A stretch of DNA of 42,777 nt, taken from a virus. Each line of letters begins with the position of its first letter. Positions within the stretch are counted from its first letter, which is position 1. The notes beneath the pieces were generated by a model. That model had not been told where the DNA came from. It did no database searches and worked only from the letters and a program-made list of their open reading frames with translations. The stretch is taken from positions 1 to 42,777 of IMG/VR virus record IMGVR_UViG_3300020183_002723; one strand, written 5' to 3'. The position numbers were made by a program, and so were the translations under genes. Below, one piece after another: positions 1 through 42,777 of this stretch.

Positions 1-1
1 A

Positions 2-523
2 ATAACAACTGTTAGAAAAATGCAAGAACTCGGGTATAAAAATATGTATATTGATGGCGTTGATAGTACTAATATTTGGTCATATAATCCAAAAGCTGGT
101 GAAAAAATACCCGGTATAAATTTTAATAATAAACGAGTTCAAATAATTGCTTCTTTTGAGGAGTATGTTAGACACAAATTTAAAATTCGTAGTGTTCGTT
201 TGTATAATGAAATGAATACATTTATATATGTGAATGGTCGTCCGGATCACCAGAAGGGACAACACGACGATTTAATCATGGGTATATCAATGCCAATATA
301 CGTGGGGGAATCGTCCTTCTCAAAATTAGAGAGAGTTACGGAACATACAAAAAAAATGATAGATTCTTGGGCTGTAGCACATAACGATTCGGTAGCTAAA
401 GAGGTTTACTTTAACCCAACCATCCCAAATGTTAATATAAAACACGATAGATACGGTAGACAAGTTACAGAAGCTTCAAAAAGTGACTACGCTAAATACG
501 GTTGGTTATTTGGTGGTAGATAA
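2..523 (+). CDS. Terminase large subunit, C-terminal part (5' end outside window)
   Basis: The reading frame is open from the first bases of the window, so this is the 3' end of a longer gene; about 174 codons are visible. It should be the nuclease half of the packaging motor, which cuts concatemeric DNA during head filling. The segment GRPDHQKGQHDDLIMGI, near codon 95-110, matches the end of the gp17-type RNase H-like nuclease domain, where the second Asp of HDD is a metal-binding catalytic residue. Upstream, NNKRVQIIASFEEYVR and KIRSVRLYNEMNTFIYVNG fit the strands preceding that motif. The portal gene follows one gene later, as expected for a T4-like head cluster, but tail sheath and tube genes are not between them as they are in T4. 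The ATPase domain must lie upstream of base 1. Confidence 0.85.
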   Translation: MTTVRKMQELGYKNMYIDGVDSTNIWSYNPKAGEKIPGINFNNKRVQIIASFEEYVRHKFKIRSVRLYNEMNTFIYVNGRPDHQKGQHDDLIMGISMPIYVGESSFSKLERVTEHTKKMIDSWAVAHNDSVAKEVYFNPTIPNVNIKHDRYGRQVTEASKSDYAKYGWLFGGR

Positions 524-531
524 TATTTATT
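524..531 (+). promoter_or_regulatory. TATTTATT box (putative late promoter element)
   Basis: TATTTATT lies directly after the terminase stop codon and 3 bases before the next ATG. It is one of the recurrent boxes seen before head, tail and fibre genes. With so short a spacing, a promoter here would give a leaderless or truncated transcript of the next gene, so its role at this site is uncertain. Confidence 0.4.
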
Positions 532-534
532 GAT

Positions 535-1149
535 ATGGGATTTGTAAGACGTAGAGTTTCTGGTAATTATTTTGGTGGATCTAGTTTAATAGTTCCTGGT
601 CAAGGTGTTTACAGCATAAAAAAATATAATAATTTTATTGGTAAAACCGGGGTACCAAAAGAAAATTATGATGACATCCCCCAACCAACACAAACACCAA
701 TACCAAGTAATACCCTAACACCAACAAATACACCTCAGTGTAAGTGTTACAACTTCATTTACGACTTTAGTGGTCGTGAAGATGTGTGTACCGCCAGATA
801 TATTGATTGTGACGGTATGAATAGTGAGAAAATTATTGGGGTGGGGGATAATTACTTATGTACAATAGACCAAGAAAGTTTTACATTAACATTAGGTTGT
901 AATGGGTCAATTATTGATATTATAGATAACGGTATTTGTACTGAAAGGTGTGGATTGGGTGAGTGTGTAGACTATGAAATCGTTAATCCGACTGGTATAC
1001 CTTGTGAACTTTACTACATTGATTGTTATGGTGGTAGGGGATTTTATACCGTAAGTCCTTTCGAAACTGTTAATATTTGTTCCGTATCTGGGTTTAATTA
1101 TATATGTAAGGGGGGGTTAATAATTACTGAGACTGGTGTGTGTGTTTAG
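535..1149 (+). CDS. Cys-rich two-module protein with Pro/Thr linker, unknown function
   Basis: I do not recognise a named family. The 204 residues comprise a short basic N-terminus (about 1-45), a Pro/Thr/Asn linker (about 50-70, PTQTPIPSNTLTPTNTPQ) and two related Cys-rich modules (about 72-136 and 137-204). Each module has a YIDC-x-G core (YIDCDG and YIDCYG), flanking Cys residues, an aromatic-Ile-C segment and an ending like GICT or GVCV, which suggests an internal duplication with paired disulphides. The Pro/Thr linker resembles those in the large structural proteins at 31478 and 41827, so a virion surface decoration role is plausible. It sits between terminase and portal genes and is probably expressed late. 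Cys-rich composition is unusual for a protein made in the cytoplasm. Confidence 0.7.
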   Translation: MGFVRRRVSGNYFGGSSLIVPGQGVYSIKKYNNFIGKTGVPKENYDDIPQPTQTPIPSNTLTPTNTPQCKCYNFIYDFSGREDVCTARYIDCDGMNSEKIIGVGDNYLCTIDQESFTLTLGCNGSIIDIIDNGICTERCGLGECVDYEIVNPTGIPCELYYIDCYGGRGFYTVSPFETVNICSVSGFNYICKGGLIITETGVCV

Positions 1150-1153
1150 GAAT

Positions 1154-1167
1154 TATTTATATTTATT
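1154..1167 (+). promoter_or_regulatory. Overlapping TATTTATA/TATTTATT boxes upstream of portal
   Basis: Two overlapping copies of the recurrent box (1154-1161 and 1160-1167) lie in the 40-base gap before the portal gene, 22 bases from its ATG. This is the only tandem copy in the window and may mark a strong late promoter. Confidence 0.5.
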
Positions 1168-1189
1168 AAAAAATGTTTAAATTATAACC

Positions 1190-2989
1190 ATGGAACAAAA
1201 TAAAAATTTAACAATATGGCAGAAACTAAATAAAACGTTTGGACCAAACTCACTACTGGGTATGGATTATCCGTCATATAAGTTTGATAAAAAAGAACTT
1301 TTAAAAACCACAGATAAGGAGACCTACGAAAGGGAAAAATTACAATTACAACAGTCTTTTTACTTAGCTAATCAATGGCAAAAGGTTGAAAACAATTTAT
1401 ATACTCAAGCTGTATATTACGAACCAAATCGTATAGCGGCTTTTTATGACTATGAATCGATGGAATACACACCGGAAATATCAACAGCTTTAGATATATA
1501 TTCCGAAGAATCCACAACCGCGAATCAGGATGGTCATATACTACAAATTTATTCCGAATCAAAAAGAATTAAGGGGATATTAGCTGATTTATTCAATAAT
1601 ACCTTAGATATTAACACGAACCTACAAATGTGGATTAGAAATACGTGTAAATATGGGGATAACTTTGTATACCTTAAATTAGACCAAGAGAAGGGTATTG
1701 TTGGGTGTATCCAATTACCGAATATTGAGATTGAACGTTTGGAGAGAGGTATGGAAGCTATGACGATAAACGCTTCTCCGGATCCAAAAGCTAAGGGGGT
1801 TAGATTTCATTGGAAAGCTAAAGACATGGAATTTAATACCTGGGAAATAGCTCACTTTAGACTACTTGGTGATGATAGGAAACTACCTTATGGTACTTCT
1901 ATGTTGGAGAAAGCTAGACGTATCTGGAAACAGCTTGTTTTAGCGGAGGACGCTATGTTAATTTATAGAACATCAAGAGCTCCAGAACGTAGGGTGTTTA
2001 AGGTGTATGTTGGTAACATGGACGATAAAGATGTTGAAGCTTACGTACAACGTGTGGCAAATAAATTTAAACGTGATCAAGTTGTTGATTCAAAAACAGG
2101 TAATGTTGATTTAAGGTTCAATCAAATGGCGGTTGATCAGGATTACTTTATACCGGTAAGAGACCCAGCGGCAACAATGCCAATTGAGACTTTACCTGGG
2201 GGAACAAATTTATCGGAAATCGCAGATATTGAATACATCCAAAAGAAATTAGTTACCGCGTTACGTATACCAAAAGCTTATTTGGGTTTTGAGGAGGTTG
2301 TTGGTGATGGTAAGAATTTATCATTATTGGATATTAGATTTGCTAGAACAATAAATAAAATACAAAAAAGTATTTTATCTGAATTAAATAAAATAGCTAT
2401 AATTCACCTATTTTTAATGGGGTTTGAGGATGAGTTACAAAACTTCACATTAGGGTTGACTAACCCTTCTAAACAAGCTGACTTATTAATGGTTGAGGTT
2501 TGGAAAGAAAAGATGTTATTGTATAAGGATTGTGTGGGTGAGATACCAAAATCAATACAACCCACGTCAGCAACATGGGCTAAGAAACATATTCTTGGTA
2601 TGTCAGATGAAGATATTAAACTTGATATTAACCAAATAAGAATGGAGAGAGCTATTTCAGCTGAATTAGATAATACCGCTACGGTAATCACCAGAACTGG
2701 TATATTTGATAACGTTGATAGATTATATAAAACGGTGACGGGTAGTACACAACCATCAAGTCCTACACCTGGTGGACCATCAGCACCACCTCCACCTGGT
2801 GGGGGATCTCCTCCACCACCTCCACCACTTCCAGGTCCTGAAGAACCTTTAGCTGATGAGGTCACCCCGAGAAAACTAGGTCTATTGTTTGAGGACTCTA
2901 ATCAGGATTTTGAGACATACTTTAACGGTAATGAAAATAATTCTTTGGGTGAAATTTCAGATGAGTTAGATAAATTGTTAAATGGGTAA
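1190..2989 (+). CDS. Portal vertex protein (gp20-like)
   Basis: The portal is a dodecameric ring at one head vertex that nucleates prohead assembly and conducts DNA. The 599-residue protein carries gp20-type signatures: MEYTPEISTALDIYSEESTT around residues 90-110, DRKLPYGTSMLEKARRIWKQ around 230, then RTSRAPERRVFKVYVGNM around 260-280, a hallmark of T4-like portals. It is longer than T4 gp20 (about 520 residues) because of a C-terminal extension holding a Pro/Gly-rich linker (about 520-550) followed by an acidic tail. The ATG at 1190 is the first in frame after the upstream gene. It starts the head-assembly run that continues through protease, scaffold and capsid genes. Confidence 0.95.
   Translation: MEQNKNLTIWQKLNKTFGPNSLLGMDYPSYKFDKKELLKTTDKETYEREKLQLQQSFYLANQWQKVENNLYTQAVYYEPNRIAAFYDYESMEYTPEISTALDIYSEESTTANQDGHILQIYSESKRIKGILADLFNNTLDINTNLQMWIRNTCKYGDNFVYLKLDQEKGIVGCIQLPNIEIERLERGMEAMTINASPDPKAKGVRFHWKAKDMEFNTWEIAHFRLLGDDRKLPYGTSMLEKARRIWKQLVLAEDAMLIYRTSRAPERRVFKVYVGNMDDKDVEAYVQRVANKFKRDQVVDSKTGNVDLRFNQMAVDQDYFIPVRDPAATMPIETLPGGTNLSEIADIEYIQKKLVTALRIPKAYLGFEEVVGDGKNLSLLDIRFARTINKIQKSILSELNKIAIIHLFLMGFEDELQNFTLGLTNPSKQADLLMVEVWKEKMLLYKDCVGEIPKSIQPTSATWAKKHILGMSDEDIKLDINQIRMERAISAELDNTATVITRTGIFDNVDRLYKTVTGSTQPSSPTPGGPSAPPPPGGGSPPPPPPLPGPEEPLADEVTPRKLGLLFEDSNQDFETYFNGNENNSLGEISDELDKLLNG
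2746..2850 (+). repeat. Proline/glycine-rich low-complexity segment in portal C-terminus
   Basis: About 35 codons are dominated by Pro, Gly and Ser, with CCA/CCT runs and several PPPP stretches. This should be a disordered linker separating the portal core from a short acidic C-terminal tail. It creates a long open antisense frame that is not a gene. Confidence 0.8.
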
Positions 2990-2997
2990 TATTTATA
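2990..2997 (+). promoter_or_regulatory. TATTTATA box (putative late promoter element)
   Basis: TATTTATA begins within the portal stop region (TAATATTTATA) and ends 13 bases before the ATG of the following gene. It is the same core as the boxes before the protease and scaffold genes. Confidence 0.5.
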
Positions 2998-3010
2998 CTA
3001 AAAAAGAATC

Positions 3011-3727
3011 ATGGAGTTTGGTATATTAAAAACAAAAATAGAAGACAAATTAGTTAGTTCATACGTTAATAATACAATGAAAAAGGATTTATTTGTATTT
3101 GAACAATTAATACTGAATAATACAAATTTAAGTAAAATATACTTAATGTATGATGAATTATCATCTAAAAAGGGTTTGAGTGAGTCTGTGGGTAACGACT
3201 TTATTTCTGAAAGTATTTTAGAATTTAAATCAATAAATAAAAACATAACCAAATCCGAATTAGATGAGGTAAATATGTGGATTGGTCACTTAAAATCTGA
3301 AAATAGGTATACCGACATTGATAACCTATTCACAGGTGATATTACAAAATTAGAAGAGAAAGTTAAAAGTAAAAAAAATATTTTAACAAATTTGATGGAT
3401 AACCAAACAATTAGTGAGTCAAAAACTAGTGTACCATTATCAAATTTAATGGAAATAGCTAACAAAACGGTAAACGATTATTTAGACACACTATCCGAGT
3501 CTGAGAAAAAAGAAGTTAAAAAAATAATTACCGAAGATGAAAGTAAGTTAAAGATAGAGTTTGATTTTATTAAAGAAAACTCAATCAACAGGTTAACAAA
3601 CCTAAAGTCAAATGAATCCGATAGTGAAGTAATTAAAACAATTAATGAAACAATATTAAAAATTGAAGGTGAGGAATTTAATAGAATTTCTTATGTTAAA
3701 TTAAAAAGACTTAACGAGGAACTTTAA
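3011..3727 (+). CDS. Helical charged protein, possible prohead core component
   Basis: No family is recognised. The 238 residues are rich in Lys, Glu, Asp, Asn and Ser, almost entirely predicted helix, with no Cys and only one Trp. Segments such as LDTLSESEKKEVKKIITEDE suggest coiled coils. Its place between portal and prohead protease is where T4 carries small prohead-core genes (gp67/gp68), so an internal scaffold or core role is a reasonable inference from position and composition only. Its stop codon overlaps by a few bases the stop of the convergent bS21 gene. The transcript probably ends at the hairpin at 3768-3792. Confidence 0.75.
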   Translation: MEFGILKTKIEDKLVSSYVNNTMKKDLFVFEQLILNNTNLSKIYLMYDELSSKKGLSESVGNDFISESILEFKSINKNITKSELDEVNMWIGHLKSENRYTDIDNLFTGDITKLEEKVKSKKNILTNLMDNQTISESKTSVPLSNLMEIANKTVNDYLDTLSESEKKEVKKIITEDESKLKIEFDFIKENSINRLTNLKSNESDSEVIKTINETILKIEGEEFNRISYVKLKRLNEEL

Positions 3728-3909
3728 TTTTGGTTTTTAAACTTTTCTCGATATATAGCTTTATTTAAAATCTGTCTTTTAATGACAGATTTTTTTTTAT
3801 ACTCTTTCCTATCGTTTAGAAAACTATTTTGTTTTGTTTTAATTACCTTACTCTTAAGTTCTTTAAGGGCTTTTTCGATTTCGTTCTTTCTGACTTTAAC
3901 TATTAACAT
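3724..3909 (-). CDS. rpsU: Ribosomal protein bS21 homologue
   Basis: This 61-residue, strongly basic protein has the bS21 pattern: N-terminal MLIVKVRKNEIEKALKEL (compare the bS21 beginning V-K-V-x-x-N-E with A-L-x-x-x-K), then a basic middle and RKEYKKKSVIKRQILNKA, matching the bS21 segment R-x-E/Y-x-K-P-S-x-x-K-R-x-x-x-x-K-A. bS21 binds the 30S platform near the 3' end of 16S rRNA; in Bacteroidetes it helps hide the anti-Shine-Dalgarno sequence. Phage-carried bS21 genes are known and are thought to swap into host ribosomes. The gene is antisense to its late-gene neighbours and has a host-type promoter upstream (3977-4007). No Shine-Dalgarno is visible before the ATG (AATAAAATT precedes it), unlike many cellular Bacteroidetes rpsU genes. 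Confidence 0.85.
   Translation of the reverse strand: MLIVKVRKNEIEKALKELKSKVIKTKQNSFLNDRKEYKKKSVIKRQILNKAIYREKFKNQN
3768..3799 (+). terminator. Rho-independent terminator of portal/core transcript
   Basis: AAATCTGTC (3768-3776) pairs with GACAGATTT (3784-3792) across a 7-base loop, and T's follow. It lies about 40 bases past the end of the + strand core gene and entirely inside the antisense bS21 coding sequence, so the same bases encode the basic bS21 C-terminal half and end transcription on the other strand. Confidence 0.7.
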
Positions 3910-3976
3910 AATTTTATTTAGATGTTTATTATATTGATATATATATAAATTTTTCGTAAACTTAATAAAAAATAAA

Positions 3977-4007
3977 CAAATATACGATGAAAAAAAGAAA
4001 TGAAAAA
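3977..4007 (-). promoter_or_regulatory. Possible host-type (Bacteroidetes) promoter for bS21
   Basis: Read on the minus strand, TATATTTG (3977-3984) matches the Bacteroidetes -7 element TAnnTTTG exactly. At a 19-base spacing the -33 position reads TTTT rather than TTTG. This would give a leader of about 60 bases before the bS21 ATG at 3909. The -33 mismatch makes it less certain than the promoter at 11730. Confidence 0.45.
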
Positions 4008-4467
4008 GGGGAAAACATCAAAAATAGATGGTTTTAAAAACTCAAAAGTGTTATACGGAACCGTAGATTCAAAAAATTTAAAATCTTTATATCTAAATTT
4101 ACAGACCTGGGTAGAACCAAAATACGAGTCTGACAACTGGTCCAGAGTTATCATGAACATGAGTAGATCAGTAAAACATTCAATATACAATAATTTAGAC
4201 ACTTCATTATTTAATAAAAATTATATAGTAGATCTGGATTTGAGGTCTAGTGGTATACAACCAAATAAAAAATCATTCATGAATTTAGAAATAAATCTAT
4301 ACCTTGTGGAAAGTATGGATTTTAAATCTAATCAAATAAAAAAATCATTAAAAAGTTTAGTAAAACAAATATATTCTGAAGTTTTAAATAATAATACCCA
4401 TTTTGATTTTTACTTAACTAAAAATGGAAATTATAAAGAAGTTATGGTAAAAACAGAAAAGGTTTAA
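4000..4467 (+). CDS. Hypothetical protein in head gene cluster
   Basis: The 155 residues show no recognised domain. The N-terminus is basic (KKGKTSKIDGFKNSKVLYG) and the middle contains LQTWVEPKYESDNWSRVIMNM, followed by alternating strands (IVDLDLRSSGI, FMNLEINLYLVE) and a C-terminal helix-strand unit, suggesting a small alpha/beta fold. It lies between the bS21 gene and the prohead protease, 21 bases before the latter's ATG. The ATG at 4000 is the only start in frame; an overlapping ATG at 3987 is in another frame and stops quickly. Its promoter is unclear because the preceding + strand transcript should end at 3799. A head-assembly accessory role is only positional inference. Confidence 0.7.
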   Translation: MKKGKTSKIDGFKNSKVLYGTVDSKNLKSLYLNLQTWVEPKYESDNWSRVIMNMSRSVKHSIYNNLDTSLFNKNYIVDLDLRSSGIQPNKKSFMNLEINLYLVESMDFKSNQIKKSLKSLVKQIYSEVLNNNTHFDFYLTKNGNYKEVMVKTEKV

Positions 4468-4475
4468 TATTTATT
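4468..4475 (+). promoter_or_regulatory. TATTTATT box (putative late promoter element)
   Basis: TATTTATT begins directly at the stop of the preceding gene and ends 13 bases before the protease ATG. Spacing and sequence match the box before the gene at 3011. Confidence 0.5.
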
Positions 4476-4488
4476 ATAAAACTTTAAA

Positions 4489-5214
4489 ATGAAAATATTA
4501 TCACCAAATGAAATCGGTAGGGGTATTCTAATTGAGTATGACGCTGGTTACATTAATCCGAAATCGGAAAATAACCATTATATTATGGAGTCCAAAAATT
4601 TTATGGATTACTCAAAACCATTTGAGTTCTACGCAGTACTCCAAAAGTATGACACACCCAATAGAAATGGACGTGTATACCCTAAGAATATATTAATGAG
4701 GGAAGCGGATAACTATCGGAAAATGATTGATAAGGGTATTTCACTATCCGAATTAAATCACCCAGAATCATCTCTAATTGATTTAGATCGTGCGTCACAC
4801 ATTATCACAGATATATGGTGGGATGGTCCGGTATTACTCGGTAAACTAAGATTGTTAACTAGTCCCGGATTTCATGAGAGAGGAATATGTTCAACAAAAG
4901 GTGATATAGCGGCTAACTATCTCAGACAAGGGGTTACACTGGGCATATCGTCTAGAGGAGTTGGGTCATTAAAAAAAGTGGGGGAGAGAAACGAGGTACA
5001 GGATGACTTTGAGTTAATTTGTTTTGACTTAGTTTCATCTCCGTCAACACCGGGAGCTTACTTATTTTTAAACAAAGATGATCGTTTTAAATATGAGGAA
5101 AATCTGGACGAAGAAAGAAAGGTGGATTTAGAGAGAGCTACAGGAATGAAATCATCATCTGTTGATCAAACAAAAAATTTAATGGATAAATTATCTAAGT
5201 TTCTTGACAAATAA
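4489..5214 (+). CDS. Prohead maturation protease (gp21-like)
   Basis: This protease processes scaffold and capsid proteins inside the prohead before packaging. The 241-residue protein has the phage prohead serine protease layout: RNGRVYPKNILMREA around 59-73, the catalytic His in SELNHPES (His91), and the nucleophile region GVTLGISSRGVGS (Ser154/Ser155), followed by a conserved FELICFDLVSSPSTPGA strand that should hold the remaining active-site contacts. A charged C-terminal tail (about 205-241) may be removed by self-cleavage, as in T4 gp21. Its position before scaffold and capsid genes fits. Confidence 0.93.
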   Translation: MKILSPNEIGRGILIEYDAGYINPKSENNHYIMESKNFMDYSKPFEFYAVLQKYDTPNRNGRVYPKNILMREADNYRKMIDKGISLSELNHPESSLIDLDRASHIITDIWWDGPVLLGKLRLLTSPGFHERGICSTKGDIAANYLRQGVTLGISSRGVGSLKKVGERNEVQDDFELICFDLVSSPSTPGAYLFLNKDDRFKYEENLDEERKVDLERATGMKSSSVDQTKNLMDKLSKFLDK

Positions 5215-5234
5215 AAAAATAAGTTATATTTTTG
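5204..5234 (+). promoter_or_regulatory. Host-type (Bacteroidetes) promoter for the 71-codon gene
   Basis: TTG (5204-5206, in CTTG), 20 bases, then TATTTTTG (5227-5234), a full match to the Bacteroidetes -7 element TAnnTTTG. The elements overlap the end of the protease gene. The transcription start would be near 5241, leaving a leader of about 18 bases before the ATG at 5259. Confidence 0.6.
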
Positions 5235-5258
5235 TCCTAAATTAATAAATTATAAATT

Positions 5259-5474
5259 ATGGAACAAGGACAAATGTATTTTGTAACCAAGATCACGTCA
5301 GATTTATTGGACAGTGAGACTGGTAAGGTTAGAAAAGTGAAAGAAGAAAAATTAGTTTTGGGGTATAGTCCGACTGATGTTGAAGCTAAGGTAACAAAGG
5401 TGTATGAAAATTACACTATGGACTGGAGGATTACGTCAATAACTGAAAGTAAGATTGATGAGGTTATAGAATAA
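5259..5474 (+). CDS. Small DUF4494-like protein
   Basis: The 71 residues run MYFVTKITSDLLDSETGKVRK, then KVKEEKLVLGYSPTDVEAKVTK and WRITSITESKIDEVI. The order (strand with an internal K-V, a sequence like 'Y-S-x-T-D-V/A-E-A-K', then a strand 'I-x-S-I-T-E/K-S-K-I-x-E-V') resembles DUF4494, a small Bacteroidetes family of unknown function; I recall this by eye, so the family call is tentative. It has its own host-type promoter (5204-5234) and a strong terminator (5501-5532), which makes it a one-gene transcription unit inside the late head cluster, probably expressed early. It has no membrane segment or Cys. Confidence 0.7.
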   Translation: MEQGQMYFVTKITSDLLDSETGKVRKVKEEKLVLGYSPTDVEAKVTKVYENYTMDWRITSITESKIDEVIE

Positions 5475-5500
5475 TATAAAAATAATTTTATATTTTTATA

Positions 5501-5533
5501 AATGGGGATACGTTAGTGTCCCCATTTTTTTTC
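5501..5533 (+). terminator. Rho-independent terminator
   Basis: GGGGATAC (5504-5511) pairs with GTGTCCCC (5516-5523) across the loop GTTA, with one G-T pair; flanking AAT/ATT extends the stem to 11 pairs. It is followed by an unbroken T run. It closes the small gene's unit and probably also the protease transcript. Confidence 0.9.
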
Positions 5534-5574
5534 ACTTAAAATCCGAATTATTTGAATTTTTTTAATTTCAATAC

Positions 5575-5582
5575 TATTTATA
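5575..5582 (+). promoter_or_regulatory. TATTTATA box (putative late promoter for scaffold/capsid)
   Basis: TATTTATA lies between the terminator at 5501-5533 and the scaffold ATG, 17 bases upstream of it. Because the upstream transcript is terminated, a new start is needed here, which makes this one of the best arguments that the box is a promoter. Confidence 0.6.
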
Positions 5583-5599
5583 TGGAAACAAAATAATAA

Positions 5600-7108
5600 A
5601 TGAAAAAAAATTCTTTAGTAGAGGATACCCTATTCCAGATTAATAATCTGGAGAATGTTATTAAAGAGAATGCACAAGGAATACTTCAATCAACCATGAA
5701 AGAAGAAATCAAATCTTTAGTAAAAGAATCGTTAATGGAACAAAGTGAACCAGCGATTGGTGATGAAGACGAAGTAGAAGGGGCTGTAGAGCCTATGGAC
5801 GACACTCAAGATCTACCTGATGATGACATGATGGATGATGATGACATGATGGATGATGATGACATGATGGATGATGATGACATGATGGATGATGAAACTA
5901 TTGACATGACTGACGCAACACCGGAAGAGGTTCTTAAGGTGTTTAAAGCTATGAGTGATGAAGATGGTATTATTGTTAAAAAAGACAATGAGATGATTCA
6001 TCTACAAGATGATGATAATGAGTATTTAATTAAATTAAACGAGTCCATGAAAGATTTTGAATATGACGAAATCGACTTTGATGACGATTTTGAGATTCCG
6101 GTAAAACCTAAAAAACACAGAGATCACGACCGTGGTTCTAAATTTAACAAACATCCTAAATCAAAAAAATTCGATATGGATCTAGACGATCTAGAACTTG
6201 ACGAATATGATTACATGGGACAAGATTTGTATGAAGAAGACCCAATGGGATATGATGATTTGGATGAGACAGATCAGATGGTTTATGAAATGGATGATGA
6301 AATGTCTGGAGCTTATGACCCAGATGACACCATTTATGAAATTGAACTAGATGTCGATTCTGATGATGATTTTGATGAAGTTGATTTTGATGACGACGAG
6401 GTTGTCTTTGAATCTAAATCATTTAAAGCTAAAGGTGTTGGTATGGGATCACCTTCAAAGTTTAAATACAATAAAAGACCTAACTTAGATAACGGGTTTG
6501 ATGAAGACATGAAAGAAGGTCCTAAACACAAATTTACTGGTAAAGCTAAATTTGAGTACAAAGAGGAGGTTAATTCTGATGGTAAATTAAAACCACTATC
6601 TAAGAAAAAAGAGACAAAGGAAGCTTCAAGAACTCTTGGTAATGGAAAAAGATTTGGTAGAATGGGCTTAGATAAACCAAAAGCAGCTCCAAGACACCTA
6701 AGAAAAGAGAGTACCGAGGAACTTCATGTTTTAAGAAATAAAAATGAGGAGTATAGAAAAGCTTTGGATCTTTTTAGAAACAAATTAAATGAAGTGGCTG
6801 TGTTTAATTCTAATTTAGCTTACGCTACACGATTATTCACTGAACACTCAACAACTAAACAAGAGAAACTTAATATTCTTAAAAGATTTGACAATGTTGA
6901 TACTTTAAAAGAATCTAAGAATCTTTATCAGTCAATTAAAGGAGAACTTTCTGAAGGAAAATCTGAAGCTGGTAACATCACAGAATCAATCGAGAGAACA
7001 GTATCTAAAGCACCAACAAATGGTTCAGCTGTAAATCTAATTGAATCTAAAACTTACGAGAATCCTCAGTTTTTAAGAATGAAGGACTTAATGACAAAAA
7101 TAAAATAA
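5600..7108 (+). CDS. Acidic prohead scaffold protein (gp22-like by position)
   Basis: A 502-residue, extremely acidic, Met/Asp-rich protein directly upstream of the capsid gene and downstream of the protease: the place and character of a T4-type internal scaffold (gp22), which fills the prohead and is digested by the protease. The N-terminal 50 residues form an amphipathic helix; residues 74-98 are a tandem repeat of the DDMMDD type; several further Asp/Glu-rich stretches alternate with basic patches (about 170-190, 290-370). The C-terminal third (about 375-500) is helical with LRNKNEEYRKALDLFRNKLNE, likely a coiled coil that contacts the shell. Sequence similarity to gp22 is not obvious, so the call rests on position and composition. 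Confidence 0.75.
   Translation: MKKNSLVEDTLFQINNLENVIKENAQGILQSTMKEEIKSLVKESLMEQSEPAIGDEDEVEGAVEPMDDTQDLPDDDMMDDDDMMDDDDMMDDDDMMDDETIDMTDATPEEVLKVFKAMSDEDGIIVKKDNEMIHLQDDDNEYLIKLNESMKDFEYDEIDFDDDFEIPVKPKKHRDHDRGSKFNKHPKSKKFDMDLDDLELDEYDYMGQDLYEEDPMGYDDLDETDQMVYEMDDEMSGAYDPDDTIYEIELDVDSDDDFDEVDFDDDEVVFESKSFKAKGVGMGSPSKFKYNKRPNLDNGFDEDMKEGPKHKFTGKAKFEYKEEVNSDGKLKPLSKKKETKEASRTLGNGKRFGRMGLDKPKAAPRHLRKESTEELHVLRNKNEEYRKALDLFRNKLNEVAVFNSNLAYATRLFTEHSTTKQEKLNILKRFDNVDTLKESKNLYQSIKGELSEGKSEAGNITESIERTVSKAPTNGSAVNLIESKTYENPQFLRMKDLMTKIK
5821..5892 (+). repeat. Four exact tandem copies of an 18-bp unit in the scaffold gene
   Basis: The unit TGATGACATGATGGATGA occurs four times head to tail without a mismatch, encoding Asp-Asp-Met-Met-Asp-Asp blocks. 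Perfect identity at the DNA level, including third positions, points to recent slippage or expansion. It also keeps antisense frames open, producing false ORFs. Confidence 0.95.
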
Positions 7109-7135
7109 ATAAACCTAAAAATAAAAACCTAAAAA

Positions 7136-9031
7136 ATGGGAGCATTATTAGAATCAGGTCTTGTGGGTAACATCGGGTTAAAACACCTTAAAGTTATCAA
7201 AGAAGACACAATAAACAAATGGGACAGATTAGGGTTCCTAGAGGGTCTTAAAGGACACTTAAAAGAAAACGTAGCTCAGTTATATGAGAACCAAGCGTCT
7301 TTCCTAATTAACGAAGCAACTTCTGAAGGTTCAAATGGAGCTTTCGAAACTGTTGTTTTCCCTATCGTGAGAAGAGTATTCTCTAAATTATTAGCTAATG
7401 ATATCGTATCAGTACAAGCTATGAATTTACCTATCGGTAAATTATTCTATTTCATTCCTCGTATCCAAGGTTACGCTACCGGAGCTACTCCAAGTGCAGC
7501 TAACAATTGGGAAGGGTGGGGTGAACATTATTCACCAGTTGGGTCACCTCAAGCTGTTAATTCAGGTAAAAATGATCCAGGACAAGGTTATCCAGGATAT
7601 GGGACTGAAGGTGTTAATAATTTCCCTTACAAGAAAAATCTTTATGATTTATTTTATGAAGGTTCTGAGGGTGAATTAGATCCTCCAGGATTATTTGACT
7701 ATTCTAAAGGTTCTTGGACTGCTGTTACTCAAACTACAGAAATGCAAGTATGGGAAAATGGTGGTTTAGTTGCGGCTAACGCTGGACAATTAACAGGTCA
7801 AACTAATTTACGTAAAGTTATTGTTAAACTTTGTGGATGGACTGACGTACCAGGTGTTGGTAAATTAATCGGACCTGATGGTAATGAGGTTGATTCTGAA
7901 ACTTTCCTTTCAGATTTAAGACTTTACGCTACAGAAGATTTCTTAGACGCGGAATCACCATGTTCACCACTTTACCAAACTGATGGTACAACACCAAAAT
8001 CATTATTATTTAGAGTTGTAACCCAAATTTACGGTAAGGGAATTGTTCAACCAACATCAACAACGTCGTATACTGAGTATCCAGGTAATGGTAATGGTGG
8101 AGCTTACAACAACATCTGTAGTCAAAATGGTTGTATCTATTTAGAAGTTGATTTATCATGTCCAGCTTGTGCTACATGTGGTGATTCATCATTAGATGGT
8201 TATACGGGTTCTACTAGTGCTGATGATGTTAACATTGAAGCGATTTCAGCTGTTTGGAGACGTTACAAAAATCTAGAGTTTGAAGATCAAATCGGTGAGG
8301 TTTCTTTCGATTTAGAATCTGTTACAGTTTCTGTATCTGAAAGAAAACTAAGAGCACAATGGTCACCAGAATTAGCTCAAGACGTTGCGGCATTCCACAA
8401 TATCGACGCTGAAGCTGAATTAACAGCTTTATTGTCTGAACAAGTAGCTGCGGAAATTGACCGTGAAATCTTACGTGACTTACGTAAAGGTGCGGCTTGG
8501 AACCTACGTTGGGATTACAACGGATGGAGAAGAGTACAACAAGTAACTTCTTACACTCAAAAAGACTGGAATCAAACATTGATTACAGCGATCAACCAAT
8601 TGTCAGCTCAAATCCACAAGTCAACTCTTCGTGGTGGTGCTAACTGGATCGTTGTTTCTTCTGAGGTTTCAGCTATCTTTGATGATTTAGAATACTTCCA
8701 CGTATCTAACGCTTCACCTGAGCAAGATCAATACAACATGGGTATCGAAAGAGTTGGTACTTTAGCTGGTCGTTACCAAGTGTATAGAGATCCTTACTTC
8801 CCACCAAACCAAATCTTGTTGGGTCATAAAGGTACTTCTTTATTAGACACTGGATACATCTACGCTCCGTACGTACCTCTACAATTAACACCTACAATGT
8901 ATAACCCATTCAACTTCACACCTATCAAAGGTATCATGACAAGATACGCTAAGAAAATGGTTAACAACCGATTCTACGCACGTATCACTGTTGATGGAGT
9001 TCGTACATTTGATTTAAGAGAATTGAGATAA
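7136..9031 (+). CDS. Major capsid protein (gp23-like)
   Basis: This forms the hexamers of the head shell. The N-terminal 60 residues (with LKVIKEDTINKWDRLGFLEG) are a gp23-type prosequence, presumably cut near INEATSEG (59-66) by the prohead protease. Then FPIVRRVFSKLLANDIVSVQAMNLPIGKLFYFIPRI (split around residues 75-110) matches the conserved start of the HK97-fold shell domain, and the C-terminal half (EISAVWRRYKNLEFEDQIGEV onward) also fits gp23. At 631 residues it is about 110 longer than T4 gp23; the extra length lies around 115-370 and includes a Cys-rich loop (about 327-350: C-x4-C then C-x2-C-x2-C). No box is visible directly upstream, so it is likely co-transcribed with the scaffold gene, and a terminator follows. 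Confidence 0.95.
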   Translation: MGALLESGLVGNIGLKHLKVIKEDTINKWDRLGFLEGLKGHLKENVAQLYENQASFLINEATSEGSNGAFETVVFPIVRRVFSKLLANDIVSVQAMNLPIGKLFYFIPRIQGYATGATPSAANNWEGWGEHYSPVGSPQAVNSGKNDPGQGYPGYGTEGVNNFPYKKNLYDLFYEGSEGELDPPGLFDYSKGSWTAVTQTTEMQVWENGGLVAANAGQLTGQTNLRKVIVKLCGWTDVPGVGKLIGPDGNEVDSETFLSDLRLYATEDFLDAESPCSPLYQTDGTTPKSLLFRVVTQIYGKGIVQPTSTTSYTEYPGNGNGGAYNNICSQNGCIYLEVDLSCPACATCGDSSLDGYTGSTSADDVNIEAISAVWRRYKNLEFEDQIGEVSFDLESVTVSVSERKLRAQWSPELAQDVAAFHNIDAEAELTALLSEQVAAEIDREILRDLRKGAAWNLRWDYNGWRRVQQVTSYTQKDWNQTLITAINQLSAQIHKSTLRGGANWIVVSSEVSAIFDDLEYFHVSNASPEQDQYNMGIERVGTLAGRYQVYRDPYFPPNQILLGHKGTSLLDTGYIYAPYVPLQLTPTMYNPFNFTPIKGIMTRYAKKMVNNRFYARITVDGVRTFDLRELR

Positions 9032-9052
9032 TCAATATATCTTTAGTATAAG

Positions 9053-9083
9053 AAAAAGGTCAGAGAAATCTGACCTTTTTTAT
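9053..9083 (+). terminator. Rho-independent terminator after capsid gene
   Basis: A perfect 12-pair stem, AAAAAGGTCAGA (9053-9064) with TCTGACCTTTTT (9069-9080), closed by a GAAA tetraloop, lies 21 bases after the capsid stop. It ends in T's. The A-rich/T-rich ends make it potentially active on both strands. Confidence 0.93.
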
Positions 9084-9111
9084 TTTATACACATTAATAT
9101 GTTTTTACATA

Positions 9112-9119
9112 TATTTATA
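9112..9119 (+). promoter_or_regulatory. TATTTATA box before the secreted protein gene
   Basis: TATTTATA lies between the capsid terminator and the ATG at 9123, only 3 bases from the ATG. As with the boxes at 524 and 18182, so small a distance would imply leaderless translation if this is a -10 type element. Confidence 0.45.
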
Positions 9120-9122
9120 TGT

Positions 9123-10187
9123 ATGAAATATATATTAATAACACTATTGTTTTTGTCTTTATTTAATTTAAGGTCACAAACACCATATAAATTTGATTAT
9201 GTGGAAACATTTGATGTTGATTGGTCTGGAATATGGTGGACACCCATATCCACAACCAACTATTACACGAACGCTTCGGTATCACCAACCACGAGTGCGG
9301 TATTATACGGAACTGGTGGTGGGTCTTCAGTTTACGAGTCTGATTGGTACTCATTTCCAAATTTAGTCGTAGATCCTGGATACGATTACCAATTTAAATT
9401 TAGATTGGGTTCATATAGATTTACATCAACAGCTACAACTAGAGGTGTCGATGTCGCGGATTATATTACAGTACAATTATCAACTGATGGTGGGTTAACA
9501 TATACAAATGAACTTCGTATCACTGGTAATAGTAACGCTTATTGGAATTACAATACGTCCGGTGTTTACATAAAAACAGCTAACGGTACTCTAACCACGA
9601 TTGGTCCATCAGCTGGTGGTGATAGAACAACAACTGGTGATGGATATTCCGTAATACAATTAAACATACCACCAGGTACATCACAAATAGCTATTGATAT
9701 ATTCTCTAGAGCTAACGCTGCTGGTGAAGAATGGTGGATGGATAATTTTGAGTTGATTAAAACCGGAGGTCCTTTACCTGTTGAATTAATTTATTTTGAG
9801 GGTACTGGGTACCAACGTCATAATTTACTTAAGTGGTCAACAGCTACAGAACATAATTCGGATTATTTTTCAGTACAAAGGAGTCCTAATGGTGTTAATT
9901 GGTCTGAAGTTGTTACCATACAATCAAGTGGAAACTCAACAGAAAAAATTGATTACACACATATTGATGACTATTTAAACAATGGTACGGTATATTATAA
10001 ATTAATACAATATGATTTTGATGGTAAATTTAAGGAGTATGGGCCAATATCAATCACATATACACAACCAAGTAAAAAGGTTATAAAGTATGTCAATACT
10101 TTAGGTCAGGAGATTGATTTCACATATAAGGGGATTGTATTTGAGGTATATGACGATTTTACCACAAAAAAAATAATTAGGTGGTAG
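9123..10187 (+). CDS. Secreted protein with T9SS-like C-terminal sorting tail
   Basis: I choose the ATG at 9123 rather than 9099 because it gives a clean signal peptide (MKYILITLLFLSLFNLRSQ, cleavage about residue 18-19). The mature part has a beta-sandwich N-terminal domain (about 20-215, Trp/Tyr/Thr rich, ending in GEEWWMDNFELIK). Next comes the Bacteroidetes module PLPVELIYFEG...NLLKWSTATEHNSDYFSVQRS (about 220-310), very common just before type IX sorting domains. The last 35 residues (KKVIKYVNTLGQEIDFTYKG ... YDDFTTKKIIRW) resemble a type A T9SS C-terminal signal. In a host cell this would be sent to the outer surface. In a phage gene cluster it is unexpected; it could be surface exclusion, host adhesion change, or a gene captured from a Flavobacterium-type host. 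Its function is unknown. Confidence 0.85.
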   Translation: MKYILITLLFLSLFNLRSQTPYKFDYVETFDVDWSGIWWTPISTTNYYTNASVSPTTSAVLYGTGGGSSVYESDWYSFPNLVVDPGYDYQFKFRLGSYRFTSTATTRGVDVADYITVQLSTDGGLTYTNELRITGNSNAYWNYNTSGVYIKTANGTLTTIGPSAGGDRTTTGDGYSVIQLNIPPGTSQIAIDIFSRANAAGEEWWMDNFELIKTGGPLPVELIYFEGTGYQRHNLLKWSTATEHNSDYFSVQRSPNGVNWSEVVTIQSSGNSTEKIDYTHIDDYLNNGTVYYKLIQYDFDGKFKEYGPISITYTQPSKKVIKYVNTLGQEIDFTYKGIVFEVYDDFTTKKIIRW

Positions 10188-10389
10188 ATAACGTTCTTAT
10201 CGCTTTTGAGATTATTTCGGTCTCACCGATAGTGAAAGCTCCTCGGTTGTGAGCGGATTTAACAGACTCAACTAGGAAGTAAATTGATTTTTCCCTATCC
10301 ATAGTGGATAACATAAGTTCTAGGTGTTCCTCACTTAGAATATTTATGGACCCAAACAAATTACCATATATTTCCTCTTTTTCTTCCAT
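10177..10389 (-). CDS. Small conserved-looking hypothetical protein
   Basis: The longest frame starts at 10443, but its first 18 residues (MYYFLYFFIIYHYNINIF) are encoded by AT-rich promoter sequence, so I take the internal ATG at 10389, giving 70 residues beginning MEEKEEIYGNLFGSI. The protein is acidic to neutral and helical, with ILSEEHLELMLSTMDREKSI and a C-terminal GAFTIGETEIISKAIRTL. No family is recognised. It converges on the secreted protein gene with an 11-base overlap and is divergent from the gene at 10408. Confidence 0.65.
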   Translation of the reverse strand: MEEKEEIYGNLFGSINILSEEHLELMLSTMDREKSIYFLVESVKSAHNRGAFTIGETEIISKAIRTLSTT

Positions 10390-10394
10390 AAAGA

Positions 10395-10402
10395 TATTTA
10401 TA
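10395..10402 (+). promoter_or_regulatory. TATTTATA box in divergent gap
   Basis: TATTTATA lies 5 bases before the ATG at 10408, in the 18-base gap between divergent genes. Confidence 0.45.
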
Positions 10403-10407
10403 TTATA

Positions 10408-11313
10408 ATGATAAATAATAAAAAAATAAAGGAAATAATACAAGAGGTAACCTCAACAAATGGAAGTCGTGGTTCATACGTTGGTCCGTTACAGGTTGGT
10501 ATTCGTTTGTTTGAAAAAAAAAATCTAGATCCATTTACAGTTCCTGTTTCTAAGTATGATAGTCCAGAACTAGAGTATGATAGTTATGATGGTAAAATGG
10601 ATACACCAAAAAATAAAATAAAATCATTAGAAAAAAAAGCTAAAAAGATTTCAAATTTTATGAAAAACCACCCAGAATCAACATCAAGTGATGAAGATGG
10701 TAACATAATAAATCCATTCCCAGGTAAAATAAACGAAGCGGATACAGCTATTTCAGCTGGGGGATATAATGGACCTGTTGAACTTGGTTTACGTAAATGG
10801 AAAAGACATGTTTTGGGTCCATATACTGATGAGGTTGGTCACCACACAACAAAAAAACACAAAGAGAAAACACTTAAAAATAATATAAATCGAATTGTGG
10901 GGGTGTGGGAAAAAGATCCACACACAAAATCACACAATATTGATACATACCCAGTACATACAATTAACGAAGACCTGGGAGTTTGGTTTGGCACCAAGAA
11001 AAAACCTAAAGGATCCAAACAACCAAAAGGTCCATGGGTTAATATATGTCGAAAAGTTGATGGTAAACATCCACCATGTGGTAGACCTGACACCGATAAG
11101 GGAGCTTATCCAAAGTGTAGAGCTTCTGGTGTTGCTGGTAAAATGTCAGATTCACAAAAAAAAGCTGCTTGTCAACAAAAAAGAAAAGCTGAGAAAAAAG
11201 ATACACAAACCGGTAAGGGTCAAAAACCAGTTATGACTTCATATAAGACACGTAAGGAATCTATTGACGATCTAGTTGGTAGAATTATTACCGAGATTAG
11301 AAATTCTTTCTAA
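10408..11313 (+). CDS. Protein with duplicated GPxxxG(I/L)R motif and DUF5872-like C-terminal domain
   Basis: The 301 residues contain two copies of a short unit, GSYVGPLQVGIRLFEKKNLDPFT (about 21-43) and GGYNGPVELGLRKWKRHVLGPYTDEV (about 116-141), each starting a Lys-rich helical stretch. The C-terminal part (about 195-275) reads WVNICRKVDGKHPPCGRPDT then AYPKCRASGVAGKMSD and KKAACQQKRKAEKK. This four-Cys, basic pattern resembles DUF5872, which I recall from phage and giant-virus proteins and which may bind metal or nucleic acid. The final helix (ESIDDLVGRIITEIRNSF) resembles the C-terminal helices of other proteins here. A virion-associated or DNA-binding role is inference. Its end overlaps the convergent gene by 42 bases. 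Confidence 0.75.
   Translation: MINNKKIKEIIQEVTSTNGSRGSYVGPLQVGIRLFEKKNLDPFTVPVSKYDSPELEYDSYDGKMDTPKNKIKSLEKKAKKISNFMKNHPESTSSDEDGNIINPFPGKINEADTAISAGGYNGPVELGLRKWKRHVLGPYTDEVGHHTTKKHKEKTLKNNINRIVGVWEKDPHTKSHNIDTYPVHTINEDLGVWFGTKKKPKGSKQPKGPWVNICRKVDGKHPPCGRPDTDKGAYPKCRASGVAGKMSDSQKKAACQQKRKAEKKDTQTGKGQKPVMTSYKTRKESIDDLVGRIITEIRNSF
10410..10417 (-). promoter_or_regulatory. TATTTATC box variant for the small minus-strand gene
   Basis: Read on the minus strand this is TATTTATC, 20 bases before the ATG at 10389. It differs from the common box only in the last base and overlaps the start of the + strand gene. Confidence 0.3.
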
Positions 11314-11712
11314 AACGTTGTGTAATGAATTTTTAATCTGTGAATTGACAGTGTCCTCATAAGATAATCTTCTTTTTTCGGTTTCCATGTCAAATATTTG
11401 TATTATTCTTTCCCAGTCACGATTAGATAACTTAACACTGTAATGATAAACATGATTTGTTAAATCAACTCTATTGTAGTCCATCGTAACAAATATATCG
11501 AGTTCTTTATTCTCCATATATCGTTTATTGGACATGGGGGCAATCATGAATTTTGTACTAGAATGTTTTATAACTTTTAGACAAATCATAAAACATGTTT
11601 TTTCATATGTAGCTGTCTCCTCTTCATATGTGGGTATGGTTCGACCTTTTTTAAACCAAATATAAAATCTCAACTTTAATCGTCTAAAAAATCTAAATAC
11701 TTTCTTTTTCAT
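11272..11712 (-). CDS. Hypothetical protein with basic N-terminus and host-type promoter
   Basis: The 146-residue protein begins with a strongly basic amphipathic segment (MKKKVFRFFRRLKLRFYIWF, then KKGR), which could bind membrane or nucleic acid. The middle contains TCFMICLKVIKHSSTKFMIAP and ELDIFVTMDYNRVDLTNHVYHY, alternating strands, followed by a helical C-terminus. No family is recognised. A perfect Bacteroidetes promoter lies upstream (11730-11760), which suggests early, host-driven transcription although it is surrounded by structural genes. Its 3' end overlaps the convergent DUF5872-like gene by 42 bases, so the two transcripts would be antisense to each other there. Confidence 0.75.
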   Translation of the reverse strand: MKKKVFRFFRRLKLRFYIWFKKGRTIPTYEEETATYEKTCFMICLKVIKHSSTKFMIAPMSNKRYMENKELDIFVTMDYNRVDLTNHVYHYSVKLSNRDWERIIQIFDMETEKRRLSYEDTVNSQIKNSLHNVLERISNLGNNSTN

Positions 11713-11729
11713 AATATTAATTTGTTCAA

Positions 11730-11760
11730 CAAATATACACGAAAAAAGTAATTAAACAAA
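11730..11760 (-). promoter_or_regulatory. Perfect host-type (Bacteroidetes) promoter
   Basis: On the minus strand: TTTG (11757-11760), 19 bases, TATATTTG (11730-11737). Both elements and the spacing match the Bacteroidetes housekeeping consensus TTTG-N19-TAnnTTTG exactly. The start site would be near 11723, about 10 bases before the ATG at 11712. Confidence 0.75.
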
Positions 11761-11776
11761 TTTTTTAATTTTTTTT

Positions 11777-12232
11777 CTAACAATAAGGGGGTGAACAACG
11801 TTTTTTACCATCAAGTCCTGGTTTGGTTCCTTTACATACTTGAACGGCGTATCCGTTAGCGTAAGCACTTGGGTAAACGTCAAATTTAGACTTAGCTGCT
11901 GACTTACCTCTAGAACATAGTTTAGTACCGGATTTTTTTCTACCCTCAAACATCATGTCTTTATCGTCAATATTCATTGACATATCCATCGTGTCTTTTT
12001 TGGATTCGTTCATAATAAAATCAAAAACCTGGTCCATATTATTTTTAGCTTCAGATATATGATCTTGAGCCCAATCGTGTCCATTTTCTAATATAGATTC
12101 CACCATTTCTTGATCCAAATCCAATAATAGGTCACACTGTCGTCTCATTTGTTCAAGGTTTGAGAAGAACATATACCTAGATGACATATGTTCTTCTTTT
12201 AATATTCTCTTAATTATTCTTTCAATTTTCAT
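11777..12232 (-). CDS. Small protein with Cys-containing phage C-terminal domain
   Basis: Of 151 residues, the N-terminal 100 are helical and acidic (MKIERIIKRILKEEHMSSRY; DQEMVESILENGHDWAQDHI). The last 50 residues contain SGTKLCSRGKSAAKSKFDVY and PSAYANGYAVQVCKGTKPGL, ending in a Cys-Pro-Pro-Tyr-Cys type tail. I recall this 'LC-x-RGK-x-AAK-x-KF-x-VYPSAYANG-x-AVQVCKG' domain as common in diverse phage proteins of unknown role; with four Cys it may be a small metal-binding or DNA-binding unit. The N-terminal IKRILKEE helix resembles the N-terminus of the 10408 protein. It follows the gene at 12237 after 4 bases, so they form one unit under the box at 12634. Confidence 0.8.
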   Translation of the reverse strand: MKIERIIKRILKEEHMSSRYMFFSNLEQMRRQCDLLLDLDQEMVESILENGHDWAQDHISEAKNNMDQVFDFIMNESKKDTMDMSMNIDDKDMMFEGRKKSGTKLCSRGKSAAKSKFDVYPSAYANGYAVQVCKGTKPGLDGKKRCSPPYC

Positions 12233-12236
12233 ATCA

Positions 12237-12629
12237 TTAATTATTTAATCCAAACATTCCACCCAATGTTACCATATTTAATTGTGTAACGGGTGTTCCG
12301 TACCCATCAGTCCACACAGGGTGTGGTGGAGACACCTGTGTTACAGTTGATCCAGTTGATCCACAATCACAACATATTACACATTCGAAGTACTCATTTC
12401 CTGAATTTCTTGGTTGTAAACGGTCACACTCAATACAATCAGTATATGATATTAAACTAGTAACACCTTCTGTTGGTGGATCTAAAGTTAGATCACCAAT
12501 TTCATAACAACCTGGTGTTGTTCTTCCGGTAAAATATATGAAATAAGTACCGGGTAGTATCGAAAACGATCCCGAGTCAATTACCGGACTTCTAGATCCG
12601 TCACAATTACGTGTTAAATAGTAAGCCAT
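12237..12629 (-). CDS. Cys-rich hypothetical virion-associated protein
   Basis: The 130 residues have no recognised domain. The N-terminal half is beta-rich (GSFSILPGTYFIYFTGRTTP), followed by a Cys-dense stretch with CIECDR and ECVICCDCG, then a Pro/Gly/Thr-rich tail. The Cys pattern, in a phage that also has Cys-rich segments in the capsid and two fibre-like proteins, suggests a surface-exposed virion protein. It lies in the baseplate/tail cluster and has its own TATTTATA box 4 bases before the ATG. Confidence 0.7.
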   Translation of the reverse strand: MAYYLTRNCDGSRSPVIDSGSFSILPGTYFIYFTGRTTPGCYEIGDLTLDPPTEGVTSLISYTDCIECDRLQPRNSGNEYFECVICCDCGSTGSTVTQVSPPHPVWTDGYGTPVTQLNMVTLGGMFGLNN

Positions 12630-12633
12630 ATCT

Positions 12634-12641
12634 TATAAATA
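12634..12641 (-). promoter_or_regulatory. TATTTATA box on minus strand
   Basis: Read on the minus strand as TATTTATA, it ends 4 bases before the ATG at 12629 in a 22-base gap. Confidence 0.45.
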
Positions 12642-12651
12642 TTACGTTTAA

Positions 12652-14112
12652 TTATTTTTTATTTACGATTTGGAATTTTATTTGTTTTTTATATGTATTA
12701 ACCTCACCACTTGAAATCACTTTTAAATCAACGTAATATTCATTTGGTATTTTATCTCTAGTGTCAAATATAAAATAATACTCATTTGGTGTTCTATTTA
12801 GTTTGGTCCAATCCTGTACTTGTACTTCTGTTTGACCTTCCCTAACATAAATCCTGTAATACCCATCAACTTTGGGTAATTGTTTGTTTGTTGTGTAAGC
12901 TTGTTTTATTATTACACCGACTTTTCTAACGTCTGTATTTAATATTTTTTCATCTTGTTTAATTCCATAATAATCAAAACCATAAACTTTTGGTTCAATA
13001 GATGTTGTTCCCATTTGTAATGACTTTTGGATTGGGTATATAACAAATTCATTATGTATATCTGGTAAAGAGAATCCGTTTAATGTAATATTTGACCAAA
13101 CGTCATTAAATATACACGGTGTTTTATAACCAATTAATGGTGGTAATGTTATTTCATAAACACCCTTTGTTCGTCTACATGATTGTAGATCAACCAAACC
13201 TGGAATCGGATTACCCCCACTATCAGAAATGGTTACTTTTGGATTAAAATCTAAATTCTGAAAATCCCCATCTTCATATATGTACAAATATAATTTATTA
13301 ATTTTTCCAAGTGAAAATGAATTCCTATCGTCTTCTATTAAGTCATTATAATTTGTCTCCAAAAATGGTTCATAAAATGTCTGAGTGTGTCTTGTAAAAA
13401 ACCCAACGGAATATGTTCCTGTCGTTCCACTTAAGTTTTCAACCTGTGGTAGATACGCAATTCCCCAACCAGTGTTATTAGGAATACCACCATTCAATAG
13501 GTTGTTAATTTCCTGAGTCATATCAAACTCAATGTTTTCATCACCAAACTCAAAGTGTTGGGTGTCCACAATGGTTAAACCGGAGTATGGGAATAATCCA
13601 CCGTTCTGGTTGTTATAAATTCCAGGTTGTTCCCAGATACCAATAGTTGTTGTTTGGTACCAGTTACTAGGTCTATCAGAATAATTTTTATCGTTTTGTA
13701 TTTCAGTAATAACATCAAAGTAATCATACCCAACACCCTCATCCCATATCTGTGGTTGTTGTGGATCTAGATTAACGTATGGTATTCTAAATAATATTAA
13801 ATCAAAGGATGTTGATCTCAACCTACCTTGTGATGTTGACGTATTTAAATAATCTTTATCAAAAAAAGATGTATTTGTCATTCTTAAAGTGTGGGTAATA
13901 CCAGATTGACAGTCAGTTGATATCATCCCATTTTCAATTTTTTCTCTTAATAAACTTAGATCAATGTCAAATATAAATCTAGAAAACCCGGTTGGTAGGG
14001 ATATATTCCCATCACCATAGTATAATTCCATAACAGGATTCCTACCTGTGTTTACAAAACTATTAGATATTAGGGTATTATTTCGACTAAAATATGAATT
14101 GTTAATTGACAT
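12652..14112 (-). CDS. Beta-rich tail/baseplate structural protein (hypothetical)
   Basis: The 486 residues are almost wholly beta-strand and loop in character, rich in Asn, Tyr, Thr and Ile, without membrane segments. The N-terminal part has PVMELYYGDGNISLPTGFSR and FIFDIDLSLLREKI. Middle loops resemble receptor or sheath-binding surfaces (SNWYQTTTIGIWEQPG, TGWGIAYLPQVENL). The C-terminal 100 residues look like an Ig-like or fibronectin-like domain (VDGYYRIYVREGQTEVQVQD). It is directly downstream of the gp5-like baseplate gene and has a box 12 bases before its ATG. A baseplate wedge or tail-spike attachment role is likely from context; no family is named. Confidence 0.7.
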   Translation of the reverse strand: MSINNSYFSRNNTLISNSFVNTGRNPVMELYYGDGNISLPTGFSRFIFDIDLSLLREKIENGMISTDCQSGITHTLRMTNTSFFDKDYLNTSTSQGRLRSTSFDLILFRIPYVNLDPQQPQIWDEGVGYDYFDVITEIQNDKNYSDRPSNWYQTTTIGIWEQPGIYNNQNGGLFPYSGLTIVDTQHFEFGDENIEFDMTQEINNLLNGGIPNNTGWGIAYLPQVENLSGTTGTYSVGFFTRHTQTFYEPFLETNYNDLIEDDRNSFSLGKINKLYLYIYEDGDFQNLDFNPKVTISDSGGNPIPGLVDLQSCRRTKGVYEITLPPLIGYKTPCIFNDVWSNITLNGFSLPDIHNEFVIYPIQKSLQMGTTSIEPKVYGFDYYGIKQDEKILNTDVRKVGVIIKQAYTTNKQLPKVDGYYRIYVREGQTEVQVQDWTKLNRTPNEYYFIFDTRDKIPNEYYVDLKVISSGEVNTYKKQIKFQIVNKK

Positions 14113-14124
14113 TTACATTTTTAC

Positions 14125-14132
14125 AATAAATA
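14125..14132 (-). promoter_or_regulatory. TATTTATT box on minus strand
   Basis: Read on the minus strand as TATTTATT, it lies in the gap between the gp5-like gene and the next structural gene, 12 bases before the ATG at 14112. Confidence 0.5.
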
Positions 14133-15665
14133 TCAATTAATTCGAATATTTTGATTTAAAATGGTTGAATCAGCTTCTAATAATTTTTTAAGGATATCTG
14201 ACTTAAGTGTTCCGTCAGTACCAACCGGTATTGGAGCTTCATTTATGTTATGGACATGTGAGAAAACAAACTTAGTTAAAAGTGTTAAAAATGACATTAA
14301 TTCATCACCCCTAACCATTGGATCCGTCTTATAAATAATCTCGTCAAATTTTTCTCTAGGTATACCATACAATGTATCTTTTAATGAAAATTTTTCTTTA
14401 GACGGTATTGATTGTTTGTGTGATAATAAATAAATAAAATCCCCCCCATTTGTGGTGTATGTTACCGGATCCGGAACAAATGTTTTATTTTGTACTATGG
14501 TCTTTTTTAGTTCAGGTTGTGGGTTTATAACATTCTTTAACCACACGAGAGCGTACCCATTTTGAGTATCTGATGGGGATAATTTTATTTTATTATAAAT
14601 TTCAATTAGATTGTTATATTCTATCGTATTATTCGTACTTAATGTGTCAAGATTAGATTTTACGGGTCTAAACACAAATGGGAATTGATCACTAATTGTT
14701 ACCCCGGGTTCAGATGGGTATGACACATATCCCGGAATATTAATTTTCCCGTTATTAAATCCACGAATAAATGAGTTAATTAGTAAAGTTGTCTCAAGTA
14801 CCGTTTTATTTGTAAAATTTAGTTCAAACAAAGTATTCCCAATGTATTCATCTAAAGGTGTGTTTACATTGATTACACTACTTAATGTACTTTCTACCGG
14901 TTTTAAACTATACAATTTAATTGATCCATCAAATGTGATTCCACTAGGTGATGGTACGGTGTTTAAATTTGATATTTCCCATTCTATTAAATTCTTAACC
15001 TGTCTGGGGGTATATGTTAATTCCTCCTTTTCAGTTACCGGTCCTAAAGTTTGTTGTATACCGAATTCAGAAACCTGTACGAATGACCGACTATCATTTA
15101 ATCTAACTGGAACAACTGGATTCCCAGATGGTCTAGTTTTACCAGCTCTTATCAATACATCATTTGACGATTGACTAGTTTTTAGTATGATGTCACTTGA
15201 CCCACGACCAAGGAAACCGTTGTCACCGGGAAGGGGGTATATACCACGTAGATCGACATCAATATCACCGTTTGTTTTATTTCTAATTTGTTTAGCTTGT
15301 TTTAGTATTTGACCATCAGCTAACATTGATTTTGAATTTGGGAAACTTTCTAGACTATTGAACCATGGTCTAGATATCGGTCCTTGAATGTAAAATTTAT
15401 TTCTATCTAGTCTTTCCTCGGTGTTATAATAAACAACATGTACGTATTCACCAACTAGTGGTACTTGGTTTAAATAATATGGGATTAGTGGTAAGAAAAT
15501 TAGTGGGTCATCTAGTGACCACTCTTTTGACTCATCCCAATCTGGGGGGTAAATATCAGTTTCGGGATCTGGTGTTGTTGGATACACACGTAGTCTACCT
15601 AACATTAACGGATCCACGTTATTTAATACTCTACCTTCATATATGAATTTATTTTTTTGTCGCAT
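14133..15665 (-). CDS. Baseplate hub/spike protein with gp5-type OB-fold
   Basis: The 510-residue protein begins FIYEGRVLNNVDPLMLGRLR, the hallmark of the N-terminal OB-fold of T4 gp5 and related spike proteins ('G-x-V-x-x-x-x-DP-x-x-LGR-x-R-V'). The strand VPLVGEYVHVVYYNTEERLD (about residues 67-87) and FYIQGPISRPWF complete the OB barrel. It lacks the lysozyme domain that T4 gp5 carries after the OB fold; instead there is a long beta-rich region (about 110-440) with LGRGSSDIILKTSQSSNDVL, probably contacts within the hub. Near the C-terminus, FLTLLTKFVFSHVHNINEAP has a His pair. Its start overlaps the preceding small coiled-coil gene by 17 bases, which suggests translational coupling. Confidence 0.85.
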   Translation of the reverse strand: MRQKNKFIYEGRVLNNVDPLMLGRLRVYPTTPDPETDIYPPDWDESKEWSLDDPLIFLPLIPYYLNQVPLVGEYVHVVYYNTEERLDRNKFYIQGPISRPWFNSLESFPNSKSMLADGQILKQAKQIRNKTNGDIDVDLRGIYPLPGDNGFLGRGSSDIILKTSQSSNDVLIRAGKTRPSGNPVVPVRLNDSRSFVQVSEFGIQQTLGPVTEKEELTYTPRQVKNLIEWEISNLNTVPSPSGITFDGSIKLYSLKPVESTLSSVINVNTPLDEYIGNTLFELNFTNKTVLETTLLINSFIRGFNNGKINIPGYVSYPSEPGVTISDQFPFVFRPVKSNLDTLSTNNTIEYNNLIEIYNKIKLSPSDTQNGYALVWLKNVINPQPELKKTIVQNKTFVPDPVTYTTNGGDFIYLLSHKQSIPSKEKFSLKDTLYGIPREKFDEIIYKTDPMVRGDELMSFLTLLTKFVFSHVHNINEAPIPVGTDGTLKSDILKKLLEADSTILNQNIRIN

Positions 15666-15882
15666 TTCTTTCCTCGTATTCCTTTAATAAAATATTATAA
15701 GTTAACTCCAATTTATCAATATGACTTGTTAGTTTTAATAAATTTTCTTTAGTTAAATCAAATTCTTTTTTGATAAACTCAAGAGCTAAAACTAAATCTT
15801 TATTTGATTTGTTTTTATGGTCCCTAATAATTTCCAAAACTTGATTTGATTGTACCAGGTATTCGTTAGTTTCAATGTTCAT
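15649..15882 (-). CDS. Small coiled-coil protein in baseplate operon
   Basis: The 77 residues are nearly all helix with heptad-like spacing (LEFIKKEFDLTKENLLKLTS then HIDKLELTYNILLKEYEE). It is probably a coiled-coil assembly factor or small structural protein. It begins 2 bases after the preceding gene's stop and its end overlaps the start of the gp5-like gene by 17 bases, so the three genes are tightly coupled. No family is recognised. Confidence 0.75.
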   Translation of the reverse strand: MNIETNEYLVQSNQVLEIIRDHKNKSNKDLVLALEFIKKEFDLTKENLLKLTSHIDKLELTYNILLKEYEERNATKK

Positions 15883-15884
15883 AA

Positions 15885-17810
15885 TTATATTTTTTTACCA
15901 TATAGTATTAATGGGTCCGTTTGGTTTATTGGATTGACGCTCAATGGACTTAACGCTATTTGGACTTGTCCGTTTTCACTTTCCTCTTTATCGATACCGT
16001 CAATAATCGCTTTTATTGAAGCTACAAATTTATTTGGTGATCCATCTGGCATTGGACCGGTTGGTATCCCTAATTTATCCAGTTCGTCAACAACATTTAC
16101 AAAAGCTCTAGTTGGTGAGAACCCACTTAATAACTTTGAAGCTAACAGTAACGGTAATGGTATTGTGTTACCAAATGATCTGAAAACTTTTGATGATAAA
16201 TCCAATAGATTTAACAATTCTTGTATGACGTTTTTACACTCTCGATAATCTGTTGTTCGTATTAAATTAGCTATCGAAACTAGTAGTTCACTTAAAGATA
16301 ATATTATTGTTAACTTTTTATTAGTTTTTTCTTTTAAAATGTCAGTGGTTATTGATTTTATTAAACTTTTTAAGTCTTTTTTAATTATGTCAAATAATAT
16401 TTTAATGAACAGTGACCCAATTTTTGTTACTAGTTCGGTAAAAAACTTTTTAAAGTTTTTCGCAAACTCCGTAAATGATGAGATTTGATCATCAAATGAT
16501 TGACCTAAAGCTTTTATCATGGTCATTATTGGTAATAATACTTTTGGTGATAATAATGTCGTTACCATAGCTTTTGGAAACTCTTTCAGAAATTCGGTAT
16601 CAACGTCTATTTCCAACGGTACCCAACCTGGATTACTAGTTAGTACTTCCGGTAGATTAGAAGCTTCGTCAATTACAATTGAGTTGTTTTCATCCTCAAT
16701 AAAATTAAGGTTATTAATAGCTTCGATAATACTGTCCGAATCTACTGGTAATTTTACATTAAAACAATCGTCAAACTCAACCACACCTAATTTTATGTCG
16801 GATATTTTTTGGTCTATAATTCTCAAATCAATATCTGTAAATTCCCAGAAAGATTCATCAATGTTGTCACTACTTGACACTTTAGCTGATCCAGATACGT
16901 CAATCTCAGTATTTGGGTCATAACAAAGTCCGAGTAATCTTTTTATTAAAAGTAAAAATTTTTCAAATTCACCTAAATCTATTTTTCCGGTTCCCTTTTT
17001 TATTGAAATGGCACCGGACAACTGGTTCATCACATTTGAAAAGAAGTTCTTTAAATCAATTAATTCTATTGTTGAGTAGTAGTCATTTAAAAATTCGGAC
17101 ACTTTATTTATCGTGGATCTATTTTTTAATTCAATTTTGTAGAAGTTACCAACGATTATGTTACCACTAACTGGGTCCGGGTAAGATTCAACATATGTTA
17201 TGTCGAATAAATCTTGACCGGACGTACCTTTATATGACGATCCACTTGTTGTTGAAAACGGTTGATTTATTTGTTGTATCCTTTCATACAATTCTTTATT
17301 CATGGAAAATGGTGTACTACCATAGGATATATCTTTTGACTCATAACTTATCGACCCTATCAGGGTGTCATATGGTTCTTGTAATAATTTATTAAAATCG
17401 ATGTTTGAAACCTTAACATAAACGGTTTGATTTTGATATAACTGATCCTCAGAACAACCTATAGCTTGTATTGATGTTTCAGTTAGTAATTCAAAAACTT
17501 TAGGTTTTAATTCATTTAAAGCTGTTATAAAGGTTCTTTTTAAATAACTTTTAGTTTGACCACCATTATTATTTGTGATAAAAATTAAGTCCAACATTTC
17601 ATCGAACTGACTTTTAAGTTCTTTTTGGTACTTACTTTTTAGTTTTTTAGCCTCAGACAATTGAGTGGTGATATCCGACTTTTTTTGTTCAAAAGTATCA
17701 CCGGAGTTCTTTTTTAATTCTTTTTCACCCTCCTTAAATTGTTTATACTTTTTAAGTATCGATGATTTAGATTTAATTTTTTTATTGTCATTAATATCAT
17801 CTAAAGCCAT
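15885..17810 (-). CDS. Large baseplate-region structural protein (hypothetical)
   Basis: The 641-residue protein has a Lys-rich coiled-coil N-terminus (about 1-70), a mixed alpha/beta middle (about 90-420) and a long hydrophobic-amphipathic helical region (about 430-560: FTELVTKIGSLFIKILFDII; KKLTIILSLSELLVSIANLI). The C-terminal part repeats Pro/Gly loops and ends in SPLSVNPINQTDPLILYGKK. The ending YGKK and the gp5-like neighbour suggest a baseplate hub or tail-tip component. The hydrophobic helices are not clear membrane spans but could contact the host envelope during injection. No family is recognised. The start overlaps the previous gene's stop by one base. Confidence 0.75.
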   Translation of the reverse strand: MALDDINDNKKIKSKSSILKKYKQFKEGEKELKKNSGDTFEQKKSDITTQLSEAKKLKSKYQKELKSQFDEMLDLIFITNNNGGQTKSYLKRTFITALNELKPKVFELLTETSIQAIGCSEDQLYQNQTVYVKVSNIDFNKLLQEPYDTLIGSISYESKDISYGSTPFSMNKELYERIQQINQPFSTTSGSSYKGTSGQDLFDITYVESYPDPVSGNIIVGNFYKIELKNRSTINKVSEFLNDYYSTIELIDLKNFFSNVMNQLSGAISIKKGTGKIDLGEFEKFLLLIKRLLGLCYDPNTEIDVSGSAKVSSSDNIDESFWEFTDIDLRIIDQKISDIKLGVVEFDDCFNVKLPVDSDSIIEAINNLNFIEDENNSIVIDEASNLPEVLTSNPGWVPLEIDVDTEFLKEFPKAMVTTLLSPKVLLPIMTMIKALGQSFDDQISSFTEFAKNFKKFFTELVTKIGSLFIKILFDIIKKDLKSLIKSITTDILKEKTNKKLTIILSLSELLVSIANLIRTTDYRECKNVIQELLNLLDLSSKVFRSFGNTIPLPLLLASKLLSGFSPTRAFVNVVDELDKLGIPTGPMPDGSPNKFVASIKAIIDGIDKEESENGQVQIALSPLSVNPINQTDPLILYGKKI

Positions 17811-18178
17811 TATTTGTTCATTTTGTAGGATTTATCTGACGTATCCTTTTCTATTAAAGATTTTAGAACCTCATCATCTAATTCAAGATCAGACAATGTG
17901 AATTCTTCCTGTTTATCCTGTGACTTTTGCCACATTTGGGATTGCAACTTAGATAGTGATAATTTTTTCTCAACACAGTCATTTATGATCTTTTGTTGTT
18001 TTTCGATTACAGGACCAATTAGTGTCATATCTTCCGGTTCTTTCATCATTGTTAACATTTTATTTTGGATTCTTATCGCTGTGTTTCTTTGTTCCACAAT
18101 TTCGTTGTAGATTTCCTGCATTAAAGCTAACATTGAGTCTTTGGTTAGATTTATCTCTTTTTTTGGTGGTCTTGGCAT
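17810..18178 (-). CDS. Helical protein at head of baseplate operon
   Basis: The 122 residues begin MPRPPKKEINLTKDSMLALM and continue as a predicted helical hairpin (EIYNEIVEQRNTAIRIQNKM; IEKQQKIINDCVEKKLSLSK), with an acidic C-terminus. It is possibly a chaperone or coiled-coil partner of the following 641-residue protein, to which it is coupled by a one-base stop/start overlap. No family is recognised. A TATTTATA box lies 3 bases before its ATG, at the border between non-structural and structural genes on this strand. Confidence 0.75.
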   Translation of the reverse strand: MPRPPKKEINLTKDSMLALMQEIYNEIVEQRNTAIRIQNKMLTMMKEPEDMTLIGPVIEKQQKIINDCVEKKLSLSKLQSQMWQKSQDKQEEFTLSDLELDDEVLKSLIEKDTSDKSYKMNK

Positions 18179-18181
18179 AAC

Positions 18182-18189
18182 TATAAATA
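18182..18189 (-). promoter_or_regulatory. TATTTATA box at start of tail operon
   Basis: Read on the minus strand as TATTTATA, it lies in the 20-base gap between the late sigma gene and the first tail-region gene. This is exactly where late transcription of the structural block would need to start. The spacing to the ATG is only 3 bases. Confidence 0.5.
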
Positions 18190-18198
18190 TCTTTTTTG

Positions 18199-18948
18199 TT
18201 ATTTTAGTAATTCATTTAAAATTTCATAATATAATTTTTTATATCTTTTTAATGAATTTCTAATTTCTTTTGTTGATAGGTTAGTCATTTCACGAAGTTC
18301 AAATAATACAATATTCTTATTAAACTTATTATTATCATTATTATCGTTAAATGTTGATGGGTAGTTTTGGAATATATCAAACAAAGCATTACCTAATCTA
18401 ACCTCCTGTTCCGATATGTTTTTTTCGGACATTGTATCCTTAAGTTTTGATAGGAATTTTTTTATAATTTCTTCAGTGGTTAAATTATCATTATCCAAGT
18501 AATAAATCATGTCCGGCATGTTCTGAACATCTGTTGATATATCCTCATATGATATTTTCCTATTGGTATCTTTTTGGTCCTTCATTATTTGTCCCATAAG
18601 ATAGTTCTTACATATTGTACCAAAATATGAATACGCTTTTTTCTCCTTTGAGGGTTTAAATTTGTCAATTTTGGTCATTAAAAACGAATGTGTATCCATA
18701 TGAATTTCATCAAAATTCATATCTTTTCGGTACAATTTATATCGTCTAATGATTGACGATATCATTTTATCTAAGGGGTCCTTTAGAAACTCGTTATAAA
18801 TTTTATTTTTCTCTTCAAAAGTATTGGCGGTTAGGTATTCCCTAACCGCGTTTTCCTCTCTCTCAGCGAAGTAATTTTTTACTTTTGGTTTTCTACCCTT
18901 CTTTTTCTGTTCATTCTTGTCATCTAAAATATTTAATTCATTGGTCAT
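18199..18948 (-). CDS. Late sigma factor (gp55-like, sigma-70 region 2)
   Basis: The 249-residue protein directs RNA polymerase to phage late promoters. Residues about 79-130 match sigma-70 region 2: MNFDEIHMDTHSFLMTKIDK, then FKPSKEKKAYSYFGTICKNY and LMGQIMKDQKDTNRKISYED, the core-binding and -10-reading helices ('K-A-Y/F-SYFGTI-x-K-x-YL' is typical of phage gp55-type sigmas). The N-terminus has a basic KKKGRKPKVK patch. The C-terminal 80 residues contain a helix-turn-helix-like MTNLSTKEIRNSLKRYKKLY, a possible degenerate region 4. It precedes the structural operon on the same strand, a logical place for the late switch. It overlaps the upstream glycosyltransferase gene by one base. Confidence 0.88.
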   Translation of the reverse strand: MTNELNILDDKNEQKKKGRKPKVKNYFAEREENAVREYLTANTFEEKNKIYNEFLKDPLDKMISSIIRRYKLYRKDMNFDEIHMDTHSFLMTKIDKFKPSKEKKAYSYFGTICKNYLMGQIMKDQKDTNRKISYEDISTDVQNMPDMIYYLDNDNLTTEEIIKKFLSKLKDTMSEKNISEQEVRLGNALFDIFQNYPSTFNDNNDNNKFNKNIVLFELREMTNLSTKEIRNSLKRYKKLYYEILNELLK

Positions 18949-19754
18949 TAAACTTCTTGGGGTTCATATTTTATATCACGTTGGGTTGTGTAATGGTATT
19001 CTTTTTTAGCTGAGTCTATCCAGAATTTAACCTCATCATCAGACATCACCTCACTACCATTTTTGTAATTCCAAAATAATGAACCTTCTCTAAAATTCAT
19101 ATGTTTATAACCAATTTTTGGTATTGACATAATTCTTGGGGTGTTGGTGGTTAGTCTAAGTAAAAACTCATAACCAAAAGTTAATTTTATGTTTGTTTTA
19201 AATTTACCAATCTCTAAAAATGTATCTCGTTTAATCATCATTCCTGATATCTGAAAATTCTGATAGTTTTGAAGGGTGTCATTAGTTAAATAACCCATCT
19301 CTTGTGAGAAATTAGCCGCAAATGTAGCTTCATTTGTAAATCCAACAAAAACACCTTTATCATTAACGTCAACAACAATTGGTAAAAACGCGTTAATATC
19401 TTTGTAGATATTGGAATAGGTGTTAAAGTTTTTAAACCATATATTTGAGTATTCATCGTCAAATTCAATAAATGAAACCCATTCAGATTTGGACATCTCA
19501 AACCCGTGGTTAACTTGGGAACAAAAATTAGGTTCGCCAGTCCACTCCTCAAATATAACATTTAAATCACCATAATCGTGACTTTTAATGTGGTTAGTTA
19601 AACTTGTTTCATTACAATAAACAATTATTAATTCGTCCACATATTCTTTTTGATTTTTAACGGATTGTATCGACCTATTATATAAATCCTCAAAAAATGG
19701 TGATTGTGATGATTTTAGAGGTAATACAACTGATATTGTTTTTCTATTTTCCAT
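18948..19754 (-). CDS. GT-A family glycosyltransferase (GT2-like)
   Basis: The 268-residue protein starts with the GT2 strand KTISVVLPLKSSQSPFFEDL and contains VSFIEFDDEYSN (about 91-102), where the FDD replaces the usual DxD that binds the metal and nucleotide sugar. MMIKRDTFLEIGKF (about 173-186) is the usual acceptor-side segment, followed by the helix around FGYEFLLRL. It would transfer a sugar from a nucleotide donor in the cytoplasm; the acceptor is unknown. It lies next to a GT-B gene in a non-structural run containing a LicD homologue and a nucleotidyltransferase. Confidence 0.8.
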   Translation of the reverse strand: MENRKTISVVLPLKSSQSPFFEDLYNRSIQSVKNQKEYVDELIIVYCNETSLTNHIKSHDYGDLNVIFEEWTGEPNFCSQVNHGFEMSKSEWVSFIEFDDEYSNIWFKNFNTYSNIYKDINAFLPIVVDVNDKGVFVGFTNEATFAANFSQEMGYLTNDTLQNYQNFQISGMMIKRDTFLEIGKFKTNIKLTFGYEFLLRLTTNTPRIMSIPKIGYKHMNFREGSLFWNYKNGSEVMSDDEVKFWIDSAKKEYHYTTQRDIKYEPQEV

Positions 19755-19755
19755 A

Positions 19756-20817
19756 TTATTCTATTGTTTCTAATTTATTTAATTGTTCAGAAAATGACTC
19801 AATTCTAGTTGAGATCATTTTATCAAATGTTGATACCACATTATTATCGAAATCTGATTTATTTACAAATTTTGACACTGATGATTCCATAGATGTATAT
19901 AATTCCGGATTAATATTATCTTCCAACCAATTTTGTATAAAATCAGATATTACATCAACTACCATATTTTGGTTATTTATCCAAATACCATTATCTTCAT
20001 TCATCCATTCGGGCACCATGTTTGGTACTAAACCTATTACCGGTACACCACACTTCATTGATTCCAATGGGAATGTACCAAAACTACTAGTTGGGTCAAT
20101 CCAAACGGACACGAAAGCTTCTTTAACACCGTTGGAGAAATCCGAAACAGTTAAACCACGTAGATCTCTAAATGTTATCCATCGATATTGTGGATACTTA
20201 GTATAAAATGTTTTTACTAAATTAATCGTGTCTCTATGTTCTCTAGTGTGAATTGCTACGATTGTTTTTGGTGGGAATTCTGATTTTGTGAATTCATCAG
20301 AAATTACCGGTTCGATAACATCAACCGAAACATTCCTCATTACTGACTCAATATAGTCCTTTTGTTTTTCTGAAGTTGTTATACATTTTAAAAACCCTAA
20401 TTGTGACCACGTTTGACCAGGTTGTAAGGTTTCAAATATATAATCATATGATTGGCTAATGACAATTTTCCCACATGGTAATTTTGTTATTTGATCCATT
20501 ATGAACCCATAAATTTCCGGGATGATTATTAAATCTTCAGGTGACACTTCCAGGTTTTGACCATCAATAGATTTATGTACCAATTCATTCATATATTCCT
20601 CACCTAACCAACCAGAAACACCGACATAATCATTTTTTTCATGTAAAATGATCGAATTGTATCCTGATCTCTTTAGAGTTAAAGCCATGTCATAAATGTA
20701 AGATACTGAAGCTTTAGCGTTACCTCTTGTGTCTTGTACTAAGAAATAAATCCTAGACGATTTGTCCTTCATGTTTTGAATGGACCTTTCCAACTTTGTA
20801 ATTTGTTCCGTATTCAT
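19756..20817 (-). CDS. GT-B family glycosyltransferase
   Basis: The 353-residue protein has a short coiled N-terminus, then an N-terminal Rossmann-type domain starting SSRIYFLVQDTRGNAKASVS, and a C-terminal donor domain with AFVSVWIDPTSSFGTFPLES and MKCGVPVIGLVPNMVPEW (about 236-275), the GT4-type 'E-x-M-x-x-G-x-PVI' nucleotide-sugar site. Acceptor and sugar are unknown. It is 1 base from the next glycosyltransferase gene and 3 bases from the small gene upstream, clearly one operon. Confidence 0.85.
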   Translation of the reverse strand: MNTEQITKLERSIQNMKDKSSRIYFLVQDTRGNAKASVSYIYDMALTLKRSGYNSIILHEKNDYVGVSGWLGEEYMNELVHKSIDGQNLEVSPEDLIIIPEIYGFIMDQITKLPCGKIVISQSYDYIFETLQPGQTWSQLGFLKCITTSEKQKDYIESVMRNVSVDVIEPVISDEFTKSEFPPKTIVAIHTREHRDTINLVKTFYTKYPQYRWITFRDLRGLTVSDFSNGVKEAFVSVWIDPTSSFGTFPLESMKCGVPVIGLVPNMVPEWMNEDNGIWINNQNMVVDVISDFIQNWLEDNINPELYTSMESSVSKFVNKSDFDNNVVSTFDKMISTRIESFSEQLNKLETIE

Positions 20818-20820
20818 ATT

Positions 20821-21078
20821 TTATATTTTATTTATTATTTTTTTAACTAATAATGTATTAAAAGCTATTTTAAAAGGTATTGATAACTCAGTGGTTTTCA
20901 TACCTAAATTTTCATCAATTTCACCACCTTCAGTTAAAATGGTCTCAACCATCGATTTAACAGCTTCGTATTTCACAAGATGGATTTGTGTTTCACCGGA
21001 ATCACCAATAAACTGGACGTATTTTTCCATTTTATCTAGATCGATGTAGTAATTTTCATTGAATATTGAAAACATCAT
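20821..21078 (-). CDS. Small hypothetical protein
   Basis: The 85 residues run MMFSIFNENYYIDLDKMEKY then VQFIGDSGETQIHLVKYEAV, with a C-terminal amphipathic helix ending KIINKI. The start overlaps the HAD-like gene by 23 bases, suggesting coupled translation. No family is recognised; the pattern of two strands followed by helices looks like a small globular protein. Confidence 0.7.
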   Translation of the reverse strand: MMFSIFNENYYIDLDKMEKYVQFIGDSGETQIHLVKYEAVKSMVETILTEGGEIDENLGMKTTELSIPFKIAFNTLLVKKIINKI

Positions 21079-21748
21079 TTTTTATATTTTTTATTACTTC
21101 GTTAAGTTCCGATAATGTATGTATTTCATATTCGGAATATACGTGTTTATTATAATCGGTAACAAATTTTATTACCGTTTTATCCTTTGGTTTATTTAAA
21201 ATTAAGTCTGGGTTTGATGTTATTAAAATGTCAACTTGATTCCACATTTTTGGTTTTGTGATCTCACTATAAAAAAATACTTGTTCAACCAAACACCCAA
21301 ACTTAGAAAGAAAAAATAACGAAGCTGGTTTTGACTTACCAATTTCATCAGAAACTATGGATATTTCATATTCATCTCTATTATCGTAGTAAAAATCATT
21401 TAGGACATTGAATGTATTCATTTCCGTTGATGGGGAGTGACCAAAAAGTTCCATGGTATACTCCTCATACATAAACGAATATAATTCATCTTTATCCCTA
21501 AATTTAAAGTGCTTTTCTAAATCGAGTGAGGTCACATCACTCAGTATTTCATATTTAAACTCAGTAGATTCTAAATGACTGACATTCTCAATAATTTCAG
21601 TAGTATCACCGGAAATTAAATCCAAATTCATATCGTAAGTTTGTTCATTAAATTGGGGTGTTTCGATTAGGTATCTCTCATATAAATTTTTAAACTTACC
21701 TATAGTATCTCTAAGTACCCCATTAATTTCAATTCCTATTTTCGTCAT
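21056..21748 (-). CDS. HAD-like protein with altered motif I
   Basis: The 230-residue protein begins MTKIGIEINGVLRDTIGKFK. This looks like HAD motif I (D-x-D-G-V-x-R-D), but both catalytic Asp positions are changed (E-I-N instead of D-I-D). Later parts fit the fold: ISIVSDEIGKSKPASLFFLS (motif II Ser and a Lys for motif III, about 139-158) and VDILITSNPDLILNKPKDKT (motif IV region, about 182-200). The N-terminal insertion (about 30-120) would be a cap. With the nucleophile missing it is probably not a normal phosphatase; a regulatory or binding role is likelier. It overlaps the phoH-like gene by 20 bases. Confidence 0.7.
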   Translation of the reverse strand: MTKIGIEINGVLRDTIGKFKNLYERYLIETPQFNEQTYDMNLDLISGDTTEIIENVSHLESTEFKYEILSDVTSLDLEKHFKFRDKDELYSFMYEEYTMELFGHSPSTEMNTFNVLNDFYYDNRDEYEISIVSDEIGKSKPASLFFLSKFGCLVEQVFFYSEITKPKMWNQVDILITSNPDLILNKPKDKTVIKFVTDYNKHVYSEYEIHTLSELNEVIKNIKNDVFNIQ

Positions 21749-22466
21749 CGTATTTTTCTAAAATTTTACCAATTAATGGGTTTCTAACATTTTTAGCGTC
21801 CCTAAAATCGTAAACCCCAATATCTGAAACATTTTTAAATCTTTGTAGTGCGTCATAAAGACCAGACTGTTTCTTATCTTTATATCGATCCGTTTGTTCT
21901 AAATCACCAGATATAAAAAACTTACTATTAAAACCAATTCTTGTCAATAGTAGTTTCATTTGGTTTGGTGTTGAATTTTGAGCTTCCTCAAATATTAGAA
22001 TAGAATTATCGATATTCATACCTCTCATGTAAGCTAAAGCAAAGACCTCAATTATTTCAGCTTCCTTTAATTTTTCTCTAGCTTCTTTACCTATTATTTT
22101 GTTTAATAGATAATACGATGGGAAAATATATGGGTCTAGTTTTTCCTCTAAATTACCTGGTAACGATCCAAGTTTTTCTTCAGCTTCCACAGCTGGTCTA
22201 ACGATGATAATCTTTTCATATGAATTATCTGGATCCATAAGTAGGTCAACAGCTGCTTTCATTGAGATGTAACTCTTACCAACACCAGCTGGTCCAGAAC
22301 AAACCGTTATTTGGTTATCCTTTAATATGTTGTAATATTCTCCCTGGTTTGGTGACAAAAATTTATTTTTTTGTCTTTTTTTTATAACTGAATTGATGAA
22401 TTCCTTTCTTGAGAAAGGTTTAACCTCATCGTTTGCTGTTTGTGTATTTTTTTTCCTACTTGTCAT
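21729..22466 (-). CDS. phoH: PhoH-like P-loop ATPase
   Basis: The 245-residue protein carries a PhoH domain: Walker A GPAGVGKS (58-65), the conserved IIIVRPAVEAEEKLGSLPGN (86-105), Walker B ILIFEEAQNSTPNQMKLLLT (156-175) and sensor ISGDLEQTDR (185-194). The family usually has DEAQN in Walker B; here it is EEAQN, a conservative but notable change. PhoH-like proteins are common in large phages and are linked to RNA metabolism and nucleotide-dependent stress functions, but the phage role is unsettled. It is in the non-structural operon, directly before the HAD-like gene. Confidence 0.92.
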   Translation of the reverse strand: MTSRKKNTQTANDEVKPFSRKEFINSVIKKRQKNKFLSPNQGEYYNILKDNQITVCSGPAGVGKSYISMKAAVDLLMDPDNSYEKIIIVRPAVEAEEKLGSLPGNLEEKLDPYIFPSYYLLNKIIGKEAREKLKEAEIIEVFALAYMRGMNIDNSILIFEEAQNSTPNQMKLLLTRIGFNSKFFISGDLEQTDRYKDKKQSGLYDALQRFKNVSDIGVYDFRDAKNVRNPLIGKILEKYDDENRN

Positions 22467-22508
22467 ATAATGAATAATAACTTATTTTTCCATTATATCA
22501 AGTTTTTA

Positions 22509-23063
22509 TTATAAATCTAAGTGAATATATTTACCCTTACTTGATTTTGGTGTTTTCCAATCATCACCAAACCTATCAACCAAATACTCCTCGATAGGAT
22601 CTAAAAATGGTAACATACCATATTTAGTTGGTAATTCTTTCACACCAAAATTAGGTTTAACAATGAAACCTTTTTTTTGATGTACATAACCGTATTCCGA
22701 CACTGTAACTAATTTATCTTCTAAAATATCATCATAGTAGTAATATATGTCAAAAATACAACCATTTGTATCAATATAAGCTGTTTGTATTGGTCTTCTT
22801 CTCCATTCCATGGTTCGAATAAGTTTAAAACCATCTAATACAACGTGTGATTGACCTATCTTGGACCTAACACCAATATCGATATCGGTATCACTTGGTA
22901 TAAAGTCACCGTCTCGATACAAACCAATAGCTGTACCAGCTGAAATCCACCAGGAACAATTTAACTGTGATTTAGCCTTACTTAAAGTATCGTTAACATT
23001 TTTTATTGACGATAATTTTTTTTCACTAAACCAAGAATGTGTCTTAACAATTAAATCTTTCAT
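22509..23063 (-). CDS. LicD-like nucleotidyltransferase-fold phosphotransferase
   Basis: The 184-residue protein has the LicD/fukutin pattern: SWWISAGTAIGLYRDGDFIP (about 37-56), then SDTDIDIGV (57-65), the metal-binding D-x-D of the nucleotidyltransferase fold. LicD proteins move a phospho-alcohol such as phosphocholine from a CDP-linked donor onto a glycan. FDIYYYYDD (about 103-111) supplies the next acidic strand. The neighbours are a methyltransferase and a putative kinase-nucleotidyltransferase fusion, which could make such a donor. The start overlaps the methyltransferase stop by 4 bases. Confidence 0.85.
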   Translation of the reverse strand: MKDLIVKTHSWFSEKKLSSIKNVNDTLSKAKSQLNCSWWISAGTAIGLYRDGDFIPSDTDIDIGVRSKIGQSHVVLDGFKLIRTMEWRRRPIQTAYIDTNGCIFDIYYYYDDILEDKLVTVSEYGYVHQKKGFIVKPNFGVKELPTKYGMLPFLDPIEEYLVDRFGDDWKTPKSSKGKYIHLDL

Positions 23064-23659
23064 TTTTTACAAATAAATGAAATTTGTTTAGTTCCAAAAT
23101 CACTTTCAATCTCTTCCGGATATATTTTATTAACTTCAATTATTTTAAAATGTTTTTCGATAATCCTAAACATTGTAGGTATTGTTCTGTAAATTGAACT
23201 ATAATTTGAGTTTAGTTGTTCCGAAAAGGTATCGACAAGTATGTCTTGTGTCTCCATTGAACATGGTGACTTTATATAAATTAAGTCGGACTGAATTCTA
23301 CTTAGATTATCGTGAATTATATCTTCATCAAATAAAAACGGAATAACACCGGAAAATACAGTAACGTCTGTTTTTGGTAAATCCACCGGATTGTAACAAT
23401 CGTAATAACCCGTGATAGCTGGTATGTTCACCATCATTTTTTCAGCGATATCAAAAGCGTAAAATGTTTCAATGTTTGTTAATTCTTTTAAACATTTAAT
23501 TAAAGCTCCGTCACCACAACCTAAATCTAATAAACTACCTTTATCTTTAATCTTAGGTATTAAGTAATTTAACTCGTGTAAACGTCTATCTTTTATTGTT
23601 CCATAGTTTGGGTATTGTTCTTGGTTCACCCAAAATTTTCTAGCTGTGTCTTTTCCCAT
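23060..23659 (-). CDS. SAM-dependent methyltransferase
   Basis: The 199-residue class I methyltransferase has motif I GSLLDLGCGDGALIKCL (41-57), a motif II-like TFYAFDIAEKMM (about 64-75) and TDVTVFSGVIPFLFDEDII (about 95-113) at the motif IV position. LHELNYLIPKIKDKG precedes motif I. The substrate is unknown; the setting among LicD, nucleotidyltransferase and glycosyltransferase genes suggests methylation of a sugar or small alcohol rather than DNA, and no DNA methyltransferase target motif (such as DPPY) is seen. It overlaps the LicD gene by 4 bases. Confidence 0.85.
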   Translation of the reverse strand: MGKDTARKFWVNQEQYPNYGTIKDRRLHELNYLIPKIKDKGSLLDLGCGDGALIKCLKELTNIETFYAFDIAEKMMVNIPAITGYYDCYNPVDLPKTDVTVFSGVIPFLFDEDIIHDNLSRIQSDLIYIKSPCSMETQDILVDTFSEQLNSNYSSIYRTIPTMFRIIEKHFKIIEVNKIYPEEIESDFGTKQISFICKK

Positions 23660-23660
23660 A

Positions 23661-24497
23661 TTATCTCATTTTTTTAGATTCTAATATACCACTTCTCGGT
23701 ATAAATTTACATTTAACATTATTTATTTTACACCATTCGAGTACTTCTTCATTTCCAGATAACAATAATTTACCAAAAGGGTCTGATTTTTGTTCGGTTA
23801 ATTTACCACTAAATTTTACAACCCTTACACCAATATTTTCTATTTCGGAAACAATCTCATCTTGTGTGTACTTTGAATTTGGTGGTACATCGTTGGTTAC
23901 AACTACAGTTAAATTATAATCCTTTTTTAATTTTAAAATAGTTGTTGCGTGACCAAAGTGTGGAGGGTTAAATTTACCAACAAAATAAGCTTCAGGTTTC
24001 ATCATATTTATTTGTTTTTGTATATATGACCTGGTTTCGTCAATCTCATTTAAATATTTTTTATTATGATCAATCTCCTCATTTATTGTACTATCATAAA
24101 CCAAATGACTACAATCCCTTTTTTCACCAATTTTTAATGTGGACAGATCAGTAGGTATGTCATCCTTAGTAAAAAAAAACTTATGTCGTGTTGTCCTTGG
24201 TTTTAATAGTTCACATCTATTTAAAATATCATACTTTGTCAATCCAATACCAGTACTTATTCTCTCGTCAAGGTAGTCTACCCACAATACCGGGATATTC
24301 AGATACCCATTTTTATAAAAAAATACATATCTATGACTACCATCCAAAATTGTCCCACTATTAATATCGGCGATTATTGGTTTATTTACCACACCGTTAA
24401 TCATTGATTCTAAATTTGACAGGTGGTGTTTAAATACTAATTCTAACGGGTTTAGTCTGTTAATATCCACAATCTCATATATTGGGTATTTTTTCAT
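23661..24497 (-). CDS. Fusion: ParB/SerK-like domain plus cytidylyltransferase-like domain
   Basis: The 278-residue protein has two domains. Residues about 1-130 resemble the ParB/Srx-fold small-molecule kinases of the SerK/SbnI type: KPIIADINSGTILDGSHRYV (39-58), NIPVLWVDYLDERI (67-80) and LLKPRTTRHKFFF (97-109), where LDG-x-HRY and the K-x-TRH motif are shared with serine kinases. Residues about 168-278 are an HxGH nucleotidyltransferase: AYFVGKFNPPHFGHATTILK with HFGH at 180-183, and a C-terminal SGILESKKMR like the usual S-S-T-x-I-R. It could phosphorylate a small alcohol or amino acid and then activate it as a nucleotide diphosphate derivative, but this is inference. It overlaps the next glycosyltransferase gene by 4 bases. 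Confidence 0.8.
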   Translation of the reverse strand: MKKYPIYEIVDINRLNPLELVFKHHLSNLESMINGVVNKPIIADINSGTILDGSHRYVFFYKNGYLNIPVLWVDYLDERISTGIGLTKYDILNRCELLKPRTTRHKFFFTKDDIPTDLSTLKIGEKRDCSHLVYDSTINEEIDHNKKYLNEIDETRSYIQKQINMMKPEAYFVGKFNPPHFGHATTILKLKKDYNLTVVVTNDVPPNSKYTQDEIVSEIENIGVRVVKFSGKLTEQKSDPFGKLLLSGNEEVLEWCKINNVKCKFIPRSGILESKKMR

Positions 24498-26005
24498 ATT
24501 AAAATAAATTTATCTTTTATTTTATTCATATTTTCTTTAATCACCGGAAGTAGATTATTTAAATAATCGTATTTTAATTTTTCCAAATTTTCCGGATCAT
24601 CGTTTCTGGTTTGGGACTCATAATGGTAAGCTACACAATCTGAACAAGTGTAATTCTTTAAACCCATGGATAGAGTTTTAATATTTAGCTCAACATCCTC
24701 GAAACAAGAAATATATTCTTGGTTAAACATACCAGATTTAATAAATAGTTCTTTTCTAATCATAAGTAATCCACCGGTATTTCCAAAATTTTCAACAATA
24801 CCAGTACGGTAATTATAATAATTTTTTAAATTGTGGTGTCCTACCTGTATTGAATTATTTGTTCTTAATAACCCAACAAACACGCCGTCGTGTTGTATCG
24901 TGTTGTCCTCAAAATGTAATCTGGACCCAACCGTACCAGTTAAAAGTTTGGTATTATAAACATTTAACATGCCACCAATTACATCATTTAATACCTTAAT
25001 GTCGTTGTTACAGAATAACAAAAATTCATAATCATCATTAATATGATTTACTACAACGTCATTATTTATTTTAGCGAAATTATAATAATCATATTCTATT
25101 AGTTTTATATTACCAATGGGTAATACGTTTTCTATAATTAATGATTTCTCAAGATCATTAGATCCGGTGTCAGCGATAAAAACATCAAACAATTCTTTGT
25201 CACAATTTTCATATAATGAAACAATACAACTTGTTAATAAGTCGACTTTACCTTTTGTTGGTATTATAACAGCTACTTTTTTTTGTTTTTTATTTTTTTT
25301 AAAATTTATTTCCGGAGTGTAAATGATTTCCGGTTTTAAATCTAATGGGAGTACATCACCCCATTTAGTTAAAAACTTTGACTTAGACTCAAAAAACTCT
25401 TGGTTTGGTTGACCCACAGATTGGTGGGTTATCTCAAATGAGGAAGTAACTCCAATCTTAACACCGTCCATAAAGTTTGGGATACAAAATAAATGGTCAT
25501 AAAAATGAAATTTACCTATCGTCTCATCAAAATTATGTTTTATTTTTGTTTTATCAAAAGACATAAATAAACCATCAATTGTCACTACTGGGATTATGAA
25601 TGGTAATTTTGGTGAATACTTACTTAAAAATTTTTTACCTCCCTCCGGATGGTGATATACCTGACCAACCATTGTTTGTGACATCCTCTCCCAATAAACA
25701 CCCGATTCTGGGAAATAACAAGATCCAGCTTTCCCAATGATACCAAATTCAGGGTTATTAGAAAAATCATTCAATAATTTTTTACCCCAATTCCTTTCGA
25801 GTTTTATGTCATTGTGACAACAAACTACAATGTCATAAACTGATATTGTAATTCCTGAATTATAGATTTCAGACAGTGAATATTGATTATTGTTTTCATA
25901 TTCCAATATTTGAACATCAATTAGCCCAACTGTATCAAGTAAGTGTTGTTTAAATTTAGAGTTGTATTCCGAATCCTTGTGGGTCGAATAAATAATCGTT
26001 ATCAT
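24494..26005 (-). CDS. Two-domain GT-A glycosyltransferase (GT2-like tandem)
   Basis: The 503-residue protein contains two GT-A modules. The first (about 1-235) starts MITIIYSTHKDSEYNSKFKQ, with a metal site-like VVCCHNDIKLERNWG (61-75) and FYDHLFCIP; it resembles StrF-type domains. The second (about 240-490) starts KKVAVIIPTKGKVDLLTSCI and has FLLFCNNDIKVL (about 330, NND for DxD), GNTGGLLMIRKELFIKSG and CFEDVELNIKTLSMGLK (E-D-V-E acceptor motif). Together it could act as a chain-building enzyme with two specificities. It overlaps the dUTPase gene by 4 bases. Confidence 0.87.
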   Translation of the reverse strand: MITIIYSTHKDSEYNSKFKQHLLDTVGLIDVQILEYENNNQYSLSEIYNSGITISVYDIVVCCHNDIKLERNWGKKLLNDFSNNPEFGIIGKAGSCYFPESGVYWERMSQTMVGQVYHHPEGGKKFLSKYSPKLPFIIPVVTIDGLFMSFDKTKIKHNFDETIGKFHFYDHLFCIPNFMDGVKIGVTSSFEITHQSVGQPNQEFFESKSKFLTKWGDVLPLDLKPEIIYTPEINFKKNKKQKKVAVIIPTKGKVDLLTSCIVSLYENCDKELFDVFIADTGSNDLEKSLIIENVLPIGNIKLIEYDYYNFAKINNDVVVNHINDDYEFLLFCNNDIKVLNDVIGGMLNVYNTKLLTGTVGSRLHFEDNTIQHDGVFVGLLRTNNSIQVGHHNLKNYYNYRTGIVENFGNTGGLLMIRKELFIKSGMFNQEYISCFEDVELNIKTLSMGLKNYTCSDCVAYHYESQTRNDDPENLEKLKYDYLNNLLPVIKENMNKIKDKFILI

Positions 26006-26598
26006 ATTCCAGTACTACCAAAACCTTTATCAGATCTATCTTTATCTTCTATATTATTAACCATATTTAGTTTAATCCATTTACCACAAACTACGGGGGA
26101 TAACACCCCTTGAGCTATTTTTTGACCTTTTTGTATTTTTATTTTTTCTTTTGTGGTGTTAAATACAATTACTTTTATTTCACCGGTATATCCTTGATCT
26201 ACGGTTCCTGGAGAATTTAATACCATTAAACCTTGTTTTAAAGCTAAACCACTTTTTGATCTAATTTGGATTTCATAACCTTCTGGAATGTCAAAGTGTA
26301 TTCCGGTTGGAATTAGTGTTCTGTCAAATGGGTCGATGTCGATTTCATCAGTTGAATGTAGGTCAAATCCTGAATCTGTTGGATAAGCGTATTTTGGATA
26401 TACCGAGTTTTGATTTGATACACTATAATTAACCGTTAATTTATTATTTGATTTCAACATCTCATCTTCTAGTTCTTTGATGTCGAATCCGTGACGTTCA
26501 ATTACATCGTTAACAACAAGGTTCTCAATCTCGTCGTTAAATAATCTTTGTAAATCATCAATTTCTTTTTTTAGATCATCTAAGTTATTATTTTCCAT
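26002..26598 (-). CDS. dut: dUTPase (deoxyuridine triphosphatase) with N-terminal extension
   Basis: Hydrolyses dUTP to dUMP, keeping uracil out of DNA and supplying dTMP precursor. All five trimeric dUTPase motifs are present: AYPTDSGFDLHS (71-82), IRSKSGLAL (112-120), LNSPGTVDQGYTGEI (128-142, with the catalytic Asp/Tyr), KGQKIAQGV (157-165... by count) and RSDKGFGSTG (188-197). The first 55 residues are an additional acidic coiled-coil segment (DDLKKEIDDLQRLFNDEIEN), unusual for this family; it may add oligomerisation or a partner contact. It sits between an exonuclease and a glycosyltransferase. Confidence 0.95.
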   Translation of the reverse strand: MENNNLDDLKKEIDDLQRLFNDEIENLVVNDVIERHGFDIKELEDEMLKSNNKLTVNYSVSNQNSVYPKYAYPTDSGFDLHSTDEIDIDPFDRTLIPTGIHFDIPEGYEIQIRSKSGLALKQGLMVLNSPGTVDQGYTGEIKVIVFNTTKEKIKIQKGQKIAQGVLSPVVCGKWIKLNMVNNIEDKDRSDKGFGSTGI

Positions 26599-26599
26599 T

Positions 26600-27319
26600 T
26601 TACTGTAATGATTTTAATTTTTTTATTGTATCCACAAGTACAACAACATCTCTTTCACAATATTCCGATATCTCTTTCAACATACCCTTATCCCAATAAC
26701 ATTCATGTACCTTATCACCAGTAACTTCACCACCTTTTGGTGTTGGTATATCTAGTGAGGTACACATTAAGTCTAGTGATCCAATAGCGGTATAAGCTCC
26801 GTACTGCCAAATTTCACGAGTATCAAGTGCTTTAACCTCCCATGGTTTTGTGTCAAAAGAAGGTAGTATTGATGGTGGATTTAAACCATTAATTATCATT
26901 CTTTTAGCCATCATCGGTATATCAAAATTCTTGAGGTTGTGACCACAAAGATAGAAGTCTAATTTACCACATCTATCTAATAATTTTTGAACGTCAAGTA
27001 AAAGTTGTTTTTCGTCATCATTTGAAAATGTCTGTTGTTTAATTTCACCTTTTTCTGTGACAAAAGCCATTGATACACAGACTATTTTAGCGAACTCTGG
27101 CACCAAAGCTGTTCTAGTCGAGAATACAATATTTTTACGTTCGTCTAAGTTTTTACCGGCAATAGCGTCTTCCGGGAATCTTTTTAAAAACCAATCAAAA
27201 TACTTATCAAATTGACCAGCTAGTCTTGGATTCATGTCAAGACACGAATCATAATCTTTAGTTATTCCAACAGTTTCGATGTCTAGGAATAAAATTTTTG
27301 TAATTGGAATTGTTATCAT
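26600..27319 (-). CDS. DEDDy 3'-5' exonuclease (PolB-like)
   Basis: The 239-residue protein has the DEDD exonuclease residues: FLDIETVG (Asp13, Glu15), CGHNLKNFDIPMMAKRM (Asp133) and SEYCERDVVVLVDT (Tyr220, Asp224, the Y-x3-D pattern of the DEDDy class). It resembles the predicted PolB-like 3'-5' exonucleases common in Bacteroidetes and phages. There is no polymerase domain attached. Likely roles are DNA repair, proofreading in trans, or degradation of host or foreign DNA. It is in the non-structural operon next to dUTPase, consistent with replication or nucleotide functions. Confidence 0.9.
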   Translation of the reverse strand: MITIPITKILFLDIETVGITKDYDSCLDMNPRLAGQFDKYFDWFLKRFPEDAIAGKNLDERKNIVFSTRTALVPEFAKIVCVSMAFVTEKGEIKQQTFSNDDEKQLLLDVQKLLDRCGKLDFYLCGHNLKNFDIPMMAKRMIINGLNPPSILPSFDTKPWEVKALDTREIWQYGAYTAIGSLDLMCTSLDIPTPKGGEVTGDKVHECYWDKGMLKEISEYCERDVVVLVDTIKKLKSLQ

Positions 27320-27321
27320 TT

Positions 27322-28536
27322 TTATTTAATTAAGGATTTGTAAAATTCAGCTCTTTCTTTCGTAACATTATTTAAATCATATCGATCTTTAACGGTTTCG
27401 TATAGTCTTTCACCCAAATCAGTTATCATGTTTGGGTTATTCACTAGTTTTTTAATGTACTTGGACCAATCTCCGTGATTTCGATGTTCATCGACTAATA
27501 AAGCGTTACCATCAGTAAACTCACCATTTTTTAAAGCGTGTTTTAAATCGATCGTGTATGGACCAACATTTGAAGCTATTAAAGCTTTTTTATAGAATCC
27601 GGCCTCAATAACTTTTAATTGTGATTTCATACGATTAAATACGTGATTTTTTATTGGTGCCAATGATATATCAAATTTAGAATAATTTCTAGCGTATGTG
27701 TTTACCGGTCTAGTCCAAACTCTAACATAATTTTCTTTCTCGACTCCAGGATAATCGTTCTCGGTAAATGTATTTAAATAATCACGATATTTTGGTGTAA
27801 TGATTTTATAATTATCGGTAAATATTTCCTCATATTTAACCCAAACAGTTTCTTCTGGCCTTATTGGTCTTTGGGTTTTTTGACCGGTTTGTTTGTTAAT
27901 TTCAGTCACCTGTCCTCTGGTATCAAAACCACACACGAAAAATTGTAATTTATCCTGTACGGTACTTAATTTAGATACCATCCCATCAAGTAACTTTAAA
28001 TCGTGTAAATGTGATGACCCACCTAACCATCCAACTCTAATTTTATCTGATGGTTGTGTTGTTTCTGTAAATTGTGGGTCTTTTGGGTCTACAGCATTTG
28101 GGAAAACGACAACGTTTTTGTTTATTTTTCTGATTTCGTCAGCGAAAATTTCTGTGGTTGTAATCACATATGAGGAAACCTTTAAATTGTTTCTTATTTT
28201 TTCGTGTATTTTATTTTGTAGTATTAACTGGTGTATTGGGTGTTCTGGTGTAGGTAACCAATAATCATCAATATCAGCCACAACAACAATCCCCATTGAT
28301 TTTAATTTTTCAATTATTGTTACACAATTATCATAATCCTGTCCAATATTTCGATGAAAATGAACAATACTATAATTTTTCCAGTAACTAATATCATCAA
28401 TTCTTGGGTTGTAGTCTATGTCAACGTGAAAATCGTTAGGGTACATATTTTGTAGTTTAACATGTGGGTCAACACTTCTAAATTTACCAACACCAGACTG
28501 ATCTGATGGTAATACTAATACTTTAATTTTTTCCAT
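27322..28536 (-). CDS. GT-B family glycosyltransferase (GT4-like), first gene of non-structural operon
   Basis: I take the ATG at 28536; the longer frame to 28611 adds 25 AT-rich residues (MGFFIFIKVDIFCFF...) that reach into the terminator region. The 404-residue protein starts MEKIKVLVLPSDQSGVGKFR, a GT-B N-terminal strand and Gly loop, then has VVADIDDYWLPTPEHPIHQL, VITTTEIFADEIRK, VVFPNAVDPKDPQF and IRVGWLGGSSHLHDLKLLDG, a pattern seen in phage and bacterial GT4-like proteins. The C-terminal donor site is KSQLKVIEAGFYKKALIASN. The sugar and acceptor are unknown. It probably opens the operon running down to the late sigma; a clear promoter was not found, only a weak TACTTTTA (28554-28561) with poor -33 spacing. 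Confidence 0.87.
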   Translation of the reverse strand: MEKIKVLVLPSDQSGVGKFRSVDPHVKLQNMYPNDFHVDIDYNPRIDDISYWKNYSIVHFHRNIGQDYDNCVTIIEKLKSMGIVVVADIDDYWLPTPEHPIHQLILQNKIHEKIRNNLKVSSYVITTTEIFADEIRKINKNVVVFPNAVDPKDPQFTETTQPSDKIRVGWLGGSSHLHDLKLLDGMVSKLSTVQDKLQFFVCGFDTRGQVTEINKQTGQKTQRPIRPEETVWVKYEEIFTDNYKIITPKYRDYLNTFTENDYPGVEKENYVRVWTRPVNTYARNYSKFDISLAPIKNHVFNRMKSQLKVIEAGFYKKALIASNVGPYTIDLKHALKNGEFTDGNALLVDEHRNHGDWSKYIKKLVNNPNMITDLGERLYETVKDRYDLNNVTKERAEFYKSLIK

Positions 28537-28594
28537 AATATTTTTTATTCTTGTAAAAGTATACCAAAAAAAACAAAAAATATCAACCTTTATA

Positions 28595-28628
28595 AAAATA
28601 AAAAACCCCAATCGAGATGATTGAGGTT
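28595..28628 (-). terminator. Rho-independent terminator of the 31.4-28.6 kb operon
   Basis: On the minus strand AACCTCAATC (28628-28619), loop ATCTC, GATTGGGGTT (28613-28604), with one G-T pair, followed by TTTTTATTTTTA. It lies 25 bases after the last gene of the small-protein operon and just upstream of the next operon's first gene. Confidence 0.88.
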
Positions 28629-28652
28629 ACAAATATACGGTTATTTTATTAA

Positions 28653-29225
28653 TTACTGCTGTATTTTTTTTATTTTAGTTAGTCTACCTTCAAAAATGTG
28701 TTTACCAACTCTAAATTTAAACGCTTCGTTACTTTTTGTTTCTGATTCGGTAAGTATACCGTTCTCCCTTAGTACGTCCTCGATGACCTCACGAATCACT
28801 GACTTTAGGTCGGTTGATGTGTTCTGAGATGGTTTTGTTATTTCCGACATCAGTTCACCATTAGCTTTCGTATTCATTAATCTTGAAGCTCTCTCAACCA
28901 ATTCTTCAGATAAAACAGAGTTACTCTGTACCCCCATGGTTGGCTGTTGAATTGGATGTTCGATCATTAATTGTTTTATTTCGTCAGGTAAATTTGAATT
29001 TAATATCCTATCGTTAGTTGGTATTTCGTAATTACGTGTTACTGGTTTACTTTCCATTATCATTTCTTCCGGAATATTATACGATCCAGTTACTGGTTGG
29101 AAATTTTCAACTTGTGGTGTTGATAACCTACTTTCACTAACACTACCTCGGTTAATTGTATTGTGTTTCTCCATTATTTTTTTGGAGATCATTAATTTTT
29201 GTAATAATTCTTGTTCTGAATTCAT
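28653..29225 (-). CDS. Hypothetical protein, last gene of small-protein operon
   Basis: The 190 residues begin with a helix (EQELLQKLMISKKIMEKHNT), followed by a disordered Pro/Asn/Ser-rich part with short repeated pieces (QPVTGSYNIPEE and KPVTRNYEIPTN, about 43-70), then LPDEIKQLMIEHPIQQPTMG and a helix (LKSVIREVIEDVLRENGILT). It ends with AFKFRVGKHIFEGRLTKIKK, a small strand-turn-strand unit. No family is recognised. The helix-plus-short-strand ending could be a capsid- or tail-binding tag. It shares a transcript with the four genes upstream and is followed by a terminator. Confidence 0.75.
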   Translation of the reverse strand: MNSEQELLQKLMISKKIMEKHNTINRGSVSESRLSTPQVENFQPVTGSYNIPEEMIMESKPVTRNYEIPTNDRILNSNLPDEIKQLMIEHPIQQPTMGVQSNSVLSEELVERASRLMNTKANGELMSEITKPSQNTSTDLKSVIREVIEDVLRENGILTESETKSNEAFKFRVGKHIFEGRLTKIKKIQQ

Positions 29226-29231
29226 ATTATA

Positions 29232-29681
29232 TTAAATTTGTTCTGGTCCTTCAGGTTCTACCGGTTGTATGGGTTCTACAGGTTCTACCGGTTGTACATT
29301 GTCGAACTTAGCGTTTATTATCACTCTGATCATACTTTTATCACCGAGTGGGTTATAGTCCGGTCTCGGTTCATTAAACGTCTCGGTGGTTGGTTTTAGT
29401 GTTATAATTTTGTCCAGTCGAAACATCCTCCAACTCGGTAACGGTTTTTCACCTAGATAAGCTCTATGTGAGGAACCTTCAATGTCCCAAGCACGTAAAA
29501 CAGGATTATCCGATTTACTATACCCAAAACAAACGGGTTCAATTATCCTAAGACCACGACCACCAGGTTCATCACCCTCATAATAGATGATAACCCTTTT
29601 ACGTTCTCTAATAGCTTTTACGACTGAATCAATAGAAGCTACTTCAAGAATAAGATCATTTAATGTATTGTAAAGTTTCAT
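29232..29681 (-). CDS. WYL-domain-like protein
   Basis: Residues about 19-98 of 149 look like a WYL domain: SVVKAIRERKRVIIYYEGDE, RGLRIIEPVCFGYSKSDNPV, LRAWDIEGSSHRAY and WRMFRLDKIITLKPT, giving the pattern 'I-x-x-A-I-x-x-x-x-x-V-x-I-x-Y ... R-x-IEP-x-x-x-G ... LRA-x-D ... FRLD-x-I'. WYL domains sense nucleic acids or nucleotides in bacterial transcription and defence regulators. There is no attached helix-turn-helix; instead the C-terminus is a Pro/Glu/Val repeat (VEPVEPIQPVEPEGPE). It may be a standalone ligand-binding protein. Its start codon overlaps the stop of the gene upstream by one base. Confidence 0.75.
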   Translation of the reverse strand: MKLYNTLNDLILEVASIDSVVKAIRERKRVIIYYEGDEPGGRGLRIIEPVCFGYSKSDNPVLRAWDIEGSSHRAYLGEKPLPSWRMFRLDKIITLKPTTETFNEPRPDYNPLGDKSMIRVIINAKFDNVQPVEPVEPIQPVEPEGPEQI

Positions 29682-29968
29682 TACGCTGATGGTGTTGTGT
29701 ACGGCTTGTCTTTTTGGTATTCATTAATTTTTATTTCATTAATTCTTTCAATGTTGTCAACTGAAGATCCACCATTTGTTGTGTCTAGGAAAGATCCGGT
29801 TCCTTTACCATATTCGTCACCATCACTAATAGCGTCAGGATTTGTTGATGAATAAGGATTTACGGGCTTATAATCATTTTTAGGGATTAATCTTTGTCTT
29901 TGTTGTTCTGCGATTTGTGACAACTCATTATTTGGTTGACTAAAATCTAAATGTTCTGTAGTCGGCAT
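29681..29968 (-). CDS. Small disordered hypothetical protein
   Basis: The 95 residues are polar and low in hydrophobics (PTTEHLDFSQPNNELSQIAE; DYKPVNPYSSTNPDAISDGD), ending in a short helix (IERINEIKINEYQK). It is probably disordered, perhaps a linker or virion-internal protein. No family is recognised. It is coupled by a one-base overlap to the WYL-like gene and starts 1 base after the gene upstream ends. Confidence 0.7.
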   Translation of the reverse strand: MPTTEHLDFSQPNNELSQIAEQQRQRLIPKNDYKPVNPYSSTNPDAISDGDEYGKGTGSFLDTTNGGSSVDNIERINEIKINEYQKDKPYTTPSA

Positions 29969-29969
29969 G

Positions 29970-30440
29970 TTAAATTATTTTTTTCATTATTTCGTTTATT
30001 CTCTTTAGAGATTCGGTTATTTTTAATTCATCAGTTAAATTACTATGATCCTTAGATGGTCTAACCATGTCACCTAACCACCCAAGATCGTCAACTAATT
30101 GTTGGTTAACGTCGTCAGGTACAAAGTCTCTTCTAATTTCTTTATATTGACTGTCATCGTTTCTCATGTCACCTAAAGTTTTATTAACCCAAGACCTCAT
30201 ATAGTCAGCTCCATTTAATATAAAGGGAGCGTCCTTACCGTCACCGGTATAATTGTCAAACCAATTTTTAATTCTACCGAGTTGTTGATATGTTACAGAT
30301 CCGGTGTCTCTAAGTTCTTTGTTTCTCATATGTCCTTCGGTTGATGAGTTCGAGTCTGGAAACATATCGTAACACTTCTGTAAGTATTCAGTCACCTCTT
30401 TTGGTAATTCAATGACTTTTCCGTATAAATCTTTATTCAC
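29970..30440 (-). CDS. Hypothetical protein, conserved-looking
   Basis: The 156 residues read as an all-helical globular protein: LPKEVTEYLQKCYDMFPDSN, VTYQQLGRIKNWFDNYTGDG, DYMRSWVNKTLGDMRNDDSQ and a C-terminal helix LKRINEIMKKII. I recall similar unnamed proteins in T4-like phages but cannot name a family. The start overlaps the LETM1-like gene by 8 bases. The amphipathic C-terminal IKRI/RINEI type helix also appears in other small proteins of this window. Confidence 0.7.
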   Translation of the reverse strand: MNKDLYGKVIELPKEVTEYLQKCYDMFPDSNSSTEGHMRNKELRDTGSVTYQQLGRIKNWFDNYTGDGKDAPFILNGADYMRSWVNKTLGDMRNDDSQYKEIRRDFVPDDVNQQLVDDLGWLGDMVRPSKDHSNLTDELKITESLKRINEIMKKII

Positions 30441-31407
30441 TTTTTTTAAAGTATTGGATTAGTTTATTGACACTTATACCTTCTTTTTCAGCTATTTTTT
30501 TAATGGAATCTATATTTCTTTTTAATATTCTAGATATTGTGTTGTCGTTATCTTTATTCACAACATCGTCCGATTTATTTTTTTTATTTAGAATAATCTC
30601 GTCGATCATTTTTACCATTTTATTTTTTTCGAGTTCCGTTAATTTTCTTTTAGTGAAACAACCTTTACACTGACCTCTTTTTTTCTCGTGTTTTAATTCT
30701 TTGTCAAGTTCTCTATCAAATCCTAAAACATTTAGACGATGATATCGTTCTATCGGATCCTCAACACCCATTTTTTTTAATATCTTATTAGCTTGGTCAA
30801 ATGTTGACGCGTCTTCAGTTTCCTCATTACCAAATGATTTTGATTTGTCATCTTCATCAATTAAATCTTCAGATTCATCTTTTTCGGATTCACCATAATA
30901 TTTTCTCATATATGGCCATTGATTTGTTCTAGCCATTCTAACCGTTTGGTCCATGGTTTTTCTAGGGTGTAATAGTTGATTTAAAATTGGATAACTGGAG
31001 CTATTAAATGTCCCGTCAGGTCCGATAACCTCATCAATCTCACCGTCAGATTTTTTTGGATCTTCTTCTTTTTTATAATTTTTTGGGACTTTACTGTTTA
31101 GTTTTATTCCAAGTTTTTTACTTAACTCAATAATGAATGGTGTAGCTATGGATGATCCTGGTAAAATTTGAAAAACAATTAGTGGTAAAATTTTTATAAT
31201 ATCTGTTGATTGATCTTTTATAAATTGTTTTTCCTCGTCTGTTAAATTAAATTTTCCGTCCTTTTTATAATCAAGAATTGATTTTGATAATATTTTACCA
31301 AGTATCCTAGTTTCAGACATTTCATTTTTAGCTCCATCAAGGTATTTTTTAAAATACCCTGTTATGGATTTTTGTGATATTGATTTATTTTTTTTATCGT
31401 CACTCAT
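30433..31407 (-). CDS. LETM1-like domain protein
   Basis: The 324-residue protein has, at about 55-110, LTDEEKQFIKDQSTDIIKIL then PLIVFQILPGSSIATPFIIE and LSKKLGIKLNSKVPKNYKK. The pattern (charged helix, 'LP-x-x-x-F-x-x-x-PG-x-x-x-x-x-P', then 'K-x-x-G-x-x-L-x-x-x-x-P') resembles the LETM1 core, which in eukaryotes is membrane-linked and ribosome-associated. The rest is acidic and helical, with a CKGC pair at about 248-251 and a basic C-terminus (SRILKRNIDSIKKIAEKEGI, helix-turn-helix-like). It is the first gene of the operon, with a TATTTATA box 31 bases before the ATG. Function in phage is unknown; ribosome or membrane contact is speculation. Confidence 0.72.
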   Translation of the reverse strand: MSDDKKNKSISQKSITGYFKKYLDGAKNEMSETRILGKILSKSILDYKKDGKFNLTDEEKQFIKDQSTDIIKILPLIVFQILPGSSIATPFIIELSKKLGIKLNSKVPKNYKKEEDPKKSDGEIDEVIGPDGTFNSSSYPILNQLLHPRKTMDQTVRMARTNQWPYMRKYYGESEKDESEDLIDEDDKSKSFGNEETEDASTFDQANKILKKMGVEDPIERYHRLNVLGFDRELDKELKHEKKRGQCKGCFTKRKLTELEKNKMVKMIDEIILNKKNKSDDVVNKDNDNTISRILKRNIDSIKKIAEKEGISVNKLIQYFKKSE

Positions 31408-31438
31408 TAGTTAAACGTAATTGAATTTAGTTTTTAAA

Positions 31439-31446
31439 TATAAATA
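31439..31446 (-). promoter_or_regulatory. TATTTATA box for the minus-strand operon
   Basis: Read on the minus strand as TATTTATA, 31 bases before the ATG at 31407. It sits back to back with the + strand box at 31460, so each divergent operon has its own copy. Confidence 0.5.
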
Positions 31447-31459
31447 CTTTCATTTATTG

Positions 31460-31467
31460 TATTTATT
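31460..31467 (+). promoter_or_regulatory. TATTTATT box for the large structural protein
   Basis: TATTTATT ends 10 bases before the ATG at 31478, which supports that start over the ATG at 31421, since the latter would place the box inside the gene. Confidence 0.5.
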
Positions 31468-31477
31468 ATTAAAAAGT

Positions 31478-33730
31478 ATGGCTCAACAGAATATTAATCA
31501 ATATGTTTATCAGAAATATAAGTTAAATCTTATATCTGACAGTATGGATATGTCGTTAACGTCTGATGAACGTGATTACGATCAAGAGGTGATATTTTCA
31601 CCGTATTTGATATCTGAAACTTATGGAAATAAGTTGCCAATTTATTTTGATACTAATAATTTACTGACCACAACACAACCGGATTTAACATGGAAAAACT
31701 ATAACTATAATAATGTATTTGTTTCACAAAATTATTATAATCCAGATAATAGTAATTTTTGTAATTATTCGTCATCAACCTTATGTGATATTGGGTTAAC
31801 TGGTATTGACAATGGTTTGGTTGATGTTATGACTGGTATTAGTTTAAACTATACGAACGGTTTATATGTTGATACATTTAAATTCGATAGATTATATTAC
31901 GATCGGAGGATGAAAATGTTTCAGGTTACCGGTCACACTAAACAGTACGACATTTTTTCAGGTAGACCGGATAATACATTATATGAAATTGTAAGTAAAG
32001 TGGATCCGTTATATGGGTATTATCACGAACTGTATGGTGGTTTTTATCAGGGATTTTATAAATTGTTTGGGTATGATTATGACATTTTACCTGAAAGGAT
32101 GAATAAGGGTTGGTCAATTGAAATGTTACTAAAACCTAGACTTTGTGATGAATACCCAATACTATCCGGTGAAACAACCTTAAATATTCTATATCCTAAT
32201 AATAAAAATACGTTTTTTTATTTCGGAACAAGATCTGAAAATAAATTTTATCACTACGCTGATGGTTCACCAAAATGTTTAACTGGATACACTAGAGTAA
32301 CCACCCCACTAGCGGATTGTTTACAAACATGTGCTTGTTGTTCTTATGAAGAAGAAATTGTGACTACTATGACAACAAACCAATCTGGTTATACACCCGA
32401 TTATGTTTTAGAAAATATAACAAATAGTCGATGTATCTTTGTTTACCCACCCAGATCTAAAGATGGTAAACACGACCCACACATTAATTATGGATGTGAT
32501 TTATGTGGTGGGGACTCAAAAAAAATATTAACATGTGGGTGTAGTTGTGGTGAGGATCCGTGTGACACGTGTGGGTGGGAATGTAGAACTCACACTTGTT
32601 TTGTTACAAAACATCCAACACCGACCCCAACACCAACACCTAGTCCGACACCTAGTTGTGAGTACCCAACTCCGGTTTGTACTCCGAGTTGTACCACTTG
32701 TGTTACATGTACCGATTGTACCGATTGTTCAAGTCCTGATGGTATTAAATCAATAGAGGATACCTGTGAAAAAGACCCACTTTGGGATTCATTATCTAAC
32801 GCTATGTCGGTTAGATTTTCCGGGAACCCAAAAAATCCTAAAATTTGTGTTAGAGTTTTAAAATTCACCGGGACCTGTGAAACAACTGGGGTTACTGATA
32901 GTAATCCAACGTTTACGACAGGTTATACTGTTGTTAATTATTGTTCACCAAATGGTGTGTACGACTATTGTGAGAAACGTAATATTAAATTTTTAGATAT
33001 TGAGAAATGGTTACAGATTGATGTGGTTTGGAGTAGGTATACGTATTTGGATTTTTGTGATTTAAAGTATTTTGGTGGTCTAGGTGATATTAGTGAGATA
33101 AAATATTTAGACTCTTTAGCTAATGATACTGTTAAATTAATTTCACCTCCGGTTACTAACGGGTTAAAGGTCCCACAAACTGTGGAATTGGTTAATCTTA
33201 ATAAGAAATGGTTAGATGAGGTAAAATATAGGATGGGTAGATTGAAGATCTATGTTAATGGTAAAAGATTTTTCACTATTGAGGATTTTGAGGAGGTTAT
33301 TCCTAGAGCGTTACACACAGATAAAGAAAAACAAGTGGGTGTACCGTTTAATATTTCTTGGGGTGGTGGTACTCAGGGGTTACATGAAAATTTAACGTTT
33401 TCATCGTGTACCGGGTTAACATCAAACTACATTCAAGATCCGGAATGTTTCCCCAATAATATACTAAGTGGGACAACATTTTCAAAATTAAAAACTAACA
33501 TTTTATTAGAACAAAATTTTGGTGGCTACTTTGAAGGGGGGATAACACAATTTAGAATGTATGTAGAACCATTAACTTCGTCCGAAGTTAAACATAACTT
33601 TAAAATACTAAAGGATAGGTTTGACATGTTTGATCCCGATTGTCCAAATTGTGATACCAAATATTGTGAACCAAACGATTTAACATACACCATAAACAAC
33701 TACACAACAACAACGACAACTGGGACCTAA
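31478..33730 (+). CDS. Large Cys-rich LamG-like virion structural protein with Pro/Thr linker
   Basis: I choose the ATG at 31478 (MAQQNINQYVYQKYKLNLIS), giving 750 residues; the 31421 start adds 19 AT-rich codons spanning the promoter box. N-terminal part (about 1-200) is beta-rich and Tyr-rich. A split LamG/concanavalin-like fold is suggested by NKGWSIEMLLKPRLCDEYPI (about 208-227) and, far downstream, RLKIYVNGKRFFTIEDFEEV (about 587-606), NISWGGGTQGLHEN and GGYFEGGITQFRMYVEPLTS. Between these lies a Cys-dense insertion with a [14 protein letters not shown] linker and CTTCVTCTDCTDC (about 370-430). LamG folds bind glycans, so a host-binding or fibre-attachment role is likely. It leads the fibre operon; the C-terminus ends in TTTTTTGT. 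Confidence 0.8.
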   Translation: MAQQNINQYVYQKYKLNLISDSMDMSLTSDERDYDQEVIFSPYLISETYGNKLPIYFDTNNLLTTTQPDLTWKNYNYNNVFVSQNYYNPDNSNFCNYSSSTLCDIGLTGIDNGLVDVMTGISLNYTNGLYVDTFKFDRLYYDRRMKMFQVTGHTKQYDIFSGRPDNTLYEIVSKVDPLYGYYHELYGGFYQGFYKLFGYDYDILPERMNKGWSIEMLLKPRLCDEYPILSGETTLNILYPNNKNTFFYFGTRSENKFYHYADGSPKCLTGYTRVTTPLADCLQTCACCSYEEEIVTTMTTNQSGYTPDYVLENITNSRCIFVYPPRSKDGKHDPHINYGCDLCGGDSKKILTCGCSCGEDPCDTCGWECRTHTCFVTKHPTPTPTPTPSPTPSCEYPTPVCTPSCTTCVTCTDCTDCSSPDGIKSIEDTCEKDPLWDSLSNAMSVRFSGNPKNPKICVRVLKFTGTCETTGVTDSNPTFTTGYTVVNYCSPNGVYDYCEKRNIKFLDIEKWLQIDVVWSRYTYLDFCDLKYFGGLGDISEIKYLDSLANDTVKLISPPVTNGLKVPQTVELVNLNKKWLDEVKYRMGRLKIYVNGKRFFTIEDFEEVIPRALHTDKEKQVGVPFNISWGGGTQGLHENLTFSSCTGLTSNYIQDPECFPNNILSGTTFSKLKTNILLEQNFGGYFEGGITQFRMYVEPLTSSEVKHNFKILKDRFDMFDPDCPNCDTKYCEPNDLTYTINNYTTTTTTGT

Positions 33731-33769
33731 AAAAAAATAGTAAACCTAAAATTTTCTTAAGATATTAAC

Positions 33770-33777
33770 TATTTATA
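33770..33777 (+). promoter_or_regulatory. TATTTATA box upstream of fibre 1
   Basis: TATTTATA lies in the 82-base gap between the LamG-like gene and fibre 1, 35 bases before the ATG, the longest spacing seen. Confidence 0.5.
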
Positions 33778-33812
33778 AAAAAGTAAATAAACAAGATAAA
33801 AAAAAATTAATA

Positions 33813-35459
33813 ATGGCAATTATAATTCAACAAGCTGGTGTAGCCGGATCAACATTAAGAGACCTTAATAGTAATAGTACTTTAGGTTCTTCCAGTACCG
33901 TTTCAGGTGGTCAATCAAACCGAGCTGATTTCAATCACGCTACCGTATCGGGTGGTTTTTCTAATACCGCTAATAGTAACTGTTCGATCGTTGGTGGTGG
34001 AGCTTGTAATAAAATATTTGGTACTTCAGCCAATTTAAATACAATTGGTGGTGGTTGGAGAAACACGGTAGCTGGTACGGGAACGTTTTGTTCCGTTGTT
34101 GGTGGTGGTGCTTGTAATACTACCTTATCACCTGAGTCAACTATTGTTGGTGGTCTTGGTAATAAAATTTTAGACGGGAATACTGATTCATCAATACTTG
34201 GTGGTCGAGAAAACCTAATATTAGGACCTGGATCATTTCATGGTGTAATTGGTGGTGGTAGAAGGAATACCGCTTATGGTTTGTCAGCAACAATCGGTGG
34301 TGGGTCATTTAATACATCTTGTTCCAATGAATCAACAATTGGTGGTGGATGTATGAATACAATAACAAAATTTACAACTAATCAATGTCAAACATTTGGT
34401 AACTTTATTGGTGGTGGTAGTTGTAACACTTTAAACGCTTCAGTAAACTGCTACTCAGTTATTGGTGGTGGTTTTAAATCATACGTAAATGGGTGTATTT
34501 CATTTGTAGGTGGCGGTCAGTGCAACTCAGTGTTATCAAACTACTCAACAATTGTGGGTGGGTGTGGTAATACAGCTGGATCAACCGGAGCTTCATCATT
34601 TATTGGTGGTGGTTTATCAAATACTGTTAATGCTAGAGCTAACACAATTGGTGGTGGGTGTAAAAATACAACAACAAACTTATACTCAGTCATTGGTGGT
34701 GGATTTGGAAATACGGTCACTGGTGATTATTCTGGGGTTCTTGGTGGATGTAGTAATACTGTAACTGGTAGTCACTCATTTGCGGTATCTGTGAATTCAA
34801 AAGTTACAGGTAATTGTACTGTAGCTTTAGGTGGATCAGCTATTAACGCTTCGGTTAGTAATTCAGTATACGTACCAAAATTAAATATTCGAGATTTACC
34901 TAACAATGTACCAGTTTACGGTTTGGGTATTGACTCTAACGGATTTGTTGTTAAATCATTATCACCCGGACTTAACTGTGTTGTTGATGGTATTTTAACT
35001 GAGGGTTTACCAACATCTCTAAACCCACAGGTACCTTCAATATCAACATCATTATTGACAGGTGATTTACAGTTGATAAACTCAAGTGTCTTGTATGATG
35101 ATTATTTAAATTCATTCGACCCATCAACTGGTGTTTGGACTTGTCCGGCCACTGGTAGGTGGAACATCGGATATTTTGCTCACATGACCGGACCAGATCC
35201 GGTGAACGGATGGTTATCACTAAATGGTATGATATACGCTGGAATTGTAAATTTCACAACAAACGAAGTGTACGCTGCTAGTACCTATTACCCAACAAAC
35301 GTACAATTATACGCTGATATAAATGGGGGTCAATGGGGTGTTCAATTAACAGCTGGTGATCAGTTATGTGTTAGAATAACAAACACAACATTACTTACTT
35401 ACACACCTGTAATTGGTGGAACTGACTACATAAGATTTTCAGCACAAAAAATAGGATAA
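33813..35459 (+). CDS. Adhesive fibre 1: YadA-like beta-roll repeats with jelly-roll-like tip
   Basis: The 548-residue protein has about 18 imperfect repeats of 14-20 residues (about 25-340) with consensus S-x-I-[VG]-G-G-x-x-N-T, for example STIGGGCMNTITKF and SVIGGGFGNTVTGDYS. They are like the left-handed beta-roll heads of trimeric autotransporter adhesins (YadA, Hia); SHSFAVSVNSKVTGNCTVAL at the end of the array is closest to the YadA head motif. A transition (about 345-385, VYVPKLNIRDLPNNVPVYGL) leads to a C-terminal domain (about 395-548) with WTCPATGRWNIGYFAHMTGP and WLSLNGMIYAGIVNF, which resembles a C1q/TNF-like jelly roll, a usual fibre tip. It probably trimerises and binds the host surface. 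Repeats are rich in Ser/Thr/Asn, possible glycosylation sites. Confidence 0.88.
   Translation: MAIIIQQAGVAGSTLRDLNSNSTLGSSSTVSGGQSNRADFNHATVSGGFSNTANSNCSIVGGGACNKIFGTSANLNTIGGGWRNTVAGTGTFCSVVGGGACNTTLSPESTIVGGLGNKILDGNTDSSILGGRENLILGPGSFHGVIGGGRRNTAYGLSATIGGGSFNTSCSNESTIGGGCMNTITKFTTNQCQTFGNFIGGGSCNTLNASVNCYSVIGGGFKSYVNGCISFVGGGQCNSVLSNYSTIVGGCGNTAGSTGASSFIGGGLSNTVNARANTIGGGCKNTTTNLYSVIGGGFGNTVTGDYSGVLGGCSNTVTGSHSFAVSVNSKVTGNCTVALGGSAINASVSNSVYVPKLNIRDLPNNVPVYGLGIDSNGFVVKSLSPGLNCVVDGILTEGLPTSLNPQVPSISTSLLTGDLQLINSSVLYDDYLNSFDPSTGVWTCPATGRWNIGYFAHMTGPDPVNGWLSLNGMIYAGIVNFTTNEVYAASTYYPTNVQLYADINGGQWGVQLTAGDQLCVRITNTTLLTYTPVIGGTDYIRFSAQKIG
33880..34830 (+). repeat. Degenerate repeat array of fibre 1 (about 45-60 bp units)
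   Basis: The repeat units share the core ATTGGTGGTGG plus an AATAC/AACAC block, spaced by 45-60 bases and differing mainly in third positions and loop length. A second such array occurs in fibre 2, on the same strand with the protease gene between. Confidence 0.85.
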
Positions 35460-35484
35460 TAAAAAATAAGAAAAAATAAAAACT

Positions 35485-37008
35485 ATGAATTTAGATTCAA
35501 TAAAGGGGAGGATTACCGAGATATTTAATTCAACACCGTCAGACGTACATGTTGGGTTTGGTTATAGAATTAAAGATGGTAAGCTGACCAACGAGGTTGG
35601 TTTTACATACCTGGTCTCCAAAAAAAGACCGATTCATGAATTGTCCGAAAATGAGATTTTTCCGGAAAAAATATTACATGATGGTGTTGACTACCCAACA
35701 GACGTTGTTGAGGTTCCTAACGTTCAAGCTTTTGGGACGTACTGTTATGGTAATGGTACTAACGAACCACCTAACTCATGTTTTAGTTTTACAGACCCAT
35801 TAACACCGCCAGCAAATCGGAATTATACAAGACCAATTAAGGGTGGAGTCGGTATATTCCCAACTACAGCTGTCAACGCGGGTACTCTTGGGTTTGTTGC
35901 GGTTGATATTGCAACACAAGCACTTGTTGGTGTAACGAATAATCACGTAGTTATATCGTCATCAAATGACGCATTTTTTACTGGAGAAAGAAATTTAAAT
36001 AGTCCAGCTATCTTTAATGAATTATTCCCAATAAATGAAATACAAAATCCAGCTACGTGTGATTCAGGACCTTTTATACCAGCTTATAAGATTGGTAGAA
36101 CTTTAAGATATCAACCTATGTACAGGTCAACAGCTATTTCGGCCATATTTCCGGTTGGTCACCCACAAGCTGGTCAACCATACACATATTATATTACCGG
36201 ACCTAATGGTATTAACAGAGTTGATGGAGCACTTATTTCGTTAAAACAAACTGACGCGGCTGGTCAACCGATTATTGATATTAATGAGTCTTGGAAACAG
36301 GTTGGATTACCACAAATTACAACACCCCCACCATTCGCGACATTATCAGATTTAAATAGTATGATTTTTGGTGGAACACCACCTACTAATATCCCTTTTA
36401 CGAATACAGAAATAATTTCCGCTGGTAGAACTACTGGTCCAAAACAAGGTCCGTGTTCATTACGATTACATTTATTAACGTGTACTGTGGGTGTTGCTGG
36501 TTATAATTTACAAGGTACATCAAACGTTGTTGTGTTTGAGGATCAGATGTCAGTAGTAAGGGTTAACAGTGATAATGATTTATGTATATTACCAGCTTAC
36601 GGTGGTGATTCCGGATCAGCGGTTTTCGCTGAATTTGGTGGTGTATGGAAGATAATAGGTGTATTGTTTGCTGGTGGTATTTTTGATATCAGTAACCCAA
36701 CGGTACCGATTAACCCAATATCACCAACTGATCCTTTACGACCAATAGCTACATATTCACCAACATGTAATGGTAATATTTACGCAGCTGGTACATCATA
36801 CTTCACATTTGTTAATAAAATAACAAATGTTGAGACGGCTTTGGGTATACAAGCTTGGGATGGTACGGCTAAACCGTTTGTTGACCCAAATTCATTAGAG
36901 TATGTGTCGGTTTGTGGTGGTAATTTTACAAAAACATTAACTTGTAGTGGTGACACATATTGGCAGGTTGGTTTAACTAATAGTTTAATATCACCATGTA
37001 ATCCATAA
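35485..37008 (+). CDS. Trypsin-like serine protease (S1 family) between fibre genes
   Basis: The 507-residue protein has a full chymotrypsin-type triad: VGVTNNHVVIS (His154), NGINRVDGALISL (Asp247) and AYGGDSGSAVF (Ser376, the GDSG motif). The approach segment SAGRTTGPKQG (312-322) also fits S1 proteases. The N-terminal 80 residues (HVGFGYRIKDGKLTNEVGFT; YLVSKKRPIHELSENEIFPE) match the pro-region seen in many bacterial secreted S1 proteases. There is no signal peptide, so in a phage it should act in the cytoplasm or on the virion. The C-terminal 100 residues carry several Cys and end in a small beta domain. It lies 25 bases from each fibre gene, in one operon, so cleaving fibres, host surface proteins or other virion parts is plausible. 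Confidence 0.88.
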   Translation: MNLDSIKGRITEIFNSTPSDVHVGFGYRIKDGKLTNEVGFTYLVSKKRPIHELSENEIFPEKILHDGVDYPTDVVEVPNVQAFGTYCYGNGTNEPPNSCFSFTDPLTPPANRNYTRPIKGGVGIFPTTAVNAGTLGFVAVDIATQALVGVTNNHVVISSSNDAFFTGERNLNSPAIFNELFPINEIQNPATCDSGPFIPAYKIGRTLRYQPMYRSTAISAIFPVGHPQAGQPYTYYITGPNGINRVDGALISLKQTDAAGQPIIDINESWKQVGLPQITTPPPFATLSDLNSMIFGGTPPTNIPFTNTEIISAGRTTGPKQGPCSLRLHLLTCTVGVAGYNLQGTSNVVVFEDQMSVVRVNSDNDLCILPAYGGDSGSAVFAEFGGVWKIIGVLFAGGIFDISNPTVPINPISPTDPLRPIATYSPTCNGNIYAAGTSYFTFVNKITNVETALGIQAWDGTAKPFVDPNSLEYVSVCGGNFTKTLTCSGDTYWQVGLTNSLISPCNP

Positions 37009-37032
37009 AATAAAAAAATAAAATAGATATAA

Positions 37033-39132
37033 ATGTCAGAAATAATAATAACAGATCCGATTGGTGGTAGTACCACTACGTTAAGATGTAAAGGTTTAAA
37101 TTCAGCTGGATCATTATACTCAACTGTGTTGGGTGGTATGAATAATACGGTAGTTGGTGACTCATCAACGATTGTTGGTGGTAGATGTAATTTATCAACT
37201 GGTGGATACTCATTTGTTTCTGGTGGTCAAAATAATCAATCATATTCCGATAATACAATAATTGGTGGTGGTGTTTGTAATATATTAAACGAAAATTCCT
37301 CTGGATCCATAATTGGTGGTGGTACATACAATCAATTATCTGGAACCAACTCAATAATTAACGGTGGTTCACAAAATACATTATTTGGTTGTCAATCACT
37401 AGTTGGTGGGGTACAAAATTATATTACTGGAAATACATCAACAATAAGTAATGGATTTTTAAATACAATATCTGGAAATAATTCAGTAATTGGTGGGGGG
37501 TCTTGTAATTCCGTGATTTCAGACAACTCGATAATTGTTGGTGGTCTAAATAATCTATTAACTGATGAGTCTTCCGTAATTGTTGGAGGATCATCAAATT
37601 TTTCAAATTCTAAATATAGTGTTATTTTGAATGGTTATGGGAATAGAACTTCTGGTGATATGTCATCCATAGTTAATGGTCGTGAGAACACATTATCAGG
37701 TGAATACTCATTACTGGGTGGTGGATTAACAAATAACTTAACCGGTAATTATTCAGTTATTGTTGGTGGTGTAAATAACAATAATGGGTCAACTCAATCT
37801 GTAATAGGTGGGGGATCAAATAACAATGTATCTGGGGATGGATCAGTCATCACTGGTGGTTTAAATAATACGTCTACATTAGAGTATACATCAATAAATG
37901 GTGGTAGATTTAACACTTCAGTAGGTGTGGGGTCTTCTATTGGTGGTGGTTTATATAATACTGTTATTGGATCAAACTCCTTTTCAAATGGGTATAATAA
38001 TGTGGTTTCTGGGGAATCGTCTTACGTATTGTCAAAAAATTCAATCTTAACAGCTAATAACTCAGCAATAATTGGTGGGACGGGTATAATTGGTAATACT
38101 GATAACACTCTTTACGTCGGTAATCTAAATTTATTCAACCCTAAAGAATTAATAAATTCAACATTTTTAACACCAAATACAAATCTACAACCACTTGGTA
38201 TTGATTCCGAGGGATTTGTAGGTCTTTTTAGTTTTAGTAATACAGATACGGTAACTACTGGAGCGACATATAATAACACCACTGGTCAGTTAACATTAGA
38301 GAATAGTAATGGTTATAACATATATGTTAGTGGTTTTAACACTTCAGATTGTTGTATAACTGGTGGTACATATTCAGGTAGAACCGGGGATATCATATTA
38401 AACCCAAATGGTCCAACACCAATCACAATAACTGGAATTACAAAAGTTGGTGGTGAGAGTGTTGTAATTGGTGATTACTCATCAGTAGGGTCTGGTAAAA
38501 ATAATACAATTTACGGTGAAAATTCTTTTATAGGTGGAGGACGATTTAATGTTGTTTCTGGAAATACATCAACTATATTAGGGGGTAATAGAAGTACTGT
38601 CTATGGCAACACATCTGGGATTTTAGCCGGGTCAAATAATTATTTGTCTGGTCAAACCTCAACAATAATAGGGGGTAGTGACAATATTTTAATTGGGTCC
38701 AACTCATCAATTATTGGTGGATCGGATAATACGGTATTAGGTAGTGATATTATCACAATAAATACTAACAATATCACAGCGACAACGTCAAATGTTGTCT
38801 ACTTGGGTGAAACTAATTTTACAAACTCGGTAAACTATAAGACGGTACAGTTAGATTCGTCAGCTGATCCTGTATTGTCAGATGAGGTTAATTACGTCTT
38901 TTATTTATCAACCGGACTAGGTGGTACAATAACATTACCAACAGCTAAGGACGGTAGAACCGTTTCTTTGATTCGGGTTGGGAATACTAATTCGGCTTTG
39001 GTTATAGGTCAAGGTGGAGCAAAAATTAATGGGGTTTCGATAGCACAAAATTTACCAACCACACTTTATACCGAGACTAAATTTGTTAGTAATGGTTCTG
39101 ATTGGTACGCTAATAGTTCAACACCACTATAA
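37033..39132 (+). CDS. Adhesive fibre 2: long YadA-like beta-roll repeat protein
   Basis: The 699-residue protein carries two repeat arrays. The first (about 25-350) has some 20 repeats such as STISNGFLNTISGNNSVIGG and SVITGGLNNTSTLEYTSING; a spacer (about 352-470, with NTDNTLYVGNLNLFNPKELI) separates it from a second array (about 470-580, SFIGGGRFNVVSGNTSTILG). The tip (about 590-699) ends in GLGGTITLPTAKDGRTVSLI and VSNGSDWYANSSTPL, a short beta domain seen at the ends of phage fibres. The spacer parallels that of fibre 1 (PLGIDSEGFV versus GLGIDSNGFV), so the two genes are paralogues. Ser/Thr at each repeat turn gives dense potential O-glycosylation sites. A terminator follows. Confidence 0.88.
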   Translation: MSEIIITDPIGGSTTTLRCKGLNSAGSLYSTVLGGMNNTVVGDSSTIVGGRCNLSTGGYSFVSGGQNNQSYSDNTIIGGGVCNILNENSSGSIIGGGTYNQLSGTNSIINGGSQNTLFGCQSLVGGVQNYITGNTSTISNGFLNTISGNNSVIGGGSCNSVISDNSIIVGGLNNLLTDESSVIVGGSSNFSNSKYSVILNGYGNRTSGDMSSIVNGRENTLSGEYSLLGGGLTNNLTGNYSVIVGGVNNNNGSTQSVIGGGSNNNVSGDGSVITGGLNNTSTLEYTSINGGRFNTSVGVGSSIGGGLYNTVIGSNSFSNGYNNVVSGESSYVLSKNSILTANNSAIIGGTGIIGNTDNTLYVGNLNLFNPKELINSTFLTPNTNLQPLGIDSEGFVGLFSFSNTDTVTTGATYNNTTGQLTLENSNGYNIYVSGFNTSDCCITGGTYSGRTGDIILNPNGPTPITITGITKVGGESVVIGDYSSVGSGKNNTIYGENSFIGGGRFNVVSGNTSTILGGNRSTVYGNTSGILAGSNNYLSGQTSTIIGGSDNILIGSNSSIIGGSDNTVLGSDIITINTNNITATTSNVVYLGETNFTNSVNYKTVQLDSSADPVLSDEVNYVFYLSTGLGGTITLPTAKDGRTVSLIRVGNTNSALVIGQGGAKINGVSIAQNLPTTLYTETKFVSNGSDWYANSSTPL
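37110..38100 (+). repeat. Degenerate repeat array A of fibre 2
   Basis: Repeats of 36-60 bases built on ATTGGTGGTGG-like and TCTGG[AT]AATAA-like blocks encode IxGGxxNT(I/V)SG units. Many units are similar enough to allow recombination with each other and with the fibre 1 array. Confidence 0.8.
38450..38770 (+). repeat. Degenerate repeat array B of fibre 2
   Basis: A second block of the same units follows after a 350-base non-repetitive spacer. It encodes about seven repeats, for example STIIGGSDNILIGSNSSIIG. Confidence 0.8.
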
Positions 39133-39154
39133 AAAAAATAATTTTAATTATATG

Positions 39155-39190
39155 AACCCCCACCTAAAATGGGGGTTTTTTATTTTATTA
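39155..39190 (+). terminator. Rho-independent terminator after fibre 2
   Basis: AACCCCCA (39155-39162) pairs with TGGGGGTT (39170-39177) around a 7-base loop, and TTTTTATTTTATT follows. It separates the fibre operon from the glycosyltransferase genes. Confidence 0.93.
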
Positions 39191-39224
39191 ATGACATTTC
39201 ACCAATATTGTTTATTATTAAATT

Positions 39225-39968
39225 ATGTTTGTGTCAGTTTGTAATAAAGAATATTTGATTGGTTTTGAGGTAATGTTAAAATCATTGGTGGAAAATAATC
39301 CCAGGGTTGTTAAGGAGAATATACCATTTATGGTAATAAGTAATGACTTAACATCAGATGATTTAATAACCTCTAAAAAAATACATAATAACATTTTACT
39401 AAAAAATTATGACGAATCAAAATATAATCAAATTAATGAGTTAAAGACAGATCAAACCGGATTTGGTGATTACACAAAGTATGAAATATTTTCAATAGAC
39501 GGTGTTGATAAAATAATATTTTTAGATTCAGATATTGTTATTCTTGGAAATATTGATTACTTAATTGATTATAGTGATGACTTTGGGTGTGTTCGTGAAT
39601 TATATATTGACCAATACAATACCGGAGTTATGGTTATTAATAAAAAATACCTATCAGAAAAAATAACAAATGATTTAATTGGTTTGACCTTGTTGTATGG
39701 TATTACAGAACATTTCGACCAAGACATAATAAACTTTTACTTTGATGATGTAATTAAACCAATTCCAATAGAGTATAACTACTTAAAAACATATTCAAAA
39801 CAAGTTTTTATAAACACTGGTTTACCAAAGTATATTAAGGTATTACATTTTATTGTTAAAAAACCTTGGCAGAATAAACCTTTGGTGTCTTTGGAAGAGG
39901 GTACAATATGGCAGGAAAAATACTGGTTTGATTATTACTCTAAAATTTTAAAACTTAAGAATGGTTAA
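39225..39968 (+). CDS. GT8-family glycosyltransferase
   Basis: The 247-residue protein has GT8 features: MFVSVCNKEYLIGFEVMLKS at the N-terminus, the metal-binding DSD in KIIFLDSDIVILGNIDYL (101-103), YNTGVMVINKKYL (131-143), EHFDQDIIN (DQD at 165-167) and the C-terminal His of VLHFIVKKPW (208), which completes the metal site. Such enzymes transfer hexoses from UDP donors. There is no membrane segment, so it acts in the cytoplasm. It is the first of three sugar-transfer genes in one + strand unit after the fibre terminator; it lacks the TATTTAT box, and its start overlaps nothing upstream. Its 3' end overlaps the next gene by 8 bases. Confidence 0.9.
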   Translation: MFVSVCNKEYLIGFEVMLKSLVENNPRVVKENIPFMVISNDLTSDDLITSKKIHNNILLKNYDESKYNQINELKTDQTGFGDYTKYEIFSIDGVDKIIFLDSDIVILGNIDYLIDYSDDFGCVRELYIDQYNTGVMVINKKYLSEKITNDLIGLTLLYGITEHFDQDIINFYFDDVIKPIPIEYNYLKTYSKQVFINTGLPKYIKVLHFIVKKPWQNKPLVSLEEGTIWQEKYWFDYYSKILKLKNG

Positions 39969-40872
39969 ACGACATTACGAAGAACATGAATTATTAAAGT
40001 ATAAGGAATTAAATCCTGACATTAAAAATTTTAATGATAGTACTTTGTTACTTCATTTTGATTCCTTTTGTTTGGGGGATACGATATGTTTTTCATCCTT
40101 TATTGATCCGTTTATTCAACACCACAACCCAAAAAAAATATACATATCAACATTTTTCCCACATTTGTTTAAATCTAAGGACGTTGGGAGGTATGAGTTT
40201 ATAAAAGCTGATGACCCAACCTATATTGAGGTTGATAAGTTGTTGGACGTTGGGTATGATAAAAAAAACTTAAACCACACTTTAAATGGTATGATGTATG
40301 CCACTAAAGATACCATGATGTTACCACAGGACACAAAACCAGGAAAATGTCCGATTATCCCATATAAAGTTAACAAAAAAAATAATAAAATTTCAATAGC
40401 ACCTGAATCACTAAAAAAAATAGCTAGATGGGACTATGAAAATGGTTGGCAAGAAATTGTAAATAGGTTAACCTCATCCGGGTATGACATTTCAAACGTA
40501 TCATACGAAAATACGTTAAATTTAGAAGGTGTGACAAATTATCACGGTTTTGATGATATCAGTGTGTCCTTGAGAGAAATACTAGAGTCGAGAATTTTTA
40601 TTGGGTTATCATCTGGTTTAGCTTGGTTGGCTTGGGCGTACGATATTCCGGTTGTTATGATTTCTAATTTCACGAAAAAACAAAATGAATTCGATTGTTT
40701 TCGGGTATCAAATCCAAAAGTATGTAATGGGTGTTTTAATATGTTTATGAACATCCAAACACACTGTCCAATTTTTTTAAATACAGATAGGGAAAATGAG
40801 TGTCATTTAAATATAACACCAGACATGGTTTGGGAAAAAATAGAATTAGCTTTGTCATTTACAAATGAATAA
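39961..40872 (+). CDS. Autotransporter-type O-heptosyltransferase (BAHT/TibC-like)
   Basis: The 303-residue protein matches the bacterial autotransporter heptosyltransferase family (TibC, Aah), which attaches heptose to Ser of adhesin repeats. Evidence: HFDSFCLGDTICFSSFIDPF (32-51) for the N-terminal donor/acceptor face, SIAPESLKKIARWDYENGWQ (145-164), FIGLSSGLAWLAWAYDIPVV (213-232) followed by MISNFTKKQNEFDCFRVSNP, and the iron-finger: VCNGC (Cys255, Cys258), HCP (Cys269) and NEC (Cys281), the four-Cys arrangement that binds Fe(III) in TibC. The C-terminal ITPDMVWEKIE also fits. It directly follows a GT8 gene and precedes a GT9-like gene, downstream of repetitive fibre genes. I am confident of the family; the substrate is inferred. 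Confidence 0.88.
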   Translation: MVKRHYEEHELLKYKELNPDIKNFNDSTLLLHFDSFCLGDTICFSSFIDPFIQHHNPKKIYISTFFPHLFKSKDVGRYEFIKADDPTYIEVDKLLDVGYDKKNLNHTLNGMMYATKDTMMLPQDTKPGKCPIIPYKVNKKNNKISIAPESLKKIARWDYENGWQEIVNRLTSSGYDISNVSYENTLNLEGVTNYHGFDDISVSLREILESRIFIGLSSGLAWLAWAYDIPVVMISNFTKKQNEFDCFRVSNPKVCNGCFNMFMNIQTHCPIFLNTDRENECHLNITPDMVWEKIELALSFTNE

Positions 40873-40892
40873 AAACAATTATATAATTTAAT

Positions 40893-41777
40893 ATGGAAAA
40901 AAAATATAGTCTATTTCACATTGAAGGTGGTTTGGGTAAACACGTTCTAGCTACCGCGGTAGCACAGTGTATTAAAAATAATTACCCGGATAGAGAACTA
41001 ATAATTGTCTGCGCTTACCCAGAAATATTTTTAAATTTAGAATTTGTTGATAGGGTTTATAGATTGGGTATGACACCATATTTTTATGATGATTTTATTA
41101 GAAATAAAAATACAATGGTTTTTAAACATGAACCGTATTTTACTGACGATCACATCCACAAAAGATTACATTTATTGTTAAATTGGTGTAAATTACACAA
41201 TTTAACATATAATAATGAACAACCAACTTTAAAATTTAATGTTAGACAATTACAAATAGCTCAAGGTAAGTGGTTAAGAGAAAAACCCGTAATGGTAATT
41301 CAAACAAACGGAGGACCATTACAGGATCAACCAAACACATATTCTTGGACTAGGGATATACCATATAATTTAGCTCAAAATATTGTCGATAAATTTTCAG
41401 AAAAATACCATATAATTCAAATATGTAGACACGAACAAAACTCTTTACGTAATGTTGAGGTTGTTCATGAACAAATGTCGAACATGGAGTTATTTTCAAT
41501 TTTGTTAGCTTCAGAAAAAAGATTATTAATTGATTCATCACTACAACACGCTGCGGCAGCTCTTCGTCTTGAATCGACCGTACTTTGGGTCGGTACGTCA
41601 CCAAATGTGTTTGGGTACAATTTACATAAAAATATTATAGCTACGTTACCAAATTCAGTTAAATTACCAGATAGTTACTTATTTGATTATGACTTTAATG
41701 GTACAACACATGAGTGTCCAATGTTTGATAATGATATATTTGATTTAAACCTCATCGTGGAGTCCTTACAAAATTAA
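40893..41777 (+). CDS. GT9-like glycosyltransferase (heptosyltransferase fold)
   Basis: The 294-residue protein starts LFHIEGGLGKHVLATAVAQC (7-26), the GT9 'G-G-x-G' loop with a following helix, and has LLIDSSLQHAAAALRLESTV then LWVGTSPNVFGYN (about 212-244), matching the GT9 C-terminal donor motif 'D-S-x-x-x-H-x-A-A-A-L-x-x-x-x-x-x-L-x-G-x-x-P'. It lacks the four-Cys finger of its neighbour. It would use an ADP-heptose-like or related donor. It begins 20 bases after the heptosyltransferase gene, in the same unit, and may extend the sugar that enzyme adds. Confidence 0.82.
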   Translation: MEKKYSLFHIEGGLGKHVLATAVAQCIKNNYPDRELIIVCAYPEIFLNLEFVDRVYRLGMTPYFYDDFIRNKNTMVFKHEPYFTDDHIHKRLHLLLNWCKLHNLTYNNEQPTLKFNVRQLQIAQGKWLREKPVMVIQTNGGPLQDQPNTYSWTRDIPYNLAQNIVDKFSEKYHIIQICRHEQNSLRNVEVVHEQMSNMELFSILLASEKRLLIDSSLQHAAAALRLESTVLWVGTSPNVFGYNLHKNIIATLPNSVKLPDSYLFDYDFNGTTHECPMFDNDIFDLNLIVESLQN

Positions 41778-41808
41778 AACCGGAAAAGAAAATTACTAAA
41801 CCTGGGGG

Positions 41809-41816
41809 TATTTATG
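41809..41816 (+). promoter_or_regulatory. TATTTATG box variant upstream of the Pro/Thr protein
   Basis: TATTTATG lies after a G-run, 10 bases before the ATG at 41827. It returns exactly where structural genes resume after the three glycosyltransferase genes. Confidence 0.4.
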
Positions 41817-41826
41817 GTAATATACC

Positions 41827-42777
41827 ATGAGTCAAAGTATAACCATAGATAGTATAAATTTTGACGGTGAATTAGCTACCGTTGTTTTTAAACCGGATAA
41901 TGATAATATTGTCATTAATCTGGGTCAAGTAACACTACCTTTCATTTTTTTCCCCGAATTATTAATACCACCAAGACAAGTTTATGGTACATACACCATA
42001 TTGGTAGAAAACGGGGATTGTCCAAATATTTTAAACGTACAAAGACCAACACCAACACCAACACCAACGGTTAGTCCCACAAGAACCCCGGTTCCGACAC
42101 CTACGTCCACTCCGACACCAACCCCAACATTTAACCCATGTAAGGTTCCAACCCCAACCCCAACAAACACCTCAACACCAACGGTCACACCGACAAATAC
42201 ACCTACACCAACTGAGACTTGTACAAATCCTTGTGGTTGTCCTAGTCCAACAAACACCCCAACACCAACAAGAACCCCATCTCCAACTCCGACAATTAAT
42301 CCTTGTGTTACACCCACAAATACACCTACAAATACACCTACACCATCTATTACACCATCTATTACACCAACACCATCTATTACACCAACACACACACCGA
42401 CACCAACAATGACACCAACAATGACACCAACAAAAACAGCTGGACTAACACCGACACCGACTGGTACCCCAACACCGACACCGACACCGACACCAACCTC
42501 AGCGTTTGTAGCTTATTTATTTATTGAACCGATATCTGGTGGTACACTAATGGGTCAGTGGATGTTTGATGGTGGATTTAATTTCTTTGGGTTTAGTAAT
42601 AATACACAACCTACACAAAACCAAACAATATTTAATCAAGAATTAAATAGGTATGTTAACTTTAGTGGTTGGACTTCCGGAGAATTCCCATATTTGATAA
42701 CACAAAACGTACCACAAACAAGTGGTGGTGTCGATTCATTTGGCAATAATATTGTAGCTTATAATTTCAAAACAACA
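41827..42777 (+). CDS. Structural protein with very long Pro/Thr linker (3' end outside window)
   Basis: The frame is open to the last base, so only the first 317 codons are seen. Residues 1-72 form a small beta domain ([40 protein letters not shown]). Residues about 74-226 are a Pro-Thr-Asn linker of some 150 residues with few interruptions (Cys pairs in [13 protein letters not shown]). From about 227 ([37 protein letters not shown]) a beta-rich domain begins. The layout is that of a long extended stalk joining a virion anchor to an adhesive or decorating domain. Pro/Thr stalks are typical O-glycosylation targets, and three glycosyltransferase genes end only 49 bases upstream. No named family. 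Confidence 0.82.
42047..42504 (+). repeat. Pro-Thr coding low-complexity array
   Basis: About 150 codons are dominated by ACA/ACC/ACG/ACT and CCA/CCG/CCT triplets, with sub-repeats ACACCATCTATT (three copies near 42340-42383) and ACACCGACA. Third positions vary, so it is older or under protein-level selection, not pure slippage. It leaves spurious Cys/Trp- and Gly/Val-rich frames on the other strand. Confidence 0.9.

What the first reader, a model, noticed from the sequence alone, without database searches (positions are those of the whole stretch)
9123..10187. Phage gene for a signal-peptide protein with a type IX secretion-like C-terminal tail
A clean signal peptide, a PLPVEL...KWSTA module and a final K-x-I-type tail are the hallmarks of Bacteroidetes T9SS cargo, yet the gene lies right after the capsid gene with a phage-type box. 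The phage may hijack the T9SS to place a protein on the infected cell's surface, for example for superinfection exclusion or altered gliding/adhesion.
Basis: partly seen in the sequence, partly recalled or inferred. Interest (0 to 1): 0.85.

Follow-up and report, generated by a model that had tools for sequence, protein, structure and literature searches.

The report
Phage gene for swappable surface proteins
Next to its shell-protein gene this phage carries a gene for a secreted, probably sticky protein that ends in a short tail shared with exported proteins of its likely hosts, and related phages swap the front part of that gene while keeping the tail, which suggests an overlooked way for phages to dress the cells they infect.

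Summary
Window 9123-10187 encodes a 354-aa protein: signal peptide with the Bacteroidota 'Q-rule' site, MAM/CBM-like jelly roll, fibronectin-like PLPVEL domain and a 40-aa C-terminal tail. The literal prediction fails: no curated T9SS model (types A, B, C) scores it. But the same tail ends signal-peptide proteins with varied upstream sequence in Crocinitomicaceae-type Flavobacteriales (20 of 20 sampled), nearly all T9SS (SprA)-positive, and one IMG/VR ortholog carries a canonical type A tail instead. The tail is most likely an uncatalogued, lineage-specific T9SS-type sorting tail; export is untested. The larger finding lies beyond the given interval. Over 400 viral contigs encode a relative of the PLPVEL+tail module. 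In all 65 loci with this phage's capsid gene the module gene lies 0.1-2.7 kb downstream on the same strand; 47 of 50 records hold exactly one. Its front part is exchanged between relatives, homology resuming within 15 nt of the module start in two thirds of (non-independent) pairs; the window differs from relative L159 this way. Phage-borne T9SS cargo is known (Cryophage, crAss-like phages); the tail class and fixed exchange slot appear new. The displayed protein's role is inferred.

The parts
7136..9031 (+). Gp23-type major capsid protein gene, the fixed upstream neighbour of the slot
   Evidence: Pfam PF07068 7.7e-72; PHROG 138; present upstream of the cargo gene in 65 loci
9052..9081 (+). 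terminator-like hairpin with T run after the capsid gene
   Evidence: 13-pair stem; such sites are not above chance in number in this region
9110..9119 (+). phage promoter-like box TATATTTATA, 3-4 nt before the start codon
   Evidence: box enriched upstream of window genes, 11/43 vs 0.94 +/- 1.0 expected
9123..9176 (+). signal peptide, residues 1-18; Gln19 at +1 (Q-rule)
   Evidence: alignment A1, Gln invariant; 75/81 C-module proteins
9177..9770 (+). exchangeable N-terminal domain, residues 19-216, MAM/CBM-like jelly roll
   Evidence: AF2 pTM 0.74; Z 10-13 to MAM, CBM61, gingipain adhesin domains; absent from relative L159
9771..10064 (+). PLPVEL domain, residues 217-314, fibronectin-III-like; first half of the conserved C-module
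   Evidence: AF2 pLDDT about 85-93; Z 9-12 to FnIII domains; homology with L159 resumes at 9770
10065..10184 (+). short C-terminal tail, residues 315-354, sorting-signal-like
   Evidence: alignment A5 with host tails; host proteins
10177..10389 (-). conserved small ORF, downstream border of the slot
   Evidence: 52-70% identical homologs downstream of the cargo gene in L004, L005, L008-L010
10408..11313 (+). conserved gene of unknown function, downstream flank
   Evidence: PHROG 727, 1.7e-6; syntenic in most loci

Best explanation
The gene is a 'cargo slot' of a T4-like phage of Crocinitomicaceae-type Flavobacteriales. The protein is made from a phage-type promoter next to the capsid gene, crosses the inner membrane by Sec, loses its signal peptide before Gln19, and is exported by the host T9SS, which recognises the short C-terminal tail, a lineage-specific relative or replacement of the type A sorting domain. 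It ends up on, or is released from, the infected cell. The N-terminal jelly roll is the effector and probably binds a glycan or surface protein (receptor masking against further phages, or altered adhesion). The effector part is exchanged between phages by recombination between the conserved upstream region and the conserved PLPVEL module, so phages sample different surface proteins while the export part stays fixed. Shown by sequence: anatomy, tail shared with host proteins, fixed position, one copy per phage record, exchange boundary, purifying selection on the module. Inferred: late expression, T9SS as exporter, surface location, binding function, benefit to the phage.
For: Signal peptide with Q-rule Gln (PMC5837995). 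Same tail at or within 4 residues of the C-terminus of host proteins with signal peptides and varied upstream sequence, 20/20 sampled, with or without the PLPVEL domain. Tail in 88/150 genomes of that order, 86 of them SprA-positive, but 2/296 phylum-wide, both SprA-positive. In most bacterial relatives the PLPVEL domain is followed by a canonical type A domain (L022 and L028 score on TIGR04183). Family member L110 carries a canonical type A tail (TIGR04183 31.4 bits, cut-off 23; PF18962 44.6, cut-off 27). Fixed slot in 65/65 capsid-bearing loci. One copy in 47/50 records. Exchange boundary at the module start (window vs L159; L155 vs L153; 401/603 pairs within 15 nt). Module dN/dS median 0.16 over 77 pairs. 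Jelly-roll fold like MAM, CBM and gingipain adhesin domains.
Against: No curated T9SS sorting model scores the tail. Profile comparison with canonical type A domains aligns only 19 columns (hhalign probability 16%, E 0.0016), so homology to type A is unproven. SprA presence cannot discriminate inside the order (147/150 positive). The 603 pairs are not independent, and a sharp homology edge could partly reflect stronger constraint on the module. L110 is a 4.4-kb contig without a phage hallmark gene. No export, localisation or function data exist.
Confidence: 0.72

Rival explanations
1. The protein is Sec-exported only. It stays in the periplasm or outer membrane, and the PLPVEL+tail module is a structural or binding domain, not a T9SS signal.
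For: No T9SS model scores the tail; weak profile match to type A.
Against: Host proteins of varied content end in the same tail, always terminal, which is how sorting signals look; an ortholog replaces the tail by a canonical type A domain; tail restricted to a T9SS-bearing order.
Confidence: 0.17
2. It is a virion component, such as a capsid decoration protein like T4 Hoc, because it follows the capsid gene and has Ig/fibronectin-like domains.
For: Position after the capsid gene in 65/65 loci; late-type promoter box; beta-sandwich domains.
Against: Signal peptide with Bacteroidota Q-rule cleavage site throughout the family, which would remove it from the cytoplasm where virions assemble; the module occurs in bacteria and in phages with unrelated neighbours.
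Confidence: 0.07
3. A host cargo gene picked up by chance (moron) or misassembled host DNA, without function for the phage.
For: N-domain and C-module relatives exist in host cargo proteins.
Against: Syntenic in 65 loci, one copy per record, dN/dS 0.16 on the module, own phage-type promoter box.
Confidence: 0.04

Closest known systems
Cryophage T9SS cargo genes (PMC7468147)
   Same: Phage-encoded T9SS cargo with cargo proteins that vary between related Bacteroidota phages
   Different: Those carry recognised type A sorting domains on three variable genes (endoglucanase, GH39, PA14 protein); here one gene per record, a fixed slot behind the capsid gene, a short tail unknown to the models, a binding-type domain, and exchange at the domain border
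crAss-like phage BACON and T9SS sorting-domain ORFs (PMC6949934)
   Same: T9SS sorting-domain proteins near head genes in Bacteroidota phages
   Different: Recognised sorting domains, BACON repeats, different phage lineage; no exchange slot reported in the passages read
T9SS type A sorting domain (TIGR04183, PF18962)
   Same: C-terminal position, signal peptide, a glycine-led strand followed by a lysine-bearing last strand; follows the PLPVEL domain in many host proteins
   Different: About 40 aa instead of about 75-100; no YPNP strand; no model score
Gingipain cleaved-adhesin, MAM and CBM jelly rolls
   Same: Predicted fold of the N-domain (Z about 10-13)
   Different: Only about 6-14% identity; ligand unknown
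Domain-swapped phage adhesins such as tail-fibre tips (established knowledge)
   Same: Conserved module with exchanged recognition part at a fixed locus
   Different: Signal peptide and export-type tail instead of a virion attachment domain

Membership tests
T9SS type A cargo (TIGR04183 / PF18962) | Sec signal peptide | tested here: met
   By inspection and alignment; Q-rule site invariant; no dedicated predictor available
T9SS type A cargo (TIGR04183 / PF18962) | C-terminal domain scoring above the curated cut-off | tested here: not met
   No sorting model for P0001 or its relatives; controls L022, L028 and family member L110 do score
T9SS type A cargo (TIGR04183 / PF18962) | PNP-type first strand and full-length Ig domain | tested here: not met
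   Tail is about 40 aa and lacks the PNP that is invariant in control alignment A7
T9SS type A cargo (TIGR04183 / PF18962) | Terminal motifs D/E (glycine-led strand, last strand with Lys) | tested here: inconclusive
   Similar by eye in A5, but the profile comparison aligned only an earlier strand
T9SS type A cargo (TIGR04183 / PF18962) | T9SS-dependent export in vivo | not testable with these tools
   Needs a host and T9SS mutants
T9SS type B cargo (TIGR04131 / CHU_C) | Model score | tested here: not met
   No hit
T9SS type C cargo (NF033708) | Model score | tested here: not met
   No hit for P0001, 12 C-modules or the host tail proteins scanned
Short-tail proteins of Crocinitomicaceae-type Flavobacteriales (group defined here) | Signal peptide ending before Gln plus the 40-aa tail at the C-terminus | tested here: met
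   Alignment A5 and 20 sampled host proteins
Phage-encoded T9SS cargo (Cryophage kind) | In a phage genome, with variable cargo part | tested here: met
   Capsid, portal and protease neighbours; exchange of N-parts
Phage-encoded T9SS cargo (Cryophage kind) | Recognised T9SS sorting domain | tested here: not met

The most novel reading that the evidence does not exclude
T4-like phages of Bacteroidota carry a dedicated cargo-exchange locus behind the capsid gene: a single gene whose effector domain is replaced like a cartridge while a conserved module delivers it through the host T9SS, using a sorting-tail class missing from current catalogues and shared with many host proteins.
Probability: 0.6. 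Interest if true: 0.83.

Novelty: new variant of a known kind. Interest (0 to 1): 0.72.

Why it matters
If true, phages of an abundant aquatic bacterial group routinely place their own exchangeable proteins on the surface of infected cells through a host secretion system. That would make testable why phages carry secreted cargo at all (exclusion, adhesion, aggregation). It would also add a short, 40-residue sorting tail to the known T9SS signals, so secretomes of Crocinitomicaceae-type bacteria are now undercounted, and it gives a simple marker for linking uncultured phages to these hosts.

Tried and rejected
Direct family assignment: P0001 has no NCBIfam or PHROG match and only sub-threshold Pfam matches. 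PDB sequence search gave only weak matches to fluorescent proteins (E >= 0.1), taken as chance. Profile comparison of the tail with canonical type A domains did not establish homology. Co-occurrence of tail and SprA as a test for T9SS: uninformative inside the order, where 147/150 genomes have SprA. First full-length AF2 model: N-domain poorly resolved, so the domain was modelled alone. Foldseek on the full-length model gave low TM-scores. Clustering N-domains by single linkage merges most of the longer ones into one group, so the number of distinct cargo types was not quantified. PHROG scan of neighbours in non-T4 contigs named a portal in only one (L012); in the others it found groEL, thymidylate synthase, a dehydrogenase or nothing. 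Literature searches found no description of this tail or slot in the held library; subscription papers and preprints were not searchable. Host prediction by spacers was not attempted.

Full report
What is there. The window is a 42.8-kb virus record with a T4-type head module: portal 1190-2989, head maturation protease 4489-5214, Gp23-type capsid protein 7136-9031. Directly downstream, 9123-10187(+) encodes 354 aa. The start at 9123 fits the family; an in-frame ATG at 9099 exists. The protein has a signal peptide followed by an invariant Gln, which is the Bacteroidota 'Q-rule' (PMC5837995), an N-domain (residues 19-216), a PLPVEL domain (217-314) and a 40-residue tail.

Domains. Modelled alone, the N-domain reaches pTM 0.74, mean pLDDT 70, and resembles MAM domains (Z 12.9, 2.8 A over 145 residues), CBM61 (Z 12.3) and the gingipain cleaved-adhesin domains (Z about 11). 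Many unrelated jelly rolls score nearly as well, so this gives a fold, not a ligand. The PLPVEL domain is fibronectin-III-like (Z 9-12). The tail is predicted as confident strands (pLDDT about 88-94).

The T9SS question. No curated sorting model scores the protein or its relatives. The C-module was then sought in bacteria: all 80 best loci are Bacteroidota by record title, apart from one titled only 'bacterium'. In most of those examined the PLPVEL domain is followed by a canonical PNP-type tail, and controls score on TIGR04183. In Fluviicola/Crocinitomicaceae-type genomes the short phage-type tail follows instead, and it also occurs alone on proteins without the PLPVEL domain, including leucine-rich-repeat, LamG-like and hydrolase-like proteins (domain names by eye except where one search lists them). 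In 20 of 20 sampled host proteins the tail is terminal and a signal peptide ending before Gln is present. The tail profile matches 88/150 genomes of that order (E 1e-3) but 2/296 phylum-wide (E 1e-6). SprA is present in 7/7 first genomes, 147/150 of the order and 228/296 of the phylum. One family member from IMG/VR, L110, has the same N-domain and PLPVEL domain but a canonical type A tail. Reviews state that the last 22 residues of one type A domain suffice for export and that terminal Lys residues matter (PMC10202324), so a short tail is plausible. The T9SS assignment is nevertheless an inference: profile similarity to type A is weak.

Beyond the given coordinates. At least 407 viral stretches encode a relative of the C-module. 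In the 80 best, nearly all end in the short tail, and the proteins run from about 350 to 920 aa with N-parts including CUB, fn3-like, GEVED and T9SS-associated galactose-binding domains (some matches below the curated cut-off). In 65 of 65 loci with a window-type capsid gene, the module gene lies 95-2648 nt downstream on the same strand. Of 50 virus records searched with the tail profile, 47 have exactly one match and 3 none. The P0001 family itself also occurs in phages without the T4-type neighbours, for example L007, L011-L013; a portal of another kind is near it in L012.

Exchange. The window and L159 are collinear from 3020 to 9088 (86.7% nt identity) and again from 9770 to 12410 (81.3%); between, where the promoter, signal peptide and N-domain lie, there is no nucleotide match. 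The second block starts at the first codon of the C-module (9771; 7798 in L159). L155 and L153 show the same: identity of 88% ends 37 nt into the gene's frame and resumes 3 nt into the module, with identical module proteins. Over 603 pairs with related upstream DNA and unalignable N-parts, the homology resumes within 15 nt of the module start in 401, median +3. Pairs share ancestry, so this is no independent count. Proteins without any N-domain BLAST match share the module at 54% median identity, up to 100%. The module is under purifying selection (median dN/dS 0.16).

Mechanism. Best reading: a cargo slot from which the phage exports an exchangeable binding protein through the host T9SS onto or off the infected cell. 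Why phages need it is open: masking of receptors against other phages, changed adhesion or aggregation, or interaction with grazers all fit. Rivals are a Sec-only periplasmic protein, a virion decoration protein, and a functionless moron; the signal peptide and conserved slot argue against the last two.

Comparison with the known. T9SS cargo in phages has been reported: Cryophage with three variable type A cargo genes (PMC7468147) and crAss-like phages (PMC6949934). This case is a variant: another phage group, an uncatalogued tail, one gene at a fixed site, and exchange at the domain border. It is not a member of types A, B or C by their models.

Verdict. Interest 0.72.

Noticed in passing
window, e.g. 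9110-9119, 10394-10402, 12634-12642(-), 18182-18190(-): A sense-strand box ATATTTAT/TATTTATA precedes 11 of 43 genes (0.94 expected, none antisense). It resembles the reverse complement of the T4 late box TATAAATA and lies only 3-5 nt before several start codons, so some messages may be leaderless.
   Followed up: partly
host genomes G001-G155, e.g. L265-L284: A 40-aa C-terminal tail (K-x-[IL]-[IV]-K-[IV]-x-[DN]-L-x-G-[QR]-E ... Y-x-D-G-[TS]) on signal-peptide proteins in the Crocinitomicaceae-containing order, with no Pfam or NCBIfam model.
   Followed up: partly
window 5600-7108: Protein between protease and capsid genes with a run of DDDMM repeats and a very acidic first half; scaffold-like by position, no family match. 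Its length varies among relatives (484-561 aa).
   Followed up: no
window 10408, 11777; L004:8126, L004:10962, L008:5202, L014:11292: Several otherwise different proteins near the head genes begin with a similar short stretch (like I-x-R-I-[IV]-x-x-[IV]-L-x-E-E or E-E-E-x-x-R-I-L-x-L-H). It might be a capsid-targeting leader cut by the head protease.
   Followed up: no
L004, L008-L010, about 1-3 kb around the slot: Other small genes without homologs in the window come and go on either side of the cargo gene, so the slot region is variable as a whole.
   Followed up: no
L103, L106-L108, L111: Relatives of P0001 whose tails deviate from the common short tail and are not matched by its profile in the three records searched; possibly further sorting-tail variants.
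   Followed up: no

Follow-up and report, generated by a model that had tools for sequence, protein, structure and literature searches.

The genes at positions 22509-24497 of a viral DNA fragment encode a fusion of a compact SerK/SbnI-like domain to an HxGH nucleotidylyltransferase (P0001), a SAM-dependent methyltransferase-like protein (P0002) and a LicD-family protein (P0003). We put at about even the chance that this cassette synthesises a phospho-alcohol or phospho-amino acid in nucleotide-activated form and then transfers it, in a pathway of which we infer every reaction, substrate, nucleotide and acceptor. The fragment, an IMG/VR record of 42,777 bases taken from end to end and referred to here as the window, has T4-type genes for the portal, the major capsid protein and the head protease and is therefore probably part of the genome of a myovirus. 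The proteins most similar to its capsid protein come from a 484-kb metagenomic phage, Microcystis phage Mel-JY01 and Flavobacterium phages, with 41-44% identity over about half of the protein.

The three open reading frames lie on the minus strand where the preliminary description had placed them, with P0001 (278 aa) at 23661-24497, P0002 (199 aa) at 23060-23659 and P0003 (184 aa) at 22509-23063. On the same strand they are preceded by a dUTPase gene (26002-26598) and, directly 3' of it, a gene for a double glycosyltransferase-2-type protein (24494-26005), whose 3' end shares 4 bases with the start of the fusion gene. Consecutive genes in this order (dUTPase, double glycosyltransferase, P0001, P0002, P0003) show 4-base overlaps or a 1-base gap, and the P0001, P0002 and P0003 genes are predicted to be translationally coupled. 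By domain and position, the kinase-like, nucleotidyltransferase and LicD parts are thus encoded together in the window. Further minus-strand genes encode a GT-B-type glycosyltransferase (27322-28539; PHROG 7162), a putative group-1 glycosyltransferase slightly under the Pfam cutoff (19756-20817) and a glycosyltransferase of family 2 (18948-19754). Elsewhere in the window, a 699-aa protein (37033-39132, plus strand) matches Pfam model PF21300 (grass-antifreeze beta-roll) in three stretches and is perhaps a tail or adhesin repeat; a protein at 21056-21748 (minus strand) gives a weak, sub-cutoff match to 5'-nucleotidase (NT5C) and is possibly inactive, its start reading IGIEINGVLRD where HAD enzymes carry DxD.

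Residues 1-125 of P0001 (24123-24497, minus strand) form a domain that, by sequence and modelled fold, is a compact relative of the SerK/SbnI free serine kinases, with kinase activity predicted. When P0001 alone was searched against the PDB with phmmer, Pyrococcus 1vk1 was the top match (E 7.7e-5), followed by the free serine kinase of Thermococcus, with the DGxHR and TTRH blocks aligned separately. A profile of three phage relatives matched 1vk1 (E 2.7e-10), SerK (9.7e-10), SbnI (6e-4) and the DNA-binding Noc (0.09), and a five-row profile, to which two bacterial compact sequences had been added, gave 3e-16, 8.5e-16, 1e-8 and 3e-5, respectively. The NCBIfam SerK equivalog model, which represents the full-length archaeal form, matched P0001 with an E value of 3.7e-7 and 29.5 bits, far under its cutoff of 380 bits. 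Three minus-strand sites align with SerK: E19 (24441-24443) with E30, the residue altered in PDB entries titled 'E30A mutant' or 'E30Q mutant' (5x0e/g/j/k); DGSHRY (residues 52-57; 24327-24344) with DGHHR; and TTRH (residues 102-105; 24183-24194) with T222-H225. Of the two motifs originally proposed for this domain, LDG-x-HRY is borne out by DGSHRY, whereas K-x-TRH is slightly off, as residues 99-105 read KPRTTRH, that is, R-T-T-R-H compared with K-T-T-R-H in SerK. Residues invariant in all seven compact sequences, three from phages (P0001, the second viral contig L004 and Vibrio phage Va2) and four cellular (L041, G625, G674 and G510), include P17, E19, P40, D52, G53, H55, R56, P69, Y75, D77, T103, R104 and H105. 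A Trp at the position of SerK W102, which we take to help bind serine, is present in SerK and in the four cellular sequences and absent from the three phage domains, which makes serine itself doubtful as their substrate.

In a model of the N-terminal domain built from three sequences (mean pLDDT 57, with low confidence past residue 75), the six best fold matches were SerK/SbnI entries, with Z 8.0-8.9 over 98-109 residues extending to the TRH end, compared with Z up to 7.4 over approximately 82 residues for ParB/Noc; three further SerK/SbnI entries scored no better than ParB (5x0g, Z 7.0; 5x0b, 6.9; 5ujd, 6.5). SerK/SbnI thus come first by sequence and by fold, and the N-terminal half does not fall into a DNA-binding ParB group devoid of kinase residues, the outcome that would have spoken against the original assignment. 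P0001 lacks a feature of ParB DNA clamps: in Pfam searches up to E 1, the fold is followed by no HTH or dimerisation domain of ParB type, and PF01467 comes next instead. Foldseek with a whole-length P0001 model returned no match at E 0.001; because the N half of that model was poor (pLDDT near 30), the C half was used alone.

The C-terminal domain (residues 166-278; 23664-24002, minus strand) is, on the evidence of sequence and model, an HxGH nucleotidylyltransferase of predicted activity. Its motif reads HFGH (H180-F-G-H183; 23949-23960, minus strand) in P0001 and HIGH in the L004 fusion, and both proteins pass the PF01467 cutoff of 21 bits (26.8 and 24.1 bits). Together with the SerK-type top match in the PDB, this upholds the earlier proposal that one protein joins the two domains. 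The modelled residues match PPAT (Z 9.6), CTP:glycerol-3-phosphate cytidylyltransferase (9.1 and 8.8), the Fom1 cytidylyltransferase (5x3d; 8.9), Plasmodium CCT (8.8) and NMNAT (8.7), scores that are tied with one another and with unrelated Rossmann-like proteins at approximately Z 9. In pairwise scoring against 13 sequences, with subfamily names that we assigned from motifs, the NadD-like L188 reached Z 13.8 with P0001, a Myxococcus phage Mx1 protein reached Z 17.5 with P0004, a homologue of P0001, and two GCT-like proteins gave Z 6.1 and 0.2 with P0001. Sequence similarity of the domain therefore appears to lean towards adenylyltransferases rather than GCT-like proteins, PPAT/NMNAT types being the closest sequences. 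At its C terminus, RSG-x-LE is unlike RTEGIST, and IPRSGILESKKMR is similar to LPRTEGISSTKLR in one GCT-like protein. A scan of viral contigs for the FNPPHxGH motif (G-x-F-N-P-P-H-x-G-H) returned at least 120 stretches in at least 80 loci (L064-L143); among the loci listed, none of the ORFs, 79 of which bear the motif, matched the C-domain profile at E 1e-3, and a single weak match to the N-domain profile was seen (0.0044). We regard these as other phage HxGH proteins.

The genes directly downstream encode a methyltransferase and a LicD-like protein, as first described. P0002 carries the SAM-type motif LLDLGCGDG, with a best Pfam methyltransferase match of 22 bits, under the family cutoff of 27; searches for a clue to its substrate gave no informative match. 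P0003 passes PF04991 LicD (26.7 bits, cutoff 22.6) through a match that covers profile positions 7-35 only, of 227. In alignment it keeps the LicD motif G-[TS] ... R ... I-P-x-D-x-D-x-D, and the expected D-x-D is found in D58-T-D60-I-D62 (22878-22892, minus strand). The protein, short at 184 aa, has no counterpart to the middle part of the LicD proteins aligned to it, and its C-terminal block RFGDDWKTP resembles YGTNWQTP. The nearest NCBIfam model is Mf1 cholinephosphotransferase (E 8.8e-8, far under cutoff) and the nearest PDB entry is FKRP (E 0.023). LicD was present in one of the 31 genomes searched, a Bacteroidaceae genome (G002), where both LicD genes adjoin a gene for an HxGH nucleotidylyltransferase on the opposite strand (contigs C44 and C51; L190, L194, L196 and L197). 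This is an independent case of the pairing seen in the cassette.

The fusion was found twice in all, in the window and in L004, an 11,357-bp viral contig (GC 0.293) whose fusion is 60% identical to P0001. There, too, the methyltransferase gene comes next, with 67% identity to P0002 over 120 aa, and glycosyltransferases precede the fusion, two of them in L004. LicD is visible in the window only, because L004 ends inside the methyltransferase gene. Between these two fragments, the fusion and methyltransferase are the sole similarity in protein (E 1e-3) or DNA, an additional protein row reflecting the same DNA read on the opposite strand, which suggests that the two genes may move together as a unit. 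We conclude that the fusion and its methyltransferase form a genuine cassette, one that recurs and is more than a chance arrangement. Close-relative searches returned nothing in viral contigs for P0001 or P0003 and nothing in plasmids for P0001; phage matches to P0001 were weak and mostly ParB-like proteins, and alignment-based viral scans returned L004 again, L041 and a generic ParB (L042), with nothing else. A related-locus search for cellular fusions found none. The full fusion profile matched 0 of 390 Bacteroidota genomes, and in Pseudomonadota it matched two of 398, by the N-terminal domain only and with no full fusion. A two-motif scan of genome contigs gave 23 stretches, four of them with an open frame and the motif spacing, which were judged, by their low-complexity appearance, to be probably chance.

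Compact SerK-like proteins also occur outside the cassette. The five-row N-domain profile matched 17 of 398 Pseudomonadota genomes, full-length in three; in the other 14 the match stops at or before profile position 111 of 133, short of the TRH end. The open frames of the three full-length relatives span 136 to 221 codons, too short for a fused nucleotidyltransferase. SbnI makes O-phosphoserine, the substrate of SbnA, in staphyloferrin B synthesis, according to the accessible part of one report (PMC12414870). Besides an SbnA-family enzyme (TIGR03945; E 2.6e-70 and 2.8e-70, under the equivalog cutoff), the G625 and G510 loci encode an FslB-like exporter and a PLP decarboxylase, and the G674 relative adjoins a PLP decarboxylase gene. 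This position beside SbnA-like genes suggests that the compact form can act as an O-phosphoserine synthase. Compact SerK-like proteins of 120-140 aa in bacterial siderophore-type loci (L040, 6167-6574, minus strand; L063, 7544-7906, plus strand) adjoin SbnA-like genes and are likely a short form of the SbnI-type O-phosphoserine synthase. The compact gene of L041 (1-423, plus strand) lies at the extreme end of a viral contig and is perhaps host DNA beside a prophage; it was counted as cellular on its likeness to G625, a provisional assignment. Vibrio phage Va2 encodes a stand-alone compact SerK-like protein of 150 aa, annotated as hypothetical (L002, 3365-3817, plus strand). In Bacteroidota, the N-domain profile matched two of 395 genomes, both with generic ParB-like proteins. 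Generic ParB-like DGEHR proteins of one Bacteroidota genome (L033, 982-1857, and L035, 829-1770, both minus strand) are flanked by genes that by eye we named DNA-methyltransferase-like and terminase-like.

In the proposed pathway, the N-terminal domain of P0001 would phosphorylate serine or a related small molecule on its hydroxyl, and the C-terminal domain would use an NTP to link the phosphate to CMP (or AMP). P0002 would methylate the small group at one of three stages (before activation, after it or following transfer), and P0003 would move the phospho-group off the nucleotide and onto a sugar, which the neighbouring glycosyltransferases may make on a virion protein or the host surface. 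Serine is a possible substrate and not the favoured one. A series of kinase, nucleotidyltransferase, methyltransferase and LicD steps would fit the recurrence of the two-gene cassette, the coupling of the operon and the presence of glycosyltransferases nearby. Only tentatively would we go further and see in P0001 a mobile, self-contained donor-making enzyme, a single polypeptide that adds first a phosphate and then a nucleotide to a small hydroxyl compound of a new kind and, with the methyltransferase, adorns phage or host glycans with a methylated phosphodiester; we know of no cellular pathway that makes such an ornament.

In another explanation, the N-terminal domain has no kinase activity but would sense nucleotides as a ParB-fold module and so gate the nucleotidyltransferase, the phospho-alcohol coming from the host and the LicD branch staying intact. 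According to the accessible part of a 2025 survey in PNAS, enzymes are often fused to ParB-fold domains, which bind CTP, ATP or GTP, and an archaeal SerK-like protein bound CTP but not ATP, so that nucleotide binding need not imply kinase activity (PMC12704722). The lack of a W102 equivalent in the phage forms points the same way. Nevertheless, E19, DGxHR and TRH are invariant throughout the compact sequences, E19 corresponds to the SerK residue mutated in crystal studies, and the other Pseudomonadota matches end before TRH; we therefore consider sensing without catalysis unlikely.

The closeness of the C-terminal domain to PPAT/NMNAT types, and the location of its Myxococcus phage Mx1 homologue near a nicotinamide phosphoribosyltransferase, would suit an adenylyltransferase, with the pair making an ADP-linked compound that resembles a cofactor (salvage of NAD or CoA type) and has no link to glycans. 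We hold this to be quite improbable given the glycosyltransferases and LicD as neighbours; moreover, profile searches of the window and L004 recognised no NAD or CoA gene, and to our knowledge a SerK domain has no role in the synthesis of either cofactor. T4-like capsid genes together with several glycosyltransferases also bring to mind hypermodified phage DNA, for which the cassette might provide a group in place of a protein or cell-surface glycan, and phage glycosyltransferases that act on DNA have been reported (PMC12619734, in its accessible part). No base-modifying gene was recognised among the ORFs searched, which are part of those in the window, itself a fragment, and there seems little chance that DNA is the target. 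If the glycan decoration pathway is correct, phages themselves assemble zwitterionic or phosphodiester decorations from scratch, with possible effects on adsorption, superinfection exclusion or immune recognition, and the ParB/SerK fold gains a role in glycan chemistry. The cassette also draws attention to a family of compact bacterial proteins, serine-kinase-like and encoded in siderophore loci, that is open to direct assay.

The preliminary description knew of no phage pathway with this fusion, which agrees with the literature examined: publications on ParB with cytidylyltransferase or phosphoserine, and on SerK, yielded no SerK-nucleotidyltransferase fusion, and the main text of the 2025 ParB-fold fusion survey, as far as accessible, does not mention cytidylyltransferase, nucleotidyltransferase, PF01467 or LicD (PMC12704722). 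The nearest phage precedent, reported in 2021, is that of 'Flandersviridae' phages, in which LicD likewise lies beside a nucleotidyltransferase; theirs, however, is IspD, of another family, and the accessible part of the report mentions neither a SerK domain nor a methyltransferase (PMC8008677). In an arrangement like that proposed for P0001, the phosphonate fusions Ppm-PntC and Fom1 join their nucleotidyltransferase, a cytidylyltransferase, to the enzyme of the preceding pathway, as seen in the part of the source available, although they serve C-P chemistry and have another partner domain (PMC6697681). SerK itself is described, in the available text, as an ADP-dependent free serine kinase from Thermococcus (PMC5120207). 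The phage domain shares the ParB/Srx fold with SerK and Staphylococcus SbnI, and with SerK also the catalytic Glu, DGxHR and TTRH; it differs from SerK in its length of approximately 120 aa, without the SerK insertion of approximately 100 residues or a W102 equivalent, and in its fusion to a nucleotidyltransferase. The Campylobacter O-methyl phosphoramidate (MeOPN) pathway comprises an amino-acid kinase, a cytidylyltransferase, a methyltransferase and a transferase. This set is similar to that of the cassette, likened by description and not by alignment, and homologous enzymes were not recognised. In the Lic-1 phosphocholine pathway (LicA kinase, LicC cytidylyltransferase, LicD transferase), LicC is GT-A-like. 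LicA is protein-kinase-like (PMC4364537, accessible part), and the cassette shares the kinase, nucleotidyltransferase and LicD logic of this pathway as outlined in the available portion of PMC10434233. In contrast to Lic-1, the kinase and nucleotidyltransferase of the cassette are of other folds and reside in a single protein, and a methyltransferase is added.

Follow-up and report, generated by a model that had tools for sequence, protein, structure and literature searches.

A short TibC-like enzyme encoded beside beta-roll fibre genes in a T4-like phage, and its possible role in fibre glycosylation

In a freshwater T4-like phage, the genes for two long Ser/Thr-rich beta-roll proteins are followed in a row by genes for a GT8 glycosyltransferase, a short TibC-like enzyme, and a GT9-like glycosyltransferase (Table 1). 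An earlier note on this DNA had described the same arrangement, and all of its open reading frames are present where it placed them. Our best reading, which we hold at about even confidence, is that the cassette is a module for O-glycosylation of the virion's fibres, with a glycan that is often sulfated. The TibC-like enzyme probably works as a TibC-type transferase in its fold and general chemistry, to judge from its sequence and a structural model, but its sequence is not that of a standard BAHT.

The window, which is the whole stretch of DNA that we analysed, is a virus record of 42,777 bases with a G+C content of 32%. It has T4-type family matches for the major head, portal, and prohead protease genes, and the nearest capsids from isolates are those of Microcystis phage Mel-JY01 and of Flavobacterium phages (about 41-43% identity). 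Among the DNA-metabolism genes at 18948-28611 on the minus strand, the window also encodes several more glycosyltransferases, as well as a methyltransferase, a LicD-like protein, and a SerK-like/nucleotidyltransferase fusion; these are possibly a second glycan pathway.

Table 1. Features of the fibre and glycosyltransferase locus, with the sulfation genes of one relative (L007)
Feature	Position	Strand	Description
Fibre-like protein 1 (548 aa)	33813..35459	+	15-residue beta-roll repeats, then non-repetitive C-terminal domain; no TM-like segment
Protease-like protein between the fibre genes	35485..37008	+	GGDSGS motif; PHROG protease match 1.4e-11
Fibre-like protein 2 (699 aa)	37033..39132	+	UspA1/YadA-head-like beta-roll repeats, two blocks
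Intrinsic-terminator-like hairpin	39154..39178	+	between fibre 2 and GT8
GT8 glycosyltransferase	39225..39968	+	PF01501 3e-20; LDSD (DxD) motif intact
Short TibC/BAHT-like GT-B enzyme (303 aa)	39961..40872	+	TIGR04414; overlaps GT8 by 8 nt
GT9-like (GT-B) glycosyltransferase	40893..41777	+	phrog_8954; sulfotransferase partner in many phages
Pro-Thr-repeat protein	41827..42777	+	open at window end
Sulfotransferase, APS kinase, HxGH nucleotidyltransferase, DUF2061	L007:9822-11984		directly after glycosyltransferases

The TibC-like enzyme and its donor site

The short enzyme matches TIGR04414 (hepto_Aah_TibC) at 9.4e-32, and phmmer matches it to TibC itself (PDB 4rap) at 1e-16. Its score of 110 bits against TIGR04414 is below the curated cut-off of 200 for this equivalog family; its relatives score 120-127 bits. 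In Foldseek, an AlphaFold2 model of the enzyme (pLDDT 89) matches TibC (4rap) at 2.5e-19 with a TMq of 0.78, so the proposed likeness of fold is borne out. The next-best structural matches are WaaC/WaaF (8.6e-8), which is a point in favor of the main and serious rival to fibre glycosylation: the glycosyltransferases and the sulfotransferase could instead remodel the host envelope by altering the LPS core or the capsule, as a block to superinfection or as an aid to release. GT8 and GT9 families are also typical LPS-core enzymes. On the other side, TibC surpasses every other structural match by more than 10 orders of magnitude, and its characterised relatives modify protein. We think that envelope remodelling is probably not the explanation, although it is a real possibility, and we return to it below.

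In a maximum-likelihood tree, the enzyme and its relatives form a single monophyletic group (100/100), and the stem that leads to it has a length of 2.5 changes per site. This clade, made up of the window enzyme and 22 relatives (about 14 distinct), is separate from the other family members, and a scan of cellular genome contigs with clade-specific patterns found no cellular relative of these short enzymes. The earlier note had called the product a BAHT heptosyltransferase and expected it to cluster with the BAHTs. The TibC-like fold, the homology to TIGR04414 and TibC, and the four cysteines discussed below agree with this, but the score below the equivalog cut-off and the separate, long-stemmed clade do not.

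To compare residues, we aligned the window enzyme and its 22 relatives with 163 other homologues (80 cellular, 80 environmental viral, which are a sample among the matches listed, and 3 from phage records). The iron-finger cysteines are exactly as had been claimed: Cys255, Cys258, Cys269, and Cys281 align with Cys339, Cys342, Cys358, and Cys370 of TibC, which are iron ligands (PMC4358343). By this alignment, the four-Cys motif is kept in the window enzyme, in 22/22 relatives, and in 163/163 of the others, many of which are full-length viral proteins. It cannot be the hallmark of autotransporter-modifying enzymes that it was taken for, and we rejected it as proof of an autotransporter-type substrate. 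The catalytic Asp40 (Asp110 in TibC) and Trp222 (Trp305, a heptose contact in TibC) are also kept in the window enzyme and in all 22 relatives; they are conserved in all 163 others as well, but partly by selection, as the LGD and SGLxW motifs were among the scan patterns by which these homologues were gathered.

Other parts of the donor site have changed. In TibC, Lys230 binds the phosphate of the donor, and its replacement by alanine leaves little or no activity (PMC4358343). This residue is lysine in all 163 other homologues but Ala155 in the window enzyme and Ala or Ser across the clade. Thr226 is replaced by Leu151 (Leu or Ile in the clade), and the donor-binding Arg286 by Ser or Ala, although Arg286 varies among viral homologues too. 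A clade-invariant lysine, Lys152, aligns with TibC position 227, just three residues ahead of Lys230, and it may take over the role of the lost lysine in donor binding. As the donor-phosphate Lys and Thr of the BAHTs are replaced, the donor is perhaps not ADP-heptose. Furthermore, we found no GmhA or HldE-type (HldE-C) gene in 12 contigs from relatives (69 to 304 kb, perhaps incomplete). So heptose is not assured as the donor, and the host could supply the sugar donor.

The enzyme also lacks the N-terminal beta-barrel of TibC: its match to TIGR04414 begins at profile position 79, and just 39 residues precede the catalytic Asp, as compared to a median of about 140 in cellular homologues. Deletion of the barrel abolishes the activity of TibC (PMC4358343). 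The ring-contact residue Phe368, which is Phe or Tyr in nearly all of the other homologues, is Asn or Ser in the clade, while the thumb (Phe265/Val266) aligns unreliably. Without the barrel and the Phe368 contact, a 12-mer ring like that of TibC is unlikely. With the barrel, Lys230, Thr226, and Phe368 all gone, the idea of a standard BAHT is not supported.

Could it nevertheless be a true ADP-heptose BAHT that hyper-heptosylates the beta-roll repeats, as TibC and AAH do with their substrates? This would be a narrower form of our best reading and overlaps with it. The family, the GT-B fold, the iron finger, Asp110, and Trp305 are all shared with the TibC/AAH enzymes (TIGR04414; PDB 4rap and 4rb4), as is an AAH-like Ser at position 300. 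Also, in both cases the gene adjoins that of a repeat adhesin-like protein. Given the absent barrel, the unconserved donor residues, the lost ring contact, the low family score, and the missing GmhA/HldE-type genes, we consider a true BAHT unlikely. The phage gene further differs from those of TibC and AAH in its operon, which it shares with GT8, GT9, and, in many cases, sulfation genes.

The beta-roll proteins and the operon

Both beta-roll proteins have a 15-residue repeat, roughly G-G-x-x-N-T-x-x-G-x-x-S-T-I/V-x, with 29 GGxxN-type motifs in fibre 1 and 27 in fibre 2; Ser and Thr together make up 21.5% and 25.2% of their residues. The two are 39% identical (5.7e-24). Fibre 2 matches the UspA1 head in the PDB at 5e-16 and, in Pfam, LbR_Ice_bind (the beta-roll family of grass antifreeze proteins) at 2e-16; fibre 1 alone had no Pfam match above the cut-off. 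An AlphaFold model of fibre 2 shows the main repeat block as regular short strands, with a pLDDT of about 80-90 for the greater part of residues 50-320; elsewhere confidence is low (single-chain mean pLDDT 61), and a fold search with this single-chain model gave no useful match. The resemblance to YadA-type proteins that had been noticed earlier is supported by the sequence match to UspA1.

The 15-residue GGxxN repeats are shared with the trimeric autotransporter heads of UspA1 and YadA (PDB 3pr7). Unlike these, the proteins in the window are phage encoded and have non-repetitive C-terminal domains in place of an anchor. They have no YadA anchor-domain match in Pfam or NCBIfam and no TM-like segment, so they are not autotransporters; their N-termini also have no signal-like hydrophobic stretch. 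From the phage context, we infer that they are virion fibres. We found no match to them in annotated phage isolates, where low-complexity filtering may hide some.

The PDB relatives of the GT8 protein are glycogenin and Skp1-GalT, and its DxD motif is intact in the alignment. The GT9-like protein has no Pfam or NCBIfam match above the cut-off, but it matches phrog_8954 (1.5e-6) and has a GT9-type motif, DSxLQHAAAA. None of the transferases has TM-like segments. Most relatives have intergenic distances of -8, 14-20, 1-5, 3-5, and -4 nt from GT8 onward. The 8-nt overlap of GT8 with the TibC-like gene and the short gaps after it imply a single operon, and GT8, the TibC-like gene, and GT9 are translationally coupled.

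The terminator-like hairpin parts the fibre gene from the cassette in the window and in most relatives (similar hairpins stand at the same position in about two thirds of them), which counts against the fibre reading and in favor of envelope remodelling. An argument from late promoters for co-expression of fibres and cassette was dropped, as the T4-type late promoter TATAAATA occurs at chance level in the window. Another motif, [AG]TATTTAT, is enriched upstream of the window's genes (11 sense and 1 antisense, with 0.5 expected per strand). It lies just 5' of about 11 genes (e.g., at 535, 3011, 4489, and 10408), none of the sites is before the glycosyltransferase cassette, and it is possibly a phage-specific promoter; read as its reverse complement, the T4 late box is similar to it.

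T4-like phages are known for glucosylation of their DNA, so the transferases might instead glycosylate modified phage DNA. This seems very improbable to us, as the cassette stands among fibre genes and we know of no DNA-modifying members of the TibC-like, GT8, or sulfotransferase families.

Relatives, sulfation genes, and loci without the short enzyme

The order GT8, TibC-like gene, GT9 is kept in 22 loci from IMG/VR (about 14 distinct), with an extra gene between GT8 and the TibC-like gene in one of them (L006). By a crude motif search, all 22 have a beta-roll neighbor within 5 kb, far more often than the full-length viral BAHTs described below, and this favors the fibre reading; but these loci have a common ancestry and so cannot be counted as independent cases of synteny. 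In L021, L022, and L026, an upstream protein with a different repeat (NIALGxxSLxxNT) and a second sulfotransferase replace the beta-roll gene. Of the relatives, only the closest ones, L003-L005, keep the protease-like gene between the fibre genes (42%). Comparing the window to L005, the enzymes are 86-90% identical and the fibres 49-53%; this gives no hint of fine co-evolution between enzyme and substrate and counts against the fibre reading.

The operon extends into a sulfotransferase gene in most relatives, and many of them add APS kinase, HxGH nucleotidyltransferase, and DUF2061 genes after it; together these are an apparent phage PAPS/sulfation module. For example, L007 has matches to Sulfotransfer_3 (1.9e-20) and APS_kinase (1.4e-18). 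Sulfation genes likewise directly follow the glycosyltransferases in L012, L014, L016-L020, L024, L025, and L027, and a sulfotransferase is present in 11 of the 16 records searched. They were not found in the closest relatives (L002-L005, including a 160-kb contig) or in the window fragment. Where relatives have these genes, a homologue of the Pro-Thr-repeat protein is usually downstream of them. The cassette has no flippase or membrane transferase, only the DUF2061 protein with its one membrane segment, which argues against envelope remodelling; the other glycosyltransferase genes that are scattered in the window and its relatives argue for it.

Many viral contigs encode a GT9-like protein of this kind. 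Among 14 long, dereplicated GT9-like loci without a BAHT, 12 have beta-roll genes and 13 have a sulfotransferase. In another locus, L209, a Ser-rich repeat protein of a different kind has as neighbors a full-length BAHT, a GT8, a sulfotransferase, and a fusion of APS kinase with a nucleotidyltransferase. These loci lead us to interpret the cassette as one that decorates fibres, with sulfation as an option. If the envelope were the target, then nearness to fibre genes would reflect the clustering of receptor-interacting genes, yet the association persists even in these divergent GT9/sulfotransferase loci.

The same loci weaken the argument from an exact pair of enzyme and fibre. The order of fibre and then glycosyltransferases is conserved, as had been proposed, but the same fibres go with GT9 and sulfotransferase where there is no BAHT. 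Also, relatives have several beta-roll genes per genome, some away from the cassette (far from it in contig G009, which contains L026), and this is another point against the fibre reading. The Ser and Thr positions of the repeat are equally conserved in phages without a BAHT and do not mark a target of BAHT modification; we therefore rejected Ser/Thr-richness as a signature of it.

Full-length TibC-like genes (L108-L187 and L008-L010) occur widely, in environmental viruses as well as in huge phages, and many are fused to other transferase domains. We found at least 578 stretches with full-length viral BAHT candidates. Those of Mel-JY01 and of the huge phages LR756501 and LR756504 score 224-321 bits against TIGR04414, above the cut-off. 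Such proteins share the family and the iron finger with the window enzyme; unlike it, they keep Lys230 and the N-terminal domain, are often fused to transferases, and are rarely beside beta-roll proteins. Among the matches listed, 5 of the 80 full-length viral BAHTs sampled have a beta-roll neighbor within 5 kb, and 32 of 63 distinct ones have some other Ser/Thr-rich repetitive neighbor. So a BAHT-like gene on its own says little about the substrate. With the same crude motif, 26 of 80 cellular BAHT loci are beside repeat passengers, a point in favor of the fibre reading.

A possible route to sulfated fibres

If the cassette does modify fibres, then these soluble enzymes would act in the cytoplasm of the infected cell, before assembly. 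The TibC-like enzyme would add the first sugar, perhaps from a donor other than ADP-heptose, to the regularly spaced Ser and Thr of the beta-roll repeats. GT8 and the GT9-like enzyme would lengthen the chain, and the sulfotransferase, where present, would cap it using PAPS, with the APS kinase supplied by the phage. We can only speculate that the benefit would be protection from proteases, protection of adsorption, or tuned adhesion. The idea that the phage glycosylates its own fibres remains reasonable despite the weakened pair argument, and it is strengthened by the sulfotransferase/APS-kinase extension in relatives. More tentatively, and here we would sooner bet against than for, a group of aquatic T4-like phages would encode their own pathway for sulfated fibre O-glycans, which a barrel-less, TibC-derived enzyme with a changed donor site starts and which the GT8, the GT9-like enzyme, the sulfotransferase, and the APS kinase finish.

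Parts of this are already established. BAHT-adhesin pairs are known from bacteria (PMC4358343), and mycobacteriophages glycosylate their capsids and tail tubes with their own transferases, according to PMC12363180 and PMC12619734 (citing Freeman 2023). In Che8, Corndog, and Myrna, phage-encoded transferases decorate virion proteins, as we propose here; there the targets are the capsid and tail tube, not fibres with repeats, and the portions of PMC12363180 that we draw on mention no sulfation genes. Cyanophages S-SKS1, S-SCSM1, and S-SRM01 encode sulfotransferases with 27-29% identity, and AG-345-L05 has a GT9-like gene that is 55% identical and paired with a sulfotransferase, but tblastn against these records found no BAHT or GT8 of the cassette's kind. 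In AG-345-L05 (Kyanoviridae, marine cyanophage-type; L011:8705-12579), the GT9-like gene adjoins a carbamoyltransferase-like gene as well as the sulfotransferase. A literature search that covered few subscription journals found no paper on phage BAHTs or phage fibre sulfotransferases, and an operon of a short TibC-derived enzyme with GT8, GT9, and PAPS/sulfotransferase genes beside phage beta-roll fibres was not found in the literature searched.

If our reading is correct, then bacteriophages would have a virus-encoded route to glycoprotein fibres, often sulfated ones, and virion glycosylation would extend from the capsids and tail tubes of mycobacteriophages to adhesion fibres. The TibC-like enzymes would also gain one that is small and soluble and whose donor site differs. 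Finally, the presence of sulfotransferase and APS kinase genes in some environmental phages would have an explanation that can be tested.
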